DNA of 52,277 bases from Oscillospiraceae bacterium (GTDB taxonomy: Bacteria > Bacillota > Clostridia > Oscillospirales > SIG530). Both the position numbers and the translations under genes were made by a program. Where the stretch lies: the NCBI GenBank assembly GCA_015067075.1, contig SVND01000012.1:1-52277 (forward strand), given 5' to 3'. This document shows, piece after piece, positions 1 through 52,277 of this stretch (its first letter is position 1; every line of letters starts with the position of its first letter). The notes under the pieces were generated by a model. That model saw only the letters and a program-made list of their open reading frames with translations. It was not told where the DNA came from and did no database searches.

Positions 1-350
1 AGATTCTGCGTAAGTTGTGTGAACAGAAAGATGTGGAAATTCTTGAAGCAGAAGCATGCCCAGATCACATTCATATGCTTGTGAGTATCCCACCATATAT
101 AAGTATAGCACAATTTATGGGATTTATCAAGGGGAAAAGCAGCTTGATGATCTTTGATCGCCATGCGGATCTAAAATATAAGTATGGATCGAGAAATTTT
201 TGGTGCCGCGGCTACTATGTAGACACAGTGGGTAAAAATAAAAAGGTCATAGCAGAATACATCCGAAATCAGTTGGAAGAGGATTATGCCGCGGATTCGC
301 GCAGCATAAAAGAGTACACCGACCCGTTTACGGGTAGCAAGAATAAGTAG
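1..350 (+). CDS. tnpA: IS200-type Y1 transposase TnpA, 5' end outside window
   Basis: C-terminal part of a single-strand HUH/Y1 transposase of the IS200/IS605 superfamily. The frame is open from base 3 to the TAG ending at 350, so the start lies upstream of the window. Visible motifs are DHIHMLVSIPP (the HUH metal-binding motif), the FMGFIKGKSSLMIF block, and NFWCRGYYVDTVG, which leads into the catalytic tyrosine segment. The family cuts and joins single-stranded DNA at subterminal hairpins, and such hairpins follow directly downstream. No tnpB is seen after it, which suits the IS200 type, although one could lie upstream. The visible part looks intact. Confidence 0.93.
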   Translation, partial: ILRKLCEQKDVEILEAEACPDHIHMLVSIPPYISIAQFMGFIKGKSSLMIFDRHADLKYKYGSRNFWCRGYYVDTVGKNKKVIAEYIRNQLEEDYAADSRSIKEYTDPFTGSKNK

Positions 351-362
351 GCAAAAAATAGA

Positions 363-549
363 CAGCCGCACGAGAGCGGCTGCCTGAGATGGTAATGCGG
401 TGCCAAATTTCTGTACCCCTTTCAGGGGTTAGGCCAGTAATTGCCCCTTCCAGGGGCTGTGCAAACCACCAGTTTACTGGTGGTTATGATTTTCTGTCGG
501 TAGGTGGTGTACTCTAAAACTGTCCTTAAGAGTACGCACCCTTAAGGTG
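363..549. repeat. IS200-type right end: five to six consecutive hairpins
   Basis: Short inverted repeats follow the transposase stop: 363-369/376-382 (7 bp), 415-420/424-429, 443-448/452-457, a perfect 9-bp stem 464-472/477-485, 509-515/529-535 (extendable to 503-540 with a bulge) and 537-540/546-549. IS200/IS605 elements lack terminal inverted repeats and carry subterminal hairpins that TnpA recognises, so the right boundary is probably near 540-550. The 351-653 stretch holds only these hairpins and the promoter of the next gene. Confidence 0.6.
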
Positions 550-584
550 TCTTTTGTTTTTAAATTTGCTACACAGAATAAATA

Positions 585-613
585 TTGAAAAAACAGGCAA
601 GGTGTGATATAAT
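585..613 (+). promoter_or_regulatory. sigma-A-type promoter of the RNA methyltransferase gene
   Basis: TTGAAA at 585-590 and TATAAT at 608-613, 17-bp spacer. It lies just outside the presumed IS right end, so the downstream gene keeps its own promoter. Confidence 0.75.
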
Positions 614-653
614 ATTTACTACAAATGTTTAAAAAGGCAAAGATGAGAATATC

Positions 654-1478
654 ATGAACAGAATTATTGAAATAACGGATTTTCTTGCACCTGAGCTTGA
701 TGTATATGCGCGGCTGTCCGAGGTACAGCTGTTAAACAGGGAGTTTCCCGAAAAAGGCTTATTTATAGCGGAGAGCCCGAAGGTTATTGAACGAGCGCTT
801 GACGGCGGATACGAACCCGTTTCCTTTCTTATGGAAAAAAAGCATATTGAGGATGAGGGTAAGCATATTCTTGCGAGAACAAAAGATGTGCCTGTTTTTT
901 GTGCGGAATTTGATGTTTTGACACAGCTGACAGGCTTTAAGCTTACGCGAGGTATGCTGTGTGCCATGAGACGGAAACGCTTGCCGACTGTTAAGGAGAT
1001 ATGTGAAAACAAAAGCAGAATAGTTATACTTGATAAGGTTATGAATCCCACAAATGTGGGTGCTATAATCCGCTCGGCGGCGGCGCTCGGCATGGATGCG
1101 GTGCTCCTTACCCCAGGCTGCTCCGACCCACTTTACAGGCGTGCCGCGAGAGTCAGTATGGGCACGGTGTTTCAGATCGAGTGGACGTTTTTACCTGACG
1201 ACAGCCTTGATGAAATAAAATCGATGGAATTTAAAACGGTTGCTATGGCGCTTAAGGATAACTCTCTTTCTATCAGCGATCAAAGGCTGATTGCCGAAAA
1301 GAAGCTTGCAGTCGTTATGGGCACGGAGGGCGACGGCCTTTCCGACAAAACCATATACGAATGCGATTTTACCGTGAAAATACCGATGTATCACGGTGTT
1401 GATTCGCTGAATGTTGCCGCCGCTTCCGCAGTGGCATTTTATCAGCTTGCCCATAAACAGAATAAGCAGGAAGATTAA
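654..1478 (+). CDS. SpoU/TrmH-family RNA 2'-O-methyltransferase
   Basis: Protein of 274 residues. The N-terminal ~110 residues resemble the substrate-binding region of TrmH-like enzymes. The C-terminal part is a SPOUT knot domain with all three SpoU motifs: NPTNVGAIIRSAAALG (about residue 130), VMGTEGDGLS (about 220) and IPMYHGVDSLNVAAA (about 242). Enzymes of this family use SAM to methylate ribose 2'-OH in tRNA or rRNA. The exact target nucleotide cannot be told. It has its own promoter at 585-613 and is followed after 24 bp by the hydrolase gene, so the two are probably co-transcribed. The ribosome site is weak (AAGATGAGA). Confidence 0.88.
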   Translation: MNRIIEITDFLAPELDVYARLSEVQLLNREFPEKGLFIAESPKVIERALDGGYEPVSFLMEKKHIEDEGKHILARTKDVPVFCAEFDVLTQLTGFKLTRGMLCAMRRKRLPTVKEICENKSRIVILDKVMNPTNVGAIIRSAAALGMDAVLLTPGCSDPLYRRAARVSMGTVFQIEWTFLPDDSLDEIKSMEFKTVAMALKDNSLSISDQRLIAEKKLAVVMGTEGDGLSDKTIYECDFTVKIPMYHGVDSLNVAAASAVAFYQLAHKQNKQED

Positions 1479-1502
1479 ACTGCTTGTGAGAGGAAAATTT
1501 TT

Positions 1503-2225
1503 ATGAAAGAGTTACTATGGAACGGATTTAACCGAGTTGATTTTTTATTTGAAGGCAGAGAAGCTATCCTTGTTTTTCCGAAACAACCGAATGAAAATAA
1601 AAATTGGCTGTTTAAAACGGAATATTTTGATGCTTTTCCTGAATTTGAAATTGAAATGCTGAAAAGAGGCTGGCATCTTGCATATATCAAAAACGTCACA
1701 CGGTGGTGTATTGATGAAGACCTTGATCTTAAAAAGCGTTTTGCAGAGCATTTACATGAAAAATATGGGCTTTATACAAAATGTATTCCCGTTGGAATGA
1801 GCTGCGGCGGTCTTATTGCCTGCAAATTTGCCGCGAAATATCCTCAATTCGTATCCGCGCTTTATCTGGATGCACCTGTTATGAATTTGCTTTCCTGTCC
1901 TGCGGGAGTCAGTACCTTGAAAAAAGATATGATGCAGGAATTTATAGATGCAACGGGAATAACGCTGTCACAGCTTACTTTTTACAGGGAGCACCCAATA
2001 GATAAAATGCCGTTGCTTCTGAATAATAATATACCTATTATATTAGTTTACGGTGATAATGATGATGTCGTTCCGTATCATGAAAACGGAGCGGTGCTTG
2101 AAAGGTATTATCGCGAAAACGGCGGTATTATAGCGGCGATAGCAAAGAAAAACTGCGGCCATCATCCTCACGGATTGGAAGATAATGCTCCTATAATTGA
2201 ATTTGCGGAGAAATATTCTGTGTGA
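1503..2225 (+). CDS. Alpha/beta-hydrolase family protein
   Basis: Protein of 240 residues with an alpha/beta-hydrolase pattern. The nucleophile elbow is GMSCGG (about residue 98-103), then the strand-turn IILVYGDNDDVVP supplies the acidic residue near 180, and CGHHPHG supplies the histidine near 218. No signal peptide is seen, so it is probably a cytoplasmic esterase, peptidase or thioesterase-like enzyme. Substrate unknown. The start ATG follows a GAGAGGA ribosome site by about 7 bases. It shares a transcription unit with the upstream methyltransferase and ends in a strong hairpin terminator at 2227-2255. Confidence 0.8.
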   Translation: MKELLWNGFNRVDFLFEGREAILVFPKQPNENKNWLFKTEYFDAFPEFEIEMLKRGWHLAYIKNVTRWCIDEDLDLKKRFAEHLHEKYGLYTKCIPVGMSCGGLIACKFAAKYPQFVSALYLDAPVMNLLSCPAGVSTLKKDMMQEFIDATGITLSQLTFYREHPIDKMPLLLNNNIPIILVYGDNDDVVPYHENGAVLERYYRENGGIIAAIAKKNCGHHPHGLEDNAPIIEFAEKYSV

Positions 2226-2226
2226 T

Positions 2227-2255
2227 AAAAAAGTGGTCCTTTGGACTGCTTTTTT
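2227..2255 (+). terminator. Rho-independent terminator
   Basis: A 13-pair stem (A6 arm paired with T6 arm, two G-U pairs inside) with a TTT loop and a U-rich distal arm. It begins two bases after the hydrolase stop codon. Confidence 0.8.
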
Positions 2256-2318
2256 GCTTGTGTAAAAAATGTTTTATTTCATAAGGCTATCTGTTTTGCG
2301 AAATTGTATTTGAGCGGA

Positions 2319-2347
2319 TTGAAAAGTGCGGCGTTTTATGCTATAAT
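2319..2347 (+). promoter_or_regulatory. sigma-A-type promoter of the metallophosphoesterase operon
   Basis: TTGAAA 2319-2324, 17-bp spacer, TATAAT 2342-2347. The predicted transcript starts near 2354, upstream of the chosen start codon at 2384. Confidence 0.8.
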
Positions 2348-2383
2348 GTTATTATTAGTTTACTGATTATGGGAGCATCACTT

Positions 2384-3361
2384 ATGAAAAGGTTAATAAA
2401 AGAAATCGGCAAGGATTTTACGGTGCTGAATTTGACGGACACACAGCTTTCAAACGACGAATGGGCTGAGGGACACAGCAACAGAAGCATATTGGAATAT
2501 ACGGTAAAGGAGCTTGTGAAAAGATTAAAGCCCGATCTCCTTACAGTGTCGGGGGATTTGGCTTGGGCAGGGCATGATCACGCTTACGATATGCTTGCGG
2601 ACTTTCTCGACAGCTTTGGCATTCCATGGGCGCCCGTTTTCGGAAACCACGATAACCAAGACGGTGCCGAAACTGTAAACAGCGTTGCCGCAAGATATAT
2701 GACGTACAAAAACTGTATATTTGAAAAAGGCGAAAAGGAGCTTGGCAACGGCAACTACGTCATATCTATTGAGGAAAATGGCGTACCCTTAAAGGCGATT
2801 TTTATGATGGATTCCCATGATAGAGCGCCTTATACGACTGATGGCGGAACGGAAGAGCTTGCATGGGCAAAGCTTCTTCCGAATCAGGCGAGATGGATTG
2901 AAGAGCAGGCGTATGAGTTGAAGCAAAAAGGATGTAAGGATGCATCGCTGATAATGCATATACCGAATTTTTCATACCGATTGGCATCTGCTGCCGCATA
3001 TAAAAGCGGCGTTGACTTAAAAAGCGTTACACTCCGACAGTCCTACGGCGATGATTGCTGGAATGATGGCTATACCGACAGCATCGGCGTGCAATACGAG
3101 GGGATTGGAAGTTATCCCGCGGATGATAAAATACACGAGGTCGTCAAGAAAACGGGCATTATAAAGCGTATTATAAGCGGTCATGACCACGTGAATAATT
3201 GGATCATACGATACGACGGTATTGACCTTATATATTCGCTAAAAACGGGAGCAGGCTGCTATTGGACACCTGAGCTCAACGGAGGCACGGTGCTTAAGAT
3301 AAACGAAAACGGCACGTATAAGGTATATCACGAATATGTGGATGTAAAGCATTTGATTTAA
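2384..3361 (+). CDS. Calcineurin-like metallophosphoesterase
   Basis: Protein of 325 residues from the ATG at 2384, which has GGGAG eight bases upstream. An in-frame ATG at 2369 lacks such a site. The binuclear-metal phosphoesterase motifs occur in order: LNLTDTQL near the N-terminus, SGDLAWAGHD, FGNHDN (about residue 86), LIMHIPNF and SGHDHVNNW. The set resembles DCR2/PAP29-like metallophosphoesterases, which hydrolyse phosphomonoesters or diesters. No signal peptide, so it is cytoplasmic. A 26-bp gap leads to the next gene, so the two form an operon. Substrate unknown; a role in sugar-phosphate or polyol phosphate turnover would fit the carbohydrate genes nearby, but this is inference. Confidence 0.88.
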   Translation: MKRLIKEIGKDFTVLNLTDTQLSNDEWAEGHSNRSILEYTVKELVKRLKPDLLTVSGDLAWAGHDHAYDMLADFLDSFGIPWAPVFGNHDNQDGAETVNSVAARYMTYKNCIFEKGEKELGNGNYVISIEENGVPLKAIFMMDSHDRAPYTTDGGTEELAWAKLLPNQARWIEEQAYELKQKGCKDASLIMHIPNFSYRLASAAAYKSGVDLKSVTLRQSYGDDCWNDGYTDSIGVQYEGIGSYPADDKIHEVVKKTGIIKRIISGHDHVNNWIIRYDGIDLIYSLKTGAGCYWTPELNGGTVLKINENGTYKVYHEYVDVKHLI

Positions 3362-3387
3362 AGTACAAGACTTTTCAGGAGAATATT

Positions 3388-5469
3388 ATGGTTTATTCTT
3401 TGCCGACAGTAGAAAAAGAAGCTGTAGCTTTATCGCATTTTCCAACGAAGCATCAAGCTTTTATATTCAGGGCATGCGAATATGTGCCGATGGAAAAAAT
3501 TGCAAAGGTTTTAAAAACGGATATTGACAATGTCAGACAAGCGGCGGAAGATATGGGACTGCCTGATTATGATCCGAAAAATGTATGGATGAAAAGAGGA
3601 TATGTCACCATCATCCGAAGAATGTGGCATATTTTACCCTATGAGCAGCTGTTGGAACTGCTTGAAATGGATGAAGAAGAGCTCGCGATCATTATGCGAG
3701 ATGAGGACTTTCTTAACATTAAGCTTGAAAATAAGCCACGCTGTGAAAGGGTCGAGTGGCGCGAGCTTAGCGAGGAAGAAAAAATAAGGACACGCGAAAT
3801 AAAAAAGGTGATGCAATCGCTGGATTTTTCGGGTAAGCATCCCTTTGAATTTGAGTATAACGTTCCGACAATAGAATTTGCGGGCGAGGAGCGTTTTTCC
3901 ACGCGTATGATCTACGCTTTTTCGGGATTATATCAGCACGCATTTGATGTGGACAGCGAAGAGTTTTTGCCGGATGAACAGCTGAAGGCGTATCAGGATC
4001 TCGGTATCAACGGCATCTGGACGCAGGGTGTGCTGTCTCAGCTTACAAGCTTTCCTTTTGCGCCCGAAGTTTCAAAGGGATACGAAAAGCGTCTCGAAAA
4101 AATGCGAGCCATGACAAAGCGGCTCGATAAATACGGCATAAAGCTGTATTTATACCTGAATGAACCGCGCAGTATGCCCATAGAGTTTTTTAAAAATCAC
4201 CCTGAGCTTAAGGGGCATGTAAGCGGAGAGGATGCTTGTCTTTGCATCTCTACACAGCCTGTGCAGGATTATTTGAAGGATGCTGTAGAATCGATATGCC
4301 GTGCAGTACCGCTGATTGGCGGATTTTTCACGATCACGCGATCCGAAAACCTGACAAATTGCTATTCTCACTCGGGCGGAGAATTCAATCCGTGCAACTG
4401 TCCGAGATGTAAAGAGCGCAACATTGGAGAAGTTATTTCCGAAACGGTCGGTTGCATTCTGGAGGGAGCGCGCCGTGTGAATGACGATATTAAAGTGATG
4501 GCGTGGAGCTGGCGCTGGGATGAATATAACGGGGAAATCATCAGAAAGCTTCCTAAAGGCGTTATCCTGATGTCACAAAGCGAGCTTGATATTCCATTTG
4601 AAATCGGTGGAATAAACGGAAGCGTTCTGGACTATTCCATGAGCATTATCGGACCGGGAGAGCGTGCTTGCGCAGAGTGGGATTTGGCGAAGGAATGCGG
4701 CTTGGAAATTGGCGCAAAGGTGCAGATAAATACCACTTGGGAAGCATCTACGGTTCCGGCCATACCTGTAGCGAGCTCAATAGATGATCATATATCAAAG
4801 CTGAAGCGGCAGGGAGTCAGGCATTTACTGCTTAGCTGGACGCTCGGTGGATATCCTTGCCGCAATATTGCTGTCGCGGCGAAGCATTTTTATGAAAAAT
4901 GCAGTATTGCATCCATAGATAACAGTATTTCCGAGGCGGAAAAACAATTTGTAAAGGCTTTTTCCGAGTTCCCGTTTCATGTTTATGTGCTCTATTGCGG
5001 ACCGCAAAATGCAGGTCCGTCGAATATGCTGTTCGAACGAGCTACGAGTTATAAAGCAACGATGACGTGCTTCGCTTACGACGATTTGGAAAGCTGGCGA
5101 AGTATATATCCCATAGATGTTTTTGAATCGCAGTTTGAAAAGCTTTGTCAAAAATGGGAAATAGGATTAAATATGATTGGTGAAAACGATGACAGCGAGG
5201 GAGCTGTCATGGCGAAGGCGGCATACTGTCTTTTTAAGTCATCGCTTAACCAAATACGTTTTATCCGTGCCAGAGACGAGGGACGTTTTGCAGATGCTGT
5301 TTTGGAAGCTGAAAACGAGCTTGCAATCGCAAGGCAGATGCTGACGCTGATGAACAAAAATGCCGCAATCGGATATGAAGCGGCAAATCACTATTATTTT
5401 TCCAAAGGTCAGATTGCGGAGAAAATGATAAACTGTAATTATATCATAGACTATTTTTCCAAGGCTTAA
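3388..5469 (+). CDS. Large cytoplasmic protein, possible glycoside-hydrolase-like TIM barrel
   Basis: Protein of 693 residues that I do not recognise with confidence. The first ~150 residues are helical and charged. From about residue 180 it alternates strand and helix segments with barrel-like phrases such as LGINGIWTQGVLSQL, YGIKLYLYLNEPR, GGFFTITRSE and VMAWSWRWDEYN. The motif CNCPRCKERN (about residue 338) may bind a metal or be structural. Such features recall GH20-like catalytic barrels, with acidic residues in RSEN and WRWDEYN as candidate catalysts. No signal peptide. AGGAGA precedes the start. It lies between a phosphoesterase and a rhamnosidase-like enzyme, which supports a role in intracellular glycan breakdown. 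Confidence 0.55.
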   Translation: MVYSLPTVEKEAVALSHFPTKHQAFIFRACEYVPMEKIAKVLKTDIDNVRQAAEDMGLPDYDPKNVWMKRGYVTIIRRMWHILPYEQLLELLEMDEEELAIIMRDEDFLNIKLENKPRCERVEWRELSEEEKIRTREIKKVMQSLDFSGKHPFEFEYNVPTIEFAGEERFSTRMIYAFSGLYQHAFDVDSEEFLPDEQLKAYQDLGINGIWTQGVLSQLTSFPFAPEVSKGYEKRLEKMRAMTKRLDKYGIKLYLYLNEPRSMPIEFFKNHPELKGHVSGEDACLCISTQPVQDYLKDAVESICRAVPLIGGFFTITRSENLTNCYSHSGGEFNPCNCPRCKERNIGEVISETVGCILEGARRVNDDIKVMAWSWRWDEYNGEIIRKLPKGVILMSQSELDIPFEIGGINGSVLDYSMSIIGPGERACAEWDLAKECGLEIGAKVQINTTWEASTVPAIPVASSIDDHISKLKRQGVRHLLLSWTLGGYPCRNIAVAAKHFYEKCSIASIDNSISEAEKQFVKAFSEFPFHVYVLYCGPQNAGPSNMLFERATSYKATMTCFAYDDLESWRSIYPIDVFESQFEKLCQKWEIGLNMIGENDDSEGAVMAKAAYCLFKSSLNQIRFIRARDEGRFADAVLEAENELAIARQMLTLMNKNAAIGYEAANHYYFSKGQIAEKMINCNYIIDYFSKA

Positions 5470-5515
5470 GACTATTCAAAAGCAGCAGGCGTTTATTGCG
5501 ACGTACTTTGACGCA

Positions 5516-5544
5516 TTGACGGAATTACAAAAATGTGATATAGT
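5516..5544 (+). promoter_or_regulatory. sigma-A-type promoter of the GH78-like gene
   Basis: TTGACG 5516-5521, 17-bp spacer, TATAGT 5539-5544, followed by an AGAGGAGA ribosome site before the ATG at 5565. Confidence 0.7.
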
Positions 5545-5564
5545 GATCAAAGAGGAGAAATTGT

Positions 5565-7523
5565 ATGAAAAAAGGATATTGGCTTTGGCATTACGGGGAT
5601 TATGAGCTTTTCCATATAATGAGCCTGCATCTTCGCAGAGAAGAGCGCGGATATATCAGACCTGCCGTTTGGAAGCTTCAAGGCCCGTATATGAACGTGA
5701 AATTTGTAAGACGGATCGAGTGTGAAAAAGGGTATCTTTTTTGCCATATAAACGGCGGCGGAAATATTTCCGTCAATAATAAAAGATATCCCTCCGACAC
5801 GTATATTACTCTCGAAAAGGGTGCGTACGAAGTGGAAATCCACATTTCCAATAATATAGGCTTGCCTGCCATTTACATTGAGAGCGACGTGTGTGATTGC
5901 GACGGCAAGTGGCTTTGCAATCATTTTGCGGGCGAGTTTACAGCGGCGGCATATAAAAGCTGTTTTGACAGCTTGGATAAAAATCCCGAGGTATTTCCCT
6001 TTGCATATGAACGCAAAGAGCCTGTTGGCGTAAGGAAAACGGACGAGGGCACGCTGTATGATTTCGGTACGGAGCTTTTTGCATATTTGAATATTGCAAA
6101 TGCAGACAAGGATAAGCGGATAGAGCTGTATTACGGCGAAAGCGAAGAGGAAGCGCTGGATACGGCTTACAGCTATATCACAGATTGCGTATGCGGAAAA
6201 ACGGAGTATAAACTAAGGCAAAGAGCATTCAGATACGTTTATATTATCGCCGACGCGGACGGAATGCAGGTGAGCGCCGATTACGAATATTTGCCGTTTA
6301 CCGAAAAGGGATGCTTTAGCTGTGATAACAAGCTTTTTGAGCGTATTTGTGCCGTGGCAAAATACACCTTCCACTTAAATTGCAGGGAAGGCTTTTTGGA
6401 CGGAATAAAAAGAGACCGTTGGGTGTGGTCGGGTGATGCTTATCAGAGTGCACGTATAAACAGATATTTGTTTGCCGACAAGGAGATCGAGCAAAGAACG
6501 CTCATCGGTCTTGTGGGCAGGGAGCCCGTTGAACAGCATATAAATACCATTGTCGATTACAGTCTGCTGTGGTTTATCACACTTTACGAGCATTATATGA
6601 CGTACGGCGATAAGGAATTTTTGAGAAAAATATATCCGATGGCTGTAAAGCTGATGGAGTTTTGCGAAGGACGCATAAATGCGGATGGTTTTATTGAAGG
6701 TGTGCCGGGTGATTGGACGTTCATCGATTGGTCGGAAATAGATAAGGTCGGTGCCGTGTGTGCAGAGCAGATGCTTCTTATAAAAGCTTATTCCGTCATG
6801 GCGGAATTTGCGGAGATTTTAAAGCTCGGCGAAAGTGATTACGCTGAAAAGAGCAGAAAGCTGAAAAAGCTTGTGAACGAGTATTATTGGAACGAGGAAA
6901 AAGGTGCGTTCATCGACAGCTACAGCTCGGGCAGGAAAAACGTCACGCGCCACGCCAATATTTTTGCCGTAATGTACGATATAGCTGACGAAAAGCAAAA
7001 GCAAAGTATATTGGAAAACGTTTTGAAAAATGAAAGCGTAACGAAAATAACGACGCCTTATTTCGAAGGCTATGAGCTTGACGCCCTTGCAAAGCTTGGG
7101 GAGCTATCGGCGGTGGAAAGAACCGTTGCTGACTATTGGGGCGGTATGCTTGATTTGGGCGCGACGACGGTATGGGAGGAGTATAATCCCGACCAAAACG
7201 GCGCTGAGCATTACGGAATGTATGGCGACAAATACGGTAAATCTCTGTGCCATGCATGGGGAGCAGGTCCCATCTACCTTTTCGGAAGATATTATCTCGG
7301 CGTGTACGCAACGTCTGCGGGATATGATACTTTCATGGTTGAGCCAAAGCTGGGCGGTTTAAAGCAGATCAGCGGAAAAGTCCCTGTCGGTGACGGCACG
7401 GTTTCGGTAGAGCTTGACGAAAAACAGCTTAAAGTGACCTCGACAAAGGCAGGAGGAACGCTGAAATGGAACGGTAAAGAGTATGAGCTAAAGCTGAATG
7501 AGACTGTTGTAATTGAAGTGTAA
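5565..7523 (+). CDS. Alpha-L-rhamnosidase-like glycoside hydrolase (GH78 type)
   Basis: Protein of 652 residues with no signal peptide, so probably acting on imported oligosaccharides. The N-terminal ~240 residues are beta-rich, as in the accessory domains of GH78 enzymes. The (alpha/alpha)6 barrel begins near residue 270, with DGIKRDRWVWSGDAYQSA, the counterpart of the GH78 block that carries an acidic catalytic residue. EGVPGDWTFIDW follows, then TTVWEEYNP and HAWGAGPIYLF near residue 560, then a short beta domain. Members usually release terminal alpha-L-rhamnose from pectin, flavonoid glycosides or polysaccharides. Substrate is inferred from the family only. It is shorter than many GH78 enzymes because it lacks the extra N-terminal modules. 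Confidence 0.85.
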   Translation: MKKGYWLWHYGDYELFHIMSLHLRREERGYIRPAVWKLQGPYMNVKFVRRIECEKGYLFCHINGGGNISVNNKRYPSDTYITLEKGAYEVEIHISNNIGLPAIYIESDVCDCDGKWLCNHFAGEFTAAAYKSCFDSLDKNPEVFPFAYERKEPVGVRKTDEGTLYDFGTELFAYLNIANADKDKRIELYYGESEEEALDTAYSYITDCVCGKTEYKLRQRAFRYVYIIADADGMQVSADYEYLPFTEKGCFSCDNKLFERICAVAKYTFHLNCREGFLDGIKRDRWVWSGDAYQSARINRYLFADKEIEQRTLIGLVGREPVEQHINTIVDYSLLWFITLYEHYMTYGDKEFLRKIYPMAVKLMEFCEGRINADGFIEGVPGDWTFIDWSEIDKVGAVCAEQMLLIKAYSVMAEFAEILKLGESDYAEKSRKLKKLVNEYYWNEEKGAFIDSYSSGRKNVTRHANIFAVMYDIADEKQKQSILENVLKNESVTKITTPYFEGYELDALAKLGELSAVERTVADYWGGMLDLGATTVWEEYNPDQNGAEHYGMYGDKYGKSLCHAWGAGPIYLFGRYYLGVYATSAGYDTFMVEPKLGGLKQISGKVPVGDGTVSVELDEKQLKVTSTKAGGTLKWNGKEYELKLNETVVIEV

Positions 7524-7647
7524 ATTAGAAACAGTTGAAGCTCGTGCAAATAAAACCGTGATTAACATAAAAATACAAAGAGGAAAAATTTAATAATGGT
7601 TTTGTGCTTATTTTGCTGTTTACAGCTGATGTTTTTTTCAAAACGAC

Positions 7648-7676
7648 TTGAAAAAAACAATAAAATATTGTATAAT
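7648..7676 (+). promoter_or_regulatory. sigma-A-type promoter of the dockerin-SGNH esterase gene
   Basis: TTGAAA 7648-7653, 17-bp spacer, TATAAT 7671-7676, followed by ATAGGAGAGG and the ATG at 7709. Confidence 0.8.
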
Positions 7677-7708
7677 GTATCAAAAAATATATAGGAGAGG
7701 CTATTACT

Positions 7709-10540
7709 ATGAAAAAAATTGTTTCACTTGTTTTGGCATTTTTCATGTGCCTTGCGCTCGTTGTACCTGCTGTACAGCTCGAAGCGGATGCATATGCAGG
7801 CGTGCCGAATGATGTCAACGGAAGCGGAAGCGTAGATATCAGCGATATCTTACTTTTGCTTAAAAAGGTTACAGATGAGAATGTCGAAGTAAAAGCTCAC
7901 GCCGACTTTGATTGCGACGGAAGCGTTACCATAACGGACGTTCTCGGTATGCTCAAATTTGTAACGAATATTTCAACTCAGGCGCCCGTCGCCCTTGAGA
8001 ATCTTCTTCCTGTAACTGAAGAGGATATTACTGCTATACCCATCGACGGACTTTCTGTTCCGTGGGGCACAACTAACTATGGTCTTTATGCATGGCAGTT
8101 TACGTCTGACTTGGGTTCTGTCGGAGATATGGCGAAGATATTCTCCGTTGTAAAGGATGAGCAGGCTCTTTTCCGTTCAAGCAAAAGAGCTATTCAGTAT
8201 GATCTTTCCGAGACGATAGGTCTTGAACCGGGAAACACGGGAACGTTTATCGATGTATATGCAAATACTGAAAACGGCAAAAAGTATACGATGTTTTTCG
8301 CGGCAAAGCTTTCTGATGCTGAAGATGTTGACGCCATAAGAAGCTTTTATATTGATTGTGAAGGCAACTTCAGCACAGGCTCAACGGCACAGAACGTTGT
8401 TTTTACGGAAAAGACGCTTTCAACGGGCTGGACTATATTTAGAGCTACGTTTACGGCAGCCCCCGCACCCTTTACATGGGCTGATAATCCCAATAACCTT
8501 ACAGCTACGGCGTTAAGGATAAATCTTTGCATGAATAACGGCATGACGGGTACGGGTAAGCTTTATATTGACGGTCTTACTCTCGTAGAGGGGGAAGTAA
8601 CGGAGGAGCAGATAATGGAGCATTATAACGCTGATACTATTCCCACACCTGAGCCGACTCCTGCGGCAGACGCTATCTATAACCGTATGCAGGTAAGCGA
8701 GGAAAGCTCAAAGGTAACGTTCAATGGCGGTGCATGGCCCGGCGGTGTTGACCCTGCAAACTACGTTATCGGTCATTATCCCAACAACGGTGATAACGGC
8801 TTGACGTTTGCATTTGCAACTGAGCAGGTAAAGTTCGGAAGCAGATCTCTCGTTATTAAAAATCCTCAAGGCGACAGCAACAATTCTATTTACTATAGAG
8901 TAAGACTTGACGACGCGGGCTTGGAAAGCGGCAAGGATTACACGCTGTTTGCTTGGGTAAAGGGCACGGATCTTACAAGCTCTTTCAATCAGTCGAAGAT
9001 AACGCTCAGCGCAAGATTCTGCGAGGCGTGGAGCGGAGGCACATACAATATCGGATCGGTAGCTTTAAACGATGTGACCGTGGCAAGTAACAGCTTTGAT
9101 TGGACTCTTCTGGCGATTTCCTTTACTGTGCCCACTCGTGCGGAGCTTGGCGCTTGCACATCGATGTCATTCAATCTTGGTGGAAATAATGTCGGAAACA
9201 TTTATTTTGACGGTGTGGGCATCATCGAAGGCGCTTGCGCTGATGAAAAAGCGTATCTTGCTGAAATAAGCGCGAACATCTTTGAGACTTCCAAGGCTGA
9301 AGCGAATGCACTCGGCTCTGCCAAGGAGCGTGCAGCATCGCAGCTGCGTATTGCTTACGGCAGTAAAGCTGCCCTTGAGGAAAGACTTGCCCTTACTGTA
9401 GCGGCGATAAAGAGCGCTGAAAACAAGGATGAGGTTGATAAGCAGGTTGCACTTTTCAGCTCCTATGCGGCAACGGGCAAGGATGCTGCTATGACGGCTG
9501 TATCTACTGCAACGCAAACTGCTGAAGCTGTTGCCATCGGCGGCACAGGCTGGCATGAGCTCAGATTTGACAATATCGTTCCCGGCTCGCTTTACGCAGG
9601 CGGACTTCCGTCTCAGCTGATTTACGGCAATGAAGCCATAGAAGGTAGCGCAATGTCAGTTGATCTTATCGAAGGCGTAGACTATGAGATAGACTACAAA
9701 AACGGCAGAATAAGAAGAACTGCATCCTCTCTTATAAAGGATGCGGCACAGAATCCCTACTATGATGCGGCTGACGGCTCTTATACTCTCGGTGCGGCAC
9801 AAAACCCGGGACTTCGCGAGTATACGTTCTACGTAACGTATGATTTCGATAACACGCTCTGCGACGATTACGATGCTATTATGGCGGAGATCAACGAAAC
9901 GAACAACGCCGTAAAGCCCACAGCGTTTATCAATAAGCTTAATGCAAGCAATAACAAGATCGAATATCTCGTTATCGGTGACAGCATCAACACAGGTGCG
10001 GAAGCAAATCCCGGCTACACGTTCTTTGACAGATTTGCAACTTTCATTACCGAAAAGTACGGAAACCCCGTAACCGTAAAGAACTTTGCAGTCGGCGGCG
10101 AAGCTACACCGCAGGGACTTGCACAGCTTCAAAAGGCCTATAACAACGGTGCAAACCCCGACGTTATAACTATCGGCTTCGGTATGAACGACCAGAATAA
10201 GCCCGGCCTTTCCGTTGCAACGTATATCGGAAACTATACTCCGATGATAAATTATATTAAGCAAAAGTGGCCCAATGCCCAGATAATCCTTTTGACTTCA
10301 ATTCCTGCGTGCCCCGTTTGGGATGCAACGAGCGGACTTGACGACGATTATGCGGCGGCGCTTGCGGCGTACGGCGCACAAAACGGTATCCCCGTAGCGG
10401 ATTGCAACACGCTCTCTCATCTTGAGGTCGATGCAGGCAAGCACTATGCGGAGATCGTTACTACGGGCGTAAATCACCCCGGCGCATACGGTCACAGACT
10501 GTATTTCTACGCTATTAAATCGCTTTTTGACATGCAATAA
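7709..10540 (+). CDS. Secreted SGNH/GDSL esterase with N-terminal dockerin and two carbohydrate-binding-like domains
   Basis: Protein of 943 residues. Residues 1-30 are a signal peptide (MKKIVSLVLAFFMCLALVVP). Residues 35-85 are a type I dockerin with two calcium-binding repeats, DVNGSGSVDISDILLLLKKV and DFDCDGSVTITDVLGMLKFV. Two beta-sandwich regions (about 100-300 and 325-510) resemble CBM4/9-like modules, each ending in YIDG- or YFDG-type strands. A helical stretch (515-600) and a linker follow. The C-terminal catalytic domain (about 750-943) has IGDSIN with nucleophile Ser759, GFGMND with Asn827, and NHPGAYGH with His923. SGNH enzymes deacetylate or deacylate plant polysaccharides. The dockerin is directly after the signal peptide, whereas most are C-terminal. 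No cohesin is in the window. Confidence 0.88.
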   Translation: MKKIVSLVLAFFMCLALVVPAVQLEADAYAGVPNDVNGSGSVDISDILLLLKKVTDENVEVKAHADFDCDGSVTITDVLGMLKFVTNISTQAPVALENLLPVTEEDITAIPIDGLSVPWGTTNYGLYAWQFTSDLGSVGDMAKIFSVVKDEQALFRSSKRAIQYDLSETIGLEPGNTGTFIDVYANTENGKKYTMFFAAKLSDAEDVDAIRSFYIDCEGNFSTGSTAQNVVFTEKTLSTGWTIFRATFTAAPAPFTWADNPNNLTATALRINLCMNNGMTGTGKLYIDGLTLVEGEVTEEQIMEHYNADTIPTPEPTPAADAIYNRMQVSEESSKVTFNGGAWPGGVDPANYVIGHYPNNGDNGLTFAFATEQVKFGSRSLVIKNPQGDSNNSIYYRVRLDDAGLESGKDYTLFAWVKGTDLTSSFNQSKITLSARFCEAWSGGTYNIGSVALNDVTVASNSFDWTLLAISFTVPTRAELGACTSMSFNLGGNNVGNIYFDGVGIIEGACADEKAYLAEISANIFETSKAEANALGSAKERAASQLRIAYGSKAALEERLALTVAAIKSAENKDEVDKQVALFSSYAATGKDAAMTAVSTATQTAEAVAIGGTGWHELRFDNIVPGSLYAGGLPSQLIYGNEAIEGSAMSVDLIEGVDYEIDYKNGRIRRTASSLIKDAAQNPYYDAADGSYTLGAAQNPGLREYTFYVTYDFDNTLCDDYDAIMAEINETNNAVKPTAFINKLNASNNKIEYLVIGDSINTGAEANPGYTFFDRFATFITEKYGNPVTVKNFAVGGEATPQGLAQLQKAYNNGANPDVITIGFGMNDQNKPGLSVATYIGNYTPMINYIKQKWPNAQIILLTSIPACPVWDATSGLDDDYAAALAAYGAQNGIPVADCNTLSHLEVDAGKHYAEIVTTGVNHPGAYGHRLYFYAIKSLFDMQ

Positions 10541-10581
10541 TAAAAAAATTAAAAAAAATTAAAGTTTTTTTGATTTTGCTA

Positions 10582-10610
10582 TTGAAAAATGTTGAAAAGT
10601 ATGGTATCAT
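10582..10610 (+). promoter_or_regulatory. sigma-A-type promoter of secG
   Basis: TTGAAA 10582-10587, 17-bp spacer, TATCAT 10605-10610. Confidence 0.65.
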
Positions 10611-10647
10611 TAGCTGAAATGAAATGATAAAGGGAGTTTTTGTTCAC

Positions 10648-10899
10648 ATGTCAGCAGCACAAATCATATTTGGTATATTTGAAATCATTTTGTCGCTTGT
10701 AATTATTGTTGCCGTTTTGGCACAGAGCGCTCGCAATGCAAGACTTTCGGGCACTATCGCAGGCGGAGCTGAAACTTTCTTCGGAAAGAACAAGGGTCAG
10801 TCTATTGATTCCGTTCTCCAAAAGTGGACAGGTGTCGGCGTTGCAATATTCCTTGCTGTAACACTTATCGCTTCTTGGGCAATCGCAAAGTTCCTGTAA
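10648..10899 (+). CDS. secG: Preprotein translocase subunit SecG
   Basis: Protein of 83 residues, of typical SecG length. Two membrane segments (about residues 4-22 and 61-80) flank a loop containing LSGTIAGGAETFFGKNKGQS, the SecG signature. SecG joins SecY and SecE in the membrane channel and assists SecA-driven export. The ATG at 10648 follows GGGAG, while the in-frame ATG at 10624 has no ribosome site and lies close to the expected transcript start. It is monocistronic with its own promoter and terminator. No rnr or smpB follows, although they often do in Firmicutes. Confidence 0.93.
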   Translation: MSAAQIIFGIFEIILSLVIIVAVLAQSARNARLSGTIAGGAETFFGKNKGQSIDSVLQKWTGVGVAIFLAVTLIASWAIAKFL

Positions 10900-10913
10900 G
10901 AAAAACAAAGAAG

Positions 10914-10943
10914 ACCGGAAAGGCTATAGTTTTTCCGGTTTTT
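10914..10943 (+). terminator. Rho-independent terminator of secG
   Basis: Stem ACCGGAAA/TTTCCGGT (10914-10921 with 10932-10939) followed by a run of T. Confidence 0.8.
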
Positions 10944-11020
10944 CGAATTAACTTAAAATATTTGTGCTATCAGCATAATAATTTTAATAAGTGATTGTTT
11001 GAAAGGGTAGAATTGGATTT

Positions 11021-11440
11021 ATGGGATTATTGAGTAAACTTTTTGGTAAAAAAAGATCTCTCAAAGAGGATATTGTTGTAGCGTCAGAATGGATCGTTAC
11101 AGCGCTTCAGTCTTCCGGATATAATGCGGATTACAGTTTAGAGAGTATGAAAGAAATTGACCGTTTCTTCGATGAGCAAAATACGCCTTCAGGTATCCTT
11201 TCACAGAATCGAGGAAGAATCATATTTGCTTTAGGCGCCTATATCGGCCAAACTGCAATAAAGCTATTTGGCGGAGAGTGGATTGTGGAAGACAAAGCAC
11301 GAAATGCAGAAATAAATATTGCAGTTTGTTTGGCGGACGGCTCAACAATTTACCCTGTTATTAAGTGTATGAAAAGATATCAGTCGGGCGCTGAAGAAGG
11401 TATTTATGCATACCTTGCGCTGTTAAGCACGAAAAAATAA
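11021..11440 (+). CDS. Hypothetical protein, 139 residues
   Basis: Not recognised. A short basic N-terminus (MGLLSKLFGKKRS) precedes an alpha/beta protein without signal peptide or membrane span. The phrase NRGRIIFALGAYIGQTAIKLFGGEW followed by EINIAVCLADGSTIYPVIKCMKRY and a terminal helix recalls small DUF3806-like proteins, but the match is by eye only. It stands alone between two hairpin terminators (10914 and 11464) and reads plus. The promoter is not clear; CATAATAA near 10975 is a possible -10. The ribosome site AAAGGG lies rather far upstream (about 15 bases). Confidence 0.7.
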   Translation: MGLLSKLFGKKRSLKEDIVVASEWIVTALQSSGYNADYSLESMKEIDRFFDEQNTPSGILSQNRGRIIFALGAYIGQTAIKLFGGEWIVEDKARNAEINIAVCLADGSTIYPVIKCMKRYQSGAEEGIYAYLALLSTKK

Positions 11441-11463
11441 CCCTCGTATTTTTACTGCTATTA

Positions 11464-11495
11464 AAAGCTCTACCTAAAAAGGTGGAGCTTTATTC
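11464..11495 (+). terminator. Rho-independent terminator
   Basis: Twelve-pair stem AAAGCTCTACCT (11464-11475) with AGGTGGAGCTTT (11480-11491), one G-U pair, A4 loop, short T-rich tail. Confidence 0.7.
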
Positions 11496-11598
11496 ATTTT
11501 GTGAAGCCACGGATTTTCAAATATATCCAATCAGAAAATTTAAGCCTAAAAAGAATTTTCCGGTTTGCTTTTTTTGTTGAGAAAAATGCGAAAAAACA

Positions 11599-11627
11599 TT
11601 GAAATTTTATATTGTATGTGTTATAAT
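11599..11627 (+). promoter_or_regulatory. sigma-A-type promoter of the NodB-like gene
   Basis: TTGAAA 11599-11604, 17-bp spacer, TATAAT 11622-11627, preceded by an A/T-rich tract. Confidence 0.78.
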
Positions 11628-11659
11628 ATAAAAAATGCTATATGAAATGAGGTGAAAGT

Positions 11660-12658
11660 GTGAGCAGACGAAGAAGAAGCGGTGCAAGCGGTGTCGTTAT
11701 CGCGGTTTTTGTTGTGCTGTTTATCGTTGCAACGGCAACAGCTGTTATTTTCGGTCTCGGATTTTTTACGCAGAGAAATACTCTGAACGATACTATTCAG
11801 ATCGAAGCTGAAAAGAAAGCGGAAGCGGCGACAGCTCCCTTGCAGGAAAAGCTTGACGAAGCTAATGCAAGTATTATTGCCAAGGAGTCTGAAATTGACG
11901 AGCTTACAACGCAGGTAGACGAGCTTAACGCGCAGATCGAAGCGCTTATGATTGAGGTTGAGGACTTAAAAAAAAACTGGCTGATTAAGCAAGAGGCTGA
12001 AGGAACTTTAAAGGTTGCGTATATCACCTTCGGAAGCTCTCCGTCGGATAACACCTCTGAGGTGTTGGATATTCTCAAGCAGTACAACGTAAAAGCTACG
12101 TTTTTTGTTTGCGGAGATATGGACAACGGCGTAGGCTCCCGCCTTTTAGCGAGAATTGCCGAGGAAGGTCATACCATAGGTAACAACACTTATTCAAGAA
12201 AGTATTCCACTATTTACGCCTCTGCGGACGCGTTTATGGATGATTTCAATAAGCTTGATGCGATGGTGTATAATGCAACGGGCTTACATACGGAGATTTT
12301 GAGATTCCCCGGCGGTTCGAATAACCGTGCATCCTCCGCTGAGGACAAGACTGCGTTCATGAAGGATCTTGTCAACAAGACGGCGGAGCTTGGCTACGTG
12401 CATTACGATTGGAACGTTGATCCTACGTACGCAACCGTAACGAAGGGCAGAGATGACCTTACGGCGGCTGAGGTTATTGTTGAAGAAACGGTGGCTCAGT
12501 GCTCGGGCAAGAGAAGACCTGTAATCATCCTTACGGAGTCCAGCAACAGAGTTGTCGAGGCACTTCCGCAGATAATCGAAAGATTGACCGAGGAGGGCTA
12601 CGTTTTTAAGGCACTCAAAAAGGATTCTGTAACGGTGCAGTTTGTAAAGCCTGATTAA
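11660..12658 (+). CDS. Membrane-anchored polysaccharide deacetylase-like protein lacking the metal ligands
   Basis: Protein of 332 residues from a GTG start preceded by GAGGTGAAA. Residues 1-7 are Arg-rich, 11-35 form one membrane span and 40-105 are a coiled coil, so a NodB-fold domain (about 115-330) is displayed outside the cell. In active NodB deacetylases a TFDDGPS motif carries the catalytic and metal Asp; here it reads ITFGSSPS. The H-x-x-x-H metal pair in the second motif is replaced: GHTIGNNTYSRKY has Asn and Tyr at those positions. RFPGGSNN (third motif) and DWNVDP are kept, and the last motif has ILTES in place of the usual L-x-H. The fold is therefore intact but classic deacetylase activity is unlikely; it may be a binding or regulatory cell-wall protein. 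Confidence 0.85.
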   Translation: MSRRRRSGASGVVIAVFVVLFIVATATAVIFGLGFFTQRNTLNDTIQIEAEKKAEAATAPLQEKLDEANASIIAKESEIDELTTQVDELNAQIEALMIEVEDLKKNWLIKQEAEGTLKVAYITFGSSPSDNTSEVLDILKQYNVKATFFVCGDMDNGVGSRLLARIAEEGHTIGNNTYSRKYSTIYASADAFMDDFNKLDAMVYNATGLHTEILRFPGGSNNRASSAEDKTAFMKDLVNKTAELGYVHYDWNVDPTYATVTKGRDDLTAAEVIVEETVAQCSGKRRPVIILTESSNRVVEALPQIIERLTEEGYVFKALKKDSVTVQFVKPD

Positions 12659-13454
12659 AAGCGCAATAATAAAACATAACGGTGCTGTAGCCAATTGCCA
12701 CAGCACCGTAAATATGCAATAGGATTATTTTTTTGAATAAAGTACGGCGTTGCCTTTTTTTGCCGACAGATTCAATAGCGCCGACGTGGCGAAGGATATT
12801 CACCGTAAGTGAAGCAATGCGCGAGCGAACCTTTGCGAGCTTAGCAATGTCTGTGCTTGTAAACGGGTCGGGTAAGCCCTCGGGCAAAAGAAGAAAGTAA
12901 TCTTCGGGCGCGTCTATGCAGTACTGCTCGCAAAGGGCAGTAGGGAAAAACTCAAATCGTGTTGAAAAATGCTTTTTATCCTTGCCGTATCCGTCTAAAT
13001 TTCTGTATTCGTCAATGTTTAGCATGACGATGCAAAAACGAAGCGACGGATGGGTGAGAAGATGCTTTATTTTATAAAGCTCGGGCATTATGTGAAGCGG
13101 ATGTCCTGCTTTGGGCGATTTTCTGCTGTTGCTTATCTCGTACGTTTCATTGTCTATCCAAGAAACGTACTTTGTTTTGGCTATGGGATAAACAACTGTT
13201 ACAGTGTTATGCTCAAGAAAAAAGGGAAGCTTTGAACGAAGTCTGTCAAAGCTCCTTGTCTGAATTTCGATTATACCGTTTTCGTTAACTATATCGGCAA
13301 TACGTCCGCCGAGCTCGACCTCGTGCTTTGTGACATCGGGCTCGTATAGATTTTTTAAAACTGCGTGAAGCGTTTTTTCACCTAAAGAGCCGATACCGAC
13401 ACCGAGCGGACGGGCAGTTACAGCATCGTCAAACGTCGTTTTTGGTACTATCAT
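12615..13454 (-). CDS. PD-(D/E)XK-nuclease-like protein with C-terminal winged helix; 3' end probably frameshifted
   Basis: The open frame gives 279 residues. The N-terminal half has the layout of PD-(D/E)XK nucleases: GEKTLHAVLK (Glu26), then RIADIV (Asp54) and IIEIQT (Glu63-x-Gln65, a Gln variant of the Lys position). The C-terminal part (about 190-235) resembles a winged helix. After ESVGKK the frame runs through a 7-T homopolymer (plus strand 12755-12761) into an implausible tail that crosses the hairpin at 12679 and overlaps the convergent gene by 44 bp. Removing one base gives the natural-looking end VGKKGNAVLYSKK with stop at 12725. It starts inside the end of the upstream kinase-like gene (26-bp overlap), so the two are translationally coupled. 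Target unknown. Confidence 0.75.
   Translation of the reverse strand: MIVPKTTFDDAVTARPLGVGIGSLGEKTLHAVLKNLYEPDVTKHEVELGGRIADIVNENGIIEIQTRSFDRLRSKLPFFLEHNTVTVVYPIAKTKYVSWIDNETYEISNSRKSPKAGHPLHIMPELYKIKHLLTHPSLRFCIVMLNIDEYRNLDGYGKDKKHFSTRFEFFPTALCEQYCIDAPEDYFLLLPEGLPDPFTSTDIAKLAKVRSRIASLTVNILRHVGAIESVGKKRQRRTLFKKIILLHIYGAVAIGYSTVMFYYCAFNQALQTAPLQNPF
12679..12709. terminator. Hairpin between convergent genes, probably a bidirectional terminator
   Basis: Perfect 10-bp stem ACGGTGCTGT (12679-12688) with ACAGCACCGT (12700-12709). It lies just after the deacetylase-like stop and just beyond 12725, the end expected for the minus-strand gene if its frameshift is corrected. T-tracts are weak on both sides. 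Confidence 0.55.
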
Positions 13455-14292
13455 ATAAGCCTTTTTGCCTTTCGTAACTAAAATCGATCAAATGGGATAA
13501 AGCTGTGTACATATTTGTGCGAAGAGCGTCGTTTGAAATGCTTGTTTCGGCGCGGACTACCAGGACGTTTTCATCAGTCTGCATGGGAATGCTCAGCGTT
13601 ATTTCAAGATCTTCTTTACCAAGAGAACGATAATGCATTTTCGCTCCCGACCTTTCTGAACAGCTGCGGCAAAGAGTAAGACAGGCGGAGATAAACTGGA
13701 TATCAGGCTCGCCGTCAAAACGATTTATCTGGAAAATGTCAGTATCCGCAAAACGTGAAAGCTCGGGTGAGAAAAAGCTTACCGCTATATTGCAAAGTGT
13801 GCCGTCGCTTTTGATGGAGATATTTAACGGCTCATCACCGGCATTATACTGCATGGCGACGGAGATAATGCCGAACAAAGCTTTTGAGATAAGCTCACAG
13901 TTTCCGTATACTAAAAGCGAATCAGAGTGCTGTGCAATCCTGATTGAGCGGCTTGAACGTTGTAAGAACGGCTCAATCATGGAATTCATGCGTGAAAGTA
14001 TATCGCAAATATCAAATGCGGAGATATCCGCAGCGGAAGAGGATGCGGAAAGCAGGTTTGTTACAATATCAAGCTTGTTAAGGAAAATGTAAGAGTTGCG
14101 AATAATGATATCGCGATATTTTTTTAACTGCTCCGGGGTTGCATCATCCAGATATGTTGCGGCGGAAAGTATAACGGAAGAAGATGCGCAAAGATCGTGA
14201 AGGATCTTGGTTGCCGCTGATATGTCACACTCGTCAACAGGGCTGGCGACTTCGGACGGTAAGTTTATTTTTTCATCATTGAAAAATTCCAT
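13429..14292 (-). CDS. Degenerate histidine-kinase-like or phosphotransferase-like protein
   Basis: Protein of 287 residues without signal peptide or membrane span. Residues 24-90 form a helical pair with ILHDLCASSSVILSAATYL, where His32 stands at the place of a dimerisation/phosphoacceptor histidine. Residues 130-235 resemble a HATPase fold (GNCELISKALFGIISVAMQYN for the N-box region), but the usual DxGxG and GxGLGL glycine boxes are absent. This is the pattern of ChpT- or Spo0B-like histidine phosphotransferases, or of a kinase that has lost ATP binding. It is the first gene of a two-gene minus-strand unit with a good promoter, divergent from lplA. No response regulator is nearby. Confidence 0.65.
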   Translation of the reverse strand: MEFFNDEKINLPSEVASPVDECDISAATKILHDLCASSSVILSAATYLDDATPEQLKKYRDIIIRNSYIFLNKLDIVTNLLSASSSAADISAFDICDILSRMNSMIEPFLQRSSRSIRIAQHSDSLLVYGNCELISKALFGIISVAMQYNAGDEPLNISIKSDGTLCNIAVSFFSPELSRFADTDIFQINRFDGEPDIQFISACLTLCRSCSERSGAKMHYRSLGKEDLEITLSIPMQTDENVLVVRAETSISNDALRTNMYTALSHLIDFSYERQKGLYDSTKNDV

Positions 14293-14324
14293 AGAGCAAT
14301 GACCTTTCTCGTAAATGTATGTAT

Positions 14325-14353
14325 ATTATATCAATTTTGAACGGAAAAAGCAA
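14325..14353 (-). promoter_or_regulatory. sigma-A-type promoter of the minus-strand kinase-like/nuclease-like pair
   Basis: On the minus strand TTGCTT (14353-14348), 17-bp spacer, TATAAT (14330-14325). It lies in the 99-bp divergent region shared with lplA. Confidence 0.7.
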
Positions 14354-14391
14354 CTGAAAAATCAATTATAAGTATTTTTTTGGTGTTAAAA

Positions 14392-15369
14392 ATGATAATT
14401 ATTGAAAATAAATCAAATTCTGCGTCATTTAATCTTGCACTTGAGCAACATTTGCTGTATAATTATAAAGATGAGATATTTATGTTGTGGCAAAATGAGC
14501 CTTCAATAATCGTAGGCAAAAACCAAAATGCCGCCGCTGAAATAAATGAAGAGGCTGTAAGAAAGCTGAAAATACCCGTTGTGCGAAGAATAACGGGCGG
14601 CGGAACAGTTTTTCACGACCTCGGAAATATAAACTATACGTTTATCTTAAATGACAACGACGGCGCAGGCAATTTCGCTTTGTGCTGTGAACCGATAATA
14701 GAATATCTTAAAAGCCTCGGCATCGACGCGTCGCTTTCGGGAAGAAACGATATGGTCATCGGTGATAAAAAGTTTTCAGGCAATGCGCAATGCGTTCATA
14801 AGGGACGGCTTTTGCACCACGGAACACTGTTGTTTTCAGGAAATATACAGACACTTACCCAGGTGCTTACGGTAAACCCCCTTAAAATACAAAGTAAGGG
14901 TATTAAATCGGTATCGTCGCGAGTGACCAATATTGCGGAGCATCTGAAAACACCCATGACGGTGGAGCAGTTTATAGCGGGGATAGAAGGTTTTATTTCA
15001 AAAAAATATCCCGATATTAAGGTGCATAAGCTGACGCAAGAAGATATTGCGCAGTGCAATAAGCTTGTCGAGGAAAGATACGGAAATTGGGAATGGAATT
15101 TTGGCGCATCGCCAAAGTATATGTTCCATAACGGCGCGTATCTTAAATGCGGATTTGTTGAAGCGGCGCTTGATATACGCGACGGATATATTGAAAAGGC
15201 AGAAATAAAAGGCGATTTCTTTTTCAAAAAGGATATTTGCGAGCTTTGCGAAAAGCTGATTGGAATTCGCCATGAATTTGAACAGATTAAAGCTTTGCTT
15301 GAGCAGGCGAAGGTGGATGATTATATCGTCAACGCCGATGCCGATGAAATAGCAAGGCTGATGTTATAA
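14392..15369 (+). CDS. lplA: Lipoate-protein ligase A
   Basis: Protein of 325 residues from the ATG at 14392 (MIIIENKSNSASFNLALEQ). A more upstream TTG at 14380 is in frame but less likely. The biotin/lipoyl ligase fold is shown by EPSIIVGKNQNA, the lipoate-loop motif RRITGGGTVFHDLGNINYTFI (about residue 64 on), SGRNDMVIGDKKFSGNAQ with the catalytic lysine, and HHGTLLFSG. A C-terminal LplA accessory domain (about residues 245-325) is present. The enzyme attaches lipoate through lipoyl-AMP to E2 and H proteins, which are not in the window. It is divergent from the kinase-like pair and followed after 27 bp by the PHP gene. Confidence 0.92.
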   Translation: MIIIENKSNSASFNLALEQHLLYNYKDEIFMLWQNEPSIIVGKNQNAAAEINEEAVRKLKIPVVRRITGGGTVFHDLGNINYTFILNDNDGAGNFALCCEPIIEYLKSLGIDASLSGRNDMVIGDKKFSGNAQCVHKGRLLHHGTLLFSGNIQTLTQVLTVNPLKIQSKGIKSVSSRVTNIAEHLKTPMTVEQFIAGIEGFISKKYPDIKVHKLTQEDIAQCNKLVEERYGNWEWNFGASPKYMFHNGAYLKCGFVEAALDIRDGYIEKAEIKGDFFFKKDICELCEKLIGIRHEFEQIKALLEQAKVDDYIVNADADEIARLML

Positions 15370-15396
15370 AACACAAATTGGAAAAGGGGTACGAAA

Positions 15397-16674
15397 ATGT
15401 ACGAACAGATTGTAGCAAAACTTAATCATCCCGAAAAAGAGGAAAGACTTGCCGCTTTGCGTGAGCTTAAGAAGCTTATCGATGAGGGCAAGCTTGAAAA
15501 GCCGCAACAAAACGGCAGTGTAAACAACCATATTCATACAACATATTCCTTCTCGCCCTATTCTCCCTCTATGGCTCTTTGGAAAGCTTATAACGCAGGA
15601 CTTGTAACTGCGGGCATCATGGACCACGACTCCATAAGCGGCGCTCGTGAATTTATCGAAGCGGGCGAAATAATCGGTATGGCAACGACTATCGGTTTTG
15701 AATGCCGAGTAAGCTTTGCTTCTCAGGAGATCTTACGCGGCAGACGCGTCAACAATCCCGACCAGGATACGGTTGCTTACGTTACCATGCACGGTATCCC
15801 GCACACAATGATAGACAAGGCTGAGGCGTTTTTAGCTCCTTACCGTGAAAAACGCAATATGCGTAACCGCAAGATGACGGCAAAGCTCAACGAGCTTTTG
15901 GCTGTCGGCAATATCGTGCTTGATTTTGACAAGGATATTTTACCGCTCTCCATGGCACATGACGGCGGCTCCGTTACAGAACGTCACATCTCCTTTGCGG
16001 CGGCAAAGAAGCTTTGCGAAACGTACGGTAAGGGCGAAAAGCTCGTTGCGTTTATTAAGGATACGCTGGGCATGAAGATAAGCGGCAAAAACGAAGCTTA
16101 CTTGATGGATAGCGAAAATCCCCACTATGAATATGACCTTCTCGGTGCTATAAAGAGCGAATACGTTCCGAAGTTTTATATAGATGCTACCGATGAATGC
16201 CCGTCATATGAAGAATATCTCGCATTCGGCAAGGAGATCGGCGCTATCACAGCTTATGCTTATCTCGGTGACGTCGGCGACTCCGTTACAGGTGATAAGA
16301 AAACGCAGAAGTTTGAGGATGATTTCCTCGATGAGCTGTTTGTTATCCTTGAAAAAGGCGGATTTAACGCCGTTACATATATGCCCAGCAGAAACACTCT
16401 TGCTCAGCTTGCCCGCGTAAGAGCACTTGCTGATAAGCATGGATTTTTTGAGATCAGCGGTGAGGACATCAACTCTCCCAGACAGAAGTTTATCTGCGAA
16501 GCTTTGGAGCGTCCTGAATTTGCACACTTGTTTGCGGCAACGTGGGCTCTCATCGGTCATGAAAAGGCGGCAACGGAAAAGCTTGAGGACGGAATGTTCT
16601 CAGATAAGACGAAGGCTCTTTATCCCGACATGGCAAAGAGAACTGAGCATTTTGCCGAGATAGGACGTAAATAA
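15397..16674 (+). CDS. PHP-domain phosphoesterase
   Basis: Protein of 425 residues. After a charged N-terminal helix pair, the PHP metal-site motifs begin: NNHIHTTYSFSPYSP (about residue 43, H-x-H), IMDHDSISG and the GFECRVSF glutamate. Later histidines and an ISGEDINSPRQ segment (about residue 350) supply further ligands. PHP enzymes are metal-dependent phosphoesterases acting on nucleotides, histidinol phosphate or DNA ends; no polymerase part is present and the substrate is unknown. AAAAGGGG precedes the start. Probably co-transcribed with lplA upstream and mscL downstream (36-bp gap containing a weak TGCGC/GCGCA hairpin). Confidence 0.85.
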   Translation: MYEQIVAKLNHPEKEERLAALRELKKLIDEGKLEKPQQNGSVNNHIHTTYSFSPYSPSMALWKAYNAGLVTAGIMDHDSISGAREFIEAGEIIGMATTIGFECRVSFASQEILRGRRVNNPDQDTVAYVTMHGIPHTMIDKAEAFLAPYREKRNMRNRKMTAKLNELLAVGNIVLDFDKDILPLSMAHDGGSVTERHISFAAAKKLCETYGKGEKLVAFIKDTLGMKISGKNEAYLMDSENPHYEYDLLGAIKSEYVPKFYIDATDECPSYEEYLAFGKEIGAITAYAYLGDVGDSVTGDKKTQKFEDDFLDELFVILEKGGFNAVTYMPSRNTLAQLARVRALADKHGFFEISGEDINSPRQKFICEALERPEFAHLFAATWALIGHEKAATEKLEDGMFSDKTKALYPDMAKRTEHFAEIGRK

Positions 16675-16710
16675 TTGCGCAAAGCGCATTAATAGAAAGG
16701 TGGAAAAACA

Positions 16711-17208
16711 ATGAAGGAAAAAATTAAAAAAGACGGACAAAAAACACTCAGAGAATTCAAGGAATTTATATTCCGCGGAAATGTCTTTGACCTTGCAGTC
16801 GGTGTTATCGTCGGTGGCGCGTTCGGTAAAATAACTACGTCTCTCGTCAACGATATCATCATGCCCCTTGTAGGTGTTTTGCTTGCAGGCGTTGACCTTA
16901 AACAGCTTAAGTGGGTCATCCGCGAAGCAGTTTTATCTGCTGAAGGCGTTGTGGAGGTTGCTGAAGTAGCTGTCACGTACGGTAACTTCCTTCAGACTGT
17001 TCTCGATTTCCTTATCATCGCCGCAAGCGTTTTCGTTTTTGTAAAGATATCCAAGAGCATCCGCGAAAAGTCCGAAAAGCGCAAGGCTGAAGAAGCTGCC
17101 GCAAAGGCTGCCGCTGAAGCTGCTGCAAAGGCTAAGGAACCCCCAGCACCTCCCGCACCCACAGAGCTTGATCTTCTCACAGAGATCCGCGACCTTCTTA
17201 AAAAATAA
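16711..17208 (+). CDS. mscL: Large-conductance mechanosensitive channel MscL
   Basis: Protein of 165 residues. The first membrane helix carries the conserved FIFRGNVFDLAVGVIVGGAF and NDIIMPLVGVLL sequences, followed by a periplasmic-type loop and a second helix near residues 88-112 (FLQTVLDFLIIAASVFVFVKI). The C-terminal bundle is KAEEAAAKAAAEAAAKAKEPP followed by LLTEIRDLLKK. It is longer than the usual ~130-150 residues because of this Ala/Lys/Pro-rich insertion. MscL opens under membrane tension to release solutes on osmotic downshock. GAAAGGTGG precedes the start, and a strong terminator follows at once. Confidence 0.96.
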   Translation: MKEKIKKDGQKTLREFKEFIFRGNVFDLAVGVIVGGAFGKITTSLVNDIIMPLVGVLLAGVDLKQLKWVIREAVLSAEGVVEVAEVAVTYGNFLQTVLDFLIIAASVFVFVKISKSIREKSEKRKAEEAAAKAAAEAAAKAKEPPAPPAPTELDLLTEIRDLLKK

Positions 17209-17214
17209 ATGTGA

Positions 17215-17244
17215 AGTGCGCTCCAAGCTCGGAGCGCACTTTTT
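17215..17244 (+). terminator. Rho-independent terminator of mscL
   Basis: Perfect 10-bp stem AGTGCGCTCC (17215-17224) with GGAGCGCACT (17231-17240), 6-base loop and T5. Confidence 0.9.
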
Positions 17245-17253
17245 GCGTATATC

Positions 17254-17290
17254 AAAAAACTACGCTCCGAGCTTGAGACTCGGAGCGTAT
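17254..17290 (-). terminator. Rho-independent terminator of the minus-strand membrane protein gene
   Basis: Perfect 11-bp stem TACGCTCCGAG (17261-17271) with CTCGGAGCGTA (17279-17289). On the minus strand it is followed by T6. It shares the core CAAGCTCGGAGCG with the mscL terminator that faces it. Confidence 0.88.
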
Positions 17291-17293
17291 GTA

Positions 17294-17827
17294 TTATTTG
17301 TTGCGATATTCTTCCGTGCCAGGCGGGTCCAGCTTTGCGTCGCGCATGTGAGATACCCTGCATATAACGTTACTGAAATCATCGGAAAATATAAAAAATG
17401 CAGTCAAAAGAGTTTTACGATCGTTGTCGTAATACATTCCGGTAATGTGGGTGTCGCGCATGGCAGGAGCGGGGAGCTTGCCGGCAAGCTGTGAAAGCTT
17501 TGAAGAAAGCCAATTACTGTCCGAAATGTATTCGTTTTTAGTAATGTCGTATTCGATCCCGTCAATCGTTATAGTTCCTTCAATAATACCTGACGAAAAA
17601 TCGCGGTTGGGGAAATACTGCAGATCAACGTTCAATTCCGTGCTTTCGGGCACGCTGTAAATAAGTTCCGAGGTGTCGTTTGCGGATGTTCTTTCGACGG
17701 TAAGCTCGCGCTTAATGTCGATGGGGTCTGACGATGTGATGACCATAAGAAGAAAACAAAAGATAACGATGAGGGAAGCGATGGCGACAAGAACGTAAGC
17801 TGCGGTTTTCAAGATCTTTTTTGTCAT
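17294..17827 (-). CDS. Hypothetical single-span membrane protein
   Basis: Protein of 177 residues, starting MTKKILKTAAYV. This ATG is six bases after a full AAGGAGGTC ribosome site, so a start 18 bases upstream is rejected. Residues 9-32 form one membrane helix or uncleaved signal. The rest is extracellular, rich in Asp, Ser and Thr, with paired phrases such as TITIDGIEYDITKNEY and ITGMYYDNDRKTLLTAFFIF. I do not recognise a family. It follows the broken secreted-protein gene by 20 bp and ends at its own terminator, so both were probably one transcript. Confidence 0.75.
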   Translation of the reverse strand: MTKKILKTAAYVLVAIASLIVIFCFLLMVITSSDPIDIKRELTVERTSANDTSELIYSVPESTELNVDLQYFPNRDFSSGIIEGTITIDGIEYDITKNEYISDSNWLSSKLSQLAGKLPAPAMRDTHITGMYYDNDRKTLLTAFFIFSDDFSNVICRVSHMRDAKLDPPGTEEYRNK

Positions 17828-17847
17828 AAATTTGACCTCCTTCATGC

Positions 17848-18897
17848 TTAGAATAGCAACTGTGACGGATAAATTCCGCAGAAAATCTGTTGATTTGATC
17901 TTAATATATTGTACCTATCATAATATCGTAAAACATTCATGCAGGCGTTTGTAGCGAACATGAAGGATGTACCTGTGTAATTGGCGTAAAAATTGGAGGA
18001 GGCTAATGACTCGGTGTTATTGAAATTGCCTAATACTGTGTAGGAGCGATTGCCTGTAGCGGTGCTTGAAACGCCGGGTGCTGACATATAGTGGAATATA
18101 TGTCCTTCACTAACACTAATTTTATTAGCGGTTGCACCGTGTATCCATGTATCACTGTTTGCATCGTACACATATGAATATTTCATAGTGGTTACAGATT
18201 GTGAACTGATTATATAGGTATCGCCTTGAAATTTGAAATTATCTGGATCGGCGTTGGGCAGTATTGAATTTACTATGCTACTAACTATCCATGAAGAACC
18301 TGGAACGACAGAAGAGACTATATCACCGCAAACAGAAGAAAAAGTGCTGTTTAAAAAATTAATAGCATCAGCAGTTGTTGTTATAGTGCCTTCGACAACG
18401 AAAGAAGATCTAACGCTACGCAAATAGGGATCAACACCTATTGAAGAACAATTAAAGAGTAAATCTGATGAATTATTCCTCCGGGACGAATGACTGATGA
18501 CTGGTAACCGACAATGTCATAAGCACCGGAAATGGTACTAAAATCCGGGGGAGGTGCCATGCGAGATTGAGGTGATGCAGGTTCTGAATCGAAAAGTTCT
18601 AAAATGAATTCGTCACTTGGACGAGCAGCCCCTAAATCCTCCAACGCAGAGAAAATCTCAGAAATACGCTCTGTGTAATAACTATAGTCGTCGGGGGAAA
18701 TTTCGGGATCAATTTCTGTAAGAGCGGATCTGCAAAATGTAAGTTGACTAGATAATTCGCTTATCTGATTTATTCGAATTGCTTCGTTATCGTTAAATGA
18801 ATCAGCATAAACGTTAAAGCACGGTGTGTAAAGAATGGCGGATAAAAAATACGAATGTGAATAATGACAAAAGTTTTGTCTTGATAGTTGTTTTCAT
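17848..18897 (-). pseudogene. Secreted protein gene broken by two frameshifts
   Basis: The ATG at 18897 (GAGGAA upstream) opens MKTTIKTKLLSLFTFVF and then shifts frame at a 6-base homopolymer (18844-18849). Deleting one base gives a complete signal peptide ending near CFNVYADS. That frame stays open to about 18440, where it stops after RPGGIIHQ. A second shift of one base between about 18450 and 18500 joins it to the frame running SSDLLFNCSSIGVDPYLRSV to the stop at 17848. The joined product would be about 350 residues, exported, Ser/Thr/Asn-rich, with Cys residues and VGYQS- and YVYDANSDTWIHG-like phrases. Family not recognised. It may be a true pseudogene or an intact gene with two sequence errors. 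Confidence 0.65.
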
Positions 18898-19120
18898 AGT
18901 TTAATTCCTCGCTTTCAAAATTAACGTAGTTTTGTTTTGTAAGTTTACTGCGTTGGGAATATGATATATGTCGGAATTAAGTTCACTTATAATATATACG
19001 ATGTAGTGACAAATGTCAATACGTTTTTAGAAAAAAATATAAAAAACACAACAAATTTATTGATTTTGTTGGTGAATATATACTATAAATATACTTATGA
19101 CTAAAACACGACAGTTTTAC

Positions 19121-19150
19121 TTGACAAGCCTGTATATTATATGATAGAAT
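19121..19150 (+). promoter_or_regulatory. sigma-A-type promoter of the MoxR operon
   Basis: TTGACA 19121-19126, 18-bp spacer, TAGAAT 19145-19150, with GGAAGGA before the ATG at 19185. The rest of 18898-19120 is A/T-rich and shows no further gene or clear element. Confidence 0.65.
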
Positions 19151-19184
19151 AATTACATGCACGCATCGGAAGGATCATAAAAAA

Positions 19185-20657
19185 ATGAGAAAATTACTTC
19201 GACCGTTTAAATATAAGATCTTGCTGGAATCGCTATTGAAGTCTCTCATAGTGGGCTTTTTTGCGTCGTCCGGCATTTGTTTTATTCCCGTGCTTATTTT
19301 GCACCTTATCGCCTACGAGATATCCATCCCGCGCTCCTTTGAGCTGTGGGGGATATTGGGCGCTACTTTGAGCGTCATATTGTTTCTCGTTTGGTTCTGG
19401 CCGAGAAAGCGCCTTGTGGCGAAGCGTATGGACGAGGCGGGACTTGACGAGCGAGTAAGAACGATGCTTGATCTGAAAAAAGATAAATCACTTATTGCAG
19501 AGCTTCAGCGCGACGACACAAAGCAGCTTTTGAAAGTATCGTCGCCTTCGCAAATGAAGCTGAAATTCCGTAAAAAGCATCTGATAATCTGTTTTTGCGT
19601 CATCGCGATGACGGTGGGGCTTATGTTTGTTCCTTACGATATAATGCTGGCGTTTTCCGAGCCTGCAGCCGTTGAGCAGGAGGATCCCGTAATAGTTGAA
19701 ATGATCCAGAAGCTGCGTGATATTATAGCGCAAGCACCCGTTGACGAGGAAACGAGGCAGGATCTGACGGACATTGTGGATGAGCTTGAACAGCAGATAA
19801 AGCAGGTCGACAGCATTATCGAAAAAATTGCAATGATCTCCACGGCGGAAAGGCGTATACAGGAGCTTTTGGAGCGTGCGCTGACGTATGAAACTATCGG
19901 CAATCTTTTAATGCAGCATTCAAGCACCTATGAGCTTGGAAAGGCGATAAACACCCTTGATTCAAGAAATACCGATAGGGCGCTTGACAATATGGCAGAC
20001 CGCTTGCACGCAATCAAAGGCGAAGAACAGGCTGATATGCTAGAGGATATATCGTCCAGCATTGACAGAGCACTTGATGAGTCGGGTGTAGGCTATACGG
20101 ATCTTCTGTATATGTCGCTGAAAAGCTTTGCAAACAGGCTTGACACGTCGGTTGAAAAGGTGCGAAACGGCGAGGATGATACTGAAGGTATAGACAAAGC
20201 CATAGACCTTGCGAAAAGAATGCTTCAGATAGCCTTGGGGCAGCAAAAGCAGATGCAGGAAATGCTTCAGCAGCTTGAGCAGGCTATGGAAGATGCAAAG
20301 CAGGAGCTTTTGGGCGAGGAGGAGCCTCCGCAGGATGATGAGCAACAACCGCCCGAGGAGCAGCCACCCGAGCAAAGTGACAGCGAAGGCGAGGGCGAAG
20401 AAGGCACGTATCAGCCGGGTGAGGCGGTTTACGAGCCGTCCCTTGATGAATTTGATACGGGCTACGTTCCCGGAAAGCGAAACGAGGACGGATCAATTCA
20501 AACGCAAGAGCCTGACGAGGAAAACAAAGCGACCGTTGCTTACGATCAGATATTCACCTTGTACTACAGCGATATTCTTGAGGACCTTGCGGAAGAAAAA
20601 ATTCCAAAGGATATATCACGCATAATTGAGCAATATTATGCTTCACTATATAAGTGA
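19185..20657 (+). CDS. DUF4175-like membrane protein, first gene of MoxR/vWA operon
   Basis: Protein of 490 residues. Three membrane spans are visible (about residues 17-42, 56-72 and 131-150). After the span pair comes RKRLVAKRMDEAGLDERVRTMLDL, a phrase typical of DUF4175-type proteins. From residue 165 it is a long coiled coil (IIAQAPVDEETRQDLTDIVDELEQQ and following), then a Gln-rich stretch and an acidic Pro/Glu-rich tail (EEPPQDDEQQPPEEQPPEQ), ending in a helix. Proteins of this kind sit beside MoxR, DUF58 and vWA genes, and probably scaffold an envelope or stress complex. It overlaps a spurious start of moxR; the real moxR begins 19 bp downstream. Confidence 0.72.
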   Translation: MRKLLRPFKYKILLESLLKSLIVGFFASSGICFIPVLILHLIAYEISIPRSFELWGILGATLSVILFLVWFWPRKRLVAKRMDEAGLDERVRTMLDLKKDKSLIAELQRDDTKQLLKVSSPSQMKLKFRKKHLIICFCVIAMTVGLMFVPYDIMLAFSEPAAVEQEDPVIVEMIQKLRDIIAQAPVDEETRQDLTDIVDELEQQIKQVDSIIEKIAMISTAERRIQELLERALTYETIGNLLMQHSSTYELGKAINTLDSRNTDRALDNMADRLHAIKGEEQADMLEDISSSIDRALDESGVGYTDLLYMSLKSFANRLDTSVEKVRNGEDDTEGIDKAIDLAKRMLQIALGQQKQMQEMLQQLEQAMEDAKQELLGEEEPPQDDEQQPPEEQPPEQSDSEGEGEEGTYQPGEAVYEPSLDEFDTGYVPGKRNEDGSIQTQEPDEENKATVAYDQIFTLYYSDILEDLAEEKIPKDISRIIEQYYASLYK

Positions 20658-20676
20658 TCGGAAGGGGAAAAGTGTT

Positions 20677-21717
20677 ATGATAAACAAAGAAAGCCTTGAA
20701 AAGTTCCACAAAACCTGTGAAAAGATATTTAAAGAGATCGAAAAGGATATGGTCGGTCAGCGCGACGTCGTTGAGGATACCGTAATTGCCATGATCGCAG
20801 GCGGTAACGTACTGCTTGAAGGTATACCCGGTGTTGGCAAAACGCGTTTGGTACGCTCCATCGGCAGAGTTTTCGACCTTCCGTTTTCGAGAATTCAGTT
20901 CACGCCCGATATGATGCCCACGGACGTTACGGGTACGAACATAATTGAGAAAAACGACAAGGGCAACGCCGTATACCGCTTTCAGCCCGGACCTATCTTC
21001 AGCAATATTATCCTTGCCGATGAAATAAACCGTGCAACACCGAAAACGCAGAGCGCCTTGCTTGAAGCTATGCAGGAGCATACCGTTACGGTAGGCGGCG
21101 AGTCACGCAAGCTTGCAGAGCCCTTTTTCGTTCTTGCAACGCAAAACCCCGTTGAGCAGGACGGTACGTATCCGCTTCCCGAAGCGCAGACTGACCGATT
21201 TATGTTCAAGCTCGTTGTGGGCTTTCCCACTCTTGACGAGCTTACAAGGATAGTAACCATGACGCAGGCGACGATGGAAGAAACGGCTGACGCTGTGCTT
21301 GACGGCGCAACGCTTTTGGAAATGCGCAACGTAGCAAAGGAAATACCCGTAATTGAGGAAGTGCTTGATTATACGGTAAAGCTCGTTGCGGCAACACACC
21401 CTGAAAGCGAAGTTGCTCCCGACATTACAAAAAAGTATATCCGCTTTGGAGCAAGTCCCCGTGCGGCGCAGGCGCTTATAACTGCGGCGAAGGTAAAAGC
21501 GCTTATCAATGGCAAATTCAACGTGTCCATGAACGATATAAACACTCTTGCTCTTCCCGTTTTGCGCCACAGAATAAAGCTTAGCTTTGACGCGGTGACT
21601 GAGAAAAAGAGCACGGATGACGTTATCCGTATGCTCGTTGACACTCTTAAGGAAAAGCCGAGCCTTTTTGCACCCCTTAACGATATAGAAATAGGCAGAG
21701 TAACGAAAAGACGATGA
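20677..21717 (+). CDS. MoxR-family AAA+ ATPase
   Basis: Protein of 346 residues. The start ATG at 20677 follows GGAAGGGGAA; an in-frame ATG 51 bases upstream has no such site. It carries Walker A GIPGVGKT (about residue 55), the MoxR phrase FSRIQFTPDMMPTDVTGT, Walker B ILADEINRATPKTQSALLEAMQE, sensor ATQNPVEQDGTYPLPEAQTDRF, and a C-terminal lid with GASPRAAQAL. MoxR ATPases act as chaperone-like remodelers together with vWA-domain partners, and four such partner genes follow or precede it in the same operon. Confidence 0.94.
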   Translation: MINKESLEKFHKTCEKIFKEIEKDMVGQRDVVEDTVIAMIAGGNVLLEGIPGVGKTRLVRSIGRVFDLPFSRIQFTPDMMPTDVTGTNIIEKNDKGNAVYRFQPGPIFSNIILADEINRATPKTQSALLEAMQEHTVTVGGESRKLAEPFFVLATQNPVEQDGTYPLPEAQTDRFMFKLVVGFPTLDELTRIVTMTQATMEETADAVLDGATLLEMRNVAKEIPVIEEVLDYTVKLVAATHPESEVAPDITKKYIRFGASPRAAQALITAAKVKALINGKFNVSMNDINTLALPVLRHRIKLSFDAVTEKKSTDDVIRMLVDTLKEKPSLFAPLNDIEIGRVTKRR

Positions 21718-21738
21718 TCACACCGAAAGGAGCACACC

Positions 21739-22641
21739 GTGGCTAAACGCAAAATAATCGACGGCGCGTTTTTGAGCGCACTTGACGCTGTTTCGCTGAA
21801 CGTGCATAAGCCTGTCAACGGCTATATGGGCGGAAATCACAAGTCAAAAAGCTATGGCAGCTCCATAGAGTTTGCAGATTTTCGCGAGTATACACCGGGC
21901 GACGATATAAGGCGCATAGATTGGAATTTGTATGCGCGAATTGAAAAGTTTTATACGAAGCTTTGGATAGACGAGCGCCAGATGCATAACCACGTTTTTA
22001 TCGACACGTCAGCGTCCATGGAAAGCGGAGAGCCGCTTAAATCCGATATGGCGCTGAAGCTTGCGATGGCTGTGGGATATATGACGCTTCGCGATATGGA
22101 CAGAGTATCGTTTTTTCAGCTGAAAAACGATAAATGCACCGATGTGTGCGGTACCGTTATGGGGCGCGAAGGCGTTTATACGACGGCGGAAAAGCTGAAT
22201 ACAGTTGATTTTTCCGAGGATACGGACATGGAAAAAGCGGTAAAAAGCTGTATGACACCGGGCTATGCAAACGGCATTTCAGTTATAATCTCCGATTTTT
22301 TCACCGAGTCCGATTGGAAGGCGGCTGTGGAATACCTTTTGTATCTTAAGCGCGAGGTCGTGCTGATACAGGTGGTATCGCCACAAGAGCTTAATCCCGA
22401 AATTGACGGAAAGGCATTTTTGCTTGACAGCGAAGCACTTGATATAGAAGATGAGCGCAACGTGAAATTCGATATTGACCGCTCGGCGATAAAGGCGTAC
22501 TATGCGGCGCTGAAATACCATGCGGACGATATGAAAAAGTTTTGCATATCGCGTGAAATACCGCTGATAACTGTGCGAAGCGATGAAAGCATTGAAACGA
22601 TAATGTATAAAAAAGGACTTGAAGCGGGACTTGTAAAATGA
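21739..22641 (+). CDS. DUF58 (MoxR-associated) protein
   Basis: Protein of 300 residues from a GTG start with AAAGGAGC upstream. The DUF58 signature is clear: GSSIEFADFREYTPGDDIRRIDWNLYAR (given in part: YTPGDDIRRIDWNLYAR). The following FIDTSASMESG is a vWA metal-site motif (D-x-S-x-S). No signal peptide. DUF58 proteins are the usual partner of MoxR in aerotolerance-type (Bat) operons. The stop overlaps the next start by 4 bases (ATGA), indicating translational coupling. Confidence 0.92.
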   Translation: MAKRKIIDGAFLSALDAVSLNVHKPVNGYMGGNHKSKSYGSSIEFADFREYTPGDDIRRIDWNLYARIEKFYTKLWIDERQMHNHVFIDTSASMESGEPLKSDMALKLAMAVGYMTLRDMDRVSFFQLKNDKCTDVCGTVMGREGVYTTAEKLNTVDFSEDTDMEKAVKSCMTPGYANGISVIISDFFTESDWKAAVEYLLYLKREVVLIQVVSPQELNPEIDGKAFLLDSEALDIEDERNVKFDIDRSAIKAYYAALKYHADDMKKFCISREIPLITVRSDESIETIMYKKGLEAGLVK

Positions 22642-24470
22642 TTTTTTTGAATATATTGGGTCTGCTTGCCCTTATCGGTATTCCAATACTGATAATTATT
22701 TACATAATCAAATCTAAATACGAGGATCACAAGGTCTCCTCCACTTACATATGGAAGCTGAGCAGAAAGTTTCAGAAAAAACGCTTGCCGCGCAGATTCA
22801 GAGATATGATTCTGTTTATTTTACAGCTTCTTATGATAGCGGCGGCAGCTTTCATGCTGGCACGTCCTGCCATAATGGAGCAGGGCGTTGTTGAAGAGCA
22901 TATAATCGTAGTGGATGCCTCCGCAAGTATGCAGGCGCAAGCTGACGGTATGAGCCGATTTGACAGAGCGCTCAGCATGGTGCATGAAACGGCTAAAACC
23001 ATGTTTGAGGGTAGTACGATATCGGTCATTATTGCCGACGACGAGCCTGAATGCTATATCGAAAAAATGTCGTCAGCATCTGAAATTCGCGCAACGATGA
23101 ATACTGCGCAGTGCGGCTACGGCGGATGCAACATGGAAAAGGCTATGGAGCTTGCTCAAAGCATGTACGATGCAAACCCATTGGCGCAGGTGACCGTATA
23201 TTCCGACAAGGAATTTGCTTTTGCTGAAAACGTGACGGTGCATAATATGGCGAAGCAGGAATGGAATGCGGCTGTACTTTCCGTTGATGCGTTTGCGCAA
23301 GGCGGAAAAATTGTCGTAACAGGCGACGTTGTGTGCTACGGCAAGAGCACGGGTATAATTTTTACTCTTGAGATAAACGGACGCGTCAGCGATGCTCAGC
23401 TTGTGGAGCTTGAGGACAGCGTGAGCACGCAGGTAGAGTGGAATGTCAGCGTTGATGAAGCGGTTTCAACGGTGAAGGTATCCTTTGACGAGGCTGACGC
23501 TATTGCGGCTGACAATTCCTATACGCTTTTCAGAGAAGCGGCTGACCCAAATAAAGTATTGCTTGTAAGCGAATATCCGCTTTTCCTTCAAAAGCTTTTT
23601 GAAGCGATGGATGACTGCGAGCTTACGGTGGCAAGCGGTATTTCTGCGGAGCAGATGAGCGGATTTGACGTATATGTTTTCGATGGAAAAACGCCCGATG
23701 CGTTTCCGACTGACGGTGCTATATGGGTGATAAATCCCGATGAAAAATTCAATCAGCGCGGAATGGAGATATCAGATGCAATTAAAGGATCTTACATGAC
23801 CGTAGCTGATGACAACGGTACGGAGGAATTTGCAAAGCTTACAAACGGACTTAAATTTGACAAAATTGCGGCGTCAAAGTTCAGGCAGGTCGTTAAAAAA
23901 GGCGGATTTGACGTTATACTAAAATGCGGCGAGCTTCCTGCACTGTTGGCGTCGAACGACAAGCAGGACAACAAGATGCTTGTAATGATGTTTGACCTGC
24001 ATGATACAAACCTTGCCATGCACGGCGAATTCATATTGCTCGTAAGAAATATGATGAGCTTCTCCTTGCCGAAAATGATAGATAAAAGAACGTATAACGT
24101 CGGCGAGCAGGTAACCGTTACCATGCTTCCGAAAAGCAGACAGCTTGTAACGGTGCTTCCAGACGGAACGGAAAGCTCTCCCGTACCTGAGGACGGCAAG
24201 CATACGATGAAGCTTGAAAAGTGCGGCGCGTATACGCTGATGCAAAGCTTTGACGAGGGCGAAACGAAGACCATCGCGTTTTACGCATCTATTCCGTCGT
24301 CCGAAAGCAATATTTTCGGCGCAGAGGATGGAATTAAGATAAGAACTGACTCTGTTTCAACGCAAGTACAAACGGAAGAAACGGAGCTTGAAATTTGGAA
24401 GCTGTTTGCAATAGTTTTATTGCTTTTGATGCTTGCGGAATGGGTGGTGTATTACCGTAGCCAGTTTTAG
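22638..24470 (+). CDS. BatA-like vWA membrane protein
   Basis: Protein of 610 residues. The N-terminal ~75 residues are the BatA-type double membrane segment (residues 1-25 and about 57-78, with RRFRDMILFILQLLMIAAAA). A vWA domain follows with an intact metal site, IIVVDASASMQAQ (about residue 89). The middle (about 310-400) has a Rossmann-like region starting KVLLVSEYPLFLQKLFEAM, as in the GATase-like insert of such proteins. A last membrane helix is at about 587-605. The protein is anchored at both ends with its middle probably outside or at the membrane surface. Its end overlaps the following gene. Confidence 0.85.
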   Translation: MIFLNILGLLALIGIPILIIIYIIKSKYEDHKVSSTYIWKLSRKFQKKRLPRRFRDMILFILQLLMIAAAAFMLARPAIMEQGVVEEHIIVVDASASMQAQADGMSRFDRALSMVHETAKTMFEGSTISVIIADDEPECYIEKMSSASEIRATMNTAQCGYGGCNMEKAMELAQSMYDANPLAQVTVYSDKEFAFAENVTVHNMAKQEWNAAVLSVDAFAQGGKIVVTGDVVCYGKSTGIIFTLEINGRVSDAQLVELEDSVSTQVEWNVSVDEAVSTVKVSFDEADAIAADNSYTLFREAADPNKVLLVSEYPLFLQKLFEAMDDCELTVASGISAEQMSGFDVYVFDGKTPDAFPTDGAIWVINPDEKFNQRGMEISDAIKGSYMTVADDNGTEEFAKLTNGLKFDKIAASKFRQVVKKGGFDVILKCGELPALLASNDKQDNKMLVMMFDLHDTNLAMHGEFILLVRNMMSFSLPKMIDKRTYNVGEQVTVTMLPKSRQLVTVLPDGTESSPVPEDGKHTMKLEKCGAYTLMQSFDEGETKTIAFYASIPSSESNIFGAEDGIKIRTDSVSTQVQTEETELEIWKLFAIVLLLLMLAEWVVYYRSQF

Positions 24471-27048
24471 AATAGTTTTTGAAAACCCGTGGCTGTTACT
24501 GCTTTTGATACCGTGCGCCGCGGTGATACTCGTGCCGTTTTTGCGTCTTTCAAAACAAAGCAGAAGGACACCGAAAAGAATAATTCCCGTTGTGCTCCAC
24601 ATGGTGATGGTAACGCTTCTTGTGCTGCTCATATCGGGCTTTAATATCATGCTCCAAAGCGATTGGATATCCATGTATATCGTGGCTGACCTTTCCGACA
24701 GCACCGCATCCTCGCGAGAGGAAATACAGCAATATGTAAAGGATATTGCCAAAGCGGCTGATATAAAAACGAAAACGGGCGTTATTGCTTTTGCCAGAGA
24801 CAGCGTATACGTATCGCGCCTGGGAGCCATGGGCGGAAGCCTTGAAAAGCAGGAGCTTGAAGACGCTTCCGTAACCGATATAAACGCGGCGCTTTTGCTT
24901 GCGGCGCAGGACTTTCCCGAGGATACGACTAACCGTATCGTTATAATCAGCGACGGTAAGGTTACGGACGGCGCATCGGAGCAAACTGCGGCACAGCTTG
25001 CAAAAAAAGGCGTTCGCATTGATACGGTCTATATTGATACGACGGTGCTTGATTATCCTGAGGTGCAGATAAGCCGTGTAAATGCGCCGAGCGGTGTGTT
25101 TCAGGGCAAGAGCGCTGATTATGAAATAATCGTCGAAAGTAATATGGACACCCACGGCACGCTGACTATCCACGGCGATAATATTTCTCAAACGATCGAT
25201 ATTGAGATAAAAGCAGGGGAAAACGTATATACTGCGAGCCAGCGCACCTTGCAAAAGGGCGCTGTGAACTGTAGCTTTGAAGTATCCGCCGCGCTTGATA
25301 CGAAAAAAGAAAACAACACCTTTATAAGCTCCGTTGCCGTAAAGGACAAGCCGTCCCTTCTCATTTTAGCGGAGAATACATCGGAGGCAGGCACGCTTCG
25401 CGTTATGCTTGCGAATGAATACAACGTAACGGTGCGCTCCACGAGAGGTGCGCCGAAAACACTTGCCAACCTTTGCAATTACGATCAGGTGCTTTTGCTG
25501 AATGCGGCTTGCACAAATATGCCCGAGGGCTTTACGGCAAATCTTGAGCAGTACGTCGAGAAAAAAGGCGGAAGCCTTATCACAGCAGGTGGCGGAAGCA
25601 CGTATATTTACGGCGAGATGGAGGGTACGGAGCTTGAAAATATGCTCCCCATAGATCTTCATGCCGAGGAAGAGGAAATGGATAAATCCTTGGCGATGGT
25701 CATCGTTATCGACAACTCCAGCAGTATGAACGGAAGCCCCCTCCAGATGGCAAAGCTTGGCGCTATCAAAAGCGTTAACTCAATGAAGAAGAACTCCCAC
25801 GTTGGTGTAATAACATTCTCCTCTGTCGTCGAGATAGTTTCTCCTCTTACGCCCGCAGAGCGCAAGGGCGAGGTCACAAAGTCGATCTCTGCCATACCGC
25901 AATCACACGGTACTAAGCTTTACAATGCCCTTGTGAGCGCACAGCAGATGCTTAATGAATTTGAAGCGGAAATGAAGCACGTTATAATTCTCTCCGACGG
26001 TCAGCCCAGCGACAGCGGCTTTGAAGACGTTGTAAAGCAAATGTATGAACAGGGAATTACCACCTCGGCAATAGCTTTGGGCAGCGGCTCGTACGCTTCT
26101 CTTATGGAAAACCTTGCAAAGCTTGGCGGAGGAAGATACAGCAAAGCGCTGACACCTATTGACCTTCCCGAGATAATGGAAGCTGAAACCATACGCTCCC
26201 AGGTTGATTACTATAACAACGTGACCTTTGTTCCGCAGGTATATACCTATATACCCGTTTTGGGCGGTATGGACGAGATTCCCGAGCTTCACGGATATAT
26301 CTCCTCATCCATGAAAGAGGACGCGACCTGCGTTTTGTATACGGACGAGGACAGACCTATATATTCCGTCTGGAATTACGGCAAGGGCTCTGTTGCAAGC
26401 TTTATGAGCGACCTTAGCGGAAATTGGTCATCAGATTGGCTGAACAGCCAATCAGGCAAGCTGTTCATATTCAATATGTTCGACAGCATCTTGAAATATA
26501 ATGCAGGTAACGCGGCGCTGTATGCAGACGTAAATGTGGGCGCGTACAGCACGAGGGTTGACGTTACCATACCTGAAAGCGTTGAAAATCAGCACATTAT
26601 GGCAAATCTTACTGCGGCAGACGGAACGAAGCAGGAAATTTTGATGACTGAAACGGAAAAGGGCTATACCTGCACCTTTGATACTGAAGAGGAAGGCGTA
26701 TATCAGCTTGACGTTATTCAGCTAAACGGCAAAAACGACGTGTGTGATAAGCTGAGTATTCCCGTTGCGGTGACGTATTCACCTGAATACGATGTTTATG
26801 CAAGCGGCGGAGAGCAGATGCTTGCCAAGCTTGCTGAAACGGGAAGAGGCGTGCAAACCAATAACGCCGAGGAGCTTTCCGAAATCGAGGTCACACCGAT
26901 TGAGGTTGAAAAAAATCCCCTCATACTTTTTGCCGTGATCATCAGCATTGCGGTGATAGCTGATATTGCCGTGAGAAAGCTTCGCAAAAAGGATATTACT
27001 GATTTTTGGAAAAAGCTTTCGAAAAATATGAAGCGAGAAGTAAAATGA
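24433..27048 (+). CDS. Large vWA membrane protein with GATase-like and two vWA-like domains
   Basis: Protein of 871 residues. The start is uncertain: the only good in-frame candidate is a TTG at 24433 inside the end of the previous gene, and GGGTGGTG lies just after it. Two membrane helices occupy residues 17-36 and about 56-75. The first vWA-like domain is degenerate (VADLSDSTASS). A Rossmann-like part follows (SLLILAENTSEAGTLRVML, then GGSLITAGGGSTYIYG, about 310-410). The second vWA domain has a full metal site, IVIDNSSSMNGSP (about 427), and extends to about 590. A final membrane helix is near residue 835 with a basic tail. It resembles the vWA/GATase-like proteins of clostridial MoxR operons. 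Stop and next start overlap. Confidence 0.85.
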   Translation: MRNGWCITVASFRIVFENPWLLLLLIPCAAVILVPFLRLSKQSRRTPKRIIPVVLHMVMVTLLVLLISGFNIMLQSDWISMYIVADLSDSTASSREEIQQYVKDIAKAADIKTKTGVIAFARDSVYVSRLGAMGGSLEKQELEDASVTDINAALLLAAQDFPEDTTNRIVIISDGKVTDGASEQTAAQLAKKGVRIDTVYIDTTVLDYPEVQISRVNAPSGVFQGKSADYEIIVESNMDTHGTLTIHGDNISQTIDIEIKAGENVYTASQRTLQKGAVNCSFEVSAALDTKKENNTFISSVAVKDKPSLLILAENTSEAGTLRVMLANEYNVTVRSTRGAPKTLANLCNYDQVLLLNAACTNMPEGFTANLEQYVEKKGGSLITAGGGSTYIYGEMEGTELENMLPIDLHAEEEEMDKSLAMVIVIDNSSSMNGSPLQMAKLGAIKSVNSMKKNSHVGVITFSSVVEIVSPLTPAERKGEVTKSISAIPQSHGTKLYNALVSAQQMLNEFEAEMKHVIILSDGQPSDSGFEDVVKQMYEQGITTSAIALGSGSYASLMENLAKLGGGRYSKALTPIDLPEIMEAETIRSQVDYYNNVTFVPQVYTYIPVLGGMDEIPELHGYISSSMKEDATCVLYTDEDRPIYSVWNYGKGSVASFMSDLSGNWSSDWLNSQSGKLFIFNMFDSILKYNAGNAALYADVNVGAYSTRVDVTIPESVENQHIMANLTAADGTKQEILMTETEKGYTCTFDTEEEGVYQLDVIQLNGKNDVCDKLSIPVAVTYSPEYDVYASGGEQMLAKLAETGRGVQTNNAEELSEIEVTPIEVEKNPLILFAVIISIAVIADIAVRKLRKKDITDFWKKLSKNMKREVK

Positions 27049-27581
27049 GAACACCTTTTAAAAAAAATATATCGGAAAAAGAGATAAAGGAGCTTGGAAT
27101 AACCTTTTTCGGATACATAGAGACACAGCAGATAGCTTTTTCCGAACAGGTCGTTGAGATATGCAAGGGGAACGTATGCCGAAATTACGGCAGAACATGG
27201 GCGTGCCCGCCTGCCGTGGGCAGCTTTGAGCAGTGCAAAAAGCGGTGCCTTGAATATGAAAACGCTTTCGTTTTCGCTTCTGTGTATCAGCTTGAAGACC
27301 CATTTGATTACGAGGGCATGAAAAAGGGACACAGAGAGTTTAAAAACGTGTGTGACAAGCTTTACGAAAAGCTTGAAAAGCCGTTTTTGTTGCTTTCAAA
27401 CGAGGGCTGTATAAGGTGCAAAGCTTGTACTTATCCCGATGCGCCTTGCAGGTTTGAGGAAAAGCTTTTCCCGTCCCTTGAGGGCTTTGGAATATTGGTA
27501 ACACCTGTTGCGAAAGAAGCAAAAGTGCCGTATAACAACGGCGAAAACACGGTTACATATTTCGGCATGGTATGTTTTTAA
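27045..27581 (+). CDS. DUF2284 metal-binding-type protein
   Basis: Protein of 178 residues. The ATG at 27045 overlaps the preceding stop (ATGA), which is preferred over an upstream in-frame ATG at 27006. It is Cys-rich: VVEICKGNVCRNYGRTWACPP in the N-terminal half and CIRCKACTYPDAPCRFE later, the usual DUF2284 pattern that probably binds an iron-sulfur cluster or another metal. The C-terminus YNNGENTVTYFGMVCF is also typical. Translational coupling places it as the last gene of the MoxR operon, an unusual partner; the link may be only positional. Confidence 0.88.
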   Translation: MRTPFKKNISEKEIKELGITFFGYIETQQIAFSEQVVEICKGNVCRNYGRTWACPPAVGSFEQCKKRCLEYENAFVFASVYQLEDPFDYEGMKKGHREFKNVCDKLYEKLEKPFLLLSNEGCIRCKACTYPDAPCRFEEKLFPSLEGFGILVTPVAKEAKVPYNNGENTVTYFGMVCF

Positions 27582-27601
27582 ATTTGATACGGTATAACAA
27601 A

Positions 27602-27629
27602 ACACCCCGACAGAATTTTGTCGGGGTGT
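27602..27629. terminator. Bidirectional terminator between convergent genes
   Basis: Perfect 11-bp stem ACACCCCGACA (27602-27612) with TGTCGGGGTGT (27619-27629). An A/T tail is present on each side, so it can serve the MoxR operon and the minus-strand aminotransferase. Confidence 0.85.
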
Positions 27630-27646
27630 ATCATTTTCAGAACCTT

Positions 27647-28921
27647 TTATTCAGCCAAAAGCTTTTCAACTGCGGCAAGCTTTATACAGATACAAAGAAC
27701 TTCAACGGCCTGCGTCAGCTCATCTTCGGGCGGGAAGGAGGGGGCGATACGGATGTTTTTGTCGAGGGGATCTTTGCAATAGGGGAAGGTTGCGCCCACG
27801 TTTGTCAGCGTTACACCTGCAGCCTTTGCAAGGTCGTAAGTACGAGTTGCGCATCCGTCGTTTACGTCGAGGCTGATGAAATATCCGCCTGTGGGCTTAG
27901 TCCAAGAGGCGATGCCAAGACCTGTAAGCTCTTTTTCAAAGCCGTCGAAAACAATGTCGAATTTAGGGCGGAGAATTTCAGCGTGACGCTTCATATGCGC
28001 AAGTATACCGTCCGCATTTTTGAAAAAGCGCACGTGACGAAGCTGGTTAAGCTTGTCGGGACCGATGGTCTGGATAGCGAGGAGCTTTTTGATCTGTGCA
28101 AGGTTTGCTTCACTTGCGGCAAGGCAGGCAACGCCTGCGCCGGGAAAGCTTATTTTCGAGGTGGACGTGTACATGAATACGCGATCCTCGTTACCCTGCG
28201 CCTTGCAAGCCTCGTAAATATTTTTAACGCGCTTTGCGCCGTAAATAACGTCGTGGATTATGTAAGCGTTGTCCCAGAAAATGCGGAAATCCTTTGCGGC
28301 AGGCTTGAGGGAAGCAAAGCGGTCAACGACTTCGTCGGAGTATGTTTCGCCCGTAGGATTGCTGTAATGGGGAACGCACCAAATGCCCTTTACGGAAGGA
28401 TCATTTTCAACGTATTTTTCAACAAGGTCCATGTCGGGGCCTGTACCCGTAAGGGGAATATTTATCATTTCAATGCCTAAAAGCTCGCAGATAGCAAAAT
28501 GACGGTCATAGCCGGGAACGGGGCAAAGGAACTTGATCTTGCCCTGCTGACTCCAGGGAGCATCGCTTCCGTGGACGCCGAATGTCATAGCGCGGCTTAC
28601 AGTATCGTACATCATATTAAGGCTGGAGTTGCCGCCAACAAGTATATTTTCTTTGCCTACCTCTAAAATAGAAGCGAAAATTTCCTTCATTTCATCAATG
28701 CCGTCAAGACCGCCGTAATTGCGGCAATCTGTAGCACCTGTGAAGCAATCTTCATTCGTGCTGAGCGCGGTGAGCATACCCTCGCTCATAACAAGCTGCT
28801 TTGCGCAGGGCTTACCGCGGGACATATCAAGCTTGAGCTTTTTAGCACAAGCGTTATCATACTGCTTCATTACTTCGCTTTTAAAATCCAAAAGCTGTTC
28901 CTTCGTCATATCCTTGAGCAT
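27647..28921 (-). CDS. PLP-dependent aminotransferase (aspartate aminotransferase, PF12897 type)
   Basis: Protein of 424 residues with the fold type I layout. Key features are KLDMSRGKPC at the N-terminus, GGNSSLNMMYDTVSRAM (cofactor phosphate region), CVPHYSNPTG (about residue 183), FWDNAYIIHD, STSKISFPGAG carrying the Schiff-base lysine, and NIRIAPSFPPEDEL with the substrate-carboxylate Arg. The phrases match the long aspartate aminotransferases of PF12897 found in actinobacteria and Firmicutes. It is monocistronic with its own promoter (28985-29013) and the bidirectional terminator at 27602. The long open frame on the opposite strand is only a shadow. Confidence 0.9.
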   Translation of the reverse strand: MLKDMTKEQLLDFKSEVMKQYDNACAKKLKLDMSRGKPCAKQLVMSEGMLTALSTNEDCFTGATDCRNYGGLDGIDEMKEIFASILEVGKENILVGGNSSLNMMYDTVSRAMTFGVHGSDAPWSQQGKIKFLCPVPGYDRHFAICELLGIEMINIPLTGTGPDMDLVEKYVENDPSVKGIWCVPHYSNPTGETYSDEVVDRFASLKPAAKDFRIFWDNAYIIHDVIYGAKRVKNIYEACKAQGNEDRVFMYTSTSKISFPGAGVACLAASEANLAQIKKLLAIQTIGPDKLNQLRHVRFFKNADGILAHMKRHAEILRPKFDIVFDGFEKELTGLGIASWTKPTGGYFISLDVNDGCATRTYDLAKAAGVTLTNVGATFPYCKDPLDKNIRIAPSFPPEDELTQAVEVLCICIKLAAVEKLLAE

Positions 28922-28984
28922 GTCAAATTATCCTTTCGAGTTTGCTAAACACCTGTTAGCTTCGTTTTTTCGTCATTGCGATAT

Positions 28985-29013
28985 ATTATATACCATAATT
29001 TCAAATTTTGCAA
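28985..29013 (-). promoter_or_regulatory. sigma-A-type promoter of the aminotransferase gene
   Basis: On the minus strand TTGCAA (29013-29008), 17-bp spacer, TATAAT (28990-28985). Confidence 0.7.
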
Positions 29014-29186
29014 GAGGAAATTTTAAAAAATGCAAAATTTTTTATTTTTTTATGAAAAAACGTTCGAAAATGATGTTTTTGAATGTGTAAAATGACAAAA
29101 TTGATATTTTGCATTGCGTAAATAAGTGTGTTATATAAGGGAAAATGTTTTTGGTAAAAAAACACAATAAAAATTAAGTAACGGCA

Positions 29187-29215
29187 TTGACATTTTTTAA
29201 AAGAAAAGGTATAAT
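29187..29215 (+). promoter_or_regulatory. Consensus sigma-A promoter of the lipoprotein/oxidoreductase unit
   Basis: TTGACA 29187-29192, 17-bp spacer, TATAAT 29210-29215: a full consensus promoter. It shows that translation must start after about 29222, at the GTG at 29238. Confidence 0.88.
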
Positions 29216-29237
29216 TAAATCGAAGGGAGTCTTGGTT

Positions 29238-30434
29238 GTGAAAAAAGACTTAAATGCGATATCACTGCTCATTTGTTTGTTGTTTTTGATATCTTTTGTG
29301 TCGTCTTGTGCGAAGGAAGAAAATATACTTGAAGGCTTACCCGAAATTTCCAAAAACGAAACCGTGTACTATAACAGCGCTGTTATAAAGCACGGTGAAA
29401 ATTTGGACGAGGCAAGACCGTGTGAAGAATGCCACTATACACAGACTCCGAGCTATGAGCAAGCTGTGGCGGACGGCGCAGTCATAACGTGGACTGATGG
29501 AAAAGAATATATAACTGAAAATTGGTCGGCGGCTGAGCGTTTTGTTAAAAACGTAAATCACGGCGTGGATGACAGCCTTTTGTTCATGGAGATAAATGAG
29601 CTTAATGAACGAACGAGTACGAAATTTTTCTTTTATAAAGATAAAAGGCTCTATTTAGTAACTGAGCCATATATGGAGGCTACTGTCATCGGTGAGGATG
29701 ATGTGAAGCTGATAACGTCTAAAAATAACGGTAAAGGCGGAATAGAGTGCAGCTACAAAATAAAGGATGTCTTTGACGGCAGTGTGTGCCGATATGTTTA
29801 CAGCACCATAACAAAGCTTGACGGAGAGAGCAGGGTCTACGATGAAAAACTGACTCAGCAGTATTTTGATGTTGCAGGCATACACGAGGGTGAATACGGC
29901 GAAGCGAAGCTTTATACGGAATATCCCTTTAAAGAAAAATTTCCGACGGCAAAGGAGATTTTTGAACTTGGCGGAATGGTTGTATTTGATACGGAAGGCG
30001 CAATTAAGGTGTATAATCTTTCTGCATTAGACAGATTTTATGAAAATGTAAATTCAGGTGTTCCTGATACGCTTTTTGTTTATACTGACAGCGAAAAGCC
30101 TGCAGCCGTAATGTACAGTTTTACGGGAGAAAGCATTATCTGCGCGGAGGATATGCGAAAAGAAGAGGCGGCAAAGGGGCTTTTCGTGTCGGAGCTTTTT
30201 GGAAAGGTGAATATACGCCGCGATACAGAGGAGATAGAAAGGTTAAATAAAAAAGAGGTATCATTTCAAAAGGAATATGAAAGCTACAAAATTACTGCGG
30301 AGCATATCAGAAGCGATGAAACGTCCATCATAATGCAGTGGGGCATTGCAAGCGGTAACACGGTGAAGATTCCAAATATAACGTACGTTACGAAATACAT
30401 AACGGCGCAAAAATATGCCGAAAGCTATAAATAG
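29238..30434 (+). CDS. Lipoprotein, DUF4362-like two-repeat protein (paralog 1)
   Basis: Protein of 398 residues from a GTG with AAGGGAG upstream. A lipoprotein signal ends in the lipobox FVSSC (Cys about residue 21). Two related segments follow: AAERFVKNVNHGVDDSLLFM and LDRFYENVNSGVPDTLFVYT, each preceded by a VITW/VVFD strand and followed by a beta-hairpin. This is like the DUF4362 module seen twice. The protein is about 45% identical by eye to the next gene product. Its role is unknown, and it is displayed on the outer face of the membrane. It is first in a three-gene unit. Confidence 0.75.
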   Translation: MKKDLNAISLLICLLFLISFVSSCAKEENILEGLPEISKNETVYYNSAVIKHGENLDEARPCEECHYTQTPSYEQAVADGAVITWTDGKEYITENWSAAERFVKNVNHGVDDSLLFMEINELNERTSTKFFFYKDKRLYLVTEPYMEATVIGEDDVKLITSKNNGKGGIECSYKIKDVFDGSVCRYVYSTITKLDGESRVYDEKLTQQYFDVAGIHEGEYGEAKLYTEYPFKEKFPTAKEIFELGGMVVFDTEGAIKVYNLSALDRFYENVNSGVPDTLFVYTDSEKPAAVMYSFTGESIICAEDMRKEEAAKGLFVSELFGKVNIRRDTEEIERLNKKEVSFQKEYESYKITAEHIRSDETSIIMQWGIASGNTVKIPNITYVTKYITAQKYAESYK

Positions 30435-30447
30435 GAGGGTAAAGACT

Positions 30448-31650
30448 GTGAAAAAGATATTTATATGCTTGATGCTTTTTGCGGCGTGCATTACGCTTAC
30501 GTGTTGTGGCAATGAAAATGATATACTTATCGGATTACCTGAAATTAAGCGCAACGAAACGGTGTATTATAATGCTGCTGTAGTTGAAGAAGGGGAAAAC
30601 CTCGGTGAAAGACGGCCTGTAACGGAATGTCCCTATGATAACGTGCCGTCAAGACAGCAGGCACAGCTCGATGGCGGAGTAATAATATGGACAAACGGCA
30701 CGGAGCATATAACGCGTAACACAGCGGCGCTGGAGCGATTTGTTAATAACGTAAATCACGGCGTTGACGACAGCCTGCTTGTTCTGAAAATATCGGCGGA
30801 AGGCGCAAAGGAAACTGCGAGCGCATATTTTTACTATTTCATCAACGGTGAAATATGGTGCGTTGAAAGTGTCGGTGAGATTCAAACGGAGGAAATGATT
30901 GCAAAAGGTGAGGACGCAAAGCTTTTCTTATATAAGCGAAACGGGTTTTGCGGAGCAATGGTGACTTATCCTATGAGTATAGGAAGCATAGGAAGCGGAT
31001 ATATGATGGATTTCACACTTGCAAGGCATGCGTATAGCACGTTTACGAAGCTGAGTGACGATGCGTTACTGTATGACGAAAATACGTCACAAAGATTTGT
31101 GGATGTTGCAGGCGTTTACGAGGGTGAATACGGCGAAGCAAAGCTTTATATGGAATATCCCTTTGCTGAAAAATTCCCGACAGCCAGGGAGATTTTTGAG
31201 CTTGGCGGAATGGTTATATTCAATAATAACACTGCTGTAAGAGCGTACAATACGCTGGCGATTGACCGATTTAAAGAAAGTGTAAACAGTGGAAAAGCAG
31301 ACACGCTTTTTGTATATACCGACGACGGAGAACCGAAGGTCGTAATGTACAGTTTTACAGGTGAGTGCCTTGTTGTGACGGAGGATGCGAGAAAGAGTGA
31401 GCCTTTAAAGGGCTTGTACACAAAAGAGCTTTTCGGAAGAGTTTTTGTTAAAACGGACAATGAAGCAGAGCAAACGCTTAAAAGTGAAGGCTTAGATCAT
31501 AAAAGAGAATATAGCTGTTACACGATAAGTGTTACGGCGACCCAAAAGGACGGAAGCCGAGCTTTTGTGTCGAATATGGCAAGCGTACCTGATATACAAT
31601 ATGTTAAAACGCATATAATGCCGGAAGCGGATGCGGAAAAATACAGATAG
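30448..31650 (+). CDS. Lipoprotein, DUF4362-like two-repeat protein (paralog 2)
   Basis: Protein of 400 residues. The GTG at 30448 follows ATAGGAGGG and is preferred over an upstream in-frame ATG at 30415. The lipobox LTCC gives Cys near residue 19. It shares with its neighbour the opening GLPEIKRNETVYYNAAV, the double RFVNNVNHGVDDSLLVL / RFKESVNSGKADTLFVYT repeat, and the phrase DVAGVYEGEYGEAKLYMEYPF, so the two arose by tandem duplication. The spacing of 13 bp to the first gene and 10 bp to the next shows an operon. Function not known. Confidence 0.75.
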   Translation: MKKIFICLMLFAACITLTCCGNENDILIGLPEIKRNETVYYNAAVVEEGENLGERRPVTECPYDNVPSRQQAQLDGGVIIWTNGTEHITRNTAALERFVNNVNHGVDDSLLVLKISAEGAKETASAYFYYFINGEIWCVESVGEIQTEEMIAKGEDAKLFLYKRNGFCGAMVTYPMSIGSIGSGYMMDFTLARHAYSTFTKLSDDALLYDENTSQRFVDVAGVYEGEYGEAKLYMEYPFAEKFPTAREIFELGGMVIFNNNTAVRAYNTLAIDRFKESVNSGKADTLFVYTDDGEPKVVMYSFTGECLVVTEDARKSEPLKGLYTKELFGRVFVKTDNEAEQTLKSEGLDHKREYSCYTISVTATQKDGSRAFVSNMASVPDIQYVKTHIMPEADAEKYR

Positions 31651-31660
31651 GAGAGATTTT

Positions 31661-32890
31661 ATGAATTATATAAAGGAAGAGCTTTTAACGCCTGTATGCG
31701 GTGAATACGACGTCATCGTTGTCGGCGCAGGCCCCGCAGGTGTTGCGGCGGCGTTAGCTTGCGCAAGAGGAGGACTTAAAACGCTGATTTTCGACAGATT
31801 TAACTGTCTTGGCGGCGCATGGACGACGGGATTTATGAATCCGCTTTTCGACCATGAAAACAAAGATGGAATTCTTGCGGAGCTTATAAAGGAGCTTGAC
31901 GAAAAGGGTCAGTGGGGCGGATTTTGGAACGAAAGCTTTAATTATGAATATATGAAGCATATGCTTGACGTGAAAATGGCGCAAGCAGGCGCAGACGTTC
32001 TTTTCAACACGTATTTTGTCAAAGCCATAACGGAAGGTAAAGCTGTCAAGGGCGTTATAACGGAAAATATCAACGGCAGACAGGCGTATCTTGCAAAGCT
32101 TGTCTTCGACTGTACGGGCGACGGTGCGGTATGTGCCGATGCGGGATGTGAATTTCACGTCGGCTCTGAGGAGAACGGTTATAAGGACTGTCAGGCAATG
32201 ACGCTGATGTTCCTTGTTGGAAATATTCCGAAAAAGTACAAGGATGGGCTGATGATAGGGGAAATATTGGAGCGTGTTTATGAAAAAGCAGGCAAGGAGA
32301 TTCCCTTCCGTGTGCCTTATCTCATACCTGTGCCCAATTCATCTTTTGGTGTCGTACAGTTTACGCATATGTATGAATACGATCCGCTGTCCGCAAAAGC
32401 CATAAGCGAAGCGACTACGGAGGGCAGACGCCAGATGATGGAAGCTTTTGAGGCGCTGAAAAAGTACGACGAGGATTTTGCTGAGCTTGAGCTTGTTGCA
32501 TCGTCGAGCGTGCTTGGTGTGCGCGAATCGCGAAGAATAGTCGGCGAGTACACGATGACGACGGAGGATATTATAAACGGAAGCAGATTTGACGATGCAG
32601 TGGCTACTGTAAGCTTCGGAGTTGATATCCATTCCAAAAAGGGCAAGGCGCAGGAATGCTGGCGCGTTCAGCCGTATCAGATACCCTTCCGTTGCCTCAT
32701 TCCCAAGGGCTATAGCGGCATTTTGACCGCAGGCCGTTGCATTTCGGGTAACAGAGAGAGTATGGCTTCTTACCGCGTGACGGGCAACTGCTGTCAGATG
32801 GGTGAAAAGGCGGGAAAAATTGCCGTATACGCGATAAAGCACGGCGTTGACATACGTGATGTGGATGTAAAAGCCGTACTTAGTGAATAA
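31661..32890 (+). CDS. FAD-dependent oxidoreductase
   Basis: Protein of 409 residues from the ATG at 31661 (AGGAGAG upstream). The Rossmann FAD-binding motif is YDVIVVGAGPAGVAAALACA (about residue 17). A second FAD contact, DCTGDGAVCADAG, is near residue 150, and the C-terminal FAD motif GILTAGRCISGNRE is near residue 355. This is the PF12831-type FAD-dependent oxidoreductase family, common in polysaccharide-degrading anaerobes. The substrate is unknown; there is no signal peptide. It ends the operon with the two lipoproteins, which gives no obvious clue about its reaction. Confidence 0.85.
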   Translation: MNYIKEELLTPVCGEYDVIVVGAGPAGVAAALACARGGLKTLIFDRFNCLGGAWTTGFMNPLFDHENKDGILAELIKELDEKGQWGGFWNESFNYEYMKHMLDVKMAQAGADVLFNTYFVKAITEGKAVKGVITENINGRQAYLAKLVFDCTGDGAVCADAGCEFHVGSEENGYKDCQAMTLMFLVGNIPKKYKDGLMIGEILERVYEKAGKEIPFRVPYLIPVPNSSFGVVQFTHMYEYDPLSAKAISEATTEGRRQMMEAFEALKKYDEDFAELELVASSSVLGVRESRRIVGEYTMTTEDIINGSRFDDAVATVSFGVDIHSKKGKAQECWRVQPYQIPFRCLIPKGYSGILTAGRCISGNRESMASYRVTGNCCQMGEKAGKIAVYAIKHGVDIRDVDVKAVLSE

Positions 32891-32894
32891 AACA

Positions 32895-33077
32895 TCAAAA
32901 GCTGTCGGTTATCGAAGCGACAATGGCGTTCATCTCCGCTTTTGAAGCGGCGTGGCGCGCCTTTTCGATAACGGCGGCTTTTTCTGTATCCGTCATTTCG
33001 CTGAATTTATTCAAAGACTGTTCGTTTTGTGCCAAGGACATACAAAAGCCCATGGGCAGATCAACGAGATTATCCAT
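32895..33077 (-). CDS. Small cytosolic protein, 60 residues, conserved type
   Basis: A short gene with an excellent AGGAGG ribosome site 8 bases before its ATG. The product MDNLVDLPMGFCMSLAQNEQ continues as helices with a SKAEMNAIVASI end. Small proteins of this shape (LPMGFGMALAQN at the N-terminus and a C-terminal helix) recur in Clostridia, usually unassigned. It has no signal peptide. It is convergent with the oxidoreductase (4-bp gap) and divergent from the large glycoside hydrolase gene. Function unknown. Confidence 0.75.
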   Translation of the reverse strand: MDNLVDLPMGFCMSLAQNEQSLNKFSEMTDTEKAAVIEKARHAASKAEMNAIVASITDSF

Positions 33078-33148
33078 AAGAAATCCTCCTGATATTTTGG
33101 CTTCACTAATATATTGTTCAGGAGAGTTAAAAATATGCGTGATATTAT

Positions 33149-33177
33149 TTGCAATTTAAAAAGATATATGATATAAT
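33149..33177 (+). promoter_or_regulatory. sigma-A-type promoter of the dockerin glycoside hydrolase gene
   Basis: TTGCAA 33149-33154, 17-bp spacer, TATAAT 33172-33177, then AGAAAGG and the ATG at 33210. Confidence 0.75.
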
Positions 33178-33209
33178 TTAAATAAATACAGACAGAAAGG
33201 TATGGGGAA

Positions 33210-36200
33210 ATGAAAAAACGAATTTTTACGGCTTTGATTTCTGTAATGCTCGTCATATCCATGGCTATAGTACTGTGGATGACGGCGTCGGCAGCGTATG
33301 TCGGCGATTGTAACGGTGACGGCAGCGTTAATATAAACGACGTTTTGCTTTTACTGAAAAGAGTAACGGATGAACAGGTTGACGTAAACGGACTTGGCGA
33401 TATCGATAACAGCGGAGACATTGATATTACCGACGTTTTGTTGCTTTTGAAAATGGTCACATCTGAACAGTTTGTGACGGCGACACCAACTCCTTCACCG
33501 CAAAAGTATGAAAATCTGCTTGAAGTGACGGAAGAAACGGCAAATATCGTTTACAAAACGCCGTGGGAGATCTCTTCAATAGGTATGACTACATGGTCAT
33601 GGGGACTTCCGACGGAGAATGAATCTGTTGTATCGATAACGGATGCGGCAGTTGGGCAGTATAACGGCTACGATGGAAAATACGCTGTTGATTTTGACCT
33701 TGATGAGGCTGAAACACAAACGGCAAGCACCGGAGGATATTACCTCGACGTGACGATGGACGGGCTTGAAAAGGGAAAAACGTATACCTTGTTTTTCATG
33801 GCAAAGCCCGATGGAATTTCTGATCTTTCCGATATAATTTTTGAAATACAAAAAGAAGATAACACCTGCATCGGTATTTCCAACGTAATAGGTACGAATA
33901 AAGTGCTTAAGGCAGGAGAATGGACGTTCTGCTCCATAACCTTCGTTGCCGACCCCTTACCTGTAGGAACGCACGGTACGATAGACAACGATCTTTCGGG
34001 CTTCTCTGCGGTTAAAATAATCGTATATACTCGCGGAGCGGAGCTTGAGGGCGATCTTTATATGGACGCTTTTGGCTTGCTTGAGGGAAGCGGATACGAT
34101 GAAAGCGTTTATGCAGGACTCGAAGTGCCGAAGATAAAGACATATCTTAAAGCGACGGAGGAAACTGTAACTGCTATCAATTCAGTTGACGTTCGCACCT
34201 TCGCAAAGGAAAATAACTACATGGCGGCAGGCTCGTGGAACGGTGTCGGCGCTCCGACAAATTCCGTTGTTATGACTGATACGGTAAATAAGATCGTCGG
34301 TGAAAAATCAGTAAAAATATTCTACAGCGACACGAAAGCTATGCCCTGCAAGGTAATGTATCCAATTGCTCCGGGAGTACTTGTACCGGGTGAAACATAC
34401 ACCGTTCAGGCATACGTTAAGACAAAGAACGTGTCCGCAAGTCCGAGCATCAGTGTGGAGTTTAAAAAGCTTTCCGACAACAGCGATGCGGCGGCTGTAG
34501 TTCAAAAGAGTGCATCAATGTCAAAAACACAGGATTGGACACTTGTTTCCACTACCTTTACAGCTCCGAACGACGGCGTTGTAACGTGTGTTACCATCTC
34601 TCATTGGGGCATAACGGGAACGTCGTGGTTTGACGGACTTGCTGTAATAAGAGGCGAGAGCAGGATTGAAGATCCTGAAAAGATCGATTGGTACGAAAGA
34701 GAAGTGCCGAATATGGTAACACCGTGGTACGGCGACTTTGCACGCTTCACCTGCAACGAAGGCAACAATATAGTAAACTACGTTGAACGCTTCAACGCCG
34801 ACTCCTCAACAGCTACAGGTAGTTTACGCAACGAAGGTATCGGACCTTTTGAAGCGCTTTACTGCTATGTTTACGGAGGCCGAGCTTCTGTTGAAAACGT
34901 CCATGCTTCAGGCCGAAAGGTTCAGGCTTGGATTGAAGGCTGGGGCGAAACGAGAGCATATCTGCTTTACATTGATACGTCTGTAACGGATGAGTTTACG
35001 GGCGCTGTTAAGGAGCTTGCAAACTATTGGACGTGGGCTTGGAGCGGTCCGAAGAGCGACGCTGATATAACGGGCGGCAAAAAGCTTATCTGGTCGGGCG
35101 TACAGGATTGGGTCAACCAGACGTATCCGGGCTTCCCCGTACCTGAAAGCGTAAGCGATGCGCTGAAATATCCCGATGGAACGAGCGCTCTCGGTTATCT
35201 TGACGGCTACGACAGATTCAGCCCTAACAAGGCAAAGCTCTACGATGCTTGCGCGGCAAAGGACCTTAACGGTAGCTGGGAAGCCGCGGACGCAGGTGGA
35301 TTTGTAAACAGCGGCGCGACAAATACATACGGTATGGTATCCCTTGAATATGCTGACGGAAGCAAGGCAACGCCCGTTGGCGATATGTCCTTCGGCAAGG
35401 ATGCGGCGGCACCTATCTGGCTTGAACTCCAAAGACTTTATATAAGACAGCTTCTCGAATGGGGTGCTGACGGATTTTGGATCGATAACTATCTCGGCTG
35501 GGATAATATCCGTTCAAACGGCATGATAAACAAGAGCTTTGGCGAGTGGAGCGTATGGCGCTTTGCCAATGAATATTTACCTTCCCATACCGACGTTATA
35601 ACACGCGCTGTAGCGGAGGGAGCAACAGCGGCTCTTGAAGCAGGTGGACTTACATCTGCATCGAATTACACAAATTATGAGGATTTCGACGTAAGAGATT
35701 ACCTTGTAAGACGTTATCAGGACATCAATGGTTCAGCATGCCCGAAATATTCAAACGGCAACTATAACCTCGGAGCATCTGGCTGGAGCAATGTTGCATG
35801 GCAGAGCGATTCCGTATACGCGGCGTATCTTGCTCATAAGTCACTTCAGCAGGCGGTAGCTTCCATTGACCTTCACCGTATAATCAAAGAGGAGGCGGCG
35901 GCACTTGGACTTGATCCCGACAGCATTGCCGTAACGGGTAACGACTTTAACTATACGTCAAACGGCGCGCTTTATATTGACGATCTGCCCACAGCCCGTG
36001 ATACGTCGTATATTGATCGCAACGGAAATCTGGTAACGCAAACGACTAACTATAAGGCGTACGCAATAAATCTTGGCTATTCATTCCTTGACGTTGTCCA
36101 TACGGAGAACAACGGCTGGCTGTCCCTGCCTGTAAACAGCTCCGCAACGGGAAGCTCTATTGCACCGCGCGCACGCAAAACGGGCGAATACAACTATATG

Positions 36201-37391
36201 ACATCCGCATCATCCGTAAAGCGCGCATCCGTTTGGTTCTATCTTAGAAGCTACGACACGGAAAATATGGCGAAGCTTTTGGGCTTTGAGGCTCTTGCGG
36301 CGAATACAACGATGAACGCAGGTGACAAGGCAGGCAATGGTCAGATTGCAGGTACGGAATCCAGCACAAAGTATGTAAACGACGCAATCGGTATGCTTAA
36401 GGATTATTATCGCGGACGTGAAAATTATGCCTACGTTGGCGTATACTACTCCGTAAGCAGTGAATTTGCTTCGCTTTCACCCTCAGGCTATAAGAGCATT
36501 CGCGGCAGCAACTACATTTCAGGCGTTTCAGGCTATGCGTCATGGGCGTATGCTCTTGAGGAGTTCAATATTCCTTACGCTTGCATACAGGAAGGCGCAC
36601 TTGCCGAAAGACTTGCGACATACACGGAAATGAAGGTGCTTATCCTTCCGTATATCAAGAATATTTCCGAGGCAAACGTAAACGCTGTAAAAGCATGGCT
36701 TGACGGTGACAGCACACGCCGCCTTATCTTGACAGGCGACGAAGCAAAAAACGAGCTCGGAAACTTTGCGGCACGCGATATGTCGTATCAAAAGTACGAC
36801 ACACCGATTTTGCTTGCCCTTAAAAACGATGCAAATTACAGCAATCAGATAGTTTACAGCAAGAACGACCCGGCAGTCGTGCTTTACAATATACACACCT
36901 CTGAAAGCTACAACAGCGAGATGAAAAAAGCTCTTGCAGGCGTTCGCACTCTGCTTACTGACAGCAAGCTTGCTCTTACGGGAGTAAATGCCCCTATAAC
37001 CATACTTGGTACGACAAACGGAATAAACTTTGGTAAAAAGACAGCGACGAACGAAACGGCGGAAACTGTGAATACAGTTGAGCTTTCGGCATTCAGCAAG
37101 GTCTACACAGCGGCGCATATCAACCGCACAACGGGAAGATACTACGTTGATTTTGTGAACTACGACATTGTAAAGTCCACGGGAGCTATTACGGCGAGCG
37201 TCGGCGGTACTGTTTCCGTAAAGCTTCCTGCACACCTTGCAGATAAGACTGCAGCGGAGCTTTGCGTGCTCACTTACCGTGACGGCGCAAGCGTAACGGA
37301 AACGACGGAGTTTACCGTAAGCGGCGGCACGCTTACCATAAAAATGCCGAGCTTCACCTTCTACTCTTCGCTTATGATAACAGCTAAATAA
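33210..37391 (+). CDS. Secreted multidomain glycoside hydrolase with N-terminal dockerin
   Basis: Protein of 1393 residues. A signal peptide covers residues 1-29. A type I dockerin occupies 31-85 with repeats GDCNGDGSVNINDVLLLLKR and GDIDNSGDIDITDVLLLLKM. Two CBM4/9-like beta-sandwich regions lie at about 95-305 and 320-490. The catalytic TIM barrel begins near residue 500 (PNMVTPWYGDFARFTC) and includes ADGFWIDNYLGW near 757, where the Asp is a candidate catalytic residue. A beta-galactosidase-trimerisation-like (GATase-like) domain follows near 1120-1180 (MKVLILPYIKNISEANV), then a C-terminal beta domain. The arrangement resembles GH42/GHL-type enzymes. The exact family cannot be assigned by eye. 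A terminator follows at 37399. Confidence 0.82.
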   Translation: MKKRIFTALISVMLVISMAIVLWMTASAAYVGDCNGDGSVNINDVLLLLKRVTDEQVDVNGLGDIDNSGDIDITDVLLLLKMVTSEQFVTATPTPSPQKYENLLEVTEETANIVYKTPWEISSIGMTTWSWGLPTENESVVSITDAAVGQYNGYDGKYAVDFDLDEAETQTASTGGYYLDVTMDGLEKGKTYTLFFMAKPDGISDLSDIIFEIQKEDNTCIGISNVIGTNKVLKAGEWTFCSITFVADPLPVGTHGTIDNDLSGFSAVKIIVYTRGAELEGDLYMDAFGLLEGSGYDESVYAGLEVPKIKTYLKATEETVTAINSVDVRTFAKENNYMAAGSWNGVGAPTNSVVMTDTVNKIVGEKSVKIFYSDTKAMPCKVMYPIAPGVLVPGETYTVQAYVKTKNVSASPSISVEFKKLSDNSDAAAVVQKSASMSKTQDWTLVSTTFTAPNDGVVTCVTISHWGITGTSWFDGLAVIRGESRIEDPEKIDWYEREVPNMVTPWYGDFARFTCNEGNNIVNYVERFNADSSTATGSLRNEGIGPFEALYCYVYGGRASVENVHASGRKVQAWIEGWGETRAYLLYIDTSVTDEFTGAVKELANYWTWAWSGPKSDADITGGKKLIWSGVQDWVNQTYPGFPVPESVSDALKYPDGTSALGYLDGYDRFSPNKAKLYDACAAKDLNGSWEAADAGGFVNSGATNTYGMVSLEYADGSKATPVGDMSFGKDAAAPIWLELQRLYIRQLLEWGADGFWIDNYLGWDNIRSNGMINKSFGEWSVWRFANEYLPSHTDVITRAVAEGATAALEAGGLTSASNYTNYEDFDVRDYLVRRYQDINGSACPKYSNGNYNLGASGWSNVAWQSDSVYAAYLAHKSLQQAVASIDLHRIIKEEAAALGLDPDSIAVTGNDFNYTSNGALYIDDLPTARDTSYIDRNGNLVTQTTNYKAYAINLGYSFLDVVHTENNGWLSLPVNSSATGSSIAPRARKTGEYNYMTSASSVKRASVWFYLRSYDTENMAKLLGFEALAANTTMNAGDKAGNGQIAGTESSTKYVNDAIGMLKDYYRGRENYAYVGVYYSVSSEFASLSPSGYKSIRGSNYISGVSGYASWAYALEEFNIPYACIQEGALAERLATYTEMKVLILPYIKNISEANVNAVKAWLDGDSTRRLILTGDEAKNELGNFAARDMSYQKYDTPILLALKNDANYSNQIVYSKNDPAVVLYNIHTSESYNSEMKKALAGVRTLLTDSKLALTGVNAPITILGTTNGINFGKKTATNETAETVNTVELSAFSKVYTAAHINRTTGRYYVDFVNYDIVKSTGAITASVGGTVSVKLPAHLADKTAAELCVLTYRDGASVTETTEFTVSGGTLTIKMPSFTFYSSLMITAK

Positions 37392-37398
37392 AACAAAG

Positions 37399-37431
37399 GA
37401 GCTTTTGCGATAAAACGCAAAGGCTCTTTTT
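37399..37431 (+). terminator. Rho-independent terminator
   Basis: Eleven-pair stem GAGCTTTTGCG (37399-37409) with CGCAAAGGCTC (37416-37426), one G-U pair, T5 tail. Confidence 0.85.
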
Positions 37432-37512
37432 GCATATAAAGTACAAAATAAAATTCAAAAATCCACTTTTTCATAGTAAAATGCATTATTAATAATAAAA
37501 GTTTAAAAAAAG

Positions 37513-37538
37513 TGAGACAAAATTGGATTTCAAACGTA
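37513..37538 (+). promoter_or_regulatory. ECF-sigma-like promoter, copy 1
   Basis: TGAGAC 37513-37518, 16-bp spacer, CGTA 37535-37538, behind an A7 tract. The same element recurs at 43410, 50383 and 50513. The sequence around it (A-tract to about 37552) is almost identical to copy 3. The spacing equals that of Bacillus sigma-W-type promoters (TGAAAC-N16-CGTA). A 5' UTR of about 40 bases leads to AAAGGAG and the lipoprotein start. Confidence 0.6.
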
Positions 37539-37588
37539 CTATATAAATAGAAGAAAAAAATTTCTCAACTTTTAAAGGAGTGTTTGTT

Positions 37589-39211
37589 GTGAAAAAAATT
37601 ACAGCTATAGTACTTATCATGGTGATGCTTATTCTTGCGTCTTGTACGCCGAGCAATGTACAAACAGATGACATTACACCTACCGCTACTGTGACCGAAG
37701 CGCCGTCACAAGCACCGACTGCGACACCTACCGCCGCGCTGTCACAATTATCGTGGGAAACAAGCGGCGAGTGGCTTGCCGAAAAGTATCCCGATAAAAA
37801 ATGCTTGGATTGGTATATTTATGGCGGATTCGGAAATTTACCTGTAACGTTTTTGCAGAAATTGAATGAAGAGCTGGACGCAAAAGGATACGATTTTTAT
37901 GTAAATATTGTCGGCATAAGCTGGATGCTGAGTCTCGATGATTTTTGGGATAATGTTATGATAGATAATCCTGATATTATATCATTTGGTGTTGAAGCAT
38001 ACGGTACGGATGTATATTATATGGGCTATCAAAAGGATATATTTGCCTCGCTGGATGATTATTTAGAAACAGAGACGGGAAAAAAGCTTTGGAATGCATA
38101 TGATGAAAAGTATTGGGAGTCTTTGAAAATCAACGGTAAAATATACGGCCTTGAGACGGATGCAAGTGCTTTAGCCTCAACGGTTGCTCTTTTCATAAGA
38201 AATGATGCATTGGAAATGGCACAAATTAAAGCCGATGATTTTACATATGATTACGAAAAAGACAGACCGCTTTACGAAAAGCTTAAACAAGCGATGAATT
38301 CCATATCGGGAGAGCCTAATACGGCGCATAATGCTGTTTCGTCGATTGCGGGTGCACCTTCGATTGAAAATATGACGTGTCTTTTCGGAGCCATAGGATT
38401 TGATGAAACAAACCCGAACGGTGCTTTTGAAAACATCTATGAAAATGAAAAAATAATTCAGCATTTGTATGCAGTAGCTTCTTTATACAGCGACGGCACT
38501 TTTACTCAAAATGAAAGCATCCTTCTTGGTAACGGAGCTTCAGCTATAAGACTTACAACTCCTATGTATATTGCACAGTATGACATCAATGCGTCAAAAG
38601 CGGGGAATATTGAAACAACGGCGATTGAGCTGTTTACAGAAAAGGTAGTCAGCGCAACAATGAAAACTGTTTCTATAAATAAACATTCCGAGAACAAAGA
38701 TGAAGCTTTTGAACTGCTTGCGCTTATGCATACCGATGAAAATCTGGCAAATAAATTGGTGTACGGCGAAGAAGGCGTTGATTATGTAATTGAAAACGGA
38801 ATCGTTTGTTGGCCTGAAACATCGCAGCAGGAAAATAATGTGAGTGCTATGGCTACAAAATTCTTCCCTGAATCTTTATGCTTGCCGAAGGATGAGACAG
38901 GTATTTTTACATATAAAAAAGCGGTATTCGTCGAAGATATATCGGAGATGACGAAAGAATATAATGAAGCTCTTGAGCTTTCTGCCATATGCGGTTTCCA
39001 TTATGATGCATCGGGAAAGCACAAAGAGACTATCCAAAAAATATTGCAAATCATTTCACAGAAAAATAACAGCATATGGTGGTGTAACACCGGTGATATA
39101 GAGGAGCAGCTTGTTCAGCTTAATACAGAACTGAAGGAAGCGGGAATTGATGAACTTATAGCGGATATGAACGTACAGCTTGCCGAATGGAGAAAAGTCA
39201 CGGGAAAATAA
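37589..39211 (+). CDS. Solute-binding-protein-like lipoprotein (family A, copy 1)
   Basis: Protein of 540 residues. The start is taken as the GTG at 37589, eight bases after AAAGGAG, giving MKKITAIVLIMVMLILASC with Cys19 as lipid site; a GTG nine bases upstream is possible. A Thr/Pro/Ala linker follows, then an alpha/beta solute-binding-like fold with KINGKIYGLET and KTVSINKHSENKDEAFELLALM. The latter resembles the C-terminal part of LipO-type binding proteins with DUF3502-like ends, which use helical sugar permeases. No such permease is here. The C-terminus has a charged helix (EEQLVQLNTELKEAGIDELI), shared with the later copies. First gene of an ECF-promoter unit. Confidence 0.75.
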   Translation: MKKITAIVLIMVMLILASCTPSNVQTDDITPTATVTEAPSQAPTATPTAALSQLSWETSGEWLAEKYPDKKCLDWYIYGGFGNLPVTFLQKLNEELDAKGYDFYVNIVGISWMLSLDDFWDNVMIDNPDIISFGVEAYGTDVYYMGYQKDIFASLDDYLETETGKKLWNAYDEKYWESLKINGKIYGLETDASALASTVALFIRNDALEMAQIKADDFTYDYEKDRPLYEKLKQAMNSISGEPNTAHNAVSSIAGAPSIENMTCLFGAIGFDETNPNGAFENIYENEKIIQHLYAVASLYSDGTFTQNESILLGNGASAIRLTTPMYIAQYDINASKAGNIETTAIELFTEKVVSATMKTVSINKHSENKDEAFELLALMHTDENLANKLVYGEEGVDYVIENGIVCWPETSQQENNVSAMATKFFPESLCLPKDETGIFTYKKAVFVEDISEMTKEYNEALELSAICGFHYDASGKHKETIQKILQIISQKNNSIWWCNTGDIEEQLVQLNTELKEAGIDELIADMNVQLAEWRKVTGK

Positions 39212-39241
39212 ACAGTAAAAATCGAAAGGAGAAAGCGTGTA

Positions 39242-41080
39242 ATGAAGAAAATGAGTATTTTTGCCGCGGTATTTATAGTGATATTTTGTACGCTGACAGG
39301 TTGCGGTACGGAAAACGGCGATCAGCTTAAAAATGAAGCTGTATCTCTTGATAAGTTTATGTTTGTGGGTGAAGATATGCTTTGGCGATGGAATGTAAAC
39401 GGTTTCTCCTATGTGATTGCTGTATCTTCTCCGAAGATAGGGCGCGAGGCGGTGCTTTGCACGGAGGCAGGGTGCGAGCATACATCAAGCTCTTGTACCG
39501 CGCGGCTTGCTGATGACAGCAATTATTCTATGGACAGAGTCTTTTTGTATAAGGATAAGCTGCATATAATAGCTGCCTCTTATGTTGATAATGAAACAAT
39601 AATTTACAGATCAAATAAGGATGGCACGGGGCGAAAGGTTTTGTGTAAGATCCCATATGGCAGAGGAGTTGGCGATATAAACGGAGCTGTTTTAAAAGAT
39701 AACGAGCTTTGGTTAGCTTGCTCTGTGTTTGATCCGCTTAAGGATGATGTTTTCGCTTACAGTTTATCTATCGTATGCGTGGATCTTAGCAACGGGAAAT
39801 ATAACAATGTGTACGAATTTGAAGAAAAGCCGAAATCGGGTCAAATTTTCCATGTGTTAGAAATGGAAATGGCGGGAGATATTATCTATTGCAGGTATGG
39901 AGACGGAGCCTTGCTTGATGAAAAATATTTTCTTAATACAAAAACTGGCGAAGTGAAAAAAGCAACATTACCAAATGGTGATGCTGTTAATACTGTATAT
40001 GAGGCTTACGGCAATATAATGATATGTGCGTCGGGAGAAAATGTTTATGCGTTAGATGTGGAACGCAAAGTAGAAACAATGCTGATTGAAGGCGTTAGCG
40101 CGTTTAACAAACTAACAGTAGATAATAAATTTTATTTTAACGAAACAATTAAAACGCATTTTAACAAGAAGCTTGAATATGAAAAATGCTTCAATATGAG
40201 CACGGGTCAAATTGAAAGTACGAATGCAAGTGTAACATCCGGTAACGGAGAGGATATAGGATTTCTCGGGGAGACAGGTGAATGGATCTTTTGGAACTTT
40301 TATAAAGATGGAAAAAATCGAATCTGTTTTTCAGAAAAAGAGAAATTTTTGCAAGGAAACGCGCAAACAACGGATATAGGATGGATAAATGAGCTTAAAG
40401 AAGATGATACTGTTTTAAGTCCGACTCCCATAGCGAAAGATAAAACGGAGCTTGAAAAAAGCTTACCCACATTGGAACAAGTAAACGAAATGTTTACGGG
40501 TGCAGTATTTTATAATGATGGCTCGTTAGAAAAGTATTCGGAAAATGCATATTTGTTTGCTGTTGATTTCGGCGCGTATGCAACCGATTTTGAAAAAACA
40601 ACGGATCTGGTATCGTATTACCGACAGGATGAACAAGGATTACATATTTTCAATGCTTATGGCTTGTTTGACGGAAACAACAAAGAAAACTATGAGGTTA
40701 CGGAAACAGGCGGACAATTGGGAGCACCGACGGAGCTTGGCGCTTTGGGTGTGTTGAGCAGCTTCAGAAGTTATTTTGATAAGCTGAGTTATCTTCGCGA
40801 CGGCGTTGAAATGGGACGACCTGTGAAGGTGTACTATTGCGACATTTCTGAGAGCCAAGGGGATGGAACGATAAAAGAAGTAAGATACATATTCCATATT
40901 GATATGGAATACGGTATTGCATTGTATATGAATAAAAGCGTCGAAGGCGGCAGTATAAGCAAATTGACGGTTGAAAATATTGAATTTAATCAAGTCACAG
41001 ATGAAAATATTTTTGACATAGAGAGTTATAAAAAATGGCAAAGGGAAAACTCAAAGGAGGAATACCTGCCGAAAAAGTAA
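39242..41080 (+). CDS. Probable beta-propeller lipoprotein (family B, long member)
   Basis: Protein of 612 residues with a lipoprotein signal (lipobox LTGC, Cys about residue 20). Beta-propeller-like repeats follow. The family motif appears as LCTEAGCEHTSSSC (C-x4-C-x-H-x4-C, about residue 75), then YRSNKDGTGRKVL, the recurrent S-x-x-D-G-x-G-K phrase of this family. The last ~220 residues differ from the shorter paralogs and form a separate mixed domain (LPTLEQVNEMFTGAVFYNDG and after). The gene follows copy 1 of family A by 30 bp and precedes the permease by 18 bp. Function unknown; extracellular face of the membrane. Confidence 0.72.
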   Translation: MKKMSIFAAVFIVIFCTLTGCGTENGDQLKNEAVSLDKFMFVGEDMLWRWNVNGFSYVIAVSSPKIGREAVLCTEAGCEHTSSSCTARLADDSNYSMDRVFLYKDKLHIIAASYVDNETIIYRSNKDGTGRKVLCKIPYGRGVGDINGAVLKDNELWLACSVFDPLKDDVFAYSLSIVCVDLSNGKYNNVYEFEEKPKSGQIFHVLEMEMAGDIIYCRYGDGALLDEKYFLNTKTGEVKKATLPNGDAVNTVYEAYGNIMICASGENVYALDVERKVETMLIEGVSAFNKLTVDNKFYFNETIKTHFNKKLEYEKCFNMSTGQIESTNASVTSGNGEDIGFLGETGEWIFWNFYKDGKNRICFSEKEKFLQGNAQTTDIGWINELKEDDTVLSPTPIAKDKTELEKSLPTLEQVNEMFTGAVFYNDGSLEKYSENAYLFAVDFGAYATDFEKTTDLVSYYRQDEQGLHIFNAYGLFDGNNKENYEVTETGGQLGAPTELGALGVLSSFRSYFDKLSYLRDGVEMGRPVKVYYCDISESQGDGTIKEVRYIFHIDMEYGIALYMNKSVEGGSISKLTVENIEFNQVTDENIFDIESYKKWQRENSKEEYLPKK

Positions 41081-41098
41081 TGGATTGAAGGTGAAACG

Positions 41099-43309
41099 GT
41101 GAAAGGTGTTATTGCGGGCGAATTAAAAAAGCTTTTTTCTGAAAAAACAATGGTTTTTGCGATATTAGCAGTTATGATGCTTAATTTTGCGATACTGTAT
41201 GTTTCAAATTCCATTCAGAATAATTTTCCGTCGCAAGCTGTAATGAACAAAAAAGTGGTCAGTCAATATAGCGGAGAAGAACTGATACAAAAGGAAAAAC
41301 AGGCGGCTACTTATATGTGGCTTGAGACGGGCGATGGAAGTTTTTTAGCCTCGAAGGGAGTTTTGCCGCACGATTTTACCGAAGACCAGATCAAGCAGTA
41401 CACAGCGAGCTATAAAAACTATGTTCCGGTATACAGCGAAGATATAAGGGAAGAAATTTGGTATCTATCGTTATTGTGTGCGGATATGATAAGTACAGAT
41501 GATTATGAGGCATACCTGAATAAAGTGGAGAGTAATGCACAGGCATCGCTTGAACTGAATCTATTGATGGATAGCGATTCTTATGCGGTTAAAAGCTTGA
41601 TGCAAACAATACAGGCGTATAAAAATATGCACGGAATAAAGCTGACATACGGTATATCAAAAGGTGTAAATACCGTTGTAAGTTCACTTTTTTCTGACTT
41701 TTTAGTGATTGCGCTTTCTGTTTTTGCAGCAATTACAATAGTTTTAAAAGAAAAAGAAACGAATATGCTTCCGTTGTTATATTCAACAAAAAAAGGCAGA
41801 GCATCCACGGGATGGGCGAAGATTTTTACATCGCTTATAAGCTCAACGCTTGTCTGTGTGGCTGTTTACATATCAACTATGGTGTTTGCATGGCTGTTTT
41901 ATGGATTTGGCGATCTTAACAGACCTATACAGTCGGTGGTAGGATTTGTTGCGTCAACATGGCAGGTAAGTGTAGGAGAGTTTTTGCTTCTTTTCTTGCT
42001 GACGAGAATAGCCTTGACAGCAGTGATTACTTTGACGGCGATGGTGTTTTGTGCGGTGCTGGAGAGCAAGACTGTTGTCTTTTTCTTAACGATTTGTTTT
42101 ATCGGAATAGAAACAGCTTTGTACTCATTGATTCAAGGAAACGGCGCGTTCAGATTTTTTAAATATTTTAACATAATGTGTTTTTTCAACGGAAAAGAGC
42201 TTTTCGGCTCATCGATAACACTTGATTTTTTCAGTGAACCGATATCACTTTCATGGTGCTTTGCATTATTTGTTTTAATGCTGTTGTCAATAATGACGAT
42301 ATTGTTTGTTGCAATATTTTGTCATGTTCGAGGACGAGGTATTCCTAAAATTAAACTGAAATTGCATAGATTCGGAATTGGTGGAGAGTATACGCTGTTA
42401 TGGCGACATGAAATTTACAATCTGTTCATTTTGCAACGTGGAATACTGCCTGTGGCGGCGATTTTTATAATCTTGCCGTTGATGATCACACCTTGTATGC
42501 AGAAGCTGACAGCGTCAGAAGGCGCATATTTGTCGTATGTAAAAGAATTTAAGCAGATGAGCACCGAAGCGGCTTTGAATTATGCGGAAAAAGAACAATT
42601 ACGGCTTTTTGCTGATTTGTCTGCAACTACGGAAGGGATAACAGACAGTACGGAGATCGCAAAGATAAATGCGCAAAAAGCACAGGCGCAAAATCTTTTG
42701 TTGCCCTTAATGGAAGCGACAGAGAGCCTGAATTTGGCTCAGGGCGGAGAGCCGATAATAAAACTGTCGTACGATAGGCTGTTTAATAGGAACATCCAAA
42801 CAGAGATAACATTGTTGATGATGATCGTAAGTATTTCGCTTATTTGTATGAATGCATTGTCTTATGAACATGAAACTGGAATGACGGGAGTAATGGCGTG
42901 TACGTTACAATATAAAAAGTCACGTAAATATATATTTGCGATGGCAGTAATGATATCATTACTCATAAGTGTGCTTTTCTGTGTAGTTCAAATGATGTCA
43001 ATTATCAAGGTTATTTCTTTTGACGGCTTAACCGAACCTGTTTCTTCAATAGGCTATTTCGGAGCTTTGCCTGCACAAACACCGATTTGGTTTGCGCTGT
43101 TTTTGCTATACATGCTTAAGCTGATAGGTGGCTTAACTGCTGCTGTTGGTGTGATTTTTATATCAGGAAAAACCAAGCATTCCGTAAAAACATTTTGTAT
43201 TGCATTTTTATTGTTGATATTGCCTATATTGTTGAAGATAATGAATGTACCAAATTCCGAATGGTTTATATTGAATCCGCTTTTGCTAGGAACACCTATT
43301 TTCGCGTGA
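41099..43309 (+). CDS. Double ABC-2-type permease
   Basis: Protein of 736 residues, GTG start with GAAGG upstream. It seems to consist of two similar halves. Each begins with a short cytoplasmic segment and a membrane helix (GELKKLFSEKTMVFAILAVM, and LLWRHEIYNLFILQRGILPV at about 435), then a large extracellular loop, then four to five membrane helices. This is the layout of ABC-2 (lipid, antibiotic or protein export) permeases, here fused in one chain. No ATP-binding subunit lies in the window. The protein ends abruptly after NSEWFILNPLLLGTPIFA, where ABC-2 proteins often have one more helix. Probably the export or signalling partner of the neighbouring lipoproteins. Confidence 0.75.
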   Translation: MKGVIAGELKKLFSEKTMVFAILAVMMLNFAILYVSNSIQNNFPSQAVMNKKVVSQYSGEELIQKEKQAATYMWLETGDGSFLASKGVLPHDFTEDQIKQYTASYKNYVPVYSEDIREEIWYLSLLCADMISTDDYEAYLNKVESNAQASLELNLLMDSDSYAVKSLMQTIQAYKNMHGIKLTYGISKGVNTVVSSLFSDFLVIALSVFAAITIVLKEKETNMLPLLYSTKKGRASTGWAKIFTSLISSTLVCVAVYISTMVFAWLFYGFGDLNRPIQSVVGFVASTWQVSVGEFLLLFLLTRIALTAVITLTAMVFCAVLESKTVVFFLTICFIGIETALYSLIQGNGAFRFFKYFNIMCFFNGKELFGSSITLDFFSEPISLSWCFALFVLMLLSIMTILFVAIFCHVRGRGIPKIKLKLHRFGIGGEYTLLWRHEIYNLFILQRGILPVAAIFIILPLMITPCMQKLTASEGAYLSYVKEFKQMSTEAALNYAEKEQLRLFADLSATTEGITDSTEIAKINAQKAQAQNLLLPLMEATESLNLAQGGEPIIKLSYDRLFNRNIQTEITLLMMIVSISLICMNALSYEHETGMTGVMACTLQYKKSRKYIFAMAVMISLLISVLFCVVQMMSIIKVISFDGLTEPVSSIGYFGALPAQTPIWFALFLLYMLKLIGGLTAAVGVIFISGKTKHSVKTFCIAFLLLILPILLKIMNVPNSEWFILNPLLLGTPIFA

Positions 43310-43409
43310 TTTGATATGTGTCATATCGATATGATTTTCTCTTAAAAGAGCTAAGAAAGCTGATAAAAACAGCGAAAAAGAAAATTTTTCAAAAAAATTT
43401 CGAAAAAAG

Positions 43410-43435
43410 TGAGACAGAATTGAATTTTTAACGTA
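43410..43435 (+). promoter_or_regulatory. ECF-sigma-like promoter, copy 2
   Basis: TGAGAC 43410-43415, 16-bp spacer, CGTA 43432-43435, behind A/T tracts. The upstream stretch from about 43345 (AAAAGAGCTAAGAAAGCTG) is repeated upstream of copy 4 near 50438. A 14-bp palindrome TCATATCGATATGA lies at 43321-43334. Confidence 0.6.
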
Positions 43436-43448
43436 ATATACAAAATAA

Positions 43449-43499
43449 GGCGGTAGTTTTTGGTGGTGCAAAATTGCATAAAAATTACCGCCATATTTT
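43449..43499 (+). promoter_or_regulatory. Leader hairpin, possible attenuator
   Basis: Thirteen-pair stem GGCGGTAGTTTTT (43449-43461) with AAAAATTACCGCC (43480-43492), one G-U pair, 18-base loop, followed by a T-rich stretch. It lies between copy 2 of the ECF-like promoter and the first lipoprotein gene, so it can act as a terminator or leader structure. Confidence 0.5.
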
Positions 43500-43517
43500 T
43501 AAATCAGGAGGATACAT

Positions 43518-44645
43518 ATGAAAAAAGTTATTACAGTTTTACTCGCGGTTTTATTTTGCTTTGCAGTTGCATCTTGTGACGAGGGAAAAGAAGAAAAAAG
43601 CTTGATAAAGACAGGGAGAGACTTTTGTGCGGTAGAAAACGGTGTGTTTTTTATTGATAACGAAAATATGAAGTTTTACGACTTTGAAACAAGGCAGATC
43701 GTGTATCTTTGCAACAAAGCAAACTGTAACCACGAGCCCTATAGAAGTGAAACAAATCCGCTTCCTACATGTGATTCCGTTGCAATGAAAGGTGAGGGTA
43801 TTATAGGCGTAATGGCATATAATAATACTCTTTATTGGGTAATGTCGGATATGGCGCAAAAACCGTCAGTATGTGTATATGAAAGTAAGCTTGACGGAAG
43901 TGGGAAAAAGCTTGTGACATCTATTGACGGTTTAACAATGACAAATTATCTTCCTATATTTTGCGCAAACGGAAAAATGTATTTGCATCAAAAGTCCTTT
44001 GAAAATTGGGATGCGGGAGCGAATGAAGAAAATGAACGGGAACGTATTCATTGCATTGATCTTAAGAGTGGAAAAAGCGAATGTCTTTTAGATATAGAAG
44101 CAGGAAAAGGATATTCAAGAGTAACATCGATGTATTTAAAAAACAACGAGATGTACTATGTATTGCGGAATTGCGGATATGACGGGGAAGAATATGAATA
44201 TTCGGATATGACTAGCGATGTAGAAATACATAAGCTTGATCTTCAAACAAAAGAAAAGACGATATTGTCGGCAGACGGAAAAGACGATTACGACCTTTTG
44301 ATTGGAATTTCGTCGGAAGGTGAGTTGATATACAATAATCGGAAGGGAAATAAGCAAAAAATATATAATGAGAGCAACACAGTAATAGCTGAATATGAAG
44401 CGTATGCTACACCGTACATAGATGGGGACAAGCTGATACTGAATTTTGTAGATGGTGGAAAAAGTCGATATGAAATAAAGAGCCTGACAACGGGAGAGCT
44501 GATAGATGAGTTTATTTGTAATACAACAGCTATATGGAGTGATACGGATAAATGGTTTATTTCAATGGGTACAACTGGCGGTGACAGAACGTTTTCAGTA
44601 ATTGACAAGGATGATTTTTACAGCGGAAAAATAGCATGGCATTAA
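43518..44645 (+). CDS. Probable beta-propeller lipoprotein (family B)
   Basis: Protein of 375 residues with lipobox AVASC (Cys20). The body is made of repeated four-strand units, as in TolB/DUF5050-like propellers. The motif LCNKANCNHEPYRSE (C-x4-C-x-H, with a further Cys 13 residues on) is near residue 75, followed by YESKLDGSGKKLV. The product is close to that of the next gene along its full length. AGGAGGAT precedes the ATG. It opens a five-gene unit behind copy 2 of the ECF-like promoter, in which all products are lipoproteins. Ligand unknown. Confidence 0.75.
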   Translation: MKKVITVLLAVLFCFAVASCDEGKEEKSLIKTGRDFCAVENGVFFIDNENMKFYDFETRQIVYLCNKANCNHEPYRSETNPLPTCDSVAMKGEGIIGVMAYNNTLYWVMSDMAQKPSVCVYESKLDGSGKKLVTSIDGLTMTNYLPIFCANGKMYLHQKSFENWDAGANEENERERIHCIDLKSGKSECLLDIEAGKGYSRVTSMYLKNNEMYYVLRNCGYDGEEYEYSDMTSDVEIHKLDLQTKEKTILSADGKDDYDLLIGISSEGELIYNNRKGNKQKIYNESNTVIAEYEAYATPYIDGDKLILNFVDGGKSRYEIKSLTTGELIDEFICNTTAIWSDTDKWFISMGTTGGDRTFSVIDKDDFYSGKIAWH

Positions 44646-44665
44646 AATGATTAAGGAAGGTACAT

Positions 44666-45802
44666 ATGAAAAAGTTTATAACAATTTTACTCGCGGTGTT
44701 ACTTTGCTTTGCGGTTGCATCTTGTGGTGAAAAGAAAAAAGGTGACGTTGTAATATCAGGAAACGGTTATTGCGTTACGGATAATGGTATTTACCACATT
44801 AACCGAGACAATATGTGCTTCTCCGATTTTGCAACAGGATATGAGGTTGTACTTTGCAATAAACCTGAATGCAATCATGCGCCCTATAACAGTGAAACGA
44901 ATCCACTTCCGAGCTGTGCGTCTGTCGCAATGGCTGATGAAATTTTATTTGACGTTGTTGCAGGCGGAGAAAAAATGTATTGGATAAATTCAGGTGCAGG
45001 TGCTTCGCCCAATATAAGCATATATGAAAGCAACCTTGACGGAAGCGGGAAAAGACTTATTGCGCAAATTGATGGCTTCGTAATGATAAATTACTTACCA
45101 ACAGTATACATGGAAGGAAAGCTGTTTTTGCATCAGCGCTCCTTTGAAAGTTGGGATGCGGCGACAAATAGCGAAAACGAACGTGAATATATTCGATGTG
45201 TTGACATTGCAAGCGGAAAGGTTAAAACGGTGATTGACATCGAGGCGGACGAGTATTTTAACGCAGTTGACAGTATGACGGCATGGGGAGGAAAGCTTTA
45301 TTTCACACTGAATAAAAACGTATATAAACAGCTTGAAAATGGATTGGAGCTTGTTGAGATAGACCAAACAGTCTATGAGGTAGACGGTGGAACGCTTGAA
45401 AAAAAGTTTTTGTTTGAAAATGACGGAATAATGAGAAGCGTTTACGGATTTACAAGCAAAGGAGAAATAATTTATGTCGAAAGCAATGGCGAGCAGAGAA
45501 AGCTTTTAAAAGGCAAGGGCAAGGCTTTACTCGACATTTTTAACAGCGGACGAGCTTTTATAGACAGCTATGATGATAAAATCATTTATGTAGATTATAA
45601 TGAAGGCGATGATGGATATTCTGTTATAGATATAGCGACAGGCGAAACGGTAACGGAGATTTCATGTGACAGTAAAATTATAGCAGGCTTTACGGACGAG
45701 CTTGTTGTTGCACGAGATATCGTCGATGGACGATTTTTCTACATGGCGGCGAAGAAGAACGAGCTGTATAATGGCATAATAAATTGGTTTAGCATGAATT
45801 AG
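44666..45802 (+). CDS. Probable beta-propeller lipoprotein (family B)
   Basis: Protein of 378 residues, a tandem paralog of the gene 20 bp upstream. Lipobox AVASC, then LCNKPECNHAPYNSE (C-x4-C-x-H...C) and YESNLDGSGKRLI. The first 20 codons nearly match those of the neighbouring lipoprotein genes at DNA level. Sites: AAGGAAGG before the ATG. The two propellers diverge more in their last third, which suggests different ligands or partners. Function unknown. Confidence 0.75.
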   Translation: MKKFITILLAVLLCFAVASCGEKKKGDVVISGNGYCVTDNGIYHINRDNMCFSDFATGYEVVLCNKPECNHAPYNSETNPLPSCASVAMADEILFDVVAGGEKMYWINSGAGASPNISIYESNLDGSGKRLIAQIDGFVMINYLPTVYMEGKLFLHQRSFESWDAATNSENEREYIRCVDIASGKVKTVIDIEADEYFNAVDSMTAWGGKLYFTLNKNVYKQLENGLELVEIDQTVYEVDGGTLEKKFLFENDGIMRSVYGFTSKGEIIYVESNGEQRKLLKGKGKALLDIFNSGRAFIDSYDDKIIYVDYNEGDDGYSVIDIATGETVTEISCDSKIIAGFTDELVVARDIVDGRFFYMAAKKNELYNGIINWFSMN

Positions 45803-45828
45803 TTGATTGAAAACAAGGGAGGATACTC

Positions 45829-47436
45829 ATGAAAAAGCTTATAACAGTTTTACTCGCGGTTTTATTTTGCTTTGCATTTGCATCTTGTAACGATGAGAAA
45901 AATCCCGATGCAACACCGACACCTGAGGCAACGCCTACAAAAACTGCACAGCCTGCAACTGCTACACCGACTGAAATGCCTGAATGGCTTAAAACATCGC
46001 AAGAAATGAATGAAAAATATGCCGACAAAACACGTGTTGTCTGGCATATGAGTACAGGTGCAAACTGCTCCCCGGAGTTTGCGAGAGCGATAAATGAGTA
46101 TCTCGATAAAAAAGGATATGATTTTTTCATTGATCTGTACAGTATGAACGGTGATTGGTCGGGATATAGTTTTGTAAGCGATCTTAAAAAAGACGGTGTG
46201 CAAGCTGATATTATCGAAACAAACGGATGTATGGATCCAATAGGAGATGCATATTACGCATATGTCAGGGACGGATTTTTCGCGCCGATGACGGAATTTT
46301 TTGAAACAGAATCGGGAAAAGAACTTCGCGCATTTTATGATGAAAAAATATGGGAAGCTGCGGAAATAAATGACGAGGTGTACGGTGTTACTACGCGAGC
46401 GGTAAATGATTATCAAAGAGTATACGTTTTTAACAAGGCGATTTTGGAGAAATATGAACTTTCCGTGGATGATTTTACGGGCGACTTAGAAAAAGATTAC
46501 GAGCTTTTTAAACGTGTATATGACGCGGAGATAAAGGAAACCCCTGATTTTGTAACGGTTTTATTTAATGAAAGCAGTGAAACGTTGCCGTATGAAAGAG
46601 TAATGACGAATTCAGTATTTCCGCGTTGCATTGTTGCAAAAACAGGTGAAGAAAATGGAAATATACTTAATTTGTACGAACAGCAAGACGTAGCACAAAA
46701 GCTCTATACGGTGAAAAAATATATGGACAGCGGTTTTTGTCAGCAAGGAAGATTGCCTGAAGATATGCATAACTTTTTCTGTATATATACATTAGTGGGC
46801 AAAAAGTATGAAATGCGTGAAATAGCACAAAAAAATGCTCCGATCACAATGAAGGGAGAGCTTTTGCCGTTGCCTGACGATGTTCAAATAGAAGGAAAGT
46901 GGCTTGAAGGAACGACACGAGTTATAACTGCGATAGAAAGATGCTTTGGTGTTGCATCGTGGAGCGAGCATAAAGATGAAGCGTTTGAAGTAATAAAGCT
47001 TATGAGCACAGATGCTGAATTTGCAAACATATTGATGTACGGCAAGGAAGGCAGTACTTATGAAATAGAGGCTGGAAAAGCAGTATATACAATGTCGGAA
47101 AGTGAGATAGGTGCAAGAGGAAGCTTTTACATAAATGAATTACTGCTGTTGCCGAGAAAGGGAGAGGCTGAGAATAAAGCGGAAATATACAGACAGCTTT
47201 ATGAAAAAGCTGAAACGTCGGCAGTAACGGGCTTCCATTACGACAATCCAGAAACATTGGAGCTGCAACAAACTATCGGCAGAATAGAGCAGGAATATGC
47301 AGGGCTTTGGAGCGGTGCATACGAGGATGTAGACGCGACACTTGCGGAGCTTAACGCAAAACTTTATGAAGCGGGATTGCAAACGCTTTTGGATGATATA
47401 AACACGCAGTTTAAAGAGTGGAAAAGCATAAAATGA
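45829..47436 (+). CDS. Solute-binding-protein-like lipoprotein (family A)
   Basis: Protein of 535 residues. The signal (MKKLITVLLAVLFCFAFASC) is of the same sequence type as the preceding propeller genes, so signal and body have been shuffled. A Thr/Pro/Ala-rich linker follows, then an alpha/beta solute-binding-like domain with DDFTGDLEKDYELFKRVYD, FGVASWSEHKDEAFEVIKLM and a DUF3502-like end (NILMYGKEGSTYEI). The last ~45 residues form a conserved helix block (ATLAELNAKLYEAGLQTLLD) shared with the next gene. GGGAGGAT precedes the ATG. No permease or ATPase belongs to it here. Confidence 0.75.
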   Translation: MKKLITVLLAVLFCFAFASCNDEKNPDATPTPEATPTKTAQPATATPTEMPEWLKTSQEMNEKYADKTRVVWHMSTGANCSPEFARAINEYLDKKGYDFFIDLYSMNGDWSGYSFVSDLKKDGVQADIIETNGCMDPIGDAYYAYVRDGFFAPMTEFFETESGKELRAFYDEKIWEAAEINDEVYGVTTRAVNDYQRVYVFNKAILEKYELSVDDFTGDLEKDYELFKRVYDAEIKETPDFVTVLFNESSETLPYERVMTNSVFPRCIVAKTGEENGNILNLYEQQDVAQKLYTVKKYMDSGFCQQGRLPEDMHNFFCIYTLVGKKYEMREIAQKNAPITMKGELLPLPDDVQIEGKWLEGTTRVITAIERCFGVASWSEHKDEAFEVIKLMSTDAEFANILMYGKEGSTYEIEAGKAVYTMSESEIGARGSFYINELLLLPRKGEAENKAEIYRQLYEKAETSAVTGFHYDNPETLELQQTIGRIEQEYAGLWSGAYEDVDATLAELNAKLYEAGLQTLLDDINTQFKEWKSIK

Positions 47437-47527
47437 AGTGAATAGGAGGAACAACAATGAAAAAACTTACAGCAATAGTATTGGCGATGTTGACGATATG
47501 CATGCTTTTTACTGCATGCAATGAAAA
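47323..47527 (+). repeat. Duplicated junction repeat, copy A
   Basis: About 205 bp covering the last ~38 codons of one family A gene, the spacer and the first ~23 codons of the next gene. It matches copy B at 48948-49152 with few differences and no length change (the ATG lies at offset 134 in both). Confidence 0.8.
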
Positions 47528-49061
47528 TTCGAACTCGGGAATCATAACAAAACCGTCTGAAGATCCTACGCCGACATTGCAGGAATGTATTACTATTACT
47601 GTACAACCTACCCCTGCCGATTCCAAAGTTGTAACAAGAGTAAAACTTGAAAGCTATTTTGAAGAAAAATACCCCGATAAAAAGAAAATAGTTTATGTTG
47701 CTCCGTATTTGATAAATATAGATGCATCCGGAAATAAGGTGGTTATAACCGACACGGAAAATGTATCAAATGAAATTGCATTAAATGAATATTTAGATGC
47801 AATAGGCTGTGATTTTTACTTGTATTTCGATTGGCAAGAGAGTGCAGCGTATAAAGATAATATTTTTTCGATGTTTGGTGGTGGACACCAAATAGAGCTT
47901 GTTGATACATATAGTGATTATTTAAAAAGAAAGGTTGAAAATGAACAAGTTGATATCATACATGCTGGCTATGTGGTAAGAGTGGGTTATGTGGATTTAA
48001 ATGAGCCGCTTTTATATTGTTTGTCGAATAGCTTTTTTTCAGATGTTACTGGATTCATAAAAAACAGTTTGATTTACAAAAAAAATCCGAAAAATTATTG
48101 GAAATCACTGTCGTGTGATGGAAAAATATATGGAATTATGATGAAAAATTTCGATTTTGTGTCGTGTGCAAGAGAATTGGAAATAGACGGTGCTTTAATG
48201 GAGGCGGCTGGATACAAAGTTGAGGATTTTACAGGGCAAATAGAAAAAGATTATGAAAAGCTTAAAGAAATGCAAAAATATAAGAAAGAAGGGACAAAAG
48301 CACTCCTTGAATTAAAGCATAAAAACGTAAAAGGAATAACTAGTATACGTAACAAAGGGTTTGCTTCGGCAAAAACAGGAGAAGATAAAATATTTAATCT
48401 TTATGAAAAAGAAGAAATTAAGGAATACTTTAAGTTTTTACAGAGAGTCAATGCGGATGAGCTTTTGGAAAAAGACTTTTTTATGAGCGGAAATATAAAC
48501 AATGTGGCTAAATATCAGCTTGATTATTTGGATGATAATTATGAACAGCCGAATATAATAAAGGAATTTTTGGCTGCTTCAAATACTGAGTACTATAAGA
48601 TTAGTATTTTTTCTGAAAAAACACAGGCTGTAAATGCAAAAACAGCAGTTGGAGTGGCGGAAAAATCTGAAAATAAAGCGGAAGCATTTAAGGTGCTGGA
48701 GCTTTTGTATACAGATGAAAAAGCTAAGAATATCCTCATTTATGGAAACGAAGAAGGAAACGGCAAGGCGAATAATTTGTATCAGATAACTTTGGACGTA
48801 TCTATAAATGAGGAAGTATATGAACAAGCGATAGAAAATGTTGAGCTTTCGCCCATATGCGGTTTTTGGTATTTTGACAATGCGGAAACATGGGCAGAGC
48901 TTGCAAAGATAGAAGCTGAATACGAAGGACTTTGGTTTGGTGAATACGAGGACGTAGACGCGACACTTGCGGAGCTTAACGCAAAGCTTTATGAAGCAGG
49001 CTTACAAACGCTTTTGGATGATATAAACGCACAGTATAAAGCGTGGAAAGGCATAAAATGA
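47457..49061 (+). CDS. Solute-binding-protein-like lipoprotein (family A)
   Basis: Protein of 534 residues with lipobox LFTAC (Cys21). It is a paralog of the gene 20 bp upstream, but the middle has diverged strongly: more Lys, Ile and Asn, and visibly AT-richer codons. The C-terminal ~45 residues (YEDVDATLAELNAKLYEAGL) and the 20-bp junction are almost identical at DNA level to the upstream copy (see the repeats at 47323 and 48948). It keeps TAVGVAEKSENKAEAFKVLE, the binding-protein signature. Role unknown. Confidence 0.75.
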   Translation: MKKLTAIVLAMLTICMLFTACNENSNSGIITKPSEDPTPTLQECITITVQPTPADSKVVTRVKLESYFEEKYPDKKKIVYVAPYLINIDASGNKVVITDTENVSNEIALNEYLDAIGCDFYLYFDWQESAAYKDNIFSMFGGGHQIELVDTYSDYLKRKVENEQVDIIHAGYVVRVGYVDLNEPLLYCLSNSFFSDVTGFIKNSLIYKKNPKNYWKSLSCDGKIYGIMMKNFDFVSCARELEIDGALMEAAGYKVEDFTGQIEKDYEKLKEMQKYKKEGTKALLELKHKNVKGITSIRNKGFASAKTGEDKIFNLYEKEEIKEYFKFLQRVNADELLEKDFFMSGNINNVAKYQLDYLDDNYEQPNIIKEFLAASNTEYYKISIFSEKTQAVNAKTAVGVAEKSENKAEAFKVLELLYTDEKAKNILIYGNEEGNGKANNLYQITLDVSINEEVYEQAIENVELSPICGFWYFDNAETWAELAKIEAEYEGLWFGEYEDVDATLAELNAKLYEAGLQTLLDDINAQYKAWKGIK

Positions 49062-49152
49062 AGTGAATAGGAGGAACAACAATGAAAAAACTTACAGCGA
49101 TAATATTGGCAATGTTAACGATATGCGTGCTTTTTGCTGCATGCAATGAAAA
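48948..49152 (+). repeat. Duplicated junction repeat, copy B
   Basis: Matches 47323-47527 base for base with few differences. Here it joins a family A end to a family B start, while copy A joins two family A genes. The leader part recurs a third time at 51248. Confidence 0.8.
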
Positions 49153-50290
49153 AAGTGACAACACAACTACGGTGATTAAGAGTAACTTGCCAGGCCTTGT
49201 ATCAAACGGGTATCTTTTAACAGCACATGTGGAAGGAAAAGTGCGGATATATGCGCCGGAAACAGGGTATTCGATGATATATTGCAATCAGCCCGGCTGT
49301 AAGCATGAACAGTACAGCGAAAACAATATTGCCCCGTCATGTACTGCTGTATTTCCTGAAGACGGAGTGCTTATGGGAGCGTTTTTCTATAATGAGAAAA
49401 TGTATATGTTCGGTTGGGATAACTCGCTACTTAATACGGTTTTTTACAGTAGCAATCTTGATGGAACGGGCAAAAAGAAGCTTGGAAGGATGGAAAACGC
49501 AGCAATAGATCATAATTACGGTTTGCTGATAAATGACGGAATACTGTATTTTCCGGGAGAAGGTAGGAGTTTTGACGGAAAGCAATCGACTACAAAAAGT
49601 GTTATAGCGGCGATAGATATGAAAACGGGAGAGGGCGAGATAATTCATGAGATTGGAGAGAGTCAGTATAATCTTTTTAACGAGGTATATATGGCAGACG
49701 ATTACTTTTTCTATTTAGCAACAACGCCTGAAACTGCGAAGAAGATAACAGAGGCACTTAACAAAGGTGATAAAGAGTTTAGTAAGACTCTTCCCGATGG
49801 ATGGGGTGTGCTTTATTGTTTGAATATACATACGGGCGAAAATAAAAAGCTTTACGATAGCGGATGGCATGATTTTTATTGGCCGTTGAAGGTGAATATA
49901 GATAGCACTTTCTTTTACAGCCGCACTGTCAGAGATGAAAACGGAAATGCTGTATCTAAACAAATACGCGAATATAACGCGGAAACAGGAGAAGACAAGG
50001 AGTGCCGATTCGGCAATATAAGTATAATAAGGCGCTTTGAGAATAAAATTTACTACGGCTTGAACGCTTCAAATGAAGCGAGCGTCAACTACGTATACGA
50101 TGTGAAGACAGGAAAGTCGCATAAATTAGAAAATGAAATCGACTTATCGAAAGTAAATGTAACATCTGCTGATGAGAGTAATCTGTTTTGCAACGCTAAT
50201 ATGAGTAGCGGTAATACAGTTATGTCGTGGATGACCTTTGATGAATTTGAGAATGGCTTGACACAGCCGCATATTTTCGATGAGCAGTAA
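49082..50290 (+). CDS. Probable beta-propeller lipoprotein (family B)
   Basis: Protein of 402 residues with lipobox LFAAC. Its first ~70 bases copy those of the preceding family A gene, so a family B body is joined to a family A leader. It has YCNQPGCKHEQYSEN followed by a Cys (C-x4-C-x-H-x11-C) and YSSNLDGTGKKKL. The product closely matches the truncated gene at the window end. AGGAGGAAC precedes the ATG. It is the last gene of the five-gene unit; a 3'-end relic and two further ECF-like promoters follow. Confidence 0.75.
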   Translation: MKKLTAIILAMLTICVLFAACNEKSDNTTTVIKSNLPGLVSNGYLLTAHVEGKVRIYAPETGYSMIYCNQPGCKHEQYSENNIAPSCTAVFPEDGVLMGAFFYNEKMYMFGWDNSLLNTVFYSSNLDGTGKKKLGRMENAAIDHNYGLLINDGILYFPGEGRSFDGKQSTTKSVIAAIDMKTGEGEIIHEIGESQYNLFNEVYMADDYFFYLATTPETAKKITEALNKGDKEFSKTLPDGWGVLYCLNIHTGENKKLYDSGWHDFYWPLKVNIDSTFFYSRTVRDENGNAVSKQIREYNAETGEDKECRFGNISIIRRFENKIYYGLNASNEASVNYVYDVKTGKSHKLENEIDLSKVNVTSADESNLFCNANMSSGNTVMSWMTFDEFENGLTQPHIFDEQ

Positions 50291-50310
50291 TGAAACTGAT
50301 GAGTGAGCGC

Positions 50311-50354
50311 GATGGAACGATATAAACACGCAGTTTGAAGCGTGAAAAAGCATA
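50311..50354 (+). pseudogene. Relic of the 3' end of a family A lipoprotein gene
   Basis: GATATAAACACGCAGTTT and the following AAAAGCATAAAA match the last ~15 codons of the gene ending at 47436, with one small indel. No reading frame leads into it, so it is a leftover of a deleted or recombined copy. Confidence 0.65.
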
Positions 50355-50382
50355 AAAAAATTTAAAGATTTTTTAAAAAAAG

Positions 50383-50408
50383 TGAGACAAAATTGGATTT
50401 CAAACGTA
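50383..50408 (+). promoter_or_regulatory. ECF-sigma-like promoter, copy 3
   Basis: TGAGAC 50383-50388, 16-bp spacer, CGTA 50405-50408. About 48 bases including the A-tract are identical to copy 1. It lies 130 bp upstream of copy 4 in tandem. Confidence 0.58.
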
Positions 50409-50512
50409 CTATATAAATAGAGGGCTAATTTATCCGAAAAGAGCTAAAAAACTAATAAAAACAGCGGAAAAAACAACTTTTTTCAAAAAAATTAAAAAAA
50501 GTTTGAAAAAAG

Positions 50513-50538
50513 TGAGACAAAATTGATTTTGAATTGTA
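50513..50538 (+). promoter_or_regulatory. ECF-sigma-like promoter, copy 4
   Basis: TGAGAC 50513-50518, 16-bp spacer, TGTA 50535-50538, behind A/T tracts. The leader after it (CTCTCAATCTGTAAAGGAGG) resembles that after copy 1 (TCTCAACTTTTAAAGGAG). Confidence 0.55.
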
Positions 50539-50587
50539 ATATATAGTAGGGGGATAAAATCTCTCAATCTGTAAAGGAGGAAAATAT

Positions 50588-50662
50588 ATGACAATTCAAA
50601 GTGAAAAGTCTCGCGAAACACCGCCGTGGAAAGTAGCGCAGCTTATTGAAGGCGGAAAATAA
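50588..50662 (+). CDS. Short leader ORF, 24 codons
   Basis: ATG 8 bases after a full AAAGGAGG site, ending in TAA at 50660-50662. The peptide starts MTIQSEKS, has PPWKVAQ in the middle and ends LIEGGK. It occupies the place where copy 1 of the promoter has the lipoprotein start. GGCGG at 50651-50655, overlapping its last codons, can pair with CCGCC at 50683-50687. It may be a translated leader peptide, a small functional peptide or the relic of a gene start. No family recognised. Confidence 0.45.
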   Translation: MTIQSEKSRETPPWKVAQLIEGGK

Positions 50663-50726
50663 GCTGTAAAAAAACAAGGTAACCGCCGCAAATATTATTT
50701 ACAAATGAAAAAATGGAGGAACAAAA

Positions 50727-51176
50727 ATGAAAAAGGTTATATCATTGATAATGGTAGTGTTGATGCTTACTATGCCCATGGTAGCGTCGGCAGAGAATTT
50801 GTTTGACAGAGTGCTTATACCGCAAGCAGCATCAACTCGCGGAAGCGGAACGTCTACAACGATTGGTCAATGGCATATATCTGCAGGTGTAACACGAGGA
50901 ACAAATTCTTCGTCTGTCGGATATGCATATGCATGGACGAACATAACTTGGATGGGTTATCCGAGTAACCCCACGGATCTTTGCTACACACAAACGGCAG
51001 CAATAGTAACATATAACGATGGTTCATATGCCTCTAATAATTCGGTTTATTATAGCGGTTCTACAAACTGCCAGGCGATAGACAACAGCGCTGTCGGTAA
51101 AACAGTAACACGTGCACAAGGTGCACATTTAGCTGAAAGCGGCGGACAGGATTGGACAACTTCTACTTCCTATTAA
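50727..51176 (+). CDS. Small secreted Ser/Thr-rich protein
   Basis: Protein of 149 residues. The signal peptide MKKVISLIMVVLMLTMPMVA is cut after VASA, and there is no lipobox, unlike all its neighbours. The mature part (about 125 residues) is rich in Ser, Thr, Gly, Tyr and Trp, with two Cys (DLCYT and TNCQA) that could form a disulfide. Phrases such as TIGQWHISAGVTRG and YAYAWTNITWMGY suggest a small beta protein. No known family is recognised; a bacteriocin-like or surface-binding role is conceivable. GGAGGAAC precedes the ATG, and a strong hairpin follows at 51185. Confidence 0.75.
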   Translation: MKKVISLIMVVLMLTMPMVASAENLFDRVLIPQAASTRGSGTSTTIGQWHISAGVTRGTNSSSVGYAYAWTNITWMGYPSNPTDLCYTQTAAIVTYNDGSYASNNSVYYSGSTNCQAIDNSAVGKTVTRAQGAHLAESGGQDWTTSTSY

Positions 51177-51184
51177 AGATTTAT

Positions 51185-51212
51185 CAGGTAGGCGGGGATT
51201 CCCGCCTACCTG
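51185..51212 (+). terminator. Strong hairpin after the small secreted protein gene
   Basis: Perfect 12-bp GC-rich stem CAGGTAGGCGGG (51185-51196) with CCCGCCTACCTG (51201-51212), GATT loop. No T-tract follows, so it may protect or uncouple the mRNA and not terminate fully. Confidence 0.6.
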
Positions 51213-51247
51213 TATAGATAAAATTATAATATTTTTAGGAGGGCAAT

Positions 51248-52277
51248 ATGAAAAAACTTACAGCAATAATATTGGCGATGTTAACGATATGCATGCTTTT
51301 TACTGCATGCAATGAAAAAAGTGACGACACAACTACGGTGATTAAGAGTGATGGCTCAAATCATGCATCGAACGGTTATCTGTTATCTGCATTTGAGGAA
51401 CGAAAAGTGCGGATATATGCACCTGAAACGGGATATTCGATGATATATTGCAATCAGCCCGGCTGTAAGCATGAACAGTACAGTGAAAATAATATTGCCC
51501 CGTCCTGTACTGCTGTATTTCCGGAAGCGGGCACACCTATAGGAGCGTTTTTTTACAATGACCGAATGTATATGTTCGGTTGGGATGAAAGCTTGCTTAA
51601 TACTGTAATATATAAAGGCAGGCTTGACGGCACGGAGAAAAAGAAGCTTGGCGTTTTGGAAAATGCGGCGATAATTTCCTCTCAAGATATGATGATAAAT
51701 AACGACGTGCTGTATTTTATGGCGGAAGGACGAAGCTTTGACGGGAAAAAAACAGTGATAAAAAGCGTAATTGCTTCTATGGATCTTGATTCGGGAGAAG
51801 GAAAGGTAGTTTATGAGGTTGGCGAAAGCAGGCATGGTGTTATTTCCCCATACAAAGGCGATGTGGGGAAAGACTACTTTTTCTATGTGGCAAGCGATCC
51901 CGAAACACAGGAATTGATCAGCGAATCAAGAACTACTGACAAAGAGTTTTGGAAAACTCTTCCCGACGGATATGGAAGGTTGCATTGCGTTAACGTACAT
52001 ACGGGAGAAGATAAAGAGCTTTTTCAAAGCGGTTTCAGTGAATCTTACTTTCCGATTTTGGTGCATATAGGCAATACATTTTTTTATAGCCATAATGTCA
52101 ATGATGAAAACGGTAATAACTTGATATCGGAGATAAGAGAATATAATGCAGAAACGGGCGAGGATAAACCGTGCAGATTTGGAGATGTCAGCGTAATGTG
52201 GCTTTTCGGTAATAAGATATATTACGGATTGAATGCTTCAAATGAAGCGAGCGTCAACTACGTATACGATGTGAAAA
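51248..52277 (+). CDS. Probable beta-propeller lipoprotein (family B), cut by window end
   Basis: At least 343 residues are visible, open to the window edge. TAGGAGGG precedes the ATG. Lipobox LFTAC, then YCNQPGCKHEQYSEN and a Cys 12 residues later, the family B motif. It closely matches the 49082 gene, and the last ~40 bases of the window are identical to 50063-50103 of that gene. The 5' leader (about 70 bases) is again the shared MKKLTAIILAMLTIC leader. It is probably a recent tandem copy under copies 3 and 4 of the ECF-like promoter. Confidence 0.8.
   Translation, partial: MKKLTAIILAMLTICMLFTACNEKSDDTTTVIKSDGSNHASNGYLLSAFEERKVRIYAPETGYSMIYCNQPGCKHEQYSENNIAPSCTAVFPEAGTPIGAFFYNDRMYMFGWDESLLNTVIYKGRLDGTEKKKLGVLENAAIISSQDMMINNDVLYFMAEGRSFDGKKTVIKSVIASMDLDSGEGKVVYEVGESRHGVISPYKGDVGKDYFFYVASDPETQELISESRTTDKEFWKTLPDGYGRLHCVNVHTGEDKELFQSGFSESYFPILVHIGNTFFYSHNVNDENGNNLISEIREYNAETGEDKPCRFGDVSVMWLFGNKIYYGLNASNEASVNYVYDVK

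What the first reader, a model, noticed from the sequence alone, without database searches (positions are those of the whole stretch)
37513..50538. Four copies of an ECF-sigma-like promoter control the lipoprotein cluster
TGAGAC-N16-(C/T)GTA occurs at 37513, 43410, 50383 and 50513, always behind A-tracts and in front of lipoprotein or secreted-protein transcription units. I did not notice it elsewhere in the window, where other genes have TTGAAA/TTGACA-N17-TATAAT. The spacing is exactly that of the known Bacillus sigma-W class (TGAAAC-N16-CGTA). Copies 1 and 3 share about 48 identical bases. The inference is one surface regulon under a single ECF sigma factor.
Basis: partly seen in the sequence, partly recalled or inferred. 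Interest (0 to 1): 0.78.

Follow-up and report, generated by a model that had tools for sequence, protein, structure and literature searches.

The report
Self-controlled ECF sigma promoter for lipoproteins
The four repeated sequences look like real start signals for a stress-type transcription switch (an ECF sigma factor): the same signal also stands in front of the genome's four genes for one family of such switches, and in front of their nearest relatives in another bacterium, so one switch family probably turns on a set of surface lipoproteins and transporters.

Summary
In detail: TGAGAC-N16-YGTA occurs exactly four times in the window (0.12 expected), and copies 1 and 3 share 50 identical bases. 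Genome-wide there are 14 sites of the extended motif AAAAGTGAGAC-N16-YGTA-NTAT. Ten belong to lipoprotein, secreted-protein or ABC-transporter clusters. The other four lie 46-60 bases before the four members of one ECF sigma family; both complete members are followed by a single-TM DUF4367 anti-sigma-like gene. None of the 13 other sigma genes detected has the motif. The nearest outside relatives of this sigma, an intact gene and a truncated duplicate in a genome of another family (G037), are preceded by TGAGAC-N16-CGTA, the only two such sites in that 2.7-Mb genome; -35 and -10 blocks are identical to ours although the spacer has diverged. The two sigmas share the recognition-helix stretch STVGTILQRSLK; more distant homologues lack both helix and motif. 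The ECF-promoter reading is well supported by sequence. Two details fail: there are four paralogous sigmas rather than one, and they are not SigW (the -35 core is GAC, not AAC). Some regulon promoters are near-copies of a sigma gene's own promoter, suggesting growth by promoter copying. No transcript data exist.

The parts
37513..37538 (+). ECF-type promoter 1 (-35 GTGAGAC, 16-base spacer, -10 CGTA); start of transcription predicted about 37544-37547
   Evidence: exact match; same 50 bases as at 50372-50421
37589..39211 (+). SBP-type lipoprotein (SBP_bac_1 weak, DUF3502), first gene of operon 1; GTG start 50 bases after the promoter (mechanical ORF start 37580)
39242..41080 (+). lipoprotein of the CxxxxCxH family, operon 1
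41099..43309 (+). large membrane protein resembling an ABC-2-type permease, operon 1; its 3' end is 93% identical to the C11 permease-like gene
   Evidence: no Pfam match, so the permease label is by hydrophobic character and context
43410..43435 (+). ECF-type promoter 2
   Evidence: identical or nearly so at C40:27195 and C11:58157
43442..43499 (+). strong 5'-leader hairpin followed by a U-rich stretch, possible attenuator or mRNA stabiliser
   Evidence: -24.8 kcal/mol, z -5.6; nearly the same sequence in the C11 and C40 copies
43518..44645 (+). beta-propeller-type lipoprotein, operon 2
   Evidence: model is of the 44666 paralogue
44666..45802 (+). beta-propeller-type lipoprotein, operon 2
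45829..47436 (+). SBP-type lipoprotein with DUF3502, operon 2
47457..49061 (+). SBP-like lipoprotein, operon 2
   Evidence: 3' end resembles the 45829 gene
49082..50290 (+). beta-propeller-type lipoprotein, operon 2
50383..50408 (+). ECF-type promoter 3, upstream member of a tandem pair
50513..50538 (+). ECF-type promoter 4, downstream member; differs by 1 of 46 bases from the promoter of the sigma genes on C13 and C51
50588..50662 (+). 24-codon ORF with a Shine-Dalgarno sequence (MTIQSEKSRETPPWKVAQLIEGGK), first in operon 3; conserved on C40
50727..51176 (+). small secreted protein (149 aa, signal peptide by eye, no lipobox)

Best explanation
The four sites are promoters of a small, rare family of ECF sigma factors. 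In this genome the family has four members (contigs C13, C51, C53, C72), each behind the same promoter, so each should activate its own operon. In the two complete members the sigma gene overlaps a gene for a probable membrane anti-sigma factor with one transmembrane helix and an outside DUF4367 domain. Inferred mechanism: an outside signal inactivates the anti-sigma; freed sigma directs RNA polymerase to GTGAGAC-N16-CGTA; sigma makes more of itself; and operons for surface lipoproteins, a small secreted protein and ABC-2-type transporters switch on. Shown by sequence: the motif, its link to this sigma clade in two bacterial families, its absence from other sigma genes, the operon layout. Inferred: sigma binding, anti-sigma action, start sites, the signal.
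For: (4 sites against 0.12 expected). (14 genome sites; 4 lie before ECF-like genes). (only 4 close members of this sigma family; all 4 have the motif 46-60 bases before the start). (none of 13 other sigma genes has the motif). (Sigma70_r4_2 above cut-off in both complete sigmas; DUF4367 above cut-off in both next genes). (one TM segment, about residues 63-90, in both anti-sigmas). (the nearest homologues in G037, on C11 and C14, are preceded by TGAGAC-N16-CGTA, the only two such sites in that genome). (-35 block 7/7 and -10 block 4/4 identical between G000 and G037, spacer only 7-9 of 16). (STVGTILQRSLK shared by C53 sigma and G037 sigma; other homologues differ and lack the motif). (extended motif 12 here, 1 in 196 other genomes). 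My arithmetic: 14 sites in 2 x 2.26 Mb give about 5e-4 chance per gene of a site within 150 bases upstream; 4 of 4 were found.
Against: No transcript ends, no binding data. Many sites are recent duplicates, so 14 sites are not 14 independent observations; the independent ones are about three sigma promoters here plus one in G037. Homologues at 19-32% identity lack the motif, so it is confined to a close clade. The C72 sigma scores below the general ECF model cut-off (34.6 against 42.9), and region 2 is weak in both. The C13 and C51 sigma genes are cut off by contig ends, so their region 4 and any anti-sigma gene were not seen.
Confidence: 0.86

Rival explanations
1. The sites are duplicated DNA (a repeat that moves or recombines with lipoprotein genes) and the shared letters reflect recent copying rather than promoter function.
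For: Long identities between copies: 50 bases between copies 1 and 3, 374 bases at 95% with C40, 130-base tandem cassettes, and contigs breaking at the repeats.
Against: The same two blocks stand before sigma genes that are only 41% identical, and before homologues in another family where spacer and flanks have diverged but -35 and -10 have not. Duplication explains the number of copies, not the block conservation.
Confidence: 0.07
2. The sites are housekeeping sigma-A promoters; the conserved TATATA or TATAAT just after YGTA is the -10 box.
For: NTATATA follows YGTA in most copies, and in G037 it reads TATAAT.
Against: No TTGACA-like hexamer lies 16-18 bases before it in the copies read; the sigma-70 scan does not pick these positions on the + strand and finds no more promoter-like sites than shuffled DNA. 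The conserved blocks are GTGAGAC and YGTA.
Confidence: 0.04
3. Division of labour: each of the four paralogous sigmas drives only its own promoter class, e.g. C13/C51 sigma for promoter 4 and C53 sigma for promoters 1 and 3 (a refinement of the best explanation, not exclusive of it).
For: Promoter 4 differs from the C13/C51 sigma promoter by 1 of 46 bases; promoters 1 and 3 are nearest to the C53 promoter (6 of 46 differ).
Against: All share the same -35, and their -10 boxes differ only CGTA/TGTA; cross-recognition looks likely. Promoter similarity may reflect copying rather than specificity.
Confidence: 0.3

Closest known systems
SigW-RsiW of Bacillus subtilis (TGAAAC-N16,17-CGTA; PMC2375139)
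   Same: Same spacing, same -10 CGTA, sigma next to a membrane anti-sigma, targets at the cell surface (the last two for SigW from general knowledge); SigW is among the few solved relatives by sequence (5wuq, E 7e-4)
   Different: -35 core is GAC instead of AAC with an invariant G in front; sigma far below the SigW model cut-off; no zinc-type HxxxCxxC motif in the anti-sigma
SigV-RsiV of C. difficile and B. subtilis (PMC9044953, PMC6066255)
   Same: Sigma plus membrane anti-sigma; a plausible model for release by regulated intramembrane proteolysis
   Different: Outside domain here is DUF4367; four paralogous systems share one promoter; no protease or ligand known here

Membership tests
ECF sigma factor | only the sigma2 and sigma4 domains as promoter-binding and core-contacting regions (PMC8103513) | tested here: met
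   P0001 192 aa: region 4 above Pfam cut-off, region 2 at 2.7e-4 just below; general ECF model TIGR02937 53.2 bits over cut-off 42.9. P0003 matches region 4 above cut-off and the ECF model below cut-off, but is 41% identical to P0001
ECF sigma factor | positive autoregulation (hallmark, not universal) | tested here: inconclusive
   Same motif before all four sigma genes and before the G037 homologues; activity not measured
ECF sigma factor | -35 AAC and -10 CGT (early hallmark) | tested here: not met
   -10 CGT present in most sites (TGT in four), but -35 core is GAC; PMC8103513 says the definition was later restricted to the domains, so this does not exclude membership
ECF sigma factor | co-transcribed cognate anti-sigma (hallmark) | tested here: inconclusive
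   Overlapping next gene with one TM and DUF4367 in both complete loci; binding untested; next gene not seen for the truncated C13 and C51 loci
SigW (Bacillus) | SigW model score above cut-off | tested here: not met
   51.6 bits (P0001) and 42.1 (P0003) against cut-off 209; 42.9 and 34.1 against 243
SigW (Bacillus) | TGAAAC-N16,17-CGTA promoter | tested here: not met
   TGAGAC in all sites; spacing met

The most novel reading that the evidence does not exclude
A group of ECF sigmas with an unusual GTGAGAC -35 element whose regulon grows by copying the sigma gene's own promoter in front of lipoprotein and ABC-transporter cassettes, so that four sensors (four anti-sigmas) feed one surface programme. 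G037 C14 shows the step in frozen form: a truncated sigma duplicate, promoter included, sits ahead of a lipoprotein-ABC operon.
Probability: 0.4. Interest if true: 0.55.

Novelty: new member of a known kind. Interest (0 to 1): 0.42.

Why it matters
It turns a motif seen by eye into a defined sigma/anti-sigma/promoter set with a specific target list in a poorly studied lineage (no other genome of its family is held here). The C. difficile start-site study states that consensus sequences for that organism's three ECF sigmas remained to be identified (PMC7438776), so a promoter-sigma pairing supported across two families is useful. The near-identity of some regulon promoters to a sigma gene's own promoter offers a concrete, testable case of how a regulon expands.

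Tried and rejected
Housekeeping promoter reading: no suitable -35 hexamer. SigW identity: model scores far below cut-off. Another sigma of the genome as autoregulated owner of the motif: none of 13 others has it upstream. Wider conservation: distant homologues in the order and class lack it; only G037 among 21 genomes of its family has a close homologue. A named-genome scan gave one weak, partial relative. Viral contigs: one motif hit without an A-tract, judged chance, and no sigma relative. Plasmids: none. Papers: no paper held TGAGAC, ECF, sigma factor and promoter together, none held DUF4367 with sigma, and the large ECF reclassification paper is not in the library, so the ECF group number could not be assigned.

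Full report
Observation. The pattern TGAGAC-N16-YGTA is present at exactly the four stated places, all on the + strand, against 0.12 expected in shuffles. Copies 1 and 3 share 50 contiguous bases. The window is a whole contig, C21, of a 2.26-Mb draft genome in 85 contigs. In the whole genome the bare pattern has 14 hits, against 6 for the pattern read backwards, so the bare count is weak evidence. With the A-tract and flanks included there are 14 sites against 0 or 1 in the control, and only one hit in 196 other genomes of the order.

Genome-wide targets. The 14 sites fall into two groups. Ten belong to clusters of lipoproteins, small secreted proteins and ABC transporters: four in the window, five on C40 (one of them degenerate, CATA, at the cluster edge, with no obvious target) and one on C11. 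The other four stand 46-60 bases before the start of genes that look like ECF sigma factors on C13, C51, C53 and C72. One further hit of the bare pattern (C81) lacks the A-tract and A/T-rich follow-up and looks like chance.

The sigma genes. A genome search with the C53 protein finds only these four close members; a fifth hit on C85 is marginal. C53 and C72 are complete and score as ECF sigmas: region 4 above the Pfam cut-off in both, the general ECF model above cut-off for C53, 34.6 against 42.9 bits for C72. C13 and C51 are cut by contig ends, apparently at a repeat. In both complete loci the next gene overlaps the sigma gene and encodes a protein with one transmembrane segment (about residues 63-90) and a DUF4367 domain above cut-off, which is the layout of a sigma with a membrane anti-sigma. 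Of 13 other sigma-like genes in the genome none has the motif in the 330 bases before its region 2.

Independent evidence from another family. The closest homologue outside this genome is in G037, a genome of a different family in the same order. Its intact sigma (C11) and a truncated duplicate (C14) are both preceded by TGAGAC-N16-CGTA and an A/T-rich stretch, and these are the only two TGAGAC-N16-CGTA sites in that 2.7-Mb genome. Between the two genomes the -35 (7 of 7) and -10 (4 of 4) blocks are unchanged while the spacer keeps only 7-9 of 16 bases. The sigma recognition-helix stretch STVGTILQRSLK is identical in C53 and G037; C72 has STVNTIVNRLYK. More distant homologues differ there and lack the motif. 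Sigma and promoter therefore change together.

Regulon and mechanism. In the window the promoters lead three gene runs: 37589-43309 (two lipoproteins and a large membrane protein resembling an ABC-2-type permease), 43518-50290 (five lipoproteins) and 50588 onwards (a 24-codon ORF, a secreted protein, another lipoprotein). The last 127 bases of the window are identical to the end of C11, so the cluster probably continues there with another copy of the promoter, a lipoprotein, a permease-like protein and an ABC ATPase. A lipoprotein of this group is predicted to be a beta-propeller (mean pLDDT 72; Foldseek matches to TolB and other propellers). In G037 the C14 promoter also leads to a lipoprotein, membrane proteins and an ABC ATPase, so the theme is conserved. 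I infer that a signal outside the cell relieves the anti-sigma, by proteolysis as in RsiV systems (PMC9044953) or otherwise, and that freed sigma activates its own operon and the surface operons.

It proposed one sigma of the SigW class. There are four paralogues. They are not SigW (about 52 and 42 bits against a 209 cut-off), and the -35 core is GAC where SigW and early-defined ECFs have AAC (PMC2375139, PMC8103513). Promoter 4 differs by one base in 46 from the C13/C51 sigma promoter, and promoters 1 and 3 are nearest to the C53 promoter. Promoter copying is the simplest account, and G037 C14, where a truncated sigma duplicate including its promoter heads a lipoprotein-ABC operon, looks like the same process. 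The direction of copying (sigma promoter to target, or the reverse) is not shown.

Limits. Nothing here measures transcription. Many copies are recent duplicates, so the independent support rests on about three sigma promoters here and one in G037. The clade is rare: close members in two genomes among those sampled in the order and class. The start-site positions, sigma-anti-sigma pairing and the signal are inferences.

Noticed in passing
window 43442-43499: Strong hairpin with U-rich tail in the leader between promoter 2 and the first lipoprotein gene (z -5.6); nearly the same in the C11 and C40 copies. Possible attenuator or stabiliser.
   Followed up: partly
window 50588-50662; L017 (C40) counterpart: 24-codon ORF with Shine-Dalgarno sequence, first after promoter 4; two amino-acid changes in the C40 copy.
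   Followed up: partly
window 50727-51176 and L017:10443-10871: Small secreted proteins without a known family following the tandem promoters on both contigs.
   Followed up: partly
window 52151-52277: Contig end identical over 127 bases to the end of C11, an assembly-style overlap, so the cluster probably continues there.
   Followed up: partly
L016 and L018 position 1 (C13, C51): Two sigma genes, within 473 bases 96% identical, both break at a contig end; the remainder was not found in the assembly.
   Followed up: no
L093 (G037 C14) 4198-8238: Truncated sigma duplicate, with its promoter, sits ahead of a lipoprotein, membrane proteins and ABC ATPase; reads as promoter capture.
   Followed up: partly
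window 33210-37391: 1393-aa secreted protein with an N-terminal dockerin-like repeat directly upstream of the cluster (by eye, not searched).
   Followed up: no
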